Of a stretch of DNA of 37,263 nt, positions 1 to 37,263 are shown piece by piece. Each line of letters opens with the position of its first letter. Position 1 is the stretch's first letter. Source of the stretch: a virus; IMG/VR virus record IMGVR_UViG_3300031659_000033, positions 1 to 37,263 of that record; one strand, 5' to 3'. The translations under genes were made by a program, and so were the position numbers. The notes under the pieces were generated by a model. The model saw only the letters and a list, made by a program, of their open reading frames with translations, did no database searches and had not been told where the DNA came from.

Positions 1-73
1 TGTAGAAAGGGAATGTACCTTTGCCTTCTTTGATCTTTAGTACTACCCAATTGTCTGGTTGGTATTCACTCAT
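1..73 (-). CDS. Hypothetical phage protein, 3' part outside the window
   Basis: An ATG at 71-73 is preceded by a strong AGGAG ribosome-binding site (GAGGAGAGTAAG before the ATG). The reading frame stays open to the left edge and gives 24 residues beginning MSEYQPDNWVVLKI. The gene continues beyond position 1. The visible part has no recognisable domain, so the product is unknown. It is the first of many short, tightly packed minus-strand genes. Confidence 0.6.
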   Translation of the reverse strand, partial: MSEYQPDNWVVLKIKEGKGTFPFY

Positions 74-100
74 CTTACTCTCCTCTGTATGAAACAGACA

Positions 101-448
101 CTATTGTTGCCATCTTATTGGTTTGCCATAGTGATCTTCGAATTTGCGTATCAGTTCTTCGTATGTAGTTAGACTTTCATCTTTTATATTATCTAACCAA
201 TCACCGAACGCATTCCAATCTTCTGTACGCATTGGCGAGACACCGTACTCATCTTTACCTGCATAGAATTCTTGTTCGTCTAATCCATAGATATCAATAC
301 GCCCACAAGAATATGATTCAGTAAAGTCTTTGTACTCTTTAGCAGGACCAAATCTTCCACTAGTCATTTTTAACACGTAAGGTATATTTCTCTCTTCATA
401 CCAATGAGTCGATACAGGTCCCATCCAATTAGTGCTGTATGATATCAT
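101..448 (-). CDS. Hypothetical phage protein (115 aa)
   Basis: A 115-residue acidic, aromatic-rich soluble protein without signal peptide, membrane segment or recognised motif. Its ATG lies inside the 3' end of the 58-aa membrane-protein gene upstream (stop at 429-431), which suggests translational coupling. The ORF fills the space to the next gene and its density fits real coding. Function unknown. Confidence 0.7.
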   Translation of the reverse strand: MISYSTNWMGPVSTHWYEERNIPYVLKMTSGRFGPAKEYKDFTESYSCGRIDIYGLDEQEFYAGKDEYGVSPMRTEDWNAFGDWLDNIKDESLTTYEELIRKFEDHYGKPIRWQQ

Positions 449-605
449 TGTCTTCCAATTCCTCTACAGTTATTTCATGACCATGAAACGTGTATTCCAC
501 CTGTGGTACCCGATCGGGTACCGGTGGTTCCCTAGTAACAAGATATATCACTAGCATCGCCCACAATATGAAGGCTAATCCTATCTTTCGCTTCAAGAGT
601 CCCAT
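429..605 (-). CDS. Small single-pass membrane protein (58 aa)
   Basis: A short ORF encodes MGLLKRKIGLAFILWAML..., a basic N-terminus followed by one hydrophobic helix (about residues 8-23) and a charged C-terminal tail. GGAGA lies directly upstream of the ATG. It overlaps the stop of the upstream gene by 13 nt and the start of the downstream gene by 20 nt, as is usual in this cluster. The likely location is the inner membrane with the tail outside the bilayer. Function unknown. Confidence 0.65.
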   Translation of the reverse strand: MGLLKRKIGLAFILWAMLVIYLVTREPPVPDRVPQVEYTFHGHEITVEELEDNDIIQH

Positions 606-796
606 TCTCCAAATACCGATGGTGCGAGTTTTCGTGCTTCTTCCATGTGGTACTCACCTGGGAAATGCTTAATAGCGTAATACGCTTTAAGTCGTATCTC
701 CTTGGGCACTTTAGGAGTTTTCTTAGGGTCCATTAATTCTACTAGGAACTCACGAGTATTTCTAATAGCATAGAATCTTTCATTTGGCATAGTCAT
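593..796 (-). CDS. Small conserved protein, resembles the BPSL0761 family (67 aa)
   Basis: The protein begins MTMPNERFYAIRNTREFLVEL, then a PKEIR segment and a motif resembling LLRHYPxxYxM (here IKHFPGEYHM). This pattern recalls a small family annotated in proteobacteria as BPSL0761. The assignment comes from memory of the family and is tentative; no biochemical role is known to me. AGAGG lies 10 nt before the ATG. The start overlaps the stop of the 210-aa gene by 1 nt. Confidence 0.7.
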   Translation of the reverse strand: MTMPNERFYAIRNTREFLVELMDPKKTPKVPKEIRLKAYYAIKHFPGEYHMEEARKLAPSVFGEWDS

Positions 797-1428
797 TAAT
801 CGTCATCCTCTAAAGGCTCATCTTCTTCTAAGGGCTGACCATATGATCGACAAGGCGTGATGATAGGTTTACAGTGCATTTCCCACTCACATCCTAAAAA
901 CTTCCAACCTAAACTTTCTACTCCTTCTTCATACTCTTCTTCGAACATTTCGATAGCTTCGTCAACCAATGATTCAATTCGGTCTTCTCCTAGAGATACA
1001 TCTCCAGTGCGTAGTGTCCAATCGTCCCAACAGCCGTCCCAGGTAGACAACATTTCGATCTCTGGGTAGTCTTCACTGATGAGGATGTAATCATCTTCTA
1101 AGTCAGGGATAAGAATATTTTCTAGCATTGTCTGAACTGTCGTATCTGGATCCATAACCTCCGCATCACCCTCAGTCACGGTATAGCCATGATCTATAGC
1201 AAAGTCTAGGATATTATCATATTCACGATCCTCGAGCCAAGTAGAAATCTCTTCATCAGTCTCGGGCACAGTGATCAGGAATTCTCCAGTTCGCCAACCC
1301 AACTCTTTTACCATCATCGCATGTGCAGTGTCACTAGCACAAGTTGCGATCTCATTAAGAGGACGGCTAAATATCGTCAGTTCTAGGACAGACTTTTTGT
1401 AAGATGGTTCTAGTTTAAAATATTTCAT
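796..1428 (-). CDS. Hypothetical acidic phage protein (210 aa)
   Basis: A 210-residue strongly acidic protein ending in an Asp/Glu-rich tail (PLEEDEPLEDDD). No membrane segment, metal motif or known domain is evident. A C..CEW.....C pattern near residues 179-192 could be structural. It overlaps the preceding gene by one base (TAATG-type junction), so it is part of one operon with the 186-aa protein. Function unknown. Confidence 0.75.
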   Translation of the reverse strand: MKYFKLEPSYKKSVLELTIFSRPLNEIATCASDTAHAMMVKELGWRTGEFLITVPETDEEISTWLEDREYDNILDFAIDHGYTVTEGDAEVMDPDTTVQTMLENILIPDLEDDYILISEDYPEIEMLSTWDGCWDDWTLRTGDVSLGEDRIESLVDEAIEMFEEEYEEGVESLGWKFLGCEWEMHCKPIITPCRSYGQPLEEDEPLEDDD

Positions 1429-1988
1429 TATGCGCTTTCCTTATAAGTAAACCAATCTGGTACGCTACGTTTAGTCCAAGCCATCTTGAACCTGTCTTGT
1501 TTCGTGTGGTAAAAAGCACGGTACGACTCTACTACATCATCCGTCATGCACTCTGGTGCCGCACCCATAGCTAACGGCCATTTAGATAAGTCGCCCTTTG
1601 GAATGTTGTTGGGTTCACTCTCTAAAGCCTTCAGCAACAACGTTTCACTCTTGTGTACCTTGCCATAACGAAAGGTGTACTCTTTACATAGTGCCTCGAA
1701 GTGCAACCAATGCCAAAAGTAATTCTCGTTATTCTTCATCGTCCATACAGTACATGGATGAGCGAAGTGTACAGCCTTATAAAACGTTTGTTCACGCCAG
1801 TCTGGGAGCGTGAAGTGCGGCACCATTCTTTTGCCAGACTTGGAGGGTCGCTTTGACATTGTACCATCGAGCATTCTATGAGCAGTGGAGAGCATTTGTG
1901 CGCTCTCTACGATCATTTTTACGATATGCTTATCGCATTGCATATTAGCGGCAAACACTGGATCTCGATGTAATACAAACACGTTCAT
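1428..1988 (-). CDS. Conserved T4-like marine phage protein (186 aa)
   Basis: The N-terminus MNVFVLHRDPVFAANMQCDKH, followed by IVKMIVESAQML, and a C-terminal W.KR..P.W block match a family I recall from cyanophages and other marine T4-like phages. Some database entries call it a pyrimidine dimer DNA glycosylase. It does not look like T4 DenV by eye, so I do not assign that activity. Conserved His, Trp and Cys residues suggest an enzyme. It is the first large gene of the 0.4-2.2 kb operon. Confidence 0.8.
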   Translation of the reverse strand: MNVFVLHRDPVFAANMQCDKHIVKMIVESAQMLSTAHRMLDGTMSKRPSKSGKRMVPHFTLPDWREQTFYKAVHFAHPCTVWTMKNNENYFWHWLHFEALCKEYTFRYGKVHKSETLLLKALESEPNNIPKGDLSKWPLAMGAAPECMTDDVVESYRAFYHTKQDRFKMAWTKRSVPDWFTYKESA

Positions 1989-1997
1989 AGCTTTCCT

Positions 1998-2156
1998 CTA
2001 TTTCATATTGGAGATTGTCATCGTATTAGGATTAATCCCCCTCTCTACTAAATCCACCTTAACGGCTTCAACTTCGTTAATTGTCAGATGCTCATATCTT
2101 TGCTTCCAACCCTTATCATCTAAATATTCCAAATAAAACATTAAAACTCTTTCCAT
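1998..2156 (-). CDS. Small hypothetical protein (52 aa)
   Basis: ORF MERVLMFYLEYLDDKGWKQR... ending MTISNMK, 52 residues. It lies directly under the promoter at 2166-2194. The -10 ends only 10 nt before the ATG, so the mRNA leader would be about 3 nt and the GGAAA upstream of the ATG would fall at or before the start of transcription. It spans the gap to the 186-aa gene exactly. Function unknown. Confidence 0.6.
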   Translation of the reverse strand: MERVLMFYLEYLDDKGWKQRYEHLTINEVEAVKVDLVERGINPNTMTISNMK

Positions 2157-2165
2157 ATTGTTTCC

Positions 2166-2194
2166 ATTGTACACCATTCCCTGGTGCTTGTCAA
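2166..2194 (-). promoter_or_regulatory. Sigma70 promoter, TACTTGACA class
   Basis: Minus-strand TTGACA (2189-2194), 17-nt spacer, TACAAT (2166-2171). It drives the 52-aa gene and the 186/210-aa operon. The predicted leader is nearly absent. Confidence 0.75.
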
Positions 2195-2197
2195 GTA

Positions 2198-2299
2198 TTA
2201 AGCCGTTGCCATAGCTATAAAAAATAGCGTCAAGGTAAAGACAGTTAGGTAATAAACCACGACTATTGTAAATATAAATTTCAGAAGCGACATTATCAT
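2198..2299 (-). CDS. 33-aa membrane peptide
   Basis: ATG at 2297-2299 overlaps the stop of the 146-aa gene in an ATGA junction. The product, MIMSLLKFIFTIVVVYYLTV and on, is almost entirely hydrophobic: one transmembrane helix with a single Lys near the start. It stops just before the next promoter. The exact fit into the gap and the coupled start support a real gene. Its role is unknown; T4-like phages carry many such peptides. Confidence 0.55.
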   Translation of the reverse strand: MIMSLLKFIFTIVVVYYLTVFTLTLFFIAMATA

Positions 2300-2736
2300 G
2301 CGGCGTCTACCTCAGTAAAATATTCGTGGCTGTACTGCGTCCTCTCACCGCCAAATGCCATAACGTAGGACTCATCCTTACCACCGACACCTGGTTCCCA
2401 GTAATCCTCACGATATTGCCTACGTGATGCGACCCAGTTAGAGTCTACACGGTTCAACTGCCATGGTGTTTCCCACTCTTCACAGACAGCCTCATTGTCT
2501 TCCACGATAGAGTAGTCTAAGACATACTCCTCAAAGCATTCATTGAAATCATCGATCAACGTGTGCAGTACGGGAATACCGTTCTCACGGAGACTAGCCA
2601 CATTGCTGTCATTGAGGTTAGCATACACAAAGGTTTGACCACCTTTGAACTTCCAGTACTGAGGGCATTCACCCGTACCGTCCCAGTCGTGGGCGCCATA
2701 GTTTTCACGAACCTGCGTTTGAATTACTAATTTCAT
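2296..2736 (-). CDS. Conserved hypothetical phage protein (146 aa)
   Basis: The protein begins MKLVIQTQVRENYGAHDWDG, a signature I recall from other phage hypothetical proteins, followed by an aromatic, acidic body with YWKFKGGQTFVYANL and FEEYVLDYSIV segments. It is probably soluble and cytoplasmic. Both ends overlap neighbours by 4 nt (ATGA), so three genes from the promoter at 2903 form one operon. Function unknown. Confidence 0.75.
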   Translation of the reverse strand: MKLVIQTQVRENYGAHDWDGTGECPQYWKFKGGQTFVYANLNDSNVASLRENGIPVLHTLIDDFNECFEEYVLDYSIVEDNEAVCEEWETPWQLNRVDSNWVASRRQYREDYWEPGVGGKDESYVMAFGGERTQYSHEYFTEVDAA

Positions 2737-2870
2737 ATCAAATCCTCATCGTTCATTCCACCGAGTGCTTCGATCTTATCTAGCACGGCATTTTCATCGC
2801 CCATATAGGCATTAGCCATTATAGCTTGATACTCTTGCCACAACTGTTTTACTTGGTCTTCCTTACTCAT
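2733..2870 (-). CDS. Small acidic hypothetical protein (45 aa)
   Basis: ORF MSKEDQVKQLWQEYQAIMAN... DEDLI, predicted helical and acidic. GGAGA sits 4-8 nt before the ATG, and the stop overlaps the next start (ATGA). It is the first gene after the promoter at 2903-2930. Function unknown. Confidence 0.65.
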   Translation of the reverse strand: MSKEDQVKQLWQEYQAIMANAYMGDENAVLDKIEALGGMNDEDLI

Positions 2871-2898
2871 AATCTTCTCCATATTTATTTGTTTCAGA

Positions 2899-3111
2899 TT
2901 ATATTATAGCAGGTCCTGTGGAATTGTCAACCTCTTTTTTCCACAACTTTTCAATTATTTCCCAGTCATAGGTAATCTCTTTGGTCTTACGATTACGATC
3001 ATAAGCCATCTCGATGCCCGTGTACTTTTCAAGATAATCGACAGCCTCTTTAGCTGTCGGGAACTCTTGGATTCCGTTACTATTATTTAGATTTGGTTTT
3101 GCTACCCACAT
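2899..3111 (-). CDS. Small hypothetical protein (70 aa)
   Basis: I place the start at the ATG at 3109-3111 (MWVAKPNLNNSNG...) because AAGGAG stands just upstream. A longer frame begins at 3150 but overlaps the previous gene and lacks an RBS. The protein is basic to neutral with a YLEKYTGIEMAYDR segment. The promoter at 2903-2930 overlaps its last codons. Function unknown. Confidence 0.7.
   Translation of the reverse strand: MWVAKPNLNNSNGIQEFPTAKEAVDYLEKYTGIEMAYDRNRKTKEITYDWEIIEKLWKKEVDNSTGPAII
2903..2930 (-). promoter_or_regulatory. Sigma70 promoter with extended -10, GGTTGACA class
   Basis: TTGACA (2925-2930), 16-nt spacer ending TGC, TATAAT (2903-2908). It is embedded in the 3' end of the upstream 70-aa gene and drives the 45-, 146- and 33-aa genes. 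Confidence 0.85.
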
Positions 3112-3122
3112 ATTTAGTCTCC

Positions 3123-3476
3123 TTAAATTAGTTCGTAAGATGTTTTCCACCCACCGATATTGATGTCGGTGTAGTGGCTACGAAAGAAATAGTCGGTCTG
3201 AGCATCATCTTCACAGAAGAACTCTGGACCTTTCATTGCATCATGAAGTTCATTCAAGAAGCTTTTAGCGACAGGCTTCTCTGCGAAATGCTCATCAATC
3301 CAGTAAGTGTTTACTTGGTAATGTGCATCACCGAAGTCTACTTCACCCTTCTTGAGGTTAACTACTAAAGTGGAATGATTGCGGACTGCGATAGAAGCTT
3401 TCACTTTGTACTTTTTCAGTACAGCTTTGATTGCTGGTGCTAACTTCTTTTTATCGTCTTGTGATACATAAGCCAT
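3123..3476 (-). CDS. LPD29-like conserved phage protein (117 aa)
   Basis: A basic N-terminus (MAYVSQDDKKKLAPAIKAVL), the SIAVRNHSTLVVNLKKG segment, and a C-terminal TDYFFRSHYTDINIGGW block match the domain I know as large polyvalent-protein-associated domain 29, found alone in phages and inside giant polyvalent proteins of mobile elements. Its activity is unknown. It lies alone behind the promoter at 3513-3540 whose leader is nearly identical to that of the 111-aa gene at 21986. The DUF-level call is from memory. Confidence 0.8.
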   Translation of the reverse strand: MAYVSQDDKKKLAPAIKAVLKKYKVKASIAVRNHSTLVVNLKKGEVDFGDAHYQVNTYWIDEHFAEKPVAKSFLNELHDAMKGPEFFCEDDAQTDYFFRSHYTDINIGGWKTSYELI

Positions 3477-3512
3477 AATCTAGTTCTCTCTGTTATTTCA
3501 TTCTATACAAGT

Positions 3513-3540
3513 ATTATATCAGACTGGATGAGGATGTCAA
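3513..3540 (-). promoter_or_regulatory. Sigma70 promoter, AAATAAAGGTTGACA class
   Basis: TTGACA (3535-3540), 16-nt spacer, TATAAT (3513-3518). Promoter, initial transcribed region and RBS closely match those at 22322-22387. Confidence 0.9.
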
Positions 3541-3548
3541 CCTTTATT

Positions 3549-3743
3549 TTAACTAATTTTAACAAAGGCATGCTTAGGGTTAGCAAAATCAAACATTGCA
3601 ACCTCATCGAAACCGTACAGCACTAGACCATCTTCAACTGGGTCAGTACCACGCTCATATTCGATGAGGTCGAAACCAGCTGGAATGACTCCACAGAACA
3701 AGTGGATGTTGTCGATGTGTTGCACTTCAATATTCTCTGTCAT
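3549..3743 (-). CDS. Small hypothetical protein (64 aa)
   Basis: The start is placed at the second ATG (MTENIEVQHIDNIHLF) because GAGAG lies 6 nt upstream of it. The first ATG, six bases earlier, abuts the RBS. The protein is acidic and soluble with GVIPAGFDLIEYERGTDP in the middle. It is a one-gene unit behind the promoter at 3777-3804. Function unknown. Confidence 0.7.
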   Translation of the reverse strand: MTENIEVQHIDNIHLFCGVIPAGFDLIEYERGTDPVEDGLVLYGFDEVAMFDFANPKHAFVKIS

Positions 3744-3776
3744 AATCATCTCTCTCTTTATCGATTCAATACAAGT

Positions 3777-3804
3777 ATTATAGCAGGTTGGACCACTATG
3801 TCAA
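3777..3804 (-). promoter_or_regulatory. Sigma70 promoter with extended -10
   Basis: TTGACA (3799-3804), 16-nt spacer ending TGC, TATAAT (3777-3782), then ACTTGTATTGAATCGATAAA, which is shared with the promoter at 4538-4565. Confidence 0.9.
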
Positions 3805-3807
3805 CCG

Positions 3808-4110
3808 TTATTTGAGGTAATTAGGATATAATCTATGATTTTTTATGTCCCACTTCTCAAGGACTGGTAGACCGAACTCGTCCTCATCCACGCAGATGTA
3901 TGCTACAGTCTTCTTGACTATGGCATATCGGTAGCCCGAATCATTGATTGGATTATTGCTAACCCAGACCTTATGAGGAAAGTCCTCGCAGAAGTTGAAT
4001 GGGTCGTCATTGACAGAGAACTCGAAGAAATTATCATTTTCCTTGAGTCTCCAGCCACCGAGAATGGTAGCTTTATTTTCGAAGTAGGTCTCTTGAGGGG
4101 CATATGCCAT
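3808..4110 (-). CDS. Hypothetical phage protein (100 aa)
   Basis: A soluble acidic protein rich in Phe, Tyr and Asn (ILGGWRLKENDNFFEFSVND). A VAYICVDEDEFG strand-loop segment near residue 75 hints at a beta-rich fold. No known motif. It is the last gene of the unit starting at the promoter at 4538. Function unknown. Confidence 0.7.
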   Translation of the reverse strand: MAYAPQETYFENKATILGGWRLKENDNFFEFSVNDDPFNFCEDFPHKVWVSNNPINDSGYRYAIVKKTVAYICVDEDEFGLPVLEKWDIKNHRLYPNYLK

Positions 4111-4120
4111 AATCGGATTC

Positions 4121-4345
4121 CTAGTTGAAGTTGACTACAAGATTAGTGAAAACGCCATTGCCACCCTCGTAGAGAGTTGTACCTTCGATGAGGTACAGGT
4201 CACCAGGAACAGTGACACCGACTTGGATGTCCATGCCGTACATGGGACGGGTAGTTGTGATGGTGCCTACGAAAGGCTCATTTTTGTAGAACCCACTGAC
4301 TTGTGAGCCAACAGCGTTATAGATAGCATTCATAAATTTATTCAT
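4121..4345 (-). CDS. Small beta-rich hypothetical protein (74 aa)
   Basis: The ATG at 4343-4345 is preferred over an in-frame GTG 12 nt upstream. The sequence (MNKFMNAIYNAVGSQVSGFY, then FVGTITTTRPMYGMDIQVGV and GDLYLIEGTTLYEG) predicts a short helix followed by a small beta-barrel-like domain. No family recognised. The 50-aa gene ends just upstream. Confidence 0.65.
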   Translation of the reverse strand: MNKFMNAIYNAVGSQVSGFYKNEPFVGTITTTRPMYGMDIQVGVTVPGDLYLIEGTTLYEGGNGVFTNLVVNFN

Positions 4346-4353
4346 GGTCACTC

Positions 4354-4506
4354 TCACTTTAGATCGTTATAGACTTTGTACGCCTCAATTACCTTTATAG
4401 GCATTGCGTATGGATTCTTCACAATGAAGATCATCAGTTGATCCCAGGTTAACCCTAGAAACTCGCACTCTTTATTCAAAACAGTAGTCGCACCTTTAAT
4501 CTTCAT
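4354..4506 (-). CDS. Small hypothetical protein (50 aa)
   Basis: ORF MKIKGATTVLNKECEFLGLT... YKVYNDLK. AGAGGGATGATT precedes the ATG, matching the leader of the 64-aa gene at 3549. It is first in the unit from the promoter at 4538-4565, and its TGA lies 9 nt before the next ATG. The sequence looks helical. Function unknown. Confidence 0.65.
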   Translation of the reverse strand: MKIKGATTVLNKECEFLGLTWDQLMIFIVKNPYAMPIKVIEAYKVYNDLK

Positions 4507-4537
4507 AATCATCCCTCTTTATCGATTCAATACAAGT

Positions 4538-4565
4538 ATTATAGCAGGTTGAACAGCAATGTCAA
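4538..4565 (-). promoter_or_regulatory. Sigma70 promoter with extended -10, near-copy of the one at 3777
   Basis: TTGACA (4560-4565), 16-nt spacer ending CCTGC, TATAAT (4538-4543), followed by the same 20-nt start region as the promoter at 3777-3804. Confidence 0.9.
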
Positions 4566-4572
4566 CCTTTAT

Positions 4573-4797
4573 TTAAGCTATTTTTGCAATCCAGTGGTAC
4601 ATGAATTCCTCAAGAAGGTATTCACTCTCAGTGGCTTGTAGCAGAGTATCTCCGTTACAGATGGTAACCTCAGATGGATCAGCGTTATCCATAACGTACA
4701 TAGAGTACTCTTCATGGATGTCAGCAACATCGTTATCTAGGTTGAAGTTGAATAGATCAACAAGTTTGCTAGGTATTTCGTTCACATTCATATTCAT
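4573..4797 (-). CDS. Small acidic hypothetical protein (74 aa)
   Basis: I place the start at the ATG at 4795-4797 (MNMNVNEIPSKLVDLF), because the GAG-N-ATATT-ATG spacing matches neighbouring genes such as the one at 18526. An ATG 12 nt upstream is possible. The protein is acidic with a DNDVADIHEEYSMYVMDN stretch. It stands alone behind the promoter at 4829-4856. Function unknown. Confidence 0.65.
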   Translation of the reverse strand: MNMNVNEIPSKLVDLFNFNLDNDVADIHEEYSMYVMDNADPSEVTICNGDTLLQATESEYLLEEFMYHWIAKIA

Positions 4798-4828
4798 AAT
4801 ATATCTCATTTCTTTAGTTTATACATGT

Positions 4829-4856
4829 ATTATAGCAGGTTAGACAGCAATGTCAA
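4829..4856 (-). promoter_or_regulatory. Sigma70 promoter with extended -10
   Basis: TTGACA (4851-4856), 16-nt spacer ending CCTGC, TATAAT (4829-4834). It sits between the nuclease stop codon and the 74-aa gene. Confidence 0.9.
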
Positions 4857-4865
4857 CCTTTATTT

Positions 4866-5534
4866 TCAAATTCCTTTCAATTTCCTATATTTTTCTCGTA
4901 GAGCTACGAACTTGTGGAGATGATTCATAGGCTTCTCAATGAATACCTGAGGATCATTATCATCGACAGCAATAACTGTGACGATCTGTTTGATTGGAAC
5001 ACCAGTCATCTCAAACCAGCAAGCGGCATACACCGACTCTTGGATGAAGTAACTTTCAACGTACTCAAGCTTCTTTGGACGCCTAGATGTTTTGTAGTCG
5101 ATGATCGATAGAACACCGTCCCACTCTGCAATACAGTCAACCCGACCAGCTACCGAAAGCTTCTCACTGAATAGCGGAACTTCCTGACACCAGACGTTAT
5201 CTAGATGCTTGTCTAGTACAGTCTTGATTGTATTGAATGTGAATAGATTTGAGGGCATTGCACCCTTCTTCCAATCAGCGTCATTATTGACGTAATCTTC
5301 TGCGAGTTGGTGAACAGCAGTACCACGTGTGGAAGCTTGGTTCATGACTCGATTTGCTTCAGCGTCACCTACACGTTTGCGCCAAGCGTCTAATCCAGAC
5401 TTATCTTGAACACTCAGAACTGTAGTTACTGAAGGTAGAATTGCACCGCTAGGGGTGGTATAGAATCGGCCTTTGTCTGAGGTGTCTGCTGACATCTCTT
5501 GGATAACGTGACCGTGTTGATAGTGTGTAAACAT
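4866..5534 (-). CDS. RecB/Cas4-fold PD-(D/E)XK exonuclease (222 aa)
   Basis: The order of motifs fits the PDDEXK_1 (RecB/Cas4/MGME1-like) nuclease fold: RGTAVH (His75), a Glu near residue 118 (QEVP), GRVD (Asp133) and DYKTS (Asp146, Lys148), followed by a QESVYAACW helix. Such enzymes are metal-dependent single-strand DNA exonucleases used in recombination or DNA processing. At 222 aa it is a stand-alone nuclease, with no helicase part and no four-Cys iron-sulfur cluster of the Cas4 type. It has its own promoter at 5559-5587, consistent with early expression for host-DNA degradation or recombination. The fold is secure; the exact role is inferred. Confidence 0.85.
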   Translation of the reverse strand: MFTHYQHGHVIQEMSADTSDKGRFYTTPSGAILPSVTTVLSVQDKSGLDAWRKRVGDAEANRVMNQASTRGTAVHQLAEDYVNNDADWKKGAMPSNLFTFNTIKTVLDKHLDNVWCQEVPLFSEKLSVAGRVDCIAEWDGVLSIIDYKTSRRPKKLEYVESYFIQESVYAACWFEMTGVPIKQIVTVIAVDDNDPQVFIEKPMNHLHKFVALREKYRKLKGI

Positions 5535-5558
5535 AATATTCCTCTCAATTGAACATAT

Positions 5559-5587
5559 AGTATACTACACTTTTAGGTGGTTGTCAA
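5559..5587 (-). promoter_or_regulatory. Sigma70 promoter, AAATAAAGGTTGACA class
   Basis: TTGACA (5582-5587), 17-nt spacer, TATACT (5559-5564). It drives the nuclease gene with an 18-nt leader containing GAGAGG. Confidence 0.85.
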
Positions 5588-5595
5588 CCTTTATT

Positions 5596-5913
5596 TTAAC
5601 CTATTTTAACTTTCGTGGCACTTCCTGTTATCGTGCCCAGATCAGCTACATCACCAAGCCTATTAGCAGAAATTCCACCTATAAAGACTTTAGCAGATCC
5701 AGATCCAGTTACTGCATCAGCATGAGGAATACAAGGTGGCGGAGCACCTGGATTGGGCTGAGTGTGCGCTGTTATGAGACTGCCAGTCACGGCAGCCAGT
5801 TTCGATTCCACATACACTTTAGCCTGTAGTGTTGATAGAATTGTAGATGATACCGTACAAGGAGCTACATGCCCTGTTAAGATTGCATCTGTTATTCTAG
5901 CGGCAAAAGGCAT
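5596..5913 (-). CDS. PAAR-motif membrane-piercing spike tip protein (105 aa)
   Basis: The protein has the small PAAR fold pattern: an N-terminal hydrophobic start (MPFAARITDAILTGHVAPC), a central LITAHTQPNPGAPPPCIPHAD segment carrying His and Cys able to bind the apical metal ion, and TGSGSAKVFIGGISANRLGD near residues 69-88, the usual GS..V..NG..AAR.GD-like block. In T4 the equivalent is gp5.4, which caps the gp5 spike of the baseplate and pierces the outer membrane. It is the last gene of a late cluster. Its stop abuts the A-rich UP-like sequence of the next promoter. Confidence 0.85.
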   Translation of the reverse strand: MPFAARITDAILTGHVAPCTVSSTILSTLQAKVYVESKLAAVTGSLITAHTQPNPGAPPPCIPHADAVTGSGSAKVFIGGISANRLGDVADLGTITGSATKVKIG

Positions 5914-6047
5914 TATCGTATCAGGCTAGAGCCGGCGTTAGCCGCTAGGAATGCATTTACTTCATCTATATCCATTTGCTTGCCGACTCTAGTGCCGTCT
6001 GCAAGTTGGAATACTCGTAATCTTGTTGCGTCATCTGCTACTGACAT
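5913..6047 (-). CDS. Small hypothetical protein of the PAAR cluster (44 aa)
   Basis: ORF MSVADDATRLRVFQLADGTR, then a VGKQMDIDEVNAFLAANAG segment. AAGAGG precedes the ATG. The stop shares one base with the PAAR start (TAATG), so the two are translationally coupled and may act together in the virion. No domain recognised. Confidence 0.65.
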   Translation of the reverse strand: MSVADDATRLRVFQLADGTRVGKQMDIDEVNAFLAANAGSSLIR

Positions 6048-6048
6048 A

Positions 6049-6237
6049 TTAACCTCTTAAAATTTTTCTATCGATTTTATCATCGATTTCGTTACCTTCG
6101 CCAAAGTCCCAGCCCATTTGACCGAGAGACTCAGGTCGAATCTCAACGAGAAGGTCTTCACCCTCTCGCCCCCTAGTTTCATTACCGTCTGAGTTCAGCT
6201 CGGTCATGCGTTTCTGTTTGTCTTTTTGATTTTCCAT
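6049..6237 (-). CDS. Small charged hypothetical protein (62 aa)
   Basis: A highly charged 62-aa product (MENQKDKQKRMTEL...), acidic in the middle and basic at the end. The start is uncertain: the late-promoter motif at 6243-6250 would start RNA near position 6237, the first base of this ATG, so either the mRNA is leaderless or the ATG at codon 11 (MTELNSDGNETRG) is used. It lies between phoH and the PAAR pair. Function unknown. Confidence 0.5.
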   Translation of the reverse strand: MENQKDKQKRMTELNSDGNETRGREGEDLLVEIRPESLGQMGWDFGEGNEIDDKIDRKILRG

Positions 6238-6242
6238 ATTAC

Positions 6243-6250
6243 TATTTATA
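6243..6250 (-). promoter_or_regulatory. T4-type late promoter motif TATAAATA
   Basis: An exact TATAAATA on the minus strand, at the 3' end of phoH, positioned to transcribe the PAAR cluster. Confidence 0.55.
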
Positions 6251-7004
6251 GTCCTTGATTATCTCGTTCTATGATATATGCTTTGACTAACTCGCTTCGA
6301 ACGATATCCGACACTTCGAACTCAATGAAATCAAACTCATCCATACGCTCAATGATCTTCATGAATGTACGCAGACCTGACATCTCCTTCTTTCGTTCGC
6401 TTGTTAAGTCATCCTGCTTAACGTCTCCGCAGAATATGATCTTACAGTTCTCGCCGACTCGGGTCATAACTGTGTGCAATTCCTGATCGCTCATGTTTTG
6501 AACTTCGTCAACTAAAATGATGCAGTCATCAAATGTTGATCCTCGTAGAAAGGATGTTGAAATGAATTCTACGTTGTTCTTTTGCTTTAGAATTTCGTAG
6601 GCATCACCACGCTGAAATAACTTTGATGCAATGTCATAATAAGGTGCTTCATACACTTTCATCTTGTCTTTTTGAGAGCCAGGAAGAAATCCCATGTCCC
6701 TAGTCGGAACAACTGATCGTACAATATACACTTTTCGATATGATGTGTTTTTTGCCATGACTGCTTTTAGAGAGAAGTATAATCCCAAGAAGGTTTTACC
6801 CGTTCCTGCAATACCATGAAGCATTAGATTAGCTCCCTCTTCCCAAGCGTCAAACGCTATTGACTGATTTTTAGTCATGGGAGCGATATCTTTACTGATC
6901 TGAAATCCTGTCGATAATTGGTTGTCTGTCCCTATTACTCCTTGTTGCTTAAGTACTCTCTTTTGGCGTTTGGTCATTCGATGTTGCTGTTGGTGAGCAG
7001 GCAT
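6246..7004 (-). CDS. phoH: PhoH-like P-loop NTPase (252 aa)
   Basis: Walker A GIAGTGKT at residues 64-71 and Walker B IILVDE at about 162-167 lie in the typical PhoH arrangement. Downstream come the VMTRVGENCKIIFCGD sensor strand and the QDDLTSERK segment. PhoH proteins are cytoplasmic ATPases, common in marine phages, whose substrate is not settled; RNA metabolism and phosphate-starvation links have been proposed. AGGA lies 6 nt before the ATG. The N-terminal His/Gln-rich stretch (MPAHQQQH) is an extra. It sits in a late-type cluster upstream of the PAAR protein. Confidence 0.92.
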   Translation of the reverse strand: MPAHQQQHRMTKRQKRVLKQQGVIGTDNQLSTGFQISKDIAPMTKNQSIAFDAWEEGANLMLHGIAGTGKTFLGLYFSLKAVMAKNTSYRKVYIVRSVVPTRDMGFLPGSQKDKMKVYEAPYYDIASKLFQRGDAYEILKQKNNVEFISTSFLRGSTFDDCIILVDEVQNMSDQELHTVMTRVGENCKIIFCGDVKQDDLTSERKKEMSGLRTFMKIIERMDEFDFIEFEVSDIVRSELVKAYIIERDNQGL

Positions 7005-7020
7005 GTTGCATCCTTATATT

Positions 7021-7257
7021 TTATCGGGTTTGTATTTTACTCCCAGGACTATTCTTATGAATATTCTTCAATAGCGAATTAAAACTATCGGGAGTTTTAG
7101 TTATTCCCAGACGTGCAGGATCACCCAGAGCGGGTGCTTTGGTAATGATCTGTTTGAGGTCTGGATTGTCGGATAGATACGACTCACGGTCATCCATTTT
7201 CATTAGTTTATCATGTACTTCACCAGTCTTTCTATTCTCGAACGAGTAAATAGGCAT
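7021..7257 (-). CDS. FmdB-like small conserved phage protein (78 aa)
   Basis: The start MPIYSFENRKTGEVHDKLMK and YLSDNPDLKQIITKAPALGDP follow the layout of FmdB/zinc-ribbon-like proteins, but the cysteine pairs are missing. Near-identical layouts occur next to structural genes in T4-like marine phages, from memory. A late-promoter motif lies 75 nt upstream (7332-7339) with an intrinsic terminator in between. Its role, possibly virion assembly, is inferred. Confidence 0.75.
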   Translation of the reverse strand: MPIYSFENRKTGEVHDKLMKMDDRESYLSDNPDLKQIITKAPALGDPARLGITKTPDSFNSLLKNIHKNSPGSKIQTR

Positions 7258-7278
7258 TATATATTCTCCAATTGTTTA

Positions 7279-7308
7279 AAATAAAAAAAAGCGACCACTA
7301 GGATCGCT
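7279..7308 (-). terminator. Rho-independent terminator
   Basis: On the minus strand a hairpin (AGCGA arm 7304-7308, TCGCT arm 7290-7294, with additional CC/GG pairing) is followed by T8-A-T4-like sequence at 7279-7289. It ends transcription of the HAD hydrolase unit. Confidence 0.8.
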
Positions 7309-7331
7309 TCGTTGTGTATCCATCACACAGA

Positions 7332-7339
7332 TATTTATA
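7332..7339 (-). promoter_or_regulatory. T4-type late promoter motif TATAAATA
   Basis: An exact TATAAATA on the minus strand, 75 nt upstream of the 78-aa gene and directly upstream of the terminator. Confidence 0.5.
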
Positions 7340-7353
7340 TCAGAATCACCTGC

Positions 7354-7941
7354 TTAAAGCATCATTTCGTAGATTTCTTTCCAACTTTTTACCTTGATTA
7401 TGTCTGCATGTTCATAGTCTTCAGTGAAGCTATGCTCCATAAGAATAGATGTAAGACCCATTTTAATGCCAAGTTCAGCATTCTCAGGCTTATCTTCTAC
7501 CCATAAACAGCCACTATCTAGATAAGGCATTAGAGCCTCATCCTTATCAGCACCAGTATCTAAGCACACAACCTTCTCAAAGGCAGTCTTACCAAAAAGA
7601 CTTTCGATGTTCTGGTTACGTAGAACGCCTGAATACTGATTCAGACTTAGACTTGTAATACAGTGAAAGACACAGCCCAGTTCTTCGTGCATTTTACGCA
7701 CATACTTGACTGCATCACGCAGAGGAGGAATACAGCAGATTGCCGCACTCTCGTTGAAGACTTTTATGTGCTTCTTCATATCGGCTTTACTCAGCCCATA
7801 TACGACACCCAAGTCATATTCGTTAACACCCGCAATTGGGTAGTAACCATGTTCTTTCATCCAGTTATTAAAAGTGTAAAGCCAATCGACTAACACTCCA
7901 TCACAATCCACCAGAACCAATTTCTTATCAATATTAATCAT
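7354..7941 (-). CDS. HAD-superfamily phosphatase/5'-nucleotidase-like (195 aa)
   Basis: Motif I LVDCDGVLVDW (nucleophile Asp plus Asp at +2), motif II with Ser/Thr (FHCITSLSL) and motif III/IV WVEDKPENAELG give a complete HAD active site. HAD phosphatases dephosphorylate small substrates; phage members are often 5'-nucleotidases or polynucleotide 3'-phosphatases. The start is set at the ATG at 7939-7941 (MINIDKKLVLVDCDG) because AGGA lies 6 nt upstream. A frame start at 7968 overlaps the promoter. It is a single-gene unit between promoter 7971 and terminator 7279. A nucleotide-salvage role is inferred. Confidence 0.85.
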   Translation of the reverse strand: MINIDKKLVLVDCDGVLVDWLYTFNNWMKEHGYYPIAGVNEYDLGVVYGLSKADMKKHIKVFNESAAICCIPPLRDAVKYVRKMHEELGCVFHCITSLSLNQYSGVLRNQNIESLFGKTAFEKVVCLDTGADKDEALMPYLDSGCLWVEDKPENAELGIKMGLTSILMEHSFTEDYEHADIIKVKSWKEIYEMML

Positions 7942-7970
7942 ATCATTCCTATCATTTATCTTATACACAT

Positions 7971-7999
7971 ATTATAGCATAGCGAAAGGGGCTTGTCAA
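7971..7999 (-). promoter_or_regulatory. Sigma70 promoter with extended -10
   Basis: TTGACA (7994-7999), 17-nt spacer ending TGC, TATAAT (7971-7976). It drives the HAD gene. Confidence 0.85.
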
Positions 8000-8012
8000 C
8001 CCCTTTCTTTAT

Positions 8013-8171
8013 CTAATCAAACAAAGAATCCTTGTGGGACCTCTTCTGCCTTCTGGCTTTCTGAATCTCAGCTTTACGTTTATCATATCGCTTAGAGTCC
8101 TTCTTCCTACCTATTTTCTCGTGGGAATAGTCCTCTTCGATCCATTCACGAAACTTCTTACCTTTAGCCAT
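8013..8171 (-). CDS. Small basic protein (52 aa)
   Basis: ORF MAKGKKFREWIEEDYSHEKI, then a Lys/Arg-rich helix (GRKKDSKRYDKRKAEIQKAR). About a third of the residues are basic, suggesting nucleic-acid binding or a virion-internal role. AAGAG lies 10 nt before the ATG. It closes the unit of RNase H and the 158-aa gene. Similar short basic proteins occur in T4-like marine phages. Function unknown. Confidence 0.65.
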   Translation of the reverse strand: MAKGKKFREWIEEDYSHEKIGRKKDSKRYDKRKAEIQKARRQKRSHKDSLFD

Positions 8172-8199
8172 TGATAGTACACTCTTCTTGTTGTGGTAG

Positions 8200-8676
8200 C
8201 TACGCTACTTTTTTAGGTCGACCTCGACCACGTTTTACAGGAATAGCGGGGACAGGATCAGTGATGATCGGCCCGAACGCTTCTATAATTACTTCAACTG
8301 GAAGATCGGGAAATGCTTGCTTTGCTACCATCTGTAGCAATAGTTTAGCGTCTCCTTCATCAACGTTTTCCAGCATCTGGATAAAGATCGATTCTTTTTT
8401 GATCTGCGTGAGGTTCTCACCCTCAGACATTTCGTTAACAAGATAAGCTAACTTCCTAGCCTCTCGATAGAGCGCACCATGCGTATCTACCATAATACTT
8501 GCGTTGTAAGGCGGAGCTGTAGAAGGGACACAGAATGACCACTTCTTATCGTACATGAGAATAAGAATGTTTCGTAACTCTTTCGAGTTGTTCTTCTTCA
8601 AGAACTCAACTTTCTCCTCATTCGTACTCAACTCACACGCTTCCGTAATTATTTCATTTAAACTTTTCATAGACAT
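8200..8676 (-). CDS. Conserved T4-like phage protein, DUF6433-like (158 aa)
   Basis: The layout MSMKSLNEIITEA, KVEFLKKNNSKELRNILILMYD, CVPSTAPPYN, and LTQIKKESIFIQMLENVDEGDAKLL matches a family conserved in T4-like cyanophages and relatives (DUF6433 by memory). The C-terminus carries an AT-hook-like KRGRGRPKKVA, suggesting DNA contact. GGAG lies 7 nt before the ATG, and one base separates it from the RNase H stop codon. Its position beside RNase H places it in the replication module. Function unknown. Confidence 0.8.
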   Translation of the reverse strand: MSMKSLNEIITEACELSTNEEKVEFLKKNNSKELRNILILMYDKKWSFCVPSTAPPYNASIMVDTHGALYREARKLAYLVNEMSEGENLTQIKKESIFIQMLENVDEGDAKLLLQMVAKQAFPDLPVEVIIEAFGPIITDPVPAIPVKRGRGRPKKVA

Positions 8677-8677
8677 A

Positions 8678-9529
8678 TTAAAACTCCGATATACTTTCCA
8701 TTAAATTGCGTAACTTGTTCTTGATAAAGTAGTTAAGTAACTGGCTCCTATCTTTGGTATTCTCTGCTTCATACTTCTCAAGTATCTCTTCTTTAATAAC
8801 AGCAGGTACCTGCGTTAAATCGATCATCGACTTATTGCGGAAATAGTTACGTTTTACTTCATCATCCATTTTATTTATATCTTGCCAATCCAGCATACGC
8901 TTCTTAGTCACTGGTCGCTGACGGATACCCATTACGAATGTATTATCTGCTGACAGCACATTGGGTACACCGTCACCAGCATCACCCTTAAGGATGTGTT
9001 CAGCTAGATACTGATCTGGGTCTGAGTGTGAAATCCATCTCTTACGAGTAGGATCATACTGCTTGACATTAGCATACTTATGCAGTTGCTTGAAATCGTG
9101 ATCACCCGAGAGAATCAGAATAGGCTCACCTACGTTTAACTCTTTACCCTCTTTGTGAACTATAGTGCCGATGATATCATCAGCTTCACACGTATCAATC
9201 TGCATAACTCTGTATGGGAAGTACTCTTTGAGTTCATCACGAATGTTGTTAAGAGCATTGAAGATAGCACTCCAATCTAACTCAGAACTATCACGTGCCT
9301 TACGGCGATTAGCTTTGTAGTAGGGGAATGACTGTCTGCGCCAATAGTTCTTATCGTCACAAGTAATCAATAGCTCACCAAACTCACGGTGAAACTTCTG
9401 TCGGTTGAATCTTAACGTATTTAAGATCATGTGTCTTAGCATGTTTTCATCCACTTGAGCGTTTTGGTGATTACCAATCTGCATCATCATGTTTGAAATC
9501 ATAACTTGGTTCAAATCTACCAATATCAT
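8678..9529 (-). CDS. rnh: T4-type RNase H, 5'-3' exonuclease (283 aa)
   Basis: The protein follows T4 Rnh closely: N-terminal MILVDLNQVMIS, HMILNTLRFN, YWRRQSFPYYKANRRKAR, then CEADDIIG (two metal-binding Asp), ILSGDHDFKQLHKYANVKQ, the H3TH segment with LKGDAGDGVPNV, and the terminal LMESISEF. T4 Rnh belongs to the FEN/RAD2 family and removes lagging-strand RNA primers and adjacent DNA. Length agrees (305 aa in T4). It has its own promoter at 9565-9593. Neighbours differ from T4, where genes 33 and dsbA flank rnh. Confidence 0.92.
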   Translation of the reverse strand: MILVDLNQVMISNMMMQIGNHQNAQVDENMLRHMILNTLRFNRQKFHREFGELLITCDDKNYWRRQSFPYYKANRRKARDSSELDWSAIFNALNNIRDELKEYFPYRVMQIDTCEADDIIGTIVHKEGKELNVGEPILILSGDHDFKQLHKYANVKQYDPTRKRWISHSDPDQYLAEHILKGDAGDGVPNVLSADNTFVMGIRQRPVTKKRMLDWQDINKMDDEVKRNYFRNKSMIDLTQVPAVIKEEILEKYEAENTKDRSQLLNYFIKNKLRNLMESISEF

Positions 9530-9564
9530 AATTTAATCTCCTGATTTATTTAATATGAATACAT

Positions 9565-9593
9565 ATCATAACATAAATCTTAGGGGTTGTCAA
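9565..9593 (-). promoter_or_regulatory. Sigma70 promoter, AGTACTTGACA class
   Basis: TTGACA (9588-9593), 17-nt spacer, TATGAT (9565-9570), upstream of rnh. Confidence 0.8.
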
Positions 9594-9596
9594 GTA

Positions 9597-9962
9597 CTAT
9601 TCGTGGTCGTCTTCGTCATCAGCATACATGTCCTCTAGGAATTGTCCCAGAAGGTCTTCGTGATCTATATCCAGGTCTTCCCACATTCTCTCTGATACAG
9701 TTTGAAAAGGATGATCTTCTCCTATTGCTCTGTATATCATCGCTTTGATGATCTCCATAGTAGACATAATTTCTAGTATGGTTTTAGGATCATTGGCAAC
9801 ATCGATACCCATATCGTGCAGTGCTGTGACTATATCCCTTACGGCGTTCAATGCGAAGTGCTTTGCGATTTCCTTATCGCTTTCTTGAATCAACTCTACG
9901 AGTTCCTCGTTCCGCTCTTCGAACTTTTTACGGGCCGCCGCAAAGTCTATGACATTTGCCAT
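9597..9962 (-). CDS. Conserved hypothetical acidic protein (121 aa)
   Basis: The N-terminus MANVIDFAAARKKFEERNEE is helical, followed by IVTALHDMGIDVANDP and a strongly acidic C-terminus (MYADDEDDHE). It overlaps the start of its upstream neighbour by one base and is cotranscribed with it from the promoter at 11144. An acidic tail next to rnh recalls the T4 late co-activator gp33, but gp33's hydrophobic C-terminal clamp-binding motif is not visible, so I do not assign that. Function unknown. Confidence 0.75.
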   Translation of the reverse strand: MANVIDFAAARKKFEERNEELVELIQESDKEIAKHFALNAVRDIVTALHDMGIDVANDPKTILEIMSTMEIIKAMIYRAIGEDHPFQTVSERMWEDLDIDHEDLLGQFLEDMYADDEDDHE

Positions 9963-11113
9963 TACAACACCTTCAAGATAATAGTATCTCGATTGATTCT
10001 ACCATCAGTTTCGCTCTCTTTGGTCTTCAGACTTCTGAGTTCCTTAAGTGCCTTAGATTTGGTAGCTTTAGCGAGTGTCGCAATGTAATCCTCGGGCTTT
10101 CTCAGCATCTTCTTAAACGAGTTCTTAACATCAAACCCGATAATCGTACTGCCCTTAACCTCGAACCCATTCCTTCGATCAGAGACCAGATACTTCATCT
10201 GTCTAGTCTTAGTATTGAATAGGTACAATTGATCAGCACCAACCATCTTCTCGGGACTCACACTAGCTATCTTGTACTCAGACGAAGATGGCAAGTATAG
10301 TACCTTAGATACTTGTTTAAGAGCGGGAGTAGGCTTCTTCACACGAGTCTTACGTGTCGCTTTCTTACTCAAAAGAAACTTTTCCGTATCAGAAATCAGA
10401 TCACATATGAACTTATAGAATGCCTTTTGCTTTCTAGGTGTCAGGTGACTGTAACCCTCAACTAGATCCTCAGTCTTATCTTCGACTAGTTCACGTAGTT
10501 CTTCCTGAACCGATTTGTAGTGTCTGATAGTATCATGTGCAGTCTGTGCCGCAGAACCCTCTTTGATCATGATGTCGTATATAGACCAATCTTTGGCTAA
10601 CATACCCAAACCGTAATCATCAATACACCCTTCGATTTCTCCAATAAACTCATCGGTCTTTTCACCAAGTAGTTCGGAAGGACTCTTACGCTTCACTGGC
10701 TCAGGAGCATTTGGATCGATCTCGACTTTAACAGTCTTACCGTATTCTATTATCTCATTGAGTGCAGTAGTCTGAAACGTTTTATTCTGTTCAGGCAACT
10801 CACAGCCATTTAACTCCATCTTACATAGAGCGGCAACTGTTGAACTAGTGCGCCAGTCTTCTGCGGCTTTGTAGTCCTTCAAGTCTTCAGGACGATTGGT
10901 TTTCATCCAATCTGTTGTCCATTCGACATAATGCTTCTTGTCATAGAAGTAGCCGTAATGCCGTAACGTATCTAATATTTGACGTGGCATCTTATCTTCG
11001 GTCACATCAGCCCAATCAGTAGTCTCTCTACCGATGTGCTTCTCTTCTTGCAGACGAACAGCGTTAGACCTACGAGGTGCTAATCTGACTGTCTTCTTTG
11101 CTAATTTAGCCAT
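9962..11113 (-). CDS. Conserved T4-like marine phage protein (383 aa)
   Basis: The protein starts MAKLAKKTVRLAPRRSNAV and ends GRINRDTIILKVL. The C-terminal third (ATRKTRVKKPTPALKQVSKV, EYKIASVSPEKMVGADQLYL, FNTKTRQMKYLVSD, STIIGFD) matches a family I recall from many T4-like cyanophages, where it is conserved but unassigned. It is largely basic and helical with no membrane segment. It shares one base with the 121-aa gene and is driven by promoter 11144-11172. A DNA- or RNA-associated role is possible but unproven. Confidence 0.8.
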   Translation of the reverse strand: MAKLAKKTVRLAPRRSNAVRLQEEKHIGRETTDWADVTEDKMPRQILDTLRHYGYFYDKKHYVEWTTDWMKTNRPEDLKDYKAAEDWRTSSTVAALCKMELNGCELPEQNKTFQTTALNEIIEYGKTVKVEIDPNAPEPVKRKSPSELLGEKTDEFIGEIEGCIDDYGLGMLAKDWSIYDIMIKEGSAAQTAHDTIRHYKSVQEELRELVEDKTEDLVEGYSHLTPRKQKAFYKFICDLISDTEKFLLSKKATRKTRVKKPTPALKQVSKVLYLPSSSEYKIASVSPEKMVGADQLYLFNTKTRQMKYLVSDRRNGFEVKGSTIIGFDVKNSFKKMLRKPEDYIATLAKATKSKALKELRSLKTKESETDGRINRDTIILKVL

Positions 11114-11143
11114 GCTTGACTCCTTACTTCAATTTATACGAGT

Positions 11144-11172
11144 AGTATACACTATGATCATTTGGTTGTCAA
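11144..11172 (-). promoter_or_regulatory. Sigma70 promoter
   Basis: TTGACA (11167-11172), 17-nt spacer, TATACT (11144-11149), overlapping the end of the glycosyltransferase gene. Confidence 0.8.
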
Positions 11173-12090
11173 GAGGTTTTTTAACAAATCGTTCCATTGT
11201 CTGCATCTTTTTTCCCATGAGTACACATTATCTACTACAATCTTGTTCTGTGCCAGATCAGTCATGTACTTTCTTCGGACACTAGTCCTATTATATAGAT
11301 TAATTGCGTTCTCAAGTTCTTGGTAGAACTTATTAACATGGGCTTCTAAGTCCTCTGTGTGACCATACATAGCAGTCATACCTAGAGAAGTCTCTGGTAA
11401 AGAGCTATATGACGTATGGATACACATCATCTCAGCAGACATACACTCGATCAAGGTCGTATATGAGGTCTCTGGAAAGTGATTAGGCAAGAGTAGTATG
11501 TGACACTTATCAAGAACAGGTATCTTACCTTGCATGCCTATGGCATTTTTATCTATAGTAGTAAACATTACCATAGGATGACCACGAACAGAATCACAGA
11601 ACTTTAGATTCGACTTGTTTGCTTTTGTTTTAAGATTGCCAAACACACTGAAGTCACTATAGACATACAGCTTTACGTTTGGATTTCTGGGTGATATTTT
11701 CTGGAATGCGTTAAACGCCACATCTAATCCGTTACGTGGATCACCCACGAACAGCAGATTTATGTCATCTTCATTCTTCTTAGTTGTTACGAAAGTCTCA
11801 ATAGCATTGGGCATAACAATACCAGCAGAGTAAGGAATACCTAGAAATAGGTTATACATACTCTGTTGCCAATTAGTCATGAACACTAGCGAGTCGTACT
11901 TTTGCCAGCCACCGTCAGCTAAATGCTCGACAGCTGGATCATCAGCAGACTCAGAAGGCATGTATAAGGAAACCTGCTTCTCACTCTTTTGATCTTCACT
12001 TGTGATGAAGTCTACTTGAGCGAGAAGCTTCGGATCCACATCCCTCTTAATGAGGTCGAGTATCGATACTACGCAGTTAGCTAACGCCAT
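11158..12090 (-). CDS. Glycosyltransferase, GT4-like (310 aa)
   Basis: The C-terminal half has the GT-B donor-binding pattern: NLLFVGDPRNGLDVAFNAF, then HILLLPNHFPETSYTTLIECMSAEM, which contains the E-x7-E motif of retaining GT4/GT1-type enzymes. The N-terminal half (LVFMTNWQQSMY, VMPNAIE) fits the acceptor domain and linker. It would transfer a sugar from a nucleotide-sugar donor in the cytoplasm. The acceptor is unknown; modified phage DNA or a cell-surface glycan are options. At 310 aa it is somewhat short for GT-B. Its start lies inside the downstream end of the 92-aa gene. Confidence 0.85.
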   Translation of the reverse strand: MALANCVVSILDLIKRDVDPKLLAQVDFITSEDQKSEKQVSLYMPSESADDPAVEHLADGGWQKYDSLVFMTNWQQSMYNLFLGIPYSAGIVMPNAIETFVTTKKNEDDINLLFVGDPRNGLDVAFNAFQKISPRNPNVKLYVYSDFSVFGNLKTKANKSNLKFCDSVRGHPMVMFTTIDKNAIGMQGKIPVLDKCHILLLPNHFPETSYTTLIECMSAEMMCIHTSYSSLPETSLGMTAMYGHTEDLEAHVNKFYQELENAINLYNRTSVRRKYMTDLAQNKIVVDNVYSWEKRCRQWNDLLKNLLTTK

Positions 12091-12355
12091 TAGGCAACAT
12101 CGTCCCTGCTACATCACGTAGACTGTCCCATCTAAAGGATCTCCAGCCATTCGCTTCAGTATCCCAGACGGGCAAAGAGAACTCATTGACCTTCCTCGTT
12201 GCTCCCGTTGTACCAGCATTTTCGACTACTGGAGTCACTGGTATAATATCAGAATTTAGCGTTGCTTGCATCGTTCTGATAACACCGTTCGCTTTAACGA
12301 ACTCAATTCGCACTGTACCTGCTTGTAACAGGGTCTTCATATCATCTTTAGTCAT
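12077..12355 (-). CDS. WYL_2, Sm-like SH3 beta-barrel protein (92 aa)
   Basis: MTKDDMKTLLQAGTVRIEF, then TMQATLNSDIIPVTP, and the C-terminal LPVWDTEANGWRSFRWDSL are the diagnostic blocks of the small WYL_2/Sm-like family (formerly DUF2693), frequent in T4-like phages. The start is set at the ATG at 12353-12355 because GGAGA lies 8 nt upstream; an ATG 15 nt earlier lacks an RBS. It may bind a nucleotide or nucleic acid, but no activity is established. It overlaps the glutaredoxin stop. Confidence 0.8.
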   Translation of the reverse strand: MTKDDMKTLLQAGTVRIEFVKANGVIRTMQATLNSDIIPVTPVVENAGTTGATRKVNEFSLPVWDTEANGWRSFRWDSLRDVAGTMLPNGVS

Positions 12356-12599
12356 TATCATTTTCTCCATTTGTAATGTATTCGTTTACCATTATAGCAA
12401 ACTCTTCATAGCCTGTCAAGCGTTTTTTACCCCAAATTATTTGAGGTATTGCGATCTCGCCAGGGAATTCTCGGTCAAACTCTTCTCTGTGGTCAACGGC
12501 ATTCTTATAAACATGCGTCAACTCAAACACTTCTGCTAACTGCTTGGCTCTCAAACAATGCAGGCAGTTATCAGAACCGTATATCGTTATTAGTTCCAC
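12348..12599 (-). CDS. Glutaredoxin-like protein, active site CLHC (83 aa)
   Basis: A thioredoxin-fold protein of glutaredoxin length: beta strand ITIYGSDN, CxxC at residues 12-15 (CLHC), cis-Pro in AIPQIIWG and the GYEEF helix start. It would reduce disulfides using glutathione or a host reductase. This is the first of two glutaredoxins in the window; the other (26486) has CGYC and adjoins nrdB. It is far from the reductase genes and its dipeptide is unusual, so its substrate may differ. Confidence 0.85.
   Translation of the reverse strand: MELITIYGSDNCLHCLRAKQLAEVFELTHVYKNAVDHREEFDREFPGEIAIPQIIWGKKRLTGYEEFAIMVNEYITNGENDND
12391..12419 (-). promoter_or_regulatory. Sigma70 promoter inside the glutaredoxin gene
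   Basis: TTGACA (12414-12419), 17-nt spacer ending TGC, TATAAT (12391-12396). It drives the WYL_2 and glycosyltransferase genes. Confidence 0.75.
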
Positions 12600-12925
12600 G
12601 GATTATCTTCCGACCTTTTCCAGTCACGCATCATACGAACTTTCTTATCAACATCTAAATCTTTTAGATAGTCGTTATCCCTATCATACATAGCTAGAGC
12701 TTCTTCCTCACTTAGCACTTCATGATCGACAATATTTTCGCCGATATGTAGTTGTGAAAATTCGTTTACTTCTTCGCACGTAACAGCATCAAGTGCCCAA
12801 AGAGGGTCGACAGTCATATCAGTATTCTCTGCCTGAAGTTGATCCATCGGGATACAATATCTCTGTCTAAACGTAGATACTGCCGTAACTATCACGTACT
12901 GCTTACTTAATTCATCTTCTTTCAT
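12590..12925 (-). CDS. Conserved hypothetical phage protein (111 aa)
   Basis: The start is set at the ATG at 12923-12925 (MKEDELSKQYVIVTAVSTFR) with AGGGA upstream; a frame start at 12943 has none. The pattern YVIVTAVSTFRQRYCIPMDQ, a DAVTCEEVNEFSQ block and a C-terminal RDWKR is shared with other phage hypothetical proteins as I recall. It is acidic and soluble. The end overlaps the glutaredoxin start by 10 nt. Function unknown. Confidence 0.75.
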   Translation of the reverse strand: MKEDELSKQYVIVTAVSTFRQRYCIPMDQLQAENTDMTVDPLWALDAVTCEEVNEFSQLHIGENIVDHEVLSEEEALAMYDRDNDYLKDLDVDKKVRMMRDWKRSEDNPWN

Positions 12926-13073
12926 TTCTATCCCTGTCGGCAATCTGCTGTAATGTTAAACCTGCATTCCTTTCATGCTGTAACCGTTGTTTCTCAACGT
13001 AGTCAAAATCCCTGAGGGGAGTATCGTAATACTCCTTAACATCAGGTTCATACATATCCCAATAATTATTCAT
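12912..13073 (-). CDS. Small hypothetical protein (53 aa)
   Basis: ORF MNNYWDMYEPDVKEYYDTPL, then a charged helical tail ending RNERR. GGAG lies 7 nt before this ATG; an ATG 6 nt earlier abuts the RBS. The RBS-start region is identical over 17 nt to that of the next gene upstream (13317-13333). The end overlaps the 111-aa gene by 14 nt. Function unknown. Confidence 0.6.
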   Translation of the reverse strand: MNNYWDMYEPDVKEYYDTPLRDFDYVEKQRLQHERNAGLTLQQIADRDRNERR

Positions 13074-13085
13074 CTTCATTCTCCA

Positions 13086-13322
13086 CTACCGCTTAGTTGT
13101 CACATCAAAGCATGTTTTCATAAACCTAGTTGCAGATGCGTTACCAATTCTCATAGCATCTTCAGAAGTTATAAAGCGGGCGGGCAGAGCCGTAGTACAC
13201 TCGTCATATACAGCCATGGCTATATTACAGTGCCATGCATGTGCGTAACTGCCTTGTACTTCTGGAGAATCATCAATCATGGCTTGTTTTATAGTCTCAA
13301 AAGCCTTCTGGATTTCATTCAT
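13086..13322 (-). CDS. Conserved hypothetical phage protein (78 aa)
   Basis: MNEIQKAFETIKQAMIDDSP, then GSYAHAWHCNIAMAVYDE and a C-terminal ARFITSEDAMRIGN...RFMKTCFDV. The layout recurs in marine phages as I recall, without known function. The start is set by GGAG 7 nt upstream. It is flanked by a 17-bp direct repeat covering the two start regions (13068-13084, 13317-13333). Confidence 0.7.
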   Translation of the reverse strand: MNEIQKAFETIKQAMIDDSPEVQGSYAHAWHCNIAMAVYDECTTALPARFITSEDAMRIGNASATRFMKTCFDVTTKR

Positions 13323-13324
13323 CT

Positions 13325-13609
13325 TCATTCTCCCCATTTCTCATCAAATACCCACTCATAATACTTATACGGGTACTTCTTAATAGACTCTTCTAAGCCC
13401 CTTTTGCATTCATCCCACACCCCGTTAATGGAGAATAAGAATAAGGTACATACTCCATCCTTGTCATGGTACTTGTAACACGTGAACTCAACTATTCTTT
13501 TATCCATCTCATCATCCTCTGACCAACTACCTACAACTCCAGTATCTTTAAACTTCTGAAGTGATCGTTTAGAAAGTTCTATCAACTCTTCGTATGCAGA
13601 TTCTTTCAT
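13325..13609 (-). CDS. Hypothetical phage protein (94 aa)
   Basis: A soluble, mixed-charge protein with a C-terminal aromatic block (YPYKYYEWVFDEKWGE). The ATG is only about 11 nt below the -10 of the promoter at 13620-13648 and lacks an RBS, so translation would be nearly leaderless, or a downstream start is used. No domain recognised. Confidence 0.65.
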   Translation of the reverse strand: MKESAYEELIELSKRSLQKFKDTGVVGSWSEDDEMDKRIVEFTCYKYHDKDGVCTLFLFSINGVWDECKRGLEESIKKYPYKYYEWVFDEKWGE

Positions 13610-13619
13610 CTATTCAAGT

Positions 13620-13648
13620 ATAATACACCAACTACGGCTCTATGTCAA
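13620..13648 (-). promoter_or_regulatory. Sigma70 promoter, AGTACTTGACA class
   Basis: TTGACA (13643-13648), 17-nt spacer, TATTAT (13620-13625). It begins the 12.3-13.6 kb unit with almost no leader. Confidence 0.75.
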
Positions 13649-13655
13649 GTACTAT

Positions 13656-13841
13656 TTACCAATGTCTCAAAATATTTGCGATGATAAACATGCCGCAAGT
13701 TACGTTTAGTAATAGAATGAATGTGCGTATAATTGCTATTGGGTTCTCGTTCCTGGCATCATAGCCATCCTCTTCATCGAAAGTTCCGATAGCATGTTTC
13801 CACATTACCCAAAACCTTTTCACAACCCAATTAAACCCCAT
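13656..13841 (-). CDS. Small membrane protein, paralogue of its upstream neighbour (61 aa)
   Basis: MGFNWVVKRFWVMWKHAIGT is amphipathic, followed by a hydrophilic linker and one transmembrane helix (about residues 36-57, from IIRTFILLLNV). The pattern NPIAIIRTF matches NTIAVVRTI in the ORF at 13820-13999, so the two are duplicates. They overlap by 22 nt. It closes the long operon starting at 18756. Function unknown; its place next to the spanins makes a lysis-related role conceivable. Confidence 0.65.
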   Translation of the reverse strand: MGFNWVVKRFWVMWKHAIGTFDEEDGYDARNENPIAIIRTFILLLNVTCGMFIIANILRHW

Positions 13842-13999
13842 CCATGATTAGCCAATGCGTTAAGTATGATAGCCAAGCACGTTAACATATGTGTGCACCA
13901 CCAAATAGTTCTGACAACTGCGATGGTATTTGCCTGCTTATCGGTTTCTCCAACTTTCTCACCCAGGCTCTTAGCCCAGATCCTCCACCACTTATTGAT
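13820..13999 (-). CDS. Small membrane protein ORF with no ATG, putative AUC start (59 aa)
   Basis: An open frame from 13999 encodes a protein beginning INKWWRIWAKSLGEKVGETD, then a transmembrane segment (TIWWCTHMLTCLAIILNAL). It is protein-like and similar to the 61-aa neighbour. No ATG, GTG or TTG precedes the conserved part. The first codon after the in-frame TAA at 14003-14005 is ATA, then ATC at 13997-13999. The ATC overlaps the upstream stop as TAATC, where this genome normally has TAATG, and GAGG lies 9 nt upstream. Either AUC initiates translation or the start codon was recently lost. Confidence 0.5.
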   Translation of the reverse strand: MNKWWRIWAKSLGEKVGETDKQANTIAVVRTIWWCTHMLTCLAIILNALANHGWGLIGL

Positions 14000-14001
14000 T
14001 A
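13966..14001. repeat. 36-bp direct repeat, copy 1
   Basis: Identical over 36 bases to 14252-14287. It covers the stop of the 74-aa gene and the first codons of the 59-aa membrane ORF. Confidence 0.95.
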
Positions 14002-14223
14002 TTTATTTCCTCGTTTTAATACGTTAGATGCATTTTCCATGAATACTGGAGTTAGCGTACCATCATCAAAGTTAATGCAATCATTCAATAAATCATTTAA
14101 TGCATTGCGGAATATAGCTACCTCGTCTCGTAAGTCATACACTATTTGCTCAGTCCAATCAACACCACATCCACATTCACTTTCGCTATAGGCATAACAA
14201 ACGCAACCTTCGCCATCACTCAT
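13999..14223 (-). CDS. Hypothetical protein with Cys-rich N-terminus (74 aa)
   Basis: MSDGEGCVCYAYSESECGCG has five cysteines (CVC, then CGC plus one more) in the first 19 residues, followed by a helical region. This could bind a metal, but spacing does not match a known finger. GAGGAG lies 6 nt before the ATG. The gene is bracketed by a 36-bp direct repeat, as if inserted between the lipoprotein and the small membrane genes. Function unknown. Confidence 0.7.
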   Translation of the reverse strand: MSDGEGCVCYAYSESECGCGVDWTEQIVYDLRDEVAIFRNALNDLLNDCINFDDGTLTPVFMENASNVLKRGNK

Positions 14224-14239
14224 ATTATATTACTCCTCT

Positions 14240-14266
14240 ATTATAGTTCTGGGCTCTTAGCCCAGA
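14240..14266 (-). promoter_or_regulatory. Perfect hairpin followed by TATAAT in the repeat copy 2 region
   Basis: Minus strand: TCTGGGCT-AAG-AGCCCAGA, an 8-bp perfect stem (14248-14266), then ACTATAATAGAGGAG. The TATAAT (14240-14245) has no good -35, and no T-run follows the stem, so promoter or terminator function is unproven. Confidence 0.35.
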
Positions 14267-14287
14267 TCCTCCACCACTTATTGATTA
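14252..14287. repeat. 36-bp direct repeat, copy 2
   Basis: Second copy, covering the lipoprotein stop codon. Read in the frame of the 59-aa ORF it gives a truncated INKWWRIWAKS followed by PEL and a stop. Confidence 0.95.
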
Positions 14288-14745
14288 GTTATTTTCTCCC
14301 AGATACTTTTTTCTGGTACATTTTGCTGTGCTTCGACTTCAGCGTTAGCATCTTCAATCTCATCGTTAGCACTGTCTAATGCTTCCTCAGATTCTTGGTA
14401 ATAGCCTTCATATGCCGCAAGTATAGCCTGTTGTTGCTGTAAGTATGCTCTTAGGTCTGACAGATTTAATGCAAGCTTTTGATAGCCTTCATCAGTAACA
14501 CCAAAGATTGCTATAGATCGACCTGAGTCCTTGATCTTCTGAAACTGTTCTTCTACGTTATCGGGAGTAATAACAACCCACTCAATCTCTCTTTGAAACA
14601 ATTGATCTGATTGTGGCAATACTAGCTTTGGTTTATCAATAGGCTTTGCCGATATAGTAATCGGCTCGGGCATACTACTGCATCCACTAATTACTGCTAT
14701 AATTGTCAAACAACCAAGGACATTCACTATTGAACGATTTGCCAT
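14278..14745 (-). CDS. Outer-membrane lipoprotein, candidate o-spanin (155 aa)
   Basis: A lipoprotein signal peptide is clear: MANRSIVNVLGCLTIIAVIS followed by the lipobox ISGC and SS, giving a lipidated Cys near residue 22. The mature part is acidic, with a Gln-rich coiled-coil-like stretch and an alanine/glutamate-rich C-terminus. It starts inside the last 59 nt of the i-spanin gene with AAAGGAGG upstream, the classic nested Rz/Rz1 order. Rz1-type proteins sit in the outer membrane and fuse it with the inner membrane at lysis. At 155 aa it is longer than most o-spanins and not Pro-rich, so another lipoprotein role remains possible. Confidence 0.7.
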   Translation of the reverse strand: MANRSIVNVLGCLTIIAVISGCSSMPEPITISAKPIDKPKLVLPQSDQLFQREIEWVVITPDNVEEQFQKIKDSGRSIAIFGVTDEGYQKLALNLSDLRAYLQQQQAILAAYEGYYQESEEALDSANDEIEDANAEVEAQQNVPEKSIWEKITNQ

Positions 14746-15148
14746 TTTCTGCCTCCTTTTCTTTATCTGTTAGCGGTGCACCAGAAAGTAACTCAAAACA
14801 TCTACCCGCTTTAATCGATGCTCCATTGATGACTCGCTCTACCAGTCCTGGCTTATTCTCAGCAAGATTGCCAATGTCGTGTCTACCTAACTTATCCGAT
14901 AACACTCTATTCTGTTGTCTGATTGCAGTAAACTCGGTATTGACCTTAGTCAACTCTTCGTTGGCTTTAGCGTAAGATTCCTGTAAAGACGTTACTGCGT
15001 CCTCACTGATCTGAACTGCCACTTCTAACTTTGCATTGTTTGCATTCAGAATACTCAGTCGCTCTTGGGTGTCATTGTAGTACCAATAGAATACTCCACC
15101 CATGACGAACATCAATAAAGCCATTACTCCAGCTAATTTCATTCCCAT
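14687..15148 (-). CDS. i-spanin, Rz-like (153 aa)
   Basis: One N-terminal transmembrane anchor (about residues 5-23, ending YWYY), then a long helical periplasmic region (LSILNANNAKLEVAVQ...), then DKLGRHDIGNLAENKPGLVE and a C-terminal part with two cysteines. The RHDL/DIGNLAxxKPGLxE segment is typical of i-spanins of T4-like marine phages as I recall. It would span the periplasm and pair with the lipoprotein encoded in its overlapping 3' end. GAGG lies 6 nt before the ATG. Confidence 0.8.
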   Translation of the reverse strand: MGMKLAGVMALLMFVMGGVFYWYYNDTQERLSILNANNAKLEVAVQISEDAVTSLQESYAKANEELTKVNTEFTAIRQQNRVLSDKLGRHDIGNLAENKPGLVERVINGASIKAGRCFELLSGAPLTDKEKEAENGKSFNSECPWLFDNYSSN

Positions 15149-15149
15149 A

Positions 15150-15335
15150 TTACACCTCTATATCTAATATTAGACCATTACTCTTTTTACTGCCATTCGG
15201 GTCATATCGATTGGCGTTATTACTAGGCTCAATTACCCGCACTCTTTCCTTCTTAAATGGTCGTATATACTCAGTAGTAGTGTTAATAACATAAGGATGT
15301 CCGTATATGTTATTTGGCTGGGATCTTACGATCAT
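15150..15335 (-). CDS. Small hypothetical protein (61 aa)
   Basis: Start set at the ATG at 15333-15335 (MIVRSQPNNIYGHPYVINTT) with AAGG 8 nt upstream; the frame extends to 15374 but only within the upstream gene. It is basic and Asn/Pro-rich, ending LILDIEV. It ends 2 nt from the i-spanin start. Function unknown. Confidence 0.65.
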   Translation of the reverse strand: MIVRSQPNNIYGHPYVINTTTEYIRPFKKERVRVIEPSNNANRYDPNGSKKSNGLILDIEV

Positions 15336-15459
15336 CTTTTTTACCTTTCGACTCAACAGTCTTTTTCTTACCAAAGATGATATCCCAATTATCTCTGCCC
15401 TTCTTTGAAAGAGCTTTTGATCGGATACTATCTCCAGTTATATCGTTTTTAGTTGCCAC
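15310..15459 (-). CDS. Small basic protein with GTG start (49 aa)
   Basis: GTG at 15457-15459 with AGGAG 5 nt upstream gives MATKNDITGDSIRSKALSKK, then RDNWDIIFGKKK and a Lys-rich tail. No ATG exists in frame. It overlaps the 61-aa gene by 26 nt. Similar short TGDSIRSK proteins occur in other phages as I recall. Function unknown. Confidence 0.6.
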   Translation of the reverse strand: MATKNDITGDSIRSKALSKKGRDNWDIIFGKKKTVESKGKKDDRKIPAK

Positions 15460-15467
15460 GTATACTC

Positions 15468-15695
15468 CTACTTATATGTTAGTGCATTGTGTATAGCATA
15501 GTAACCAGAATCTCTGCCTACATCAGCCTTACCGTCAATTCCGAAGACCTCAGTCAATATAGTATCGTAACTCATCTGATCGCAAATAACACCTTGAAAG
15601 ATGCGTTTTGTTACAGCATAGAATGCGTCTTCTCGTTCTTCCTGACTTAGGTCATTCCACCATATGTCATTACGAATTTTAGTAGTATCTGTCAT
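15468..15695 (-). CDS. Hypothetical phage protein (75 aa)
   Basis: A small acidic soluble protein (MTDTTKIRNDIWWNDLSQEE, then EDAFYAVTKRIFQGVI). It looks helical. It sits 4 nt downstream of the 204-aa gene, in the same operon. No family recognised. Confidence 0.7.
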   Translation of the reverse strand: MTDTTKIRNDIWWNDLSQEEREDAFYAVTKRIFQGVICDQMSYDTILTEVFGIDGKADVGRDSGYYAIHNALTYK

Positions 15696-15699
15696 ATCT

Positions 15700-16314
15700 T
15701 TAATCCCACAAATTTTCGAAATAGGTACCGAACAGACGGAACCCGTTGGTCATGCGTTTTTGATGAGCCTTCATACCTTTATCATCCCATCTAGTGAACT
15801 TAGTCCCCATGAAAGAATCTGGATCATCTTCACTATCTATATAGTCATCGTTCCAGTCGTCTCGGCACTTCTGCTCAAAAGCCCAAATCATTTCATCTAG
15901 CACATAGTCCCATCTCTCGAAGTGTTTGTCATCCACTTCGCCCTTAGCTCCTTGCTCTTTAGTGAGTTTCTTACCGTGTAACTCTTTAGGAACATCAGAT
16001 AGTTCTACGAACCCGGCACCATGTTGCGTGGTCTTAAGTTGTTTGAGCATAGGCAAAATGATGGGAGCTAGTGTGTCATCCATACTCCAGGTATCAAACC
16101 TGTCAATTCGAATATCCACTTTCTGCTTCTTTCTATCGAGATATAGATTGATGCTATGGTCGTATAACCACTGAATCATATCGTCTACACCTTCTACATA
16201 ATGGTCAATGATCTCACTATTTTCAAGACCTTTACCACCATATTTTTTATCCATATAGTCAGAATGGAGGTCTGAATTCCACCTGCTAATATAATTACCT
16301 ATCTTCACTTTCAT
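15700..16314 (-). CDS. Conserved T4-like marine phage protein (204 aa)
   Basis: MKVKIGNYISRWNSDLHSDY opens a family common in T4-like phages of marine bacteria. Diagnostic blocks are KVDIRIDRFDTWSMDDTLAP, ILPMLKQLKTTQHGAGFVEL, HFERWDYVLDEMIWAFEQK and the terminal MTNGFRLFGTYFENLWD. It is acidic and soluble. Its wide conservation suggests an important role, but none is known to me. It starts 4 nt from the stop of the 55-aa gene. Confidence 0.85.
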   Translation of the reverse strand: MKVKIGNYISRWNSDLHSDYMDKKYGGKGLENSEIIDHYVEGVDDMIQWLYDHSINLYLDRKKQKVDIRIDRFDTWSMDDTLAPIILPMLKQLKTTQHGAGFVELSDVPKELHGKKLTKEQGAKGEVDDKHFERWDYVLDEMIWAFEQKCRDDWNDDYIDSEDDPDSFMGTKFTRWDDKGMKAHQKRMTNGFRLFGTYFENLWD

Positions 16315-16318
16315 AATC

Positions 16319-16486
16319 TTATCCTTTAAAAGCCCTTGCGCTGAAGAGCGACCATCTAGACTTTTTCATATACCAATCACCGTAGCAGTCTTTGTAGTAG
16401 AAAACACCTTTGCCAGTAACTGCGTCCTGGAATGCGTATCCCTTATTCTCTAACGAGAGATACGACTTAATATACTTCTTTATCAT
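16319..16486 (-). CDS. Small basic hypothetical protein (55 aa)
   Basis: MIKKYIKSYLSLENKGYAFQ, then VTGKGVFYYKDCYGDWYMKK. AAGAG lies 9 nt before the ATG. The start lies within the 3' end of the 32-aa gene (20-nt overlap, different frame). Tyr/Lys-rich and soluble. Function unknown. Confidence 0.65.
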   Translation of the reverse strand: MIKKYIKSYLSLENKGYAFQDAVTGKGVFYYKDCYGDWYMKKSRWSLFSARAFKG

Positions 16487-16565
16487 ATGCCATCGCTCTT
16501 AATACTACACCAATATATACTACACCAAACATAAATAGTTCAGCGTTAGTTAAAGCGTCTTCCAT
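16467..16565 (-). CDS. 32-aa membrane peptide
   Basis: The ATG directly follows the cupin stop codon (TAAATG), with AAGGA 8 nt upstream. The product MEDALTNAELFMFGVVYIGV and on has one hydrophobic helix. It overlaps the next gene by 20 nt. The tight coupling supports expression. Function unknown. Confidence 0.55.
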   Translation of the reverse strand: MEDALTNAELFMFGVVYIGVVLRAMAYDKEVY

Positions 16566-16886
16566 TTAATGATTCCTTTTACCATCGAAAACACACACGA
16601 AGTATAGTCCCTTCTCATATGCCACAACACGGTGATGAACACCACTTTTTATCAATACAACATCGCCTTGTCCAACATTATGTGGCACATCGTCTAGATA
16701 TATTCTGCCACTGCCTTCTACGAAATTGTAAACTTCTTCTTGACCAGGATGACTATGCCCAGTTGTACTTTTGTTTGGATGCAATCTAGTAGAACTAACC
16801 ACTAGATTGTCCAAAGTCGTATTATCTTTAAGTTGATAAGTATCATTATCCTTAACAACTTTGCCACCTATATCCATGATATTCAT
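16566..16886 (-). CDS. Cupin-domain protein (106 aa)
   Basis: Both cupin motifs are visible: motif 1 GHSHPGQEEVYNFVEGSG (two His and Glu as metal ligands) and motif 2 GDVVLIKSGVHHRV (His). Single-domain cupins of this length include sugar-phosphate isomerase-like and dioxygenase-like enzymes and sensors; the substrate cannot be told. It lies directly downstream of the GroES-like gene. The RBS is weak, so coupling to the upstream gene is likely. Confidence 0.85.
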   Translation of the reverse strand: MNIMDIGGKVVKDNDTYQLKDNTTLDNLVVSSTRLHPNKSTTGHSHPGQEEVYNFVEGSGRIYLDDVPHNVGQGDVVLIKSGVHHRVVAYEKGLYFVCVFDGKRNH

Positions 16887-16900
16887 AACTAAGTCTTTCT

Positions 16901-17170
16901 TTAAACTATTGCTCGGATATATTGTACATCCACGATTGCGGCTTTCTTACCTTGAACTGTGATTGCCATTGCTTTAGACCAATCGAGATATACTTCTTGT
17001 CCCACGCTCAGTTCAGGAAAGTCGTTAGCAACAGAGATACTGCTACTAAGTACTACACCTGGCTTAATAGCCTTGTCGATATCAGCAGTCAGTATGATGC
17101 CACCCGTACTTACTTTATCTACGCCTTCTTCAATCTCAGCTACCAAAACATTCCTATGTAACATCTTCAT
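16901..17170 (-). CDS. GroES/gp31-like co-chaperonin (89 aa)
   Basis: Cpn10 fold signatures: MKMLHRNVLVAEIEE (N-terminal strand), STGGIILTADIDKAI (the mobile loop with GGI[IL]L that binds GroEL), KPGVVLSSSISV, VGQEVYLDW and C-terminal AIVDVQYIRAIV. T4 encodes gp31, a GroES substitute that lets host GroEL fold the capsid protein gp23; this gene probably does the same. Length fits (GroES 97 aa, gp31 111 aa). GGAG lies 6 nt before the ATG. Confidence 0.85.
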   Translation of the reverse strand: MKMLHRNVLVAEIEEGVDKVSTGGIILTADIDKAIKPGVVLSSSISVANDFPELSVGQEVYLDWSKAMAITVQGKKAAIVDVQYIRAIV

Positions 17171-17171
17171 A

Positions 17172-17348
17172 CTATTCTCCAGTTATCTTTTCAATGGTCC
17201 AAGAACCATCTTCATTATCAGTCCAATTCAAATCATCCCCAATTGCCCAACCAGCTTCTGCTAGTAGTTCGTCAGGAATATCCAATGCTAGTTCACCAGG
17301 ATTATCTGGATCTTCTACCACTGCACATTTGTACCTCTTTGCGATCAT
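17172..17348 (-). CDS. AbrB/SpoVT-like small protein (58 aa)
   Basis: LALDIPDELLAEAGWAIGDD and the acidic C-terminus with DGSWTIEKITGE follow the swapped-hairpin AbrB/MazE layout (..LPxELLxxxGWxxGDxLxWxxxxDGSxxL). These are usually DNA-binding regulators or antitoxins, but no toxin neighbour is seen. The start overlaps the upstream stop (ATGA). The family call is moderately sure. Confidence 0.65.
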   Translation of the reverse strand: MIAKRYKCAVVEDPDNPGELALDIPDELLAEAGWAIGDDLNWTDNEDGSWTIEKITGE

Positions 17349-17623
17349 AGGATCAAGCCACTATTTGCTTCATGATATGCTTTAGTGACAATATCGTTAG
17401 TCTTAGTAGCAAACACGATGCCTCCAGTGTAAAAGTCCACGAACTTAGGATTATCTTCACCAGTAACACAGATGCCTGTGCCAAATCCTACGCCTTGCTC
17501 TCCAGACACTAACATCTTCGGATCAGCCATATGAAGTGTTGCAGGACTTTCATCTACATATTTGCCCACATACTCGCCAGCTACAGTGATTACTGTAATA
17601 ATATCATTTTTCTTAAAGTTCAT
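17345..17623 (-). CDS. Conserved small beta-barrel phage protein (92 aa)
   Basis: MNFKKNDIITVITVAGEYVG suggests an Sm/SH3-like beta barrel (strand, turn, GEYVGKYV), followed by GVGFGTGICVTGE and GGIVFATKT. The same pattern occurs in T4-like marine phages as I recall, with unknown function. Both ends overlap neighbours in ATGA junctions. Confidence 0.75.
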   Translation of the reverse strand: MNFKKNDIITVITVAGEYVGKYVDESPATLHMADPKMLVSGEQGVGFGTGICVTGEDNPKFVDFYTGGIVFATKTNDIVTKAYHEANSGLIL

Positions 17624-17748
17624 TCTTCGTCTTCCTCATCGTTTAGGTTATCTACTCTGATCTTCAACGCAGTTAAGAGTTCGACCAATTCTGCGCCAAT
17701 CTCTTTATCTTCGTTCGTATCAATACTTACATTAAATTCAATTTTCAT
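17620..17748 (-). CDS. Small acidic hypothetical protein (42 aa)
   Basis: MKIEFNVSIDTNEDKEIGAE, then ELLTALKIRVDNLNDEEDEE. GAGGT lies upstream of the ATG and the stop overlaps the next start. Very acidic C-terminus. Function unknown. Confidence 0.6.
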   Translation of the reverse strand: MKIEFNVSIDTNEDKEIGAELVELLTALKIRVDNLNDEEDEE

Positions 17749-17767
17749 AATTTACCTCGAAGTCAGG

Positions 17768-17902
17768 TTAACCCTGTCCTCTATACTTTTTTAAACTTGC
17801 CCTCTTCGATTTATTCATCGAGGACGTCTTTACATTTTTATTGCCCTGAGAGGTCTTTTTATTGACCGGCTCTGGGCGCCATCCGCCTACTGCTTTTGCC
17901 AT
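17768..17902 (-). CDS. Small basic conserved phage protein (44 aa)
   Basis: MAKAVGGWRPEPVNKKTSQG, then KTSSMNKSKRASLKKYRGQG. The C-terminal MNK.KR.S.K.YRGQG block recurs in T4-like marine phages as I recall. The strong positive charge suggests nucleic-acid binding or packaging with the DNA. An exact late-promoter motif lies about 100 nt upstream within the metallopeptidase gene, so late expression is possible. Confidence 0.65.
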   Translation of the reverse strand: MAKAVGGWRPEPVNKKTSQGNKNVKTSSMNKSKRASLKKYRGQG

Positions 17903-17912
17903 ATCCTTTCTC

Positions 17913-18347
17913 CTAAGAAATTTCCATATCAAAAGGAAAGCATTCAATAAACAGCGTCTTCTCTAGCCTTTCAGCTTCCTTTTCCCATGGTTGGTTTTCA
18001 TATTTATATCCACCAGCATTACGCTTTTTCCACTTGAAATCGCCATGCTGATTGTATCCCAATTCGCCACGCATATATTGCTTAACGTGTACGAGTTCGT
18101 GAGCTAAGGTCTGCATCTGTTCTAAGAACGTCTGGCTTACACCATTCGACTTCCTAGCAATAGATACTTGAGCGACATCTTTAACTCCGAAACATAGCCC
18201 TAAAGCCTCATCATCTAACGAGGTTTTGAAATCAATAATAATCGATCTCTTCGTCAGGCGATGAAGCTTTAGGGCTTTAATGACCATAGCAACATAATGA
18301 TCAACAACTAATTTATTCTTGTGTCTACCTAGAATGTAGTATTCCAT
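17913..18347 (-). CDS. HExxH zinc metallopeptidase-like protein (144 aa)
   Basis: MQTLAHELVHVKQYMRGELG carries the HExxH zinc motif (His83, Glu84, His87), with WEKEAERLEKTLF downstream offering a third Glu ligand. This is the compact gluzincin/SprT-like layout seen in several phages. The protein is cytoplasmic, without signal peptide, and the target is unknown. The start is the ATG at 18345-18347 with AAGGA 6 nt upstream. Confidence 0.8.
   Translation of the reverse strand: MEYYILGRHKNKLVVDHYVAMVIKALKLHRLTKRSIIIDFKTSLDDEALGLCFGVKDVAQVSIARKSNGVSQTFLEQMQTLAHELVHVKQYMRGELGYNQHGDFKWKKRNAGGYKYENQPWEKEAERLEKTLFIECFPFDMEIS
18001..18008 (-). promoter_or_regulatory. Possible late promoter TATAAATA within a gene
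   Basis: An exact TATAAATA on the minus strand, 99 nt upstream of the 44-aa basic gene. It may be a chance match in coding sequence. Confidence 0.35.
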
Positions 18348-18526
18348 CAAAGGTCCTTAGATTGATCAATAAGCTTTGGTAGTGCCCAAAACATAAGCCC
18401 CAATCCAAAAAGTGCTAGTAGTAGAGTCTGCATCAAAGGAGGAGCAGTTATCCCTGCTTCCATTGCGTAGTCATCTTGCCCTACGGCACCCATTAAAATA
18501 AGCATACCTAATATAAATCTAATCAT
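18347..18526 (-). CDS. Two-helix small membrane protein (59 aa)
   Basis: MIRFILGMLILMGAVGQDDY has a first hydrophobic segment, possibly a signal sequence, and a second helix follows (TLLLALFGLGLMFWAL). GAGG precedes the ATG, which overlaps the previous stop (TAATG); its own stop overlaps the next start (TTGATGG region). Function unknown. A small two-helix protein in a spanin-bearing operon could be a holin, but this is a guess. Confidence 0.6.
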   Translation of the reverse strand: MIRFILGMLILMGAVGQDDYAMEAGITAPPLMQTLLLALFGLGLMFWALPKLIDQSKDL

Positions 18527-18720
18527 TACTTAATCCTCACAATGTACGCTGGCTTACTATTATCAAGAATGAGGTCTTCATTAGTGATAGGCTCTACGTA
18601 GTCTACCCAGACTTCAGCAGGAATTAGATGCTCTTCTCGATAGTCTAAAGCTTCTACTTGGTTGCGGAAGGTCTTAAGAACAGTCATAGCATCATCAGCA
18701 AGATTTCTTAGTACATACAT
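18526..18720 (-). CDS. Small hypothetical protein (64 aa)
   Basis: The start is set at the ATG at 18718-18720 (MYVLRNLADDAMTVLKTFRN) with AAGAGAG upstream; the frame is open to 18741 but that start lacks an RBS. It has an EVWVDYVEPITNEDLILD middle. It is first in the 13.7-18.7 kb operon. Function unknown. Confidence 0.7.
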   Translation of the reverse strand: MYVLRNLADDAMTVLKTFRNQVEALDYREEHLIPAEVWVDYVEPITNEDLILDNSKPAYIVRIK

Positions 18721-18755
18721 AATATATTCTCTCTTAATCATTCAAATCAGATACT

Positions 18756-18783
18756 ATTATAGCAGGTTTGTGTCCAATGTCAA
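18756..18783 (-). promoter_or_regulatory. Sigma70 promoter with extended -10
   Basis: TTGACA (18778-18783), 16-nt spacer ending CCTGC, TATAAT (18756-18761). It heads the long operon down to about 13656. Confidence 0.9.
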
Positions 18784-18791
18784 GCTTTTTC

Positions 18792-19256
18792 TCAAGAAAA
18801 ATCCATATTATCTACAAATTCTGGGTAATCCGGAGATTCTTCACACTTAACGAACTCACCATCTCGGATATTGAACATCTCGAACCCATTACCACGAGTG
18901 TAAGCCCTACCACCATCGATCATCTTACCGTCTATCATAAGACAATCGTGATGTGATTGGCTGTACCACCATTCTCCATCAGAGGACTCTATCATACCGA
19001 AATCATAACTCTCAACTTGATCAGCACCGACTATCATCAGATCACCGATGAAATCAAATTTAACTTGAGTGAATATTCCAAAGTACCTATTACCGAACTC
19101 TGGATGCGGTGTCGATCTAAAGAAGATATCGACTGGTTTGTCACTGACATTCAGATCGGTAGTACATACATACGAAACTGGCACTCCATCTTTTTCCGAA
19201 TAGATGGCACAAACCTTGTCTGTATCAAACCTCGGCGCATGTTTAATTTTCATCAT
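18792..19256 (-). CDS. Hypothetical phage protein (154 aa)
   Basis: The start is set at the ATG at 19254-19256 (MMKIKHAPRFDTDKVCAIYS) with AGGAA upstream; the frame extends to 19316 inside the previous gene. It is a soluble, aromatic, beta-rich protein (YFGIFTQVKFDFIGDLMIVG, GEWWYSQSHHDCLMIDGK). No domain recognised. It overlaps the 81-aa gene end by 14 nt. Confidence 0.7.
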   Translation of the reverse strand: MMKIKHAPRFDTDKVCAIYSEKDGVPVSYVCTTDLNVSDKPVDIFFRSTPHPEFGNRYFGIFTQVKFDFIGDLMIVGADQVESYDFGMIESSDGEWWYSQSHHDCLMIDGKMIDGGRAYTRGNGFEMFNIRDGEFVKCEESPDYPEFVDNMDFS

Positions 19257-19488
19257 GTAGTTTCCTATGTTTAGCCCTTCTTGCGACTGTTGCCTGTACT
19301 CTCTCTCGTCTGGCAACTCGTATGGCTTTTAAACGTTTAACGAAACGTCTGGCTGTTCTAGCGGTCAAGGATCTTCGAAATCTAGATCCTCTATCGGGTC
19401 GAGTAAAAACTGGCTCAATCTGTTCTACGAAAGCACCTTCTTCGTTTGTAGATATCTGCTCTTCATTTACTATTCGGGTCTCTTTCAT
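19243..19488 (-). CDS. Small Arg-rich protein (81 aa)
   Basis: An acidic N-terminus is followed by a very basic region (RGSRFRRSLTARTARRFVKR, then RVARRERVQ), about 25% Arg. AGGAG lies before the ATG. This may bind nucleic acid. It overlaps the membrane-protein gene at its start and the 154-aa gene at its end. Function unknown. Confidence 0.65.
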   Translation of the reverse strand: MKETRIVNEEQISTNEEGAFVEQIEPVFTRPDRGSRFRRSLTARTARRFVKRLKAIRVARRERVQATVARRAKHRKLHDEN

Positions 19489-19642
19489 CGGGATTGCTCC
19501 TATCTAGCTTCCTCTTTTGACGTTCTTCCCACCGAGCTTGCTTGTCTGTCTCTAAAAGATATATGCCATATATGAAAAATATCATTAGACCTATAACAAC
19601 AATACCGACAATGGCTTCTGTTATCATAGCTATGATATCCAT
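19463..19642 (-). CDS. Small single-pass membrane protein (59 aa)
   Basis: MDIIAMITEAIVGIVVIGLM is strongly hydrophobic to about residue 28, followed by a charged cytoplasmic tail (DKQARWEERQKRKLDRSNP). It overlaps the Arg-rich gene by 26 nt in another frame. No convincing RBS; coupling to the 74-aa gene just upstream is likely. Function unknown. Confidence 0.55.
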   Translation of the reverse strand: MDIIAMITEAIVGIVVIGLMIFFIYGIYLLETDKQARWEERQKRKLDRSNPDERDPNSK

Positions 19643-19644
19643 GA

Positions 19645-19869
19645 CTAAATCTTAGGCTCAGTTAATGGTGGGAAGTAAGTGTTCAGCATATCTAGCTGGT
19701 CGTGATACTTAGAGATTTCTGCCAGTTCGGCTTCAATCGACTCTATAAGGTTAGAGTGTTCACCAATACCTACTGAACTCTTAAAGTAAACTTCAACATT
19801 CACTTTGTGTTTTTGTATATGCCCAACTGCGTGGGCACGTAATGCTTCAATCATTTGCGTTCTCATCAT
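19645..19869 (-). CDS. Conserved small phage protein (74 aa)
   Basis: MMRTQMIEALRAHAVGHIQK, then HKVNVEVYFKSSVGIGEHSN and a helical end with SKYHDQLDMLNTYF. This layout recurs in marine T4-like phages as I recall, unassigned. AGAGG lies 5 nt before the first ATG. The tRNA-Arg lies just upstream. Confidence 0.75.
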   Translation of the reverse strand: MMRTQMIEALRAHAVGHIQKHKVNVEVYFKSSVGIGEHSNLIESIEAELAEISKYHDQLDMLNTYFPPLTEPKI

Positions 19870-19893
19870 CTTTTCCTCTTTATATATTACTGT

Positions 19894-19970
19894 TGGTGCG
19901 CCTGAAGAGATTCGAACTCCTGACTTCTTGGTTCGTAGCCAAGTACTCTATCCTACTGAGTTACAGGCGC
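19894..19970 (-). tRNA. tRNA-Arg (anticodon ACG)
   Basis: A full cloverleaf: acceptor GCGCCTG with CAGGCGC, anticodon stem CTTGG/CCAAG with loop CTACGAA, T-arm with GTTCGAATC, and an encoded 3' CCA. It reads CGN Arg codons. Confidence 0.95.
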
Positions 19971-20186
19971 CTTGTTAAAGGTCTGGGTGCTCTTAACGGT
20001 TCTTTGCTGACTAAAGTGATCTATTATGATCATGAACTATAGAGCTCCACGCTTCAGTGCTAACGCATCCCAGAATACGGACTACTGTCATCGGGTAATT
20101 TTTTTGCAGGTGCGACACTGCTTCATCTTCATATGCATTACCATTAGCATACTATTTGGGGGCTACCCAACCGGTTCGGAGAGTGG
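19971..20186. other. Gap of 216 nt between tRNA-Arg and the glycine-zipper gene
   Basis: No gene with a start codon and RBS is visible on either strand. On the minus strand one frame is open for 46 codons between two stops without ATG. The plus strand has an open frame (20026-20220) lacking an RBS. It may be decayed sequence in the tRNA cluster. Confidence 0.5.
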
Positions 20187-20537
20187 CTACTTATACACCG
20201 TTTTACATTGGTGCTTTTGAGTGTAGCTTACAATCACTCGTTCTTTCTTTCGCTCGTTAGCTGTAGTGCCACCTATGATAGCGCCAAGCACCGTCATCGC
20301 ATCATTACCGCTACCGCTACCAAATAAATTACCTATCACTCCGCCAACGACAGCACCGCTAAGTACTTCGCCACCAGAAGCAGGGCGATCTAAGATCCCA
20401 TATACTGGGACATCGACCATACCACATTCTTCGACAGGGTGCAACACTCGTGCTGGACCATTGGTAACACTCGACATTCCTGTAGTCTGACAGCCAGCTA
20501 ATGCTAGTCCCGCTACTACTAATAGAATTGATTTCAT
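20187..20537 (-). CDS. Glycine-zipper lipoprotein, SlyB/17-kDa antigen-like (116 aa)
   Basis: A lipoprotein signal (MKSILLVVAGLALAGCQTTG) with lipobox LAGC, mature Cys at residue 16. The middle holds a glycine zipper (GAVVGGVIGNLFGSGSGNDA, then LGAIIGG), followed by an ERKKERVIVSYTQKHQCKTVY beta end. This is the layout of host outer-membrane SlyB/OsmB/Rick_17kDa antigen proteins. In a phage it may alter the envelope after infection, for instance to block superinfection. Cellular origin is likely, and the role is inferred. It has its own promoter at 20567-20595. Confidence 0.85.
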   Translation of the reverse strand: MKSILLVVAGLALAGCQTTGMSSVTNGPARVLHPVEECGMVDVPVYGILDRPASGGEVLSGAVVGGVIGNLFGSGSGNDAMTVLGAIIGGTTANERKKERVIVSYTQKHQCKTVYK

Positions 20538-20566
20538 ATTACTTCCTCTTTAGTGTTAATGTATAT

Positions 20567-20595
20567 ATTATCGCAGGAAAAGAAGGCTTTGTCAA
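20567..20595 (-). promoter_or_regulatory. Sigma70 promoter with extended -10
   Basis: TTGACA (20590-20595), 17-nt spacer ending CTGC, GATAAT (20567-20572). It drives the lipoprotein gene and probably tRNA-Arg(ACG) with the genes downstream. Confidence 0.8.
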
Positions 20596-20628
20596 GTACT
20601 TTTTCATTTAATTTTAAACTTCTTAATT

Positions 20629-20704
20629 TGGAGCCCAAGATAGGATTCGAACCTACGACATCCTGATTACAAATCAGGCGCTCTACCAACTGAGCTACAT
20701 GGGC
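20629..20704 (-). tRNA. tRNA-Thr (anticodon TGT)
   Basis: Acceptor GCCCATG/CTTGGGC (one T-T mismatch), anticodon stem CCTGA/TCAGG with loop TTTGTAA, T-arm GGTTCGAATCC, encoded CCA. It reads ACA. Confidence 0.95.
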
Positions 20705-20715
20705 ATTTAAAATCT

Positions 20716-20790
20716 TGGTGCGAGGTACAGGATTCGAACCTGTGACCTGGACGTTATGAGCGTCTTGCTCTACCACTAAGCTAACCTCGC
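20716..20790 (-). tRNA. tRNA with CAT anticodon (Met, or Ile2 if modified)
   Basis: Acceptor GCGAGGT/ACCTCGC, anticodon loop CTCATAA, T-arm GGTTCGAATCC, encoded CCA. The anticodon stem has an A-C at its first pair. Elongator Met versus lysidine-modified Ile cannot be told by eye. It lies 11 nt from tRNA-Thr. Confidence 0.92.
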
Positions 20791-20797
20791 ACTATTC

Positions 20798-21211
20798 TTA
20801 ATCTAGTTTCCAAGAAATGTCGGGGCGAGTATCGCCTTTACCATTCCAATGTATCTCACACCCACACTCTTCAATGATGGGAATGATTGCTTTTAAATTT
20901 TCTATGCCTTCTTTGCTACCGTCAAAACAGAACGTACTCGTGTCTTGATCTTCAGGCGAGAATGTTTTCATCGTGCCGTCACCTTCGTACTCATAGTCAT
21001 CAAGTTCTTCATCATCAAGTTCTTCCATCCACTCATCGTTCTCGCAATCTTGTTCGTGGTTGAATAACACTTTAGAGTAGTCTACATCGTCACCATTAGG
21101 CAATGTGTCTGGCAGTGTATCCCAGGCGCAAGTCTGACAGCATAGTTCTGCCCAACCTACGTACCAACCCTCTTGAGTCAGTCGTTCTTCTAGCTTTCTA
21201 AAACCATTCAT
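20798..21211 (-). CDS. Hypothetical acidic protein with Cys cluster (137 aa)
   Basis: N-terminal YVGWAELCCQTCAWD (three Cys in a CC..C cluster), a long acidic middle (EWMEELDDEELDDYEYEGDG) and a C-terminal part with FCFDGSKEGIENLKAIIPII and ECGCEIHWNGKGDTRPDISW. Metal binding is possible. It is followed directly by the tRNA-CAT/Thr pair on the same transcript. Function unknown. Confidence 0.75.
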   Translation of the reverse strand: MNGFRKLEERLTQEGWYVGWAELCCQTCAWDTLPDTLPNGDDVDYSKVLFNHEQDCENDEWMEELDDEELDDYEYEGDGTMKTFSPEDQDTSTFCFDGSKEGIENLKAIIPIIEECGCEIHWNGKGDTRPDISWKLD

Positions 21212-21220
21212 AAAGACTCC

Positions 21221-21472
21221 TTAGTAGATTTCTACACCACTGCAAGCGGCGCTTAACATACCGTCGAAGAATACATCACCGTTGCGCCAGCCAGAAGGTA
21301 CTGTAGGCACACCATCGTTTTCAATAAAGCTTGCCACTAACCTTCGATTAGCAACCATCTCTGCCATACCCTTAACTACCGCATCGCTTGGAGCAAGGCT
21401 TTGAAACATCTCAATGTTATCTGAGTAGTGCTTAACCATGCGCTCAAGTACTGGTATTTCATATCTAATCAT
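21221..21472 (-). CDS. Hypothetical phage protein (83 aa)
   Basis: MIRYEIPVLERMVKHYSDNI is helical, followed by a Gly/Trp-containing end (PSGWRNGDVFFDGMLSAACS). AGAGA lies before the ATG. It is the first gene after promoter 21502-21530. Function unknown. Confidence 0.7.
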   Translation of the reverse strand: MIRYEIPVLERMVKHYSDNIEMFQSLAPSDAVVKGMAEMVANRRLVASFIENDGVPTVPSGWRNGDVFFDGMLSAACSGVEIY

Positions 21473-21501
21473 AATATAGTCTCTTTTGAATTTATGTAAC
21501 C

Positions 21502-21530
21502 ATTATATATGGATCTTAGGCTAAAGTCAA
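21502..21530 (-). promoter_or_regulatory. Sigma70 promoter, AAATAAAGGTTGACT class
   Basis: TTGACT (21525-21530), 17-nt spacer, TATAAT (21502-21507). It drives the 83- and 137-aa genes and tRNAs CAT and Thr. Confidence 0.85.
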
Positions 21531-21550
21531 CCTTTATTTTTGGTGATAAT

Positions 21551-21627
21551 TGGTGTCCCCTGCAAGATTCGAACTTGCGACCCACAGCTTAGAAGGCTGT
21601 TGCTCTATCCAACTGAGCTAAGGAGAC
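21551..21627 (-). tRNA. tRNA-Arg (anticodon TCT)
   Basis: Acceptor GTCTCCT/AGGGGAC (one T-G pair), anticodon stem ACAGC/GCTGT with loop CTTCTAA, T-arm AGTTCGAATCT, encoded CCA. It reads AGA, a rare codon in many gammaproteobacteria. Confidence 0.95.
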
Positions 21628-21642
21628 AAATAAGTTTCTTAT

Positions 21643-21783
21643 TTAGTTAAGTTTGTCCGACCAATACTCTTGGATCAGAACTCTATGATTTATCGTATAC
21701 CAACGGTGTCCAGCATAAGCTTTAACATCATTAGTAACCATATCAACTAGAAGAGGCTTCTCTTCTTTAGTTACAATTTCCAT
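21643..21783 (-). CDS. Small hypothetical protein (46 aa)
   Basis: MEIVTKEEKPLLVDMVTNDV, then KAYAGHRWYTINHRVLIQEY. AGAGGA lies before the ATG. It starts inside the end of the 72-aa gene and is followed by tRNA-Arg(TCT). Function unknown. Confidence 0.6.
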   Translation of the reverse strand: MEIVTKEEKPLLVDMVTNDVKAYAGHRWYTINHRVLIQEYWSDKLN

Positions 21784-21989
21784 TTCTTTCTTTCCTCTAC
21801 TGCATATTGTGCGGCTTGGACATAATCTTTGTCCTCTTCAGACATTATGCTCCAATACTTACTTAGTGTATCGAAAAGATCAGTTACAGCAGAAGCGTTG
21901 TCCGTTAAGTGGACGTTACGCTCCATTCTTTCCTGTAAGAGATCCATTCGGTCTTTGACTTTAACACGAGGCGGAAAACGTTCACTCAT
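21771..21989 (-). CDS. Small hypothetical protein (72 aa)
   Basis: Start at the ATG at 21987-21989 (MSERFPPRVKVKDRMDLLQE), with AGGA 11 nt upstream; an ATG 21 nt earlier has no RBS. It is helical and charged. It starts within the stop region of the 111-aa gene and ends inside the 46-aa gene. Function unknown. Confidence 0.65.
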   Translation of the reverse strand: MSERFPPRVKVKDRMDLLQERMERNVHLTDNASAVTDLFDTLSKYWSIMSEEDKDYVQAAQYAVEERKKWKL

Positions 21990-22321
21990 AGATACAAAGG
22001 TCCTGTCCATTGAATTTTGTAACCACCATCAAGGATATTTCCACGTGGCTTGTTACGAGCAGGAGCATTGTAGCTTGCGGCTTTCAATAGATCGCCTTTC
22101 TTGAACAACTTGTCGTTGTCACCTTTAACGATGAAACCCCATACACTGCCCCTGTTAAGGATCTTAATGTAGGCACGTCCTTCACTGAAGCTTATGCTCT
22201 CGTTGAATTCTTTAATCATACTGACATTGACATCAGACAACTCTTTGGTACCCATTCGGGTAGTCCAGTTGTAATAGTCTGTTTTGATGTTTTCAATTAG
22301 TTCTAGGATTTGGTCATTCAT
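21986..22321 (-). CDS. Conserved phage protein (111 aa)
   Basis: A pattern I recall from other marine phages: SEGRAYIKILNRGSVWGFIV, then KGDNDKLFKKGDLLKAASYN, APARNKPRGNILDGGYKIQW and a terminal TGPLYL. Function unknown. Its promoter-leader (22322-22387) is almost the same as that of the LPD29-like gene at 3123, so the two genes should be expressed alike. Confidence 0.8.
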   Translation of the reverse strand: MNDQILELIENIKTDYYNWTTRMGTKELSDVNVSMIKEFNESISFSEGRAYIKILNRGSVWGFIVKGDNDKLFKKGDLLKAASYNAPARNKPRGNILDGGYKIQWTGPLYL

Positions 22322-22358
22322 AATATAAGTTCTCTCTGTTATTTCATTCTATACAAGT

Positions 22359-22387
22359 ATTATAGCTGGTATTGAAAGCAATGTCAA
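22359..22387 (-). promoter_or_regulatory. Sigma70 promoter, near-copy of the one at 3513
   Basis: TTGACA (22382-22387), 17-nt spacer, TATAAT (22359-22364), then ACTTGTATAGAATGAAATAA, identical to the start region at 3513. Confidence 0.9.
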
Positions 22388-22400
22388 CCTTTATTTTGAA

Positions 22401-22646
22401 CTATTTAAACTGTTTGTTATTGAAGATTTCAACTGCTGATTCGAACAACTCAAAGGCGGCTTGGTCAGTAACAAAGCCCTCTTCTGAAGCGAAGTCCATA
22501 GATGAAGAGGCAAACACTTCATCAGCAATTCCTCCACAAGCGTGAAGCAATATGCCTAATTGTTTGGCATCTGAACTTGAAGCGATGATGTCTCCATCGT
22601 CCCAAAGTTGAATTTTACCGTCTGAGGCGCTTAAATAGTCGATCAT
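22401..22646 (-). CDS. Hypothetical acidic protein (81 aa)
   Basis: MIDYLSASDGKIQLWDDGDI is followed by an Ala/Ser/acid-rich helical part (DAKQLGILLHACGGIADEVF). No known motif. It is a single-gene unit behind promoter 22676-22704. Function unknown. Confidence 0.7.
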   Translation of the reverse strand: MIDYLSASDGKIQLWDDGDIIASSSDAKQLGILLHACGGIADEVFASSSMDFASEEGFVTDQAAFELFESAVEIFNNKQFK

Positions 22647-22675
22647 AGTTTTATCTCTCTCTTGATTACTCTTAT

Positions 22676-22704
22676 ACTATAGACCAATTGGATGGTATTG
22701 TCAA
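22676..22704 (-). promoter_or_regulatory. Sigma70 promoter, AAATAAAGGTTGACA class
   Basis: TTGACA (22699-22704), 17-nt spacer, TATAGT (22676-22681). It overlaps no gene except the adjoining stop codon of the 52-aa gene. Confidence 0.85.
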
Positions 22705-22707
22705 CCT

Positions 22708-22866
22708 TTATTTTGAACTATTTTCATCTTTTTTACAGAGCATATCAGATGCTTTTGTTACCCATATGAAAGGCAATAGACTGTGTACGATAAGTACTCC
22801 AGCTATCGCCCAGGCATGCACCAGGTGTTCCAGGTAAGACATCTGGATCTCTCTCAGATGTTTCAT
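22708..22866 (-). CDS. Small single-pass membrane protein (52 aa)
   Basis: MKHLREIQMSYLEHLVHAWA, then IAGVLIVHSLLPFIWVTKAS forms one helix. AGGGA precedes the ATG, which overlaps the HD-protein stop (ATGA). A longer overlapping frame (22745-22927) is a shadow. Coupling suggests the two proteins may work together, possibly at the membrane. Function unknown. Confidence 0.6.
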   Translation of the reverse strand: MKHLREIQMSYLEHLVHAWAIAGVLIVHSLLPFIWVTKASDMLCKKDENSSK

Positions 22867-23372
22867 TGGTTATCCCTAAACTTCTGAACTGCTTCGTCAA
22901 AGATGTGCTGTGTTCCCATCGCTTCAAGCAACTCTACAGTCTCTTGTTGGAACAGTTCCCAGAACTTAGGGTCATGCTCTTGAATACTGAGGCTGTTGTG
23001 GAACATGTCAAAGGTCTTGATGACCCTAACCATATAAGGAGCTTGGCTCAACCTAGTTTCGCACAACTTCTTTCTAAAGGCTCTGTTACCAACAAAGTTA
23101 GGAGTCTTAGTCAAGTACCAAACACCTTCAGCGATCTCTGCACCGAACCTCTCAAGAATGTTCTCTTCAGTGGCAGGGGTGTCTTCGACGGTGTCATGCA
23201 AAAGAGCGATAGCTATGGCAGCCATAACGAACTCTTCAGGCTCTACTTGCTCATCGAGGTATTCTTCAACAAGATCAGCGACAGCAATTGGGTGCATGAT
23301 GTACTCTTCACCAGTGTACTTTCTTACTTGTCCTTCGTGCATTTCAGTTGCGAACTCTAGTGCTTCAATCAT
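22863..23372 (-). CDS. SpoT/MESH1-like HD hydrolase (169 aa)
   Basis: The HD-domain order of (p)ppGpp hydrolases is present: EYIMHPIAVADL (His27), IALLHDTVEDT (His59-Asp60, Glu63-Asp64) and VIKTFDMFHNSLSI (Asp122, Asn126, equivalent to KLADRxxN). The N-terminal FATEMHEGQVRKYTGEEYI corresponds to FAxxxHxxQxRKxxGxPYI of SpoT/MESH1. The product is a stand-alone hydrolase with no synthetase or TGS/ACT domains. It would cut ppGpp and lift the stringent response during infection. Substrate is inferred from the family. Confidence 0.82.
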   Translation of the reverse strand: MIEALEFATEMHEGQVRKYTGEEYIMHPIAVADLVEEYLDEQVEPEEFVMAAIAIALLHDTVEDTPATEENILERFGAEIAEGVWYLTKTPNFVGNRAFRKKLCETRLSQAPYMVRVIKTFDMFHNSLSIQEHDPKFWELFQQETVELLEAMGTQHIFDEAVQKFRDNQ

Positions 23373-23403
23373 TAACTCTCTCTCTCTCTTGGTTTACTTG
23401 ACT

Positions 23404-23431
23404 ATTATAGCATATCCAACTGGCTTGTCAA
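23404..23431 (-). promoter_or_regulatory. Sigma70 promoter with extended -10
   Basis: TTGACA (23426-23431), 16-nt spacer ending TGC, TATAAT (23404-23409). It drives the HD hydrolase and the membrane protein. Confidence 0.88.
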
Positions 23432-23435
23432 CCCT

Positions 23436-23609
23436 TTATTTCATATTTCGTAGCTTTTCTATCAATTCATTTTGAAGTCGAATCTTCTCTGCCTGCCTTT
23501 CCGAAAGCATAGCTGCCTGCCTTTCGAGTTCCAGATACTGCTCATCTATAGCAGTGGTATGGGTCTTCGACTTGGCTAAGGCGCTCGTAAAGTCTATCAC
23601 GTTACTCAT
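23436..23609 (-). CDS. Small coiled-coil protein (57 aa)
   Basis: MSNVIDFTSALAKSKTHTTA, then a charged heptad-like helix (EQYLELERQAAMLSERQAEK). It resembles the start of the 121-aa protein at 9597 (MANVIDFAAARKK) over the first residues. Function unknown. Its stop lies next to promoter 23404. Confidence 0.6.
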   Translation of the reverse strand: MSNVIDFTSALAKSKTHTTAIDEQYLELERQAAMLSERQAEKIRLQNELIEKLRNMK

Positions 23610-23643
23610 TATATTATCTCCGTTATTGCAGGTTTCTCAGCAC

Positions 23644-23952
23644 TTATCTACCAATGTGTTCAACATCAGTTGATGGTATTACTTGATATGCGCCTTTGTT
23701 ATAAGCAGGAGCAACAGTAAAGTTCTTAGAAGCTTCTTGTTTCCAAGATTGGTCTTCAGCTGGCTGGTACTTAGTACTACCAGAATATGATGGGTACTTA
23801 GCATTGAATGCGTCCATCTGTTGTTCAGCAAATGTCTTCTCTAACACTAGAGGCTGAAACTCAGACTTCGATCTACGCTTAGTTCTAAGTCCTGGAGACT
23901 TTCTCTTGCGACCAGTGTGATCGTACCTAAGTGATCCAATGTAACTATTCAT
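23644..23952 (-). CDS. Conserved hypothetical phage protein (102 aa)
   Basis: MNSYIGSLRYDHTGRKRKSP is basic (RKRKSPGLRTKRRSKSEFQP), followed by FAEQQMDAFNAKYPSYSG and a Gln/Thr-rich end. A similar order recurs in marine T4-like phages as I recall. It could bind nucleic acid. It starts within the end of the 58-aa gene. Function unknown. Confidence 0.7.
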   Translation of the reverse strand: MNSYIGSLRYDHTGRKRKSPGLRTKRRSKSEFQPLVLEKTFAEQQMDAFNAKYPSYSGSTKYQPAEDQSWKQEASKNFTVAPAYNKGAYQVIPSTDVEHIGR

Positions 23953-24121
23953 ATCGTTCTTTATCCTCTAATCTCGCAGGGCGTGTTTCTTCCAGAGACC
24001 GCACTCTATCCTCCAATTGCTGGATATATTTTTCAACCAATTCACGGTCGCATAACGTCTGACAGCAGATAGATAGTTCCTGCTTTGCTTCAACAGCCAG
24101 CGACTTCACTCGGCGAGTCAT
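23945..24121 (-). CDS. Small helical hypothetical protein (58 aa)
   Basis: MTRRVKSLAVEAKQELSICC, then CDRELVEKYIQQLEDRVRSL, predicted mostly coiled coil. The start overlaps the upstream stop (ATGA) and the end overlaps the next gene by 8 nt. Function unknown. Confidence 0.6.
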   Translation of the reverse strand: MTRRVKSLAVEAKQELSICCQTLCDRELVEKYIQQLEDRVRSLEETRPARLEDKERYE

Positions 24122-24309
24122 AATCCAATCCGTGCTTTATAAAGGCTTTTGATATAGTATTTATTCTTACTGAAGAACTGATCTGATGTGTAAGCGACCT
24201 GCTTACCTGTCCAGCTAAAGACTTCATCTCTATGCTCTTCCCAGAGTTGTCTGCAAAACAGACGAAATGGCGAAGGTGTTGGCAACTCTAAAGGCTGTTT
24301 ATGGTCCAT
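24118..24309 (-). CDS. Conserved small phage protein (63 aa)
   Basis: MDHKQPLELPTPSPFRLFCR, then QLWEEHRDEVFSWTGKQVAY and a C-terminal KYYIKSLYKARIGL. I recall similar LPxPxPFRxF...LW proteins in T4-like cyanophages, unassigned. The ATG at 24307-24309 is preferred over an in-frame GTG 6 nt upstream. Promoter at 24342-24370. Confidence 0.72.
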   Translation of the reverse strand: MDHKQPLELPTPSPFRLFCRQLWEEHRDEVFSWTGKQVAYTSDQFFSKNKYYIKSLYKARIGL

Positions 24310-24341
24310 ATGCACTTCTCGTTTTAGTTAGTTAAGTATAT

Positions 24342-24370
24342 ACTATACATGGATATCTTTTAACTGTCAA
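24342..24370 (-). promoter_or_regulatory. Sigma70 promoter, AGTACTTGACA class
   Basis: TTGACA (24365-24370), 17-nt spacer, TATAGT (24342-24347), divergent from the lipase gene. Confidence 0.8.
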
Positions 24371-24379
24371 GTACTTTTT

Positions 24380-24387
24380 TATAAATA
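24380..24387 (+). promoter_or_regulatory. T4-type late promoter TATAAATA for the lipase
   Basis: An exact TATAAATA on the plus strand, 27 nt before the lipase start. AAAGAGGAGAAATT ATG follows. Confidence 0.7.
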
Positions 24388-24406
24388 ATAGCAAAGAGGA
24401 GAAATT

Positions 24407-25177
24407 ATGTCAATAACATCACTATCATTAGCGGGAAGATCGTTACTTTTCGCACAACTATCATCCATAGCATATCTACCACAGGCTAAGGCAACTAAAG
24501 AGGCAAGAGCTTTAGGATTCACTACAACAGAATTCTATAACAAATCAGGCGCTCAAGCATACAGATTTCAAAGTAAGGACGATCTAGTCATCGCATGTAG
24601 AGGAACACAGCCTACAGAATTTGGCGATATCAAGGCCGACCTAAAAGCTTATCCAGTTCTAGCAGAAACTATTTCAAGAGTCCACAGAGGATTCAAAACT
24701 GAAGTGGATGATCTATGGCCGATGGTCACTGAAGACATATCTAGAAAGCAGAATGCTAGTAAGAAACTTTGGTTTTGTGGACACTCTCTAGGTGCGGCAA
24801 TGGCAACAATCATGGCTTCTAGATGTAAGCATGATGGCGAATTGGGTAACCCAGTAATGCTGTTCACTTATGGATCTCCTAAAGTTGGCTGGAAAGGATA
24901 CTGTAATTCGTTAAACGTTGTCCATCACAGATGGAAGAACAACAACGATATAGTTACTACTGTTCCCTTAAGTATGATGGGATATCAACACCATGGTACG
25001 GAACATTATATTAACGCTTACGGTCTGATTCGAAATCCAACAGGATGGCAAAGAGTTAAAGATAAGTTTCGTGGTATGTGGATGGGCATCAAAGAAGGTA
25101 GAATAGATAACTTCTCAGATCATAGCATAGATGAATACATCAAACACATAAGAGATAATCAAGCAGTTATCAAGTAA
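24407..25177 (+). CDS. Class 3 (alpha/beta-hydrolase) lipase (256 aa)
   Basis: The Lipase_3 nucleophile elbow GHSLG is at residues 125-129 (Ser127), followed by TYGSPKVGW, the acid Asp181 in NNNDIVTTVP and His239 in FSDHSIDEYI. FIACRGTQP-like VIACRGTQP (oxyanion region) precedes. The family hydrolyses acylglycerols or phospholipids. There is no signal peptide, so it acts in the cytoplasm or in the virion. It is the only plus-strand gene, has a GAGGAG RBS and a late promoter, suggesting timing with lysis or assembly. It converges with the SET gene, 3 nt apart, with no terminator between. A membrane-damaging role at lysis is inferred. Confidence 0.88.
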   Translation: MSITSLSLAGRSLLFAQLSSIAYLPQAKATKEARALGFTTTEFYNKSGAQAYRFQSKDDLVIACRGTQPTEFGDIKADLKAYPVLAETISRVHRGFKTEVDDLWPMVTEDISRKQNASKKLWFCGHSLGAAMATIMASRCKHDGELGNPVMLFTYGSPKVGWKGYCNSLNVVHHRWKNNNDIVTTVPLSMMGYQHHGTEHYINAYGLIRNPTGWQRVKDKFRGMWMGIKEGRIDNFSDHSIDEYIKHIRDNQAVIK

Positions 25178-25180
25178 TTT

Positions 25181-25483
25181 TTAGAGTTTTTTAAGTTCGT
25201 ATAGGGTGTATGAGCAGGTAAGTTCTTCTCCGGGTTTTATTTCACGTAAAGCGCAGATGAACATTCGACTATCTCTCTGCACCTTGACGATGTTAGGATC
25301 ATCAGAGTGGTTATAGAAACCACCTAACGGAGTTCTATGTAGGGTCTCACCCCAATAAAAGTGAGACATCCCTATCTCAGTTCCTTCCTTGATCTCTTCA
25401 ACAGCCCAGAGTCCTAGACCGTGAATATCGGATCTATCTATCGTAACACTTGATGGTAATGGTAAGTAGGTAAGATCAGTCAT
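25181..25483 (-). CDS. SET-domain protein (100 aa)
   Basis: Core SET motifs: SDIHGLGLWAVEEIKEGTEI (N-terminal), GGFYNHSDDPN (the NHS.xPN pseudoknot) and REIKPGEELTCSYTLYE (GEELxxxY). The domain is the minimal lysine methyltransferase fold, and there are no pre- or post-SET Cys clusters. Viral single-domain SET proteins methylate histones in eukaryotic viruses; the bacterial target is unknown. It overlaps the next gene upstream by 8 nt and is transcribed with the nrdB unit. Confidence 0.85.
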   Translation of the reverse strand: MTDLTYLPLPSSVTIDRSDIHGLGLWAVEEIKEGTEIGMSHFYWGETLHRTPLGGFYNHSDDPNIVKVQRDSRMFICALREIKPGEELTCSYTLYELKKL

Positions 25484-25892
25484 TCTTTAATCCCTTCACA
25501 TGGTTTCTATGAATCTTGCAGTTTATTATTCCGTTGAAATACTCATCAGACAAAAGGACTTCCCTGTCAAACTGCTCCTTAGCTTCTAAGTATCCCATTT
25601 CGCCACGACTGTTGCACAAGTGAATAATCTCTCGCTTAAACGCCGTAGGTCCTTGCTCTTCTACGAGTAGCTTAACTTCTTCGCTTGACCCGTAGTAAGT
25701 CATCCAATCTGACTCTTTGGTTACCTTTCGCTTTCTTGTCTTTCCTTTAAGTGCTGGCAAAGTACGCTTAGACTGAAATAACTTTTTGCCTACGTACTTC
25801 TTGCCATTGTGAAGTTGTGTTATGACGTATACGAATCCCACGTAATCGTCAATCATCTCGCTAGTGAACTCTACTTCGTTTAAGGTCCACAT
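25476..25892 (-). CDS. SegE-like GIY-YIG endonuclease (138 aa)
   Basis: FVYVITQLHNGKKYVGKKLF is a GIY-YIG-like motif (VYV...YVG). DWMTYYGSSEEVKL and an E in YLEAKEQFDREVL complete the layout of T4 SegE-type nucleases. These are mobile endonucleases that cut DNA, or domesticated relatives. The start is the ATG at 25890-25892 rather than a TTG further up. It is placed between the SET and zinc-ribbon genes, all overlapping or nearly abutting, so it behaves as a resident gene. Confidence 0.78.
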   Translation of the reverse strand: MWTLNEVEFTSEMIDDYVGFVYVITQLHNGKKYVGKKLFQSKRTLPALKGKTRKRKVTKESDWMTYYGSSEEVKLLVEEQGPTAFKREIIHLCNSRGEMGYLEAKEQFDREVLLSDEYFNGIINCKIHRNHVKGLKND

Positions 25893-25894
25893 GC

Positions 25895-26059
25895 TCAATC
25901 CCAGGCTTCATCTTCTGTATCCCAATCGCCCATATCATCCTCTTCAATATCGACCTCAGCGCCACAGATGGGGCAAAAAAGTATAGGGTCTTCCATATTG
26001 ATGGTCTCTACTGTACATTCACTATCACAATAACTACAAACTATATCTTGTCTCTTCAT
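25895..26059 (-). CDS. Zinc-ribbon protein (54 aa)
   Basis: MKRQDIVCSYCDSECTVETI, then FCPICGAEVDIEEDD and a very acidic tail. CxxC (CSYC) and CPIC make a typical zinc ribbon. Short acidic zinc ribbons often contact RNA polymerase or bind nucleic acids; the role is unknown here. The start overlaps the dCMP deaminase stop. Confidence 0.7.
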   Translation of the reverse strand: MKRQDIVCSYCDSECTVETINMEDPILFCPICGAEVDIEEDDMGDWDTEDEAWD

Positions 26060-26493
26060 AAATTCTCAACCTCTATTCCGCATGACTTTAGAAATTCTAT
26101 TCCATCGTCAGACTTGTACTTCGTTTTATAATATACTCTAGATATTCCTGTACCGTAAATAAGTTTAGCACATTCTACACAAGGAGCATGAGTTATATAT
26201 ATGTCTGCACCCAAACCGGCTTCGCCTGATCTAGCAAGCTTACTTATAGCGTTAGCTTCTGCGTGTATGACCTCTGCTTTGGTTCTTAGTTTATACGAAG
26301 TAGTTCCATTAGATAACTCTTCGTCTATCTCATCTTCACACGTATTATCCCAGCCTGCTGGCATACCGTTGTATCCGATAGAAATGATTCGATTGTCCTT
26401 TACAACAATTGTCCCAACTTGTAGTCTGACAGCAGTGGACAGAGAAGCGAACCTCTCTGCTGTATCCATATAAGCACTCTGCCATTTATTCAT
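26056..26493 (-). CDS. dCMP deaminase (145 aa)
   Basis: The zinc site is intact: HAEANAI (His77, Glu79) and PCVECAK (Cys105, Cys108) in the chosen frame. The MNKWQSAYMDTAERFASLS start is typical of T4 Cd-like enzymes. The enzyme converts dCMP to dUMP, feeding ThyX for dTMP synthesis. An upstream in-frame start at 26535 overlaps the glutaredoxin gene. It is cotranscribed with glutaredoxin and nrdB. Confidence 0.92.
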   Translation of the reverse strand: MNKWQSAYMDTAERFASLSTAVRLQVGTIVVKDNRIISIGYNGMPAGWDNTCEDEIDEELSNGTTSYKLRTKAEVIHAEANAISKLARSGEAGLGADIYITHAPCVECAKLIYGTGISRVYYKTKYKSDDGIEFLKSCGIEVENL

Positions 26494-26704
26494 ATATGGT
26501 CCACAACTCTTTGTAACCACCAATATGTCGTTCATCGATTCTTACTTGTGGAAAAGACTTAGCATCTGGAAACATCTCCATCATCTCATCACGTGTAAAC
26601 TCTCGATTCAACTGATAGTAGTTGTATTCCAAATTCTTGGATTCACACAGCTTTTTAGCCATGTCACAGTATCCACACTGCTCTTTGCCGTAAATCTCTA
26701 TCAT
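26486..26704 (-). CDS. Glutaredoxin for ribonucleotide reductase, CGYC (72 aa)
   Basis: A compact glutaredoxin: MIEIYGKEQCGYCDMAKKLC, with active site CGYC at residues 10-13, cis-Pro in SFPQVRIDERHIGGYKEL, and no extra domain. It overlaps the nrdB stop by 4 nt (ATGA) and the deaminase by 8 nt, so it probably recycles the reductase's redox cysteines, as T4 NrdC does. Confidence 0.9.
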   Translation of the reverse strand: MIEIYGKEQCGYCDMAKKLCESKNLEYNYYQLNREFTRDEMMEMFPDAKSFPQVRIDERHIGGYKELWTIYE

Positions 26705-27828
26705 AGAGAGAACCCCTTAAATGTGTCAGTGCTGACATCTTGTTTAGTACCACCACTTACGTAACTAGTGATCTCAGTTTCTTGTGGTGCAACTTGAACT
26801 TCTGCCCCGCTAATCCATTTATTAGTCCACGGCAAAGGATTACTAACCTTAGTGTACGGACATTTGAGATTGACGTTGTTCATTCTACGTTGACAGATGA
26901 ATTCGATATAACCATTCAGTAACTCAGTGTTAAGACCGATCATTGAACCGTCTTTGAATAGATACTCTGCCCAAGCTTTCTCCTGATCTACTGCATCAAC
27001 AAACATCTGAATGCATTCATCTTCTGTCTCTTCTGCAATCTTAATGAAGTCTGGGTCATCTTGCTTGAGAACCTTCAGTAGCATTTGAGTAGACGCTAGA
27101 TGTAAGTTCTCATCTCGTGCGATCAGTTTAATGATCTTAGCGTTACCTTCCATCTTCTTCAATTCAGCAAATGCCCATGAACAGGCGAATGACACGTAGA
27201 AACGAACACCCTCTAGAATGTTAACGCTCATCAATGTAAGCCACAACAGCTTCTTCAATTCGTACAGATCAACAACAACTTCTTCACCATTGACTGTATG
27301 TGTGCCGACACCTAATAGATTGTACCAGCTACTCATTGTAATTAGATCATCATAGTACTTCGAGATGTCACCTGCACAGTCCGCAATCTGCTGAACGTCC
27401 ATCATCTCATCGAAGATTTTACTTGGATTACTATACACGTTACGTATGATATGCGTGTAAGAACGTGAGTGAATAGTTTCACTGAACGTCCACGTTTGAA
27501 TCCAATTCTCAATCTCTGGTAAAGATACGATAGGCGAGAATGCTTCTACTGGCGCTCTGCCTTGAACACTATCAAGCAATATCTGTCTCTTTAGATTACT
27601 TGTGAAAATGTGTTGCTCATGCTCAGTTAGCCCACGAAAGTCTTTACTATCTTGGGTAACATCAACTTCTTCTGGTCGCCAAAAGAAACCTAACTGCTTC
27701 TCAGTCAGCTTATCAAACGTTTTGTATTTTAGAGTGTCATATCTCTGGATGGTTGGACCACCGCTTGGATCAAAAAACGCTAAAACTTTAGTATGGTCTG
27801 CCTTGTTGGCAGTATCAAAAACACTCAT
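26701..27828 (-). CDS. nrdB: Ribonucleotide reductase class Ia, small subunit NrdB (375 aa)
   Basis: The diiron ligands and radical tyrosine are visible: LLDSVQGRAP, WTFSETIHSRSYTHIIRN (Glu, His and the radical Tyr in SYTH) and RDENLHLASTQ near the end of the helical bundle. Length matches E. coli NrdB (376). It makes the tyrosyl radical used by NrdA to reduce ribonucleoside diphosphates. The C-terminus ends with TFKGFSL, the NrdA-binding tail. Its promoter overlaps a perfect palindrome (27858-27886). Confidence 0.95.
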   Translation of the reverse strand: MSVFDTANKADHTKVLAFFDPSGGPTIQRYDTLKYKTFDKLTEKQLGFFWRPEEVDVTQDSKDFRGLTEHEQHIFTSNLKRQILLDSVQGRAPVEAFSPIVSLPEIENWIQTWTFSETIHSRSYTHIIRNVYSNPSKIFDEMMDVQQIADCAGDISKYYDDLITMSSWYNLLGVGTHTVNGEEVVVDLYELKKLLWLTLMSVNILEGVRFYVSFACSWAFAELKKMEGNAKIIKLIARDENLHLASTQMLLKVLKQDDPDFIKIAEETEDECIQMFVDAVDQEKAWAEYLFKDGSMIGLNTELLNGYIEFICQRRMNNVNLKCPYTKVSNPLPWTNKWISGAEVQVAPQETEITSYVSGGTKQDVSTDTFKGFSL

Positions 27829-27857
27829 TTATATCCCTCTACAATATGCGTATAGTT

Positions 27858-27886
27858 AATATAACATGCCCCGAAGGGCATGTCAA
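27858..27886 (-). promoter_or_regulatory. nrdB promoter with palindrome in the spacer
   Basis: TTGACA (27881-27886), 17-nt spacer, TATATT (27858-27863). ACATGCCC-TTCG-GGGCATGT (27864-27883) fills the spacer and part of -35: an 8-bp perfect inverted repeat with a UUCG loop. It could be an operator, or a hairpin closing the nrdA transcript. Confidence 0.8.
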
Positions 27887-27889
27887 GTA

Positions 27890-30193
27890 CTATATTTTGC
27901 AAGACTCACAATCTTCGTCATCAATGTCAGATTGCTCCAGTTCGGGCAATTCGCCCATCATTTTACCGACATCAAGTTCGCCTTGACCGTCATTCGTATT
28001 AAAATAATACAACTGCTTACCGCCATACTTGTAGAACATTAGCATGTGTTGTAGCATAGTACTCATAGGAATCTTCTCATCTTCAAAGAAAATGGGATTA
28101 TAACTAGTGTTGATACTAATGCCTTGATCGATATACTTTTGCAGTACTGCCATAATTTTCAAGTAACCCTCTGGAGACTTTTGGTCCCACAATAAGTCGT
28201 ACTTGTTCTTCAGACGCTTGTACTCAGGAACAACCTGCTTCAATACTCCATGCTTTGACTGCTTCACTGATATCAATGAACGAGGTGGTTCAATACCATT
28301 TGTAGCGTTAGCGATCTGTGCTGAAGTCTCTGCTGGCATAAGAGCCATTAGTGTGCTGTTACGAATACCAGTATCTTTCAACTGCTCACGTAATGTTGTC
28401 CAATCCATACGCTCAACGTGTGGAATTAACTCATCTAGGTCTTTCTTGTATGTCTGATTAGGTGTAATACCATGACCATACTTAGTCTCCATATTACCTG
28501 ATGGTGCACCAAACTCTACTGCCAGATCGGCACTTGCTTTGATTAGATAGTATGACCATGCTTCTGCGTACTCATCTACTAACTGTAAACCTTTGCTATC
28601 AATATTCTGATATGTTAGATCATGTTTAGCAAGCCAATAGGCAAAGTTAATAATACCAACACCAAGAGGTCTACGTTTCTCTGTACTCAGTTGAGCGGCA
28701 AGAATAGGATAGTTCTGATAACTCAACAGTGCATCGAGTCCACATACTGCTAAACGACAAACACGTTCAAAGTCTGCTGGTGATTTGATGTTACCCCAGT
28801 TGATAGCACTTAACGTACACAGTGAGATTTCACCTTCTGGATCATCTAATGCCTTAAGAGGCTTAGTAGGTAGATCAATCTCTGCACATAAGTTCGACTG
28901 GCGAATAGGTGCTAACTCAGCAATGAAGCTACCGTGATCGTTTGCGTTATCTACGTTCTGTAGATAGATGCGACCAGTGTTCTTACGCTCTTCCATGAAT
29001 GAACTGAATAGATCACTTGCTTTGACAACCTTCTTACGTAGTCGTGTGTTGCGTTCTGCACGTTCATATAGTTCACGGAACTTATCTTGATCCACAAAGA
29101 ATGCATCGAATAGTCCTGGAACATCACTAGGCGAGAACAATGTAATATCACCACCAGAGATCAAACGCTCGTACATCAATTTATTGAACTGTACACCGTA
29201 ATCCATATGACGAACACGGTTCTCTTCTGTGCCCTTATTGTTCTTCAACACTAACATGTCTTCTACTTCAAGATGCCAGATTGGATAGTAGATAGTTGCC
29301 GCACCACCACGAACACCACCTTGTGAACATGACTTAACAGCAGACTGGAAATGCTTATAGAATGGAATGATGCCTGTGTGAAAAGCATCACCCTTACGAA
29401 TGGGTGAACCAATCGCACGGATGTTACCACCACCAATACCGATGCCAGCTTTCTGACTTACGTATTTCACAACAGATGCCGCAGTAGCATTGATGCTATC
29501 TAAACTGTCATCCGTTTCAATGAGTACGCAACTACTAAACTGTCGCTGTGGTGTACGCACCCCTGCCATAACAGGTGTAGGCAAACTAATGTCGTGCAAA
29601 CTAATAGCATCATAGTATTCCTTTATCCAACTCATTCGTGTGTTTACTGGGTAATCTTGAAACAAAGAACATGCAATAAGAATATAACACATCTGAGGAG
29701 TTTCGAAGATATCGCCACTCACTCTGTTCTGCACTAGATATTTACCACGTAACTGTTCCATAGCTACATAAGTTAGATTCTCATCTCTTTCATGTTTGAT
29801 AAAAGTGTCAATTTTTGCCCACTCTTCATCATCGTATTTTGTAACCAACTCTTCGTCATAGAACCCATTAGCAGTATTCCTATCAACTAACTCTTTAACT
29901 GGACATGGCGTGTATCTGCCATATACCTCTTTACGTAAAGAATAGTTTATAAGCCTTCCACCAACGTATTGGTAGTTAGGAGTTTCTTCGCTAATAAGAT
30001 CAGCGGCTGCCTTGATTAGAGTTTCTTGTATTTCTTTCGAAGTCATTCCGTTGTAGAATTGGATCTGACTCTTAATCTCTACTTCGCTTGGGCTAACACC
30101 AGTTATATCTTCACATGCATGAAATACTACTTTGTGCAACTTCTCGATATCGAGTGCTTCTTTAGTTCCATTTCGCTTATTAACTTGAATCAT
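27890..30193 (-). CDS. nrdA: Ribonucleotide reductase class Ia, large subunit NrdA (767 aa)
   Basis: An N-terminal ATP-cone (VNKRNGTKEALDIEKLHKVV to about residue 90) gives allosteric control. SSCVLIETDDS carries the first active-site Cys, then QSNLCAEIDLPT (Asn, Cys, Glu) and LCTLSAINWG (second Cys). The C-terminal ...ESCKI pair shuttles electrons from glutaredoxin. The ATG at 30191-30193 has AGGA 7 nt upstream and is preferred over the one 18 nt further up. The order nrdA then nrdB, with a separate promoter for nrdB, allows independent control. Confidence 0.95.
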   Translation of the reverse strand: MIQVNKRNGTKEALDIEKLHKVVFHACEDITGVSPSEVEIKSQIQFYNGMTSKEIQETLIKAAADLISEETPNYQYVGGRLINYSLRKEVYGRYTPCPVKELVDRNTANGFYDEELVTKYDDEEWAKIDTFIKHERDENLTYVAMEQLRGKYLVQNRVSGDIFETPQMCYILIACSLFQDYPVNTRMSWIKEYYDAISLHDISLPTPVMAGVRTPQRQFSSCVLIETDDSLDSINATAASVVKYVSQKAGIGIGGGNIRAIGSPIRKGDAFHTGIIPFYKHFQSAVKSCSQGGVRGGAATIYYPIWHLEVEDMLVLKNNKGTEENRVRHMDYGVQFNKLMYERLISGGDITLFSPSDVPGLFDAFFVDQDKFRELYERAERNTRLRKKVVKASDLFSSFMEERKNTGRIYLQNVDNANDHGSFIAELAPIRQSNLCAEIDLPTKPLKALDDPEGEISLCTLSAINWGNIKSPADFERVCRLAVCGLDALLSYQNYPILAAQLSTEKRRPLGVGIINFAYWLAKHDLTYQNIDSKGLQLVDEYAEAWSYYLIKASADLAVEFGAPSGNMETKYGHGITPNQTYKKDLDELIPHVERMDWTTLREQLKDTGIRNSTLMALMPAETSAQIANATNGIEPPRSLISVKQSKHGVLKQVVPEYKRLKNKYDLLWDQKSPEGYLKIMAVLQKYIDQGISINTSYNPIFFEDEKIPMSTMLQHMLMFYKYGGKQLYYFNTNDGQGELDVGKMMGELPELEQSDIDDEDCESCKI

Positions 30194-30217
30194 TTGCTTT
30201 TCCTGTTCCATATGTAA

Positions 30218-30253
30218 ACAGGACGGACCATCATGCCTGACAGCCAGTCCTGT
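30218..30253 (-). promoter_or_regulatory. Stem-loop in the nrdA leader
   Basis: ACAGGAC (30247-30253 on the minus strand) can pair with GTCCTGT (30218-30224), and an inner GGAC/GTCC pairing is also possible. No T-run follows. It lies between thyX and nrdA, about 25-60 nt upstream of the start codon, and might control processing or translation. Confidence 0.4.
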
Positions 30254-30258
30254 ATATC

Positions 30259-30939
30259 CTATTTATTAATGTATTGTGTAATCATAGGAAAAATGCGTGA
30301 CACTGCCATGCCAATTTCTCTTGCAAGTTCCATGTGTTCTTTTTGTGTTCCGTGACCAGATCGTAATTCCACATAATGAATCCATGATCTAATCGTGCCA
30401 TTTGCGTACAAACGAGATACTGTATTACCCTCAGGTAAGATTGATCTCGCTTGCTCTTTTGCGATGCCATTATCCACTGCCCATTTGTAAGCAATTTTGG
30501 TCTCGTGTATAATCATCTGCTGTTTCATGCGCCAGGCTTTTTTAAGCTCTTCGTCATCACAGTCAATAGAGTTCTGTCTATTTGATGGATCTTGAAGTCT
30601 AGCTTCACGAATAACAAAGGAGTTTTCCATAGCTTCTGGATCAGCATATCTCTGAGAGAATTCCTGAAATGAGAACGACCTGTGACGCAGGAACTGCCTA
30701 GCGATGTCACGTGTAGTCTCTACTTCAATAGTAGCTGATGCCATTTCAAATGGACTCCAATGTTTATGCTTTACCAAATAATTTAACAACTTCTCGCTAC
30801 TCGCTAAGTTCATCTGTCCTTGCGGGTTAGATACCTTAGCGCAGTAAGCGATCATATCTTCAATATTCTTTAAACCATGCTCTAACCCATCTACAGCGTA
30901 TTTTACAGGCTGTGTATGACCAATCAACTTTGCTTTCAT
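30259..30939 (-). CDS. thyX: Flavin-dependent thymidylate synthase ThyX (226 aa)
   Basis: The ThyX signature RHR-x7-S is present at residues 85-95 (RHRSFSFQEFS), with the upstream HWSPFEMASATIEVE segment and the C-terminal WIHYVELRSGHGTQKEHMEL block. ThyX converts dUMP to dTMP with methylene-tetrahydrofolate and FAD. It is functionally equivalent to T4 Td but unrelated to it, as in many marine T4-like phages. dUMP is supplied by the dCMP deaminase encoded at 26056. Confidence 0.94.
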   Translation of the reverse strand: MKAKLIGHTQPVKYAVDGLEHGLKNIEDMIAYCAKVSNPQGQMNLASSEKLLNYLVKHKHWSPFEMASATIEVETTRDIARQFLRHRSFSFQEFSQRYADPEAMENSFVIREARLQDPSNRQNSIDCDDEELKKAWRMKQQMIIHETKIAYKWAVDNGIAKEQARSILPEGNTVSRLYANGTIRSWIHYVELRSGHGTQKEHMELAREIGMAVSRIFPMITQYINK

Positions 30940-30954
30940 CTTATATTGTTCCTC

Positions 30955-31380
30955 TTATAATCTAGATTTGATAAATTTTCCCATGAGAAGTTTTACAGCT
31001 ACCGTATTAGGTAAAAACATCCATCGTGAGAATATATAGGCTTTCTTCTCCAACGCTTCCTTAGTAACAAACTTCTTCTGTATGTTGTCCGCATATTCAC
31101 CATCATATCTCAGTACAGCGTGACCACGATCAGGCGTTTCGATATAGCAGTAACAAACTTTTGCTTTACGTGATATGAGGTTCCACCAGAACTTCACATA
31201 ACTCTCGCCTGAGATATGCCATAATAGAGTGAGTGCGAAATCTTCACAATCTCCTTCTAACGTACCTTTAGCGGTTTCTTCTCGCATGATGAACCATGCG
31301 TCCCGTGATGCGTACTGCTCAGTATCATACCGATACTTAAATTTCTTTCCAAGGCTCTTTACTAATTCTTCTTTATTCAT
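30955..31380 (-). CDS. Transglutaminase-like cysteine peptidase (141 aa)
   Basis: GDCEDFALTLLWHISGE carries the catalytic Cys, and GHAVLRYDGEYADN gives His followed by Asp. This is the Cys-His-Asp arrangement of bacterial transglutaminase-like peptidases (BTLCP). There is no signal peptide. The function in phages is not established; cross-linking or proteolysis is possible. The ATG at 31378-31380 overlaps the primase stop (TAATG). Confidence 0.78.
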   Translation of the reverse strand: MNKEELVKSLGKKFKYRYDTEQYASRDAWFIMREETAKGTLEGDCEDFALTLLWHISGESYVKFWWNLISRKAKVCYCYIETPDRGHAVLRYDGEYADNIQKKFVTKEALEKKAYIFSRWMFLPNTVAVKLLMGKFIKSRL

Positions 31381-32423
31381 TAACATTTTCTCCAGTAGCT
31401 GAGTTGTAGTTTACCATCCAATCCGTGGAACGTGTTGTTGTCTATGATCAACTCTAAATCAGCTTGATTCATATTAGATAATATCATATCATTGATGTCA
31501 TTGTCAAGTAGTTTCTCTGGCCAAATGCAAACTTTATATCCTTTATCAATACACTTCTCCATACGAGCAACGATCTCTTTGTTTCGAGGCTCATTGTCAA
31601 ATATGAATACAGCATTCTCAGTGTTATTTAGTCCACTTGCATTACCGTCTGCACCTGCCATAGCAACAGCATTGTTCAAGAAGAGACTGTCTATAGGTCC
31701 CTCAACTACATAGTACTTCTTCGTAAAATCAACATCGTTTAACCCAAACATCTTTGGCATTGAATCATCAATCATTATAGTTATATAGCGTAACTCCTCA
31801 TTACCAAGCGCACGAGCATTGAAGCCAAATACATTACCACCCTTATCGATGAATGGCATGATTAGTCTAGGTCGATCTCTCTCAACTACAGGAAGTTTAC
31901 CTGGAATGATAGAGTTTACCCACTCATTAAACTTAGGAGCATAGTATAATTTATACTGCACCGATGCTGGGATTAGACGTTTTTGTAAATATATTTTGAC
32001 TCTGTGGTCATGCTGTAACTGAGACACCTTCTTAATTTTTAGCAGAGGTGAGCCCTTCTTACGAAAGTTTGGAGCTTTCATCTGCAACTTATCTAATGGT
32101 TTAATGGGTGTAGGTTTAGTAGCGTAAAGTTCTCGCTTCTTCTCTCTGTCCATCGCTGTGTCTATTATGTATTCATTGTATAGATTGTGATCGTAGAACT
32201 TCAAAAAGTTACGCAAGCTATGTGATGCGTTACAGTTATGACAATAGTAAATGGCAGAATTCTCTTTCTCAAGGATCCAGCCTCTAGCTTTTGTTTTGTT
32301 CTTTTGAGAATCACCACAGATTGGACATCTGAAGTTTGCTCTATAGGGAGCACTAGCCTTTACTGCGAATCTATCTAACCGTGTAGACAAGATACCAGTA
32401 AACTTTAAGTCTGTAACATTCAT
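31380..32423 (-). CDS. 61: DNA primase, T4 gp61-like (347 aa)
   Basis: An N-terminal zinc-binding domain (CPICGDSQKNKTKARG, then YYCHNCNASH; Cys33/36/61/64) is followed by a linker and a TOPRIM fold with YYVVEGPIDSLFL and FIFDNEPRN. This is the DnaG-type layout of gp61, which makes RNA primers with the gp41 helicase. TTG lies 6 nt before the chosen ATG with GGAG upstream. Promoter 32460-32487 drives primase, peptidase, thyX and nrdA as one unit. Confidence 0.92.
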   Translation of the reverse strand: MNVTDLKFTGILSTRLDRFAVKASAPYRANFRCPICGDSQKNKTKARGWILEKENSAIYYCHNCNASHSLRNFLKFYDHNLYNEYIIDTAMDREKKRELYATKPTPIKPLDKLQMKAPNFRKKGSPLLKIKKVSQLQHDHRVKIYLQKRLIPASVQYKLYYAPKFNEWVNSIIPGKLPVVERDRPRLIMPFIDKGGNVFGFNARALGNEELRYITIMIDDSMPKMFGLNDVDFTKKYYVVEGPIDSLFLNNAVAMAGADGNASGLNNTENAVFIFDNEPRNKEIVARMEKCIDKGYKVCIWPEKLLDNDINDMILSNMNQADLELIIDNNTFHGLDGKLQLSYWRKC

Positions 32424-32459
32424 TAACAACTCCGATGTAGTAATTCAACTGTTAAGTCT

Positions 32460-32487
32460 ATTATACACGAATGGTGCTGGATGTCAA
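32460..32487 (-). promoter_or_regulatory. Sigma70 promoter, GACTTGACA class
   Basis: TTGACA (32482-32487), 16-nt spacer ending GTG, TATAAT (32460-32465), upstream of the primase gene. Confidence 0.85.
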
Positions 32488-32490
32488 GTC

Positions 32491-32955
32491 TTATTTACTG
32501 AAATATTCCATTATTAATTCTGTTTCGAATCCTATCATCACACCGATGCCCCAAGCACCACCCATAATGATCCACTTCCATCGCTCTAACTGCTCAATTC
32601 GACCTGTCATATTAGTGATATAGACTTCGCTTCGATCATCATGCTCTTTGAGAAAGTCCATAAGGGTGTTCATATTCTGCTTAGATAGCTCTCTAGTCTC
32701 AGCTTCTTTCTCGGATATGCGTTGATGTATTAGCTCAATCGCCTTTTCCTCAACCCTAGTCATTTCAGAAATGACCTTATCTGTGTCATTGTGCTTGCTG
32801 TCGTGAACAGCTAATATCGAGGCTATACCATTAGTAGCGTCTGCGATCTTATCGATAGCAGTATCTAGTCTGGTTAGTAGTCCTTGAATATTCGACACAT
32901 CTTTCTTCAGTATTTCCACATCCGTACGGACTAGGTTGATATTATCTTCAGCCAT
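32491..32955 (-). CDS. Coiled-coil protein with C-terminal membrane anchor, XhlA-like layout (154 aa)
   Basis: A long helix (residues 5-120, heptads such as NIQGLLTRLDTAIDKIADAT) is followed by ERWKWIIMGGAWGIGVMIGF, one transmembrane segment near the end. The layout resembles XhlA-type or tail-associated coiled-coil proteins. It lies at the end of the late cluster from 33939, so it is likely a virion or lysis protein. Function unproven. Confidence 0.72.
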   Translation of the reverse strand: MAEDNINLVRTDVEILKKDVSNIQGLLTRLDTAIDKIADATNGIASILAVHDSKHNDTDKVISEMTRVEEKAIELIHQRISEKEAETRELSKQNMNTLMDFLKEHDDRSEVYITNMTGRIEQLERWKWIIMGGAWGIGVMIGFETELIMEYFSK

Positions 32956-32964
32956 CTGAAATCT

Positions 32965-33516
32965 TTATCCTTTAGGTGGAATTGTATCTTTGAATCTCTT
33001 CAAGACGCTATTCGCATTTTTTTTCTTCTTCTGAGTTCTAGGCGATACACCTGGTTCACCGTCTGCACCTACTCCGATGCCTGCAATATTACCACCACCT
33101 GCGCTGTTTGCTGGTGCGTCTTCGTCCCACATAGCCTCGAATAGTGCGTCCATATCCTGATGTGTTGCGCTTACTTGTTCCATGTAGTTACTTATCTTAG
33201 TCTCAAGTTGCTCTTCCGTGAGCATTTCTCCCTGAGATATTATCTCATCGTGTTCTTTGATGAGATATAATGCGGCTGCATATGAGCCGATTCTTGACTT
33301 ACCGCCAGGTACTTTCTCTAGCAGTCTTTTGAGTTTCATGATCATGATATCAAAGATACCAAACGAATCTTTCTGTTCTCTAGTAGTGAACTTACTACGC
33401 TTGATCAATTGCTTGCCTGACTCATCAATGATGCCAAGCTTGTACGCCTTCCATTCAGCGAAGGGAGTACTCAATCGCTTGATAAACTGAAAGACTAGAA
33501 ATAGATCAACAATCAT
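32965..33516 (-). CDS. Conserved T4-like phage structural-region protein (183 aa)
   Basis: MIVDLFLVFQFIKRLSTPFA, then EWKAYKLGIIDESGK and LLEKVPGGKSRIGSYAAALYLI match a family of T4-like marine phages. The C-terminus has GGGNIAGIGVGADGEPGVSP, a Gly-rich motif shared with other virion proteins in that group, then a basic tail. It is probably a virion or assembly protein. The start overlaps the upstream stop by 4 nt. Confidence 0.8.
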   Translation of the reverse strand: MIVDLFLVFQFIKRLSTPFAEWKAYKLGIIDESGKQLIKRSKFTTREQKDSFGIFDIMIMKLKRLLEKVPGGKSRIGSYAAALYLIKEHDEIISQGEMLTEEQLETKISNYMEQVSATHQDMDALFEAMWDEDAPANSAGGGNIAGIGVGADGEPGVSPRTQKKKKNANSVLKRFKDTIPPKG

Positions 33517-33887
33517 AACGCTCTTAACTCTTTTATTATATGTTCGTCCAAAGGTATTTCTGAACTTATTATCTTATTACTTCCGTACTCTATAATGTCA
33601 GGCATATAGCCTAGCATAATGACAAATGGCTTTAGTGACTTATGATAGTCTTCTAGTTTGAAGAATAACATTGGTGTAGCCTCTGCACCGAAACAGTTAA
33701 AAATTACAGTCAAGTGGTTGATAATCAATCTCACTTTGAGATCATCATCTTCCTCGTATCTCTTAAACAGTCTCTTTAGATGCTGAAATCGTTTTAAATC
33801 ATCATAGAATTCATCAGCAGATGCCGCCATTCGTATATCATAATACTTAGCCGCATATAGCAAAAAGCTATCTTCTTCAAGTTTCAT
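33513..33887 (-). CDS. Conserved T4-like phage protein (124 aa)
   Basis: MKLEEDSFLLYAAKYYDIRM, then DDLKRFQHLKRLFKRY and LIINHLTVIFNCFGAEATPM belong to a family of small helical proteins conserved in T4-like cyanophages, encoded next to the 183-aa family. The C-terminus is PLDEHIIKELRAL. The role is unknown, probably in morphogenesis. A late promoter lies 52 nt upstream. Confidence 0.8.
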   Translation of the reverse strand: MKLEEDSFLLYAAKYYDIRMAASADEFYDDLKRFQHLKRLFKRYEEDDDLKVRLIINHLTVIFNCFGAEATPMLFFKLEDYHKSLKPFVIMLGYMPDIIEYGSNKIISSEIPLDEHIIKELRAL

Positions 33888-33938
33888 ATTTTATTCACCT
33901 TTAGTTTAATACACACAAGAGCCTTAGCTCTCCAATAT

Positions 33939-33946
33939 ATTTATAA
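33939..33946 (-). promoter_or_regulatory. T4-type late promoter TATAAATA
   Basis: An exact TATAAATA on the minus strand, 52 nt before the 124-aa gene and just below a strong hairpin that ends the upstream gene. Confidence 0.75.
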
Positions 33947-33947
33947 C

Positions 33948-33992
33948 TAAAATATGGACGTTGATTGGAGATATTAACACCAACCAACGTCA
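33948..33992 (-). terminator. Probable terminator of the structural-protein gene
   Basis: On the minus strand a 12-bp stem (GACGTTGGTTGG with CCAATCAACGTC, one G-T pair; 33981-33992 with 33958-33969) is followed by CATATTTTAG. The T-run is short, so efficiency is uncertain. Confidence 0.65.
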
Positions 33993-34006
33993 TAGTTTCA
34001 TTCAAA

Positions 34007-35161
34007 TTAAGCTGACTGAGTAGCTACTACTTCGCTTGAAGTCAAGTCTTGAGCCGCTGTAGCACTTACAACACAACGATACTTCTTACCAGCTAAGTTA
34101 TTAGTGGTTCCAGTAATAGTCATTGTTGCAGTTGTTACGTTGGTGTAGATACCAGATGCAGAGATGTTAGATCCATCTTCTTGCCACTGATATGCTCGAC
34201 CTGTGTTTCCAGGTAGTGCAGTTGCAACTACAGAAAGTATGATGTCTGCGTCATTAGCAAGATCGACTGTTGCGGCTGATTGTAGAGGCTGAGTAGTGAT
34301 TGATACTTGTCTATCGAACAACAATGCATCATCAGTTCCATCAACACCAACATCGCCAGCAGTTGCGGCAGTTACTTTCATCGGTACGATATTCTCAATC
34401 ATGTTTCGTGTTACACCGTCTGCGGCTGTAAGAGTGTGAGTTCCTACGCCTACGACTGTAAGTGCTTTAAGACCAGTTGCTCCACCAGTAATCGCTTGTG
34501 CGGATGTGCCGTACAGCTTAATCATGCCAGGACCAACGTTATGCACATAAGCTACAGCGCCGTCTGTTAGACCAGTTACGATTGTTTGACCACCTCTAGA
34601 GTAAGTCACTGTGCTACCATTGATCAGTACAGTTTGATTGCCAACGCTAATAACGTTATCAGCCAGACTAACACCCACAGCAGTAGAATCAAAAGATAAT
34701 ACTGTTGCTGGTACTGCTTTAGTAGAGTATGTGTTCCAACCTGGAGTTTTAAGTCCTTTAACACGGTTAGTCGATAAGCTCGCTTCAGTAGTATCGATGA
34801 AGTATTGATCATCAGGTACTTTAACAAAGTTATGACCTGCGCCAACTCCAACACCAGTAAGTCCTTTAAGACCTGTTGATGCGTGACCTGTAACAGCGTT
34901 TACTTTAGTAGTGTACAACTTGATAGTATCTGCGTCAACTCGGTTAACGAATACGGTAGCCGCATCAGTCAAACCAGTGATAACAGTACCACCATTGTCA
35001 TTGTATACGACCGCATCGCCAGTAAGATAGCTGTGACCTGGTAGTTTAATTGTATTTGATGCAAGAATAACCACTGAGGTTGCAGTTGCGTCAAATGATG
35101 TCGTTTTTGTATATACTGCTGGCGTTGCCGCCAAAGTATCTACTGTTCCCCATAATGCCAT
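34007..35161 (-). CDS. Virion structural protein with tandem repeats and Ig-like domain (384 aa)
   Basis: The start MALWGTVDTLAATPAVYTKT matches a class of T4-like marine virion proteins. Two related repeats of about 75-80 residues follow: one includes VVYNDNGGTVITGLTDAATV, the other TVTYSRGGQTIVTGLTDGAV, each ending in an IKLY and a GLK.LT.VGVG block. The last 90 residues (QPLQSAATVDLANDADIILS... YQWQEDGSNISASG ... YRCVVSA) form an Ig-like domain as on capsid-decorating or tail proteins. It is very poor in Cys and rich in Thr/Ala/Val. A late promoter lies 39 nt upstream. Confidence 0.82.
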   Translation of the reverse strand: MALWGTVDTLAATPAVYTKTTSFDATATSVVILASNTIKLPGHSYLTGDAVVYNDNGGTVITGLTDAATVFVNRVDADTIKLYTTKVNAVTGHASTGLKGLTGVGVGAGHNFVKVPDDQYFIDTTEASLSTNRVKGLKTPGWNTYSTKAVPATVLSFDSTAVGVSLADNVISVGNQTVLINGSTVTYSRGGQTIVTGLTDGAVAYVHNVGPGMIKLYGTSAQAITGGATGLKALTVVGVGTHTLTAADGVTRNMIENIVPMKVTAATAGDVGVDGTDDALLFDRQVSITTQPLQSAATVDLANDADIILSVVATALPGNTGRAYQWQEDGSNISASGIYTNVTTATMTITGTTNNLAGKKYRCVVSATAAQDLTSSEVVATQSA

Positions 35162-35199
35162 TTTCTTTCTCCTTATTAAATGGATAATTTACTTAGTAG

Positions 35200-35207
35200 T
35201 ATTTATA
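35200..35207 (-). promoter_or_regulatory. T4-type late promoter TATAAATA
   Basis: An exact TATAAATA on the minus strand, 39 nt upstream of the 384-aa structural gene. Confidence 0.8.
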
Positions 35208-35212
35208 TAATT

Positions 35213-36715
35213 TTACTGTACGTAACAGTTTAGTTCGTATTTTGCGCCCATGTTATAGACTTGTATCTGTAAGATTTTTCTGACAGGTTTTCCGCCCTTT
35301 AGTAGCTTAATGCTGTAAGAGTTGGTCTTATCTTTGCTAGGCTTTTTAGGACCTGTAGCAACTTTATTAGACCAGTCATCTTCGTCAACATCAAAACCTT
35401 GCTTCTTAGCAACTGCAATAGCTTCTTGCACTGCGGCTGAGAACGTGCTATGATACAGCTTGTACGATGGAGCTTCTTCTAAAGTCTCTTCTTTCATGAG
35501 ATACGCATCAACACCACCAGTAGATTTCAGCTTCCACTGCTTGGCTGCCTTCTGCGCTGCCGCATATGAAGTAGGGGCTGTAACAACAACCTTACCCTTT
35601 CTAGCATGAACTACAGTATACGTTAAATCTTTGCCTTCGTCAAGCTCTAATTCCTCATTCTGTCTCTTAAGTACAGCCATAACTTGTGGCTGTGAAGATA
35701 GACCCTTCTTCAGCTTCTCAATAGCTTTAGTAGCACCTGTCATGTTAACACCAGCATATCGCTTATCTGATGCAATGCCAATTGCCATTTTGATTTCTCG
35801 CTGAGAGAACCCTTCGTCTAATTCTACTTCTTCAGTAAAATGTACTGGGACAGAGATAGTGCCTCTCTTAGGATCAAATACTAGAAGACTTTCTTTGCCC
35901 TTTGCAGTGCCTTTAAAGTCATTGTGCGTCTTACGGAAGTTTGCTTTGCTAATATGAGCAACACCTTTGACCATCTTATGCTTCATGGCTTCTACCATGA
36001 TCATCTCGTGATCAAGACTATTGTCTTCTTTTAGCTGTGCCTTAAGTTTTTCGATTTTCTTCTGGATAGCAACTTTCTTCATTTTAACTGAAGATGTGTT
36101 ACCAAAGAAGGTCTTCATGTACTTCTCAGCTTGATCGATCTGCTTCTGGATTTTTACTTTATCTACGTTAGCAGACAACGTGTCCTGATAGCCATACTCA
36201 TCAAGATTAGACTCATTCAACTTTTTGACTGTAAGAGTTCCTGTTGGACCTTTATTTGCCATTGGATCACCTAAAGCTTTAGCGCCTTTGGTCAAAGCTT
36301 CTGATGTATTACGAGCTTTAACTTTAACAGTCTGACCCTTCTTTAGCTTATTGATTCCCTTAGCAACTGTAACTTCCCATGTTGCTTGGGCAGCTTCGTC
36401 TAGTTCAACTTCTTCTTTGAAAGTCTTAAGTGTCATGATCATGTCTTTGTATGATTTGCCCATAGCATCCTGCATCTTAACTTTGGAATCTGGCTTACGC
36501 ACTTTAGCGAACTTATCTAGGGCAATCTTCATGATGTTCATAGGAATCTTCTGCGACTTACCGTCAGCAAATTTGATAGCCATGTTACCACGAACGTCCA
36601 TAGATTTACGCAACTGCATGACAATGTTTAACTTAGCCGAAGCTTTGTCCTTGTCAGTTGCGACCAAATCGTCATCAGCTGGATCATACTTAGCTTCGTT
36701 AATATCTCCAGACAT
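35213..36715 (-). CDS. Putative head/core polyprotein with gp21-type cleavage sites (500 aa)
   Basis: The protein is a string of lysine-rich modules divided by near-identical acidic linkers: EEVELDEA (residues 101-108), EEVELDEG (295-302), EELELDEG (354-361) and TLEEA (411-415), plus INEA near the N-terminus (5-8) and LDEY (171-174). T4 prohead protease gp21 cuts after Glu in [L/I]-x-E before a small residue, so cleavage would release basic fragments of about 54-194 aa. Modules near 110-165 and 361-405 resemble each other (KVxA.ts.A...A). Core or internal-head proteins that leave with processing fit this layout. GGAGG precedes the ATG. The cleavage is inferred, not shown. Confidence 0.75.
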   Translation of the reverse strand: MSGDINEAKYDPADDDLVATDKDKASAKLNIVMQLRKSMDVRGNMAIKFADGKSQKIPMNIMKIALDKFAKVRKPDSKVKMQDAMGKSYKDMIMTLKTFKEEVELDEAAQATWEVTVAKGINKLKKGQTVKVKARNTSEALTKGAKALGDPMANKGPTGTLTVKKLNESNLDEYGYQDTLSANVDKVKIQKQIDQAEKYMKTFFGNTSSVKMKKVAIQKKIEKLKAQLKEDNSLDHEMIMVEAMKHKMVKGVAHISKANFRKTHNDFKGTAKGKESLLVFDPKRGTISVPVHFTEEVELDEGFSQREIKMAIGIASDKRYAGVNMTGATKAIEKLKKGLSSQPQVMAVLKRQNEELELDEGKDLTYTVVHARKGKVVVTAPTSYAAAQKAAKQWKLKSTGGVDAYLMKEETLEEAPSYKLYHSTFSAAVQEAIAVAKKQGFDVDEDDWSNKVATGPKKPSKDKTNSYSIKLLKGGKPVRKILQIQVYNMGAKYELNCYVQ

Positions 36716-36717
36716 TT

Positions 36718-37263
36718 CTAGTCCTCCAGTGCTTTAGCAACGGCTTTACGGCGACGGTGCAAATATTCGTCCGAGTCATCAGTGTCGCCATCGTTGTCGA
36801 TATCCTTATCTAGACGGTTGACGAACTTCTTTTTAACAGCTTTAGGCTGAACTTTGTCCAATCCTTCACCATCATCAGATTTCTTGTTAGTGTTGTCTTC
36901 AGCAACTTCTTCGTGACTACCACACTTGCTCTCATACATTTCGCTTACTTGCTTTTGAACATCTGCAATACTCTTACACTTAGAGTCGCAACCAAGACTT
37001 TTCTTTGCGTATGCAATAATCTTAGCATCTGGACCTGACATTTCTACGTCATCTCCGCCGAAGCTTGAAGAACCAATCTTCTTCATCTTGATACCAGCTG
37101 GTGCTTTACCAGTAAAAGATTTTACAGTGATAGTGCCTTCAGACAAGCTATCATCTTCATCGCATTCGCAAGGCTCGCATTCGCAATCATCACAAGCTTC
37201 TTTTACGGCCTTAGCTTCACTGTAGCTTGCTTTTATTGCAGTAGGTTTAGCAGAAGCTTTGAT
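36718..37263 (-). CDS. EF-hand-like head-region protein, 5' end outside the window (181 aa visible)
   Basis: The frame is open to the right edge, so the TTG at 37146 is not the start. The visible part begins IKASAKPTAIKAS and carries CDDCECEPCEC, a dense cysteine cluster, then a central KMKKIGSSSFGGDDVEMSGP region. The C-terminus holds DKDIDNDGDTDDSDEYLHRR, a 12-residue EF-hand-type calcium loop (D1-D3-D5-G6-D7-D9-D12), followed by a basic helix. Such DxDNDGDxxDSDxYLHxRR ends are common in T4-like marine phage head-region proteins as I recall. It lies just upstream of the polyprotein gene, with two bases between. Confidence 0.75.
   Translation of the reverse strand: MKASAKPTAIKASYSEAKAVKEACDDCECEPCECDEDDSLSEGTITVKSFTGKAPAGIKMKKIGSSSFGGDDVEMSGPDAKIIAYAKKSLGCDSKCKSIADVQKQVSEMYESKCGSHEEVAEDNTNKKSDDGEGLDKVQPKAVKKKFVNRLDKDIDNDGDTDDSDEYLHRRRKAVAKALED

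Follow-up and report, generated by a model that had tools for sequence, protein, structure and literature searches.

The window, a 37-kb virus record in IMG/VR (IMGVR_UViG_3300031659_000033) that we analyzed over its full 37,263 nucleotides, encodes a predicted small alarmone hydrolase (SAH), an assignment of enzyme class that is supported by sequence profiles and by a modeled structure (Table 1). We consider it moderately likely that the protein works as a stand-alone SAH, which would strip the 3′-pyrophosphate from alarmones and keep host transcription and translation running during phage replication.

The hydrolase ORF lies on the minus strand and encodes 169 amino acids, from an ATG at 23372 to a TGA at 22865-22863; the one frame of the plus strand that was translated across this region contained no HD motif. 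The protein matches the Pfam family HD_4 (PF13328) with an E-value of 8.1e-12 (45.6 bits against a cut-off of 27.2) and, among the PHROG families, phrog_990 ("metal-dependent phosphohydrolase") at 6e-29. Residues 4-132 align to positions 1-124 of the 687 in the NCBIfam model spoT_relA, its HD part, at 1.3e-20, the score of 73 bits being far under the cut-off of 499 that belongs to the full-length model. A sequence search of the PDB returned 38 matches. The 22 with E-values of at most 4e-5 were all Rel/SpoT/RelA, MESH1 or SAH-type chains, including Lmo0812; the other 16 (crystallins, EF-G; E-values of at least 0.075) were taken as chance. Taken together, the HD_4, phrog_990 and partial spoT_relA matches and the solved Rel/SpoT, MESH1 and SAH chains indicate an HD domain of the alarmone-hydrolase type. 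A long RSH, with HD, SYNTH and C-terminal domains, is ruled out by the length of the protein and by the restriction of the spoT_relA match to those first 124 positions.

Table 1 Features of the window, with positions counted from its first nucleotide.
Feature	Position	Strand	Evidence
Predicted small alarmone hydrolase (SAH) gene, HD_4; groups with phage SAHs including SSU5 PaSpo	22863..23372	-	Profiles, tree, predicted fold
DUF6356 ORF, 52 aa, one hydrophobic stretch (by eye)	22708..22866	-	Pfam, 1.1e-7
Putative sigma-70-type promoter, TTGACA-16-TATAAT, TG before the -10 box	23431-23404	-	Consensus match only
tRNA-Arg(acg) gene	19894-19970	-	tRNA search
tRNA-Thr(tgt) gene	20629-20704	-	tRNA search
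tRNA-Met(cat) gene	20716-20790	-	tRNA search
tRNA-Arg(tct) gene	21551-21627	-	tRNA search
Class 3 lipase gene	24407-25177	+	Lipase_3, 2.2e-18
SET-domain protein, 100 aa	25181-25483	-	1.4e-12

To compare residues across relatives, we drew on the viral_contigs collection, in which two 7-residue patterns found 484 stretches, 439 of them encoding some relative; the locus analyses used the best 80 of these 439. The motif set covered 82 viral loci on 80 contigs (L001-L004 and L020-L097, with L018 and L019 excluded as copies of L001 and L002). It gave 60 distinct rows, that is 59 distinct viral proteins plus the window, which was swapped in for the identical protein of L001. Residues R17, K18, H27, H59, D60, E63, D64, R97, R100, K101, K119, D122 and N126 are identical in 60/60 rows, the invariance at residues 58-64 being partly forced because LHDTVED had served as one of the two patterns. 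H125 varies in 1/60 rows and N96 in 13/60. The metal/catalytic positions H27, H59-D60, E63-D64 and D122, whose roles we take to be those of RelSeq, are present in all 60 rows, as are R17 and N126, and align with Rel/SpoT. The initial annotation had described all HD motifs as intact, which holds for the metal/catalytic positions and is too strong for the Rel/SpoT segment DRLHNMRT. This segment reads DMFHNSLS in the window protein, with the D and N retained and both arginines lost. SSU5 PaSpo reads DLLDNTSS here, likewise without both arginines. Among the SAHs of phage isolates, the first arginine (after motif D) is absent in 11/11 and the second is present in 3/11 (XacN1, pVa-21 and 201phi2-1). 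Since both arginines are absent, base recognition may differ from that of Rel/SpoT. The residues that set base specificity in these hydrolases are described as not evident, with candidate positions given (PMC7644958), and specificity prediction for a phage SAH is described as hindered by low similarity (PMC12846349).

The hydrolase gene is under purifying selection. In comparisons with diverged relatives, pN was below pS in 14/14 cases (pN 0.20-0.39, pS 0.66-0.90, with dS not computable in 8/14). The same was true of 6 further pairs, the closest of which, L035/L053, has a dS of 0.67 and a dN of 0.10. Over 6731 bases, the sibling contig L001 and the window are separated by 9 mismatches and a single gap (99.8% DNA identity); the hydrolase gene has one synonymous change.

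Judged by its sequence, the hydrolase belongs to a mainly viral SAH clade; for the four members tested, no phage record reaches 60% identity. In a tblastn search of a phage collection (E ≤ 1e-3), 333 of 50,697 records matched the hydrolase, 119 of them with at least 80% coverage and all with less than 60% identity; among the 333 are bacterial contigs filed with the phages, for instance H16 with its Salmonella SpoT. Three records named as Salmonella/Campylobacter phages (OR851528.1, MG065691.1 and MG065686.1; H13-H15) do not differ in identity or query range from the Salmonella chromosomal contigs H16 and H17, and are likely to be host contamination. The best phage record, a phosphohydrolase of Rhizobium phage RHph_X66, is also a phrog_990 protein, with 46.4% identity over 88%. 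The clade members L096, L086 and L058 matched 353, 386 and 65 records, respectively, none at 60% identity or more and with a best identity of 48.9% among the matches listed.

We calculated a tree of 152 rows: the window, 59 viral rows, 11 phage isolates, Salmonella SpoT and 80 genome loci. The phage isolates represent 11 of the 333 matching records. The tree was rooted at its midpoint, with a treekit warning of long branches meeting, and was built without MESH1 rows and without reference rows of other named SAH subgroups, seven SAH subgroups having been defined in 2011 (PMC3153485). All 59 viral rows fall into a single group with the window (96/93). This 60-row group joins 10/11 phage-isolate SAHs, SSU5 PaSpo included, and one Novosphingobium SAH in a group of 71 rows (98/91), outside which SalArash and L104 fall. 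RHph_X66 clusters with Acidovorax phage ACP17 and is not part of the 60-row viral clade. On the opposite side (100/95) are 75 long RSHs, represented by their HD domains, together with 4/6 short cellular rows, which were defined as ORFs of less than 230 aa and include L128, cut by a contig end. Cellular SAHs are thinly sampled, since the genome scan relied on patterns and was capped. One of the phage isolates, Agrobacterium phage OLIVR6 (L012), was entered as the matched stretch and not as the annotated CDS: its (p)ppGpp synthetase/hydrolase CDS is annotated at 2309-2800 on the minus strand and the matched HD frame lies at 2501-2929 on the plus strand, which probably means that the record gives the wrong strand.

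The clade also has a signature, VW[YF][LM]T...GxRxxRK, which occurs in 60/60 clade rows, and the VW[YF][LM]T part in 0/12 of the others tried (11 phage isolates and SpoT). A stricter form, GVW[YF]LTKxPxxVGNRxxRK, occurs in only 28/60 viral rows. The shorter motif G[ND]RxxR is found in 9/11 phage isolates and not in SpoT. We dropped K..D...N..[ST][IL] as a phage-type signature, since Salmonella SpoT fits it too.

The hydrolase matches 171/190 alphaproteobacterial genomes at 1e-12, a set that includes G014, picked as its centre because it carries such a gene. Two genomes, G014 and G078, stand out above the long-RSH background (127-131 bits, frames of 214 and 190 aa). The next match scores 86 bits, and among the matches listed the rest are mostly frames longer than 550 aa; some shorter ones (196-239 aa) occur as well and score up to 78.5 bits. 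The Novosphingobium phage-type SAH (the G014 gene, L098 4905-5411) sits between DNA-ligase-like and nucleotidyltransferase-like ORFs, with a large serine recombinase-like ORF ~2.6 kb upstream (all by eye), and may lie in a mobile element.

Alarmone hydrolases of phages are already in print (PMC7824862, PMC12846349), so this kind of enzyme is known in phages. Relatives are present in many other phages, so the window gene is of biological interest without amounting to a new kind of system. The size of the viral clade and its signature may be new; a literature search, by titles and the beginnings of abstracts, found no paper naming it.

In the reading that we favor, the metal-bound HD site would remove the 3′-pyrophosphate from (p)ppGpp, and probably also act on related 3′-pyrophosphorylated purine nucleotides such as (p)ppApp. 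Alarmones would then be kept from shutting down host transcription and translation while the phage replicates, and it is plausible that the phage lifts the stringent response, as the initial annotation suggested. Activity has been reported for both SSU5 PaSpo and MESH1 (PMC11559606, PMC7644958). PaSpo resembles the window protein in being a phage-encoded single-domain protein of phrog_990 with a GNRxxR motif and no arginines in the D....N.. segment, and falls in the same 71-row group, across long branches. It differs in its sequence (41.5% identity over 82% of the query), in its length (213 aa, with a longer C-terminus) and in lacking the VW[YF][LM]T that precedes G-x-R-x-x-R-K in the window clade.

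PaSpo also brings in a serious rival, since it is reported to remove the pyrophosphate that the toxSAS FaRel2 installs on tRNA (PMC11559606): the window enzyme could mainly undo the products of toxSAS of the CapRel/FaRel type, namely (p)ppApp or pyrophosphorylated tRNA 3′ ends, as a counter-defence. The shared tree group and GNRxxR motif speak for this, as do the co-expression of PaSpo for CapRel purification (PMC9712102) and the alleviation of FaRel toxicity by the SSU5 and PVP-SE1 SAHs (Jimmy et al. 2020, cited in PMC7644958). HD alarmone phosphoesterases of jumbo phages have also been predicted to act against alarmones of the stringent response and of related immune systems (PMC7824862). 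However, an SAH antitoxin is described as neutralizing toxSAS products promiscuously (PMC11782079), so the activity of PaSpo is no proof of its natural purpose. Moreover, an unsystematic look at the alignment noticed no tRNA-specific feature. We hold counter-defence to be possible but doubtful as the main role. A broader form, in which the large, mainly viral clade would be a dedicated anti-toxSAS shield that erases tRNA 3′-end pyrophosphate or (p)ppApp, seems to us slightly more doubtful again; if true, phages of the clade would withstand CapRel-type immunity, in addition to or in place of lifting starvation signaling. Given the kinship with SSU5 PaSpo, two assays on one protein could directly tell relief of the stringent response from a canceling of toxSAS immunity.

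The predicted fold bears on both the enzyme class and the remaining rivals. An AlphaFold2 model, calculated with the window protein aligned to 49 viral relatives, has a mean pLDDT of 94.9 and a pTM of 0.90. Foldseek returned 32 matches at E ≤ 0.001, namely chains of MESH1, SAH, (p)ppApp hydrolase, Rel and SpoT, plus two Lmo0812 chains, the title of which gives no function. The top 25 rows of VIA-align are MESH1, SAHs, (p)ppApp hydrolase, SpoT, Rel, RelA and Lmo0812, with Z from 20.5 to 11.9. Human MESH1 is the best solved match, characterized by a Z of 20.5 and an RMSD of 2.6 over 157 aligned residues; the HD residues are common to the window protein and MESH1 (human, Drosophila), but identity is only ~25%. 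P. aeruginosa SAH (20.1), C. glutamicum RelH (18.6), B. caccae (p)ppApp hydrolase (17.6) and SpoT (16.8) are also among the best rows. The initial annotation had named a SpoT/MESH1-type HD hydrolase and proposed a structural comparison with MESH1, and the HD_4 match, the confident model and its superposition on MESH1 bear that class out. The protein has the RSH-type HD hydrolase domain of an SAH by each of these lines (PF13328, the HD part of spoT_relA, PDB matches and fold). It has the R, H, HD..ED, D and N of the Rel/SpoT HD motifs, and differs from long RSHs in lacking synthetase and C-terminal domains, in the segment after motif D and in its side of the tree.

MESH1 complexes with NADPH (Z 20.5) and PAPS (20.3) are among the best structural matches, and the physiological substrate might be a different nucleotide, for example NADPH, which is the case reported for metazoan MESH1. 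XccSAH is reported to hydrolyze NADPH weakly, but with ~40-fold less efficiency than MESH1 (PMC9765508), and the window protein sits with phage SAHs in a tree that holds no MESH1 row; we regard such a metabolic phosphatase as improbable. Least credible of all is a nucleotide-pool HD enzyme (YpgQ, YfbR, OxsA or DatZ-like) mistaken for an alarmone hydrolase: these share the HD superfamily, appear in the structure list (YpgQ, DatZ and YfbR with Z of 11.8, 9.6 and 9.3) and would suit a window with nucleotide-metabolism genes (NrdA by tblastn, ThyX, dCMP deaminase, and NrdB by eye), but the best SAH rows reach about twice their Z, and RSH/SAH-type chains make up the 22 significant matches of the PDB sequence search. 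The non-alarmone enzymes start at YpgQ, tied with RelA (11.9) and above the Rel chains 24io (11.4) and 5xnx (10.7).

A stand-alone SAH, as we favor, has no synthetase domain, and the earlier statement to that effect was confirmed for this single-domain protein. PF04607 was found in 0/15 records, 14 of them with the hydrolase, and is absent from the window; the control for this search rings in 11/14 genomes. Among the ORFs of the 82 viral loci and the window, SYNTH gave no significant match (best E 0.04, in L071 and L072, against 5.5e-73 for the SpoT control). A toxSAS toxin-antitoxin module was rejected, as no synthetase gene lies beside the hydrolase in the window or the 82 viral loci. MazG (PF03819) was over the cut-off in 0/15 records, with one match under it in G010. 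Most records are fragments, so the absence of synthetase and MazG from them carries little weight. Phage MazG has likewise been proposed to lower (p)ppGpp (PMC3483164), but belongs to another family than the window hydrolase, and cyanophage MazG is reported, in papers citing Rihtman 2019, to be unable to hydrolyze (p)ppGpp. In Pseudomonas phage Adele, an SAH next to MazG has been discussed (PMC12846349). For lowering (p)ppGpp, a true SAH carried by a T4-like environmental phage would be a better candidate than MazG. A scan with the PADLOC defence library gave no family for the hydrolase, and a Cas10d match of the small DUF6356 ORF (0.026) was taken as chance.

The hydrolase gene would be transcribed from a promoter of the host sigma-70 type, which lies within the 63-base gap that precedes the start codon; judged from this consensus, expression is probably early in infection. 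Allowing spacers of 15-19, the window contains 11 perfect TTGACA-N-TATAAT sites on the minus strand and 0 on the plus strand, and 20 Markov shuffles gave a mean of 0 per strand. The hydrolase promoter is thus above chance, yet one of a series. With at most one mismatch, there are 23 sites on the minus strand and 1 on the plus strand, against a shuffle mean of 1.0. The strand bias of the perfect sites is striking, unlike the count in a wider scan of 20000-26000, where 20 promoter-like sites compare with 12.9 (sd 3.8) in shuffles. Of the "own strong early promoter" in the initial annotation, the consensus promoter stands, and a special meaning of it is not supported, given the eleven perfect sites on the same strand. 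These span 2930..32487 with spacers of 16-17, several being followed by similar sequence (ACTTGTAT...AGAGAG), and perhaps represent a shared promoter class of the phage.

The ATG of the DUF6356 ORF overlaps the hydrolase stop codon (ATGA), and the two had been proposed to be coupled. A two-sequence DUF6356 profile run against the ORFs of the 82 viral loci and the window matched only in the window, L001 and L002, that is in 2/82 viral loci. The overlap itself was seen only in the window and its 99.8%-identical sibling L001, which leaves the coupling without support; in L002 the DUF6356 gene precedes the hydrolase gene, from which a further ORF separates it. PF19883 was over the cut-off in 3/14 whole records: G001 (the contig of L002), G008, where the gene is ~18 kb from the hydrolase in contig coordinates, and phage C48C1, which has no hydrolase match. 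We therefore rejected functional coupling, and the small membrane protein of the initial annotation is probably a neighbor and not a functional partner. More generally, no conserved neighbor was fixed among 451 neighbors at 61 loci (a count that includes both the window and L001); the most frequent cluster, resting like the others on crude ORF calls, spans 17 loci at varying positions. In 9/61 loci a lipase-like ORF is found no more than four ORFs away from the hydrolase, on the opposite strand as is the class 3 lipase gene of the window, and ORFs similar to the SET-domain protein are near the hydrolase in 5/61 loci.

The phage encodes a T4 RNase H C-terminal domain, a SegE-type GIY-YIG protein, dCMP deaminase, ThyX, PhoH, Cpn10 and NrdA, a gene content that suggests a T4-like myovirus. 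It also carries four tRNA genes, two of which are overlapped by a listed ORF at 20534-20776.
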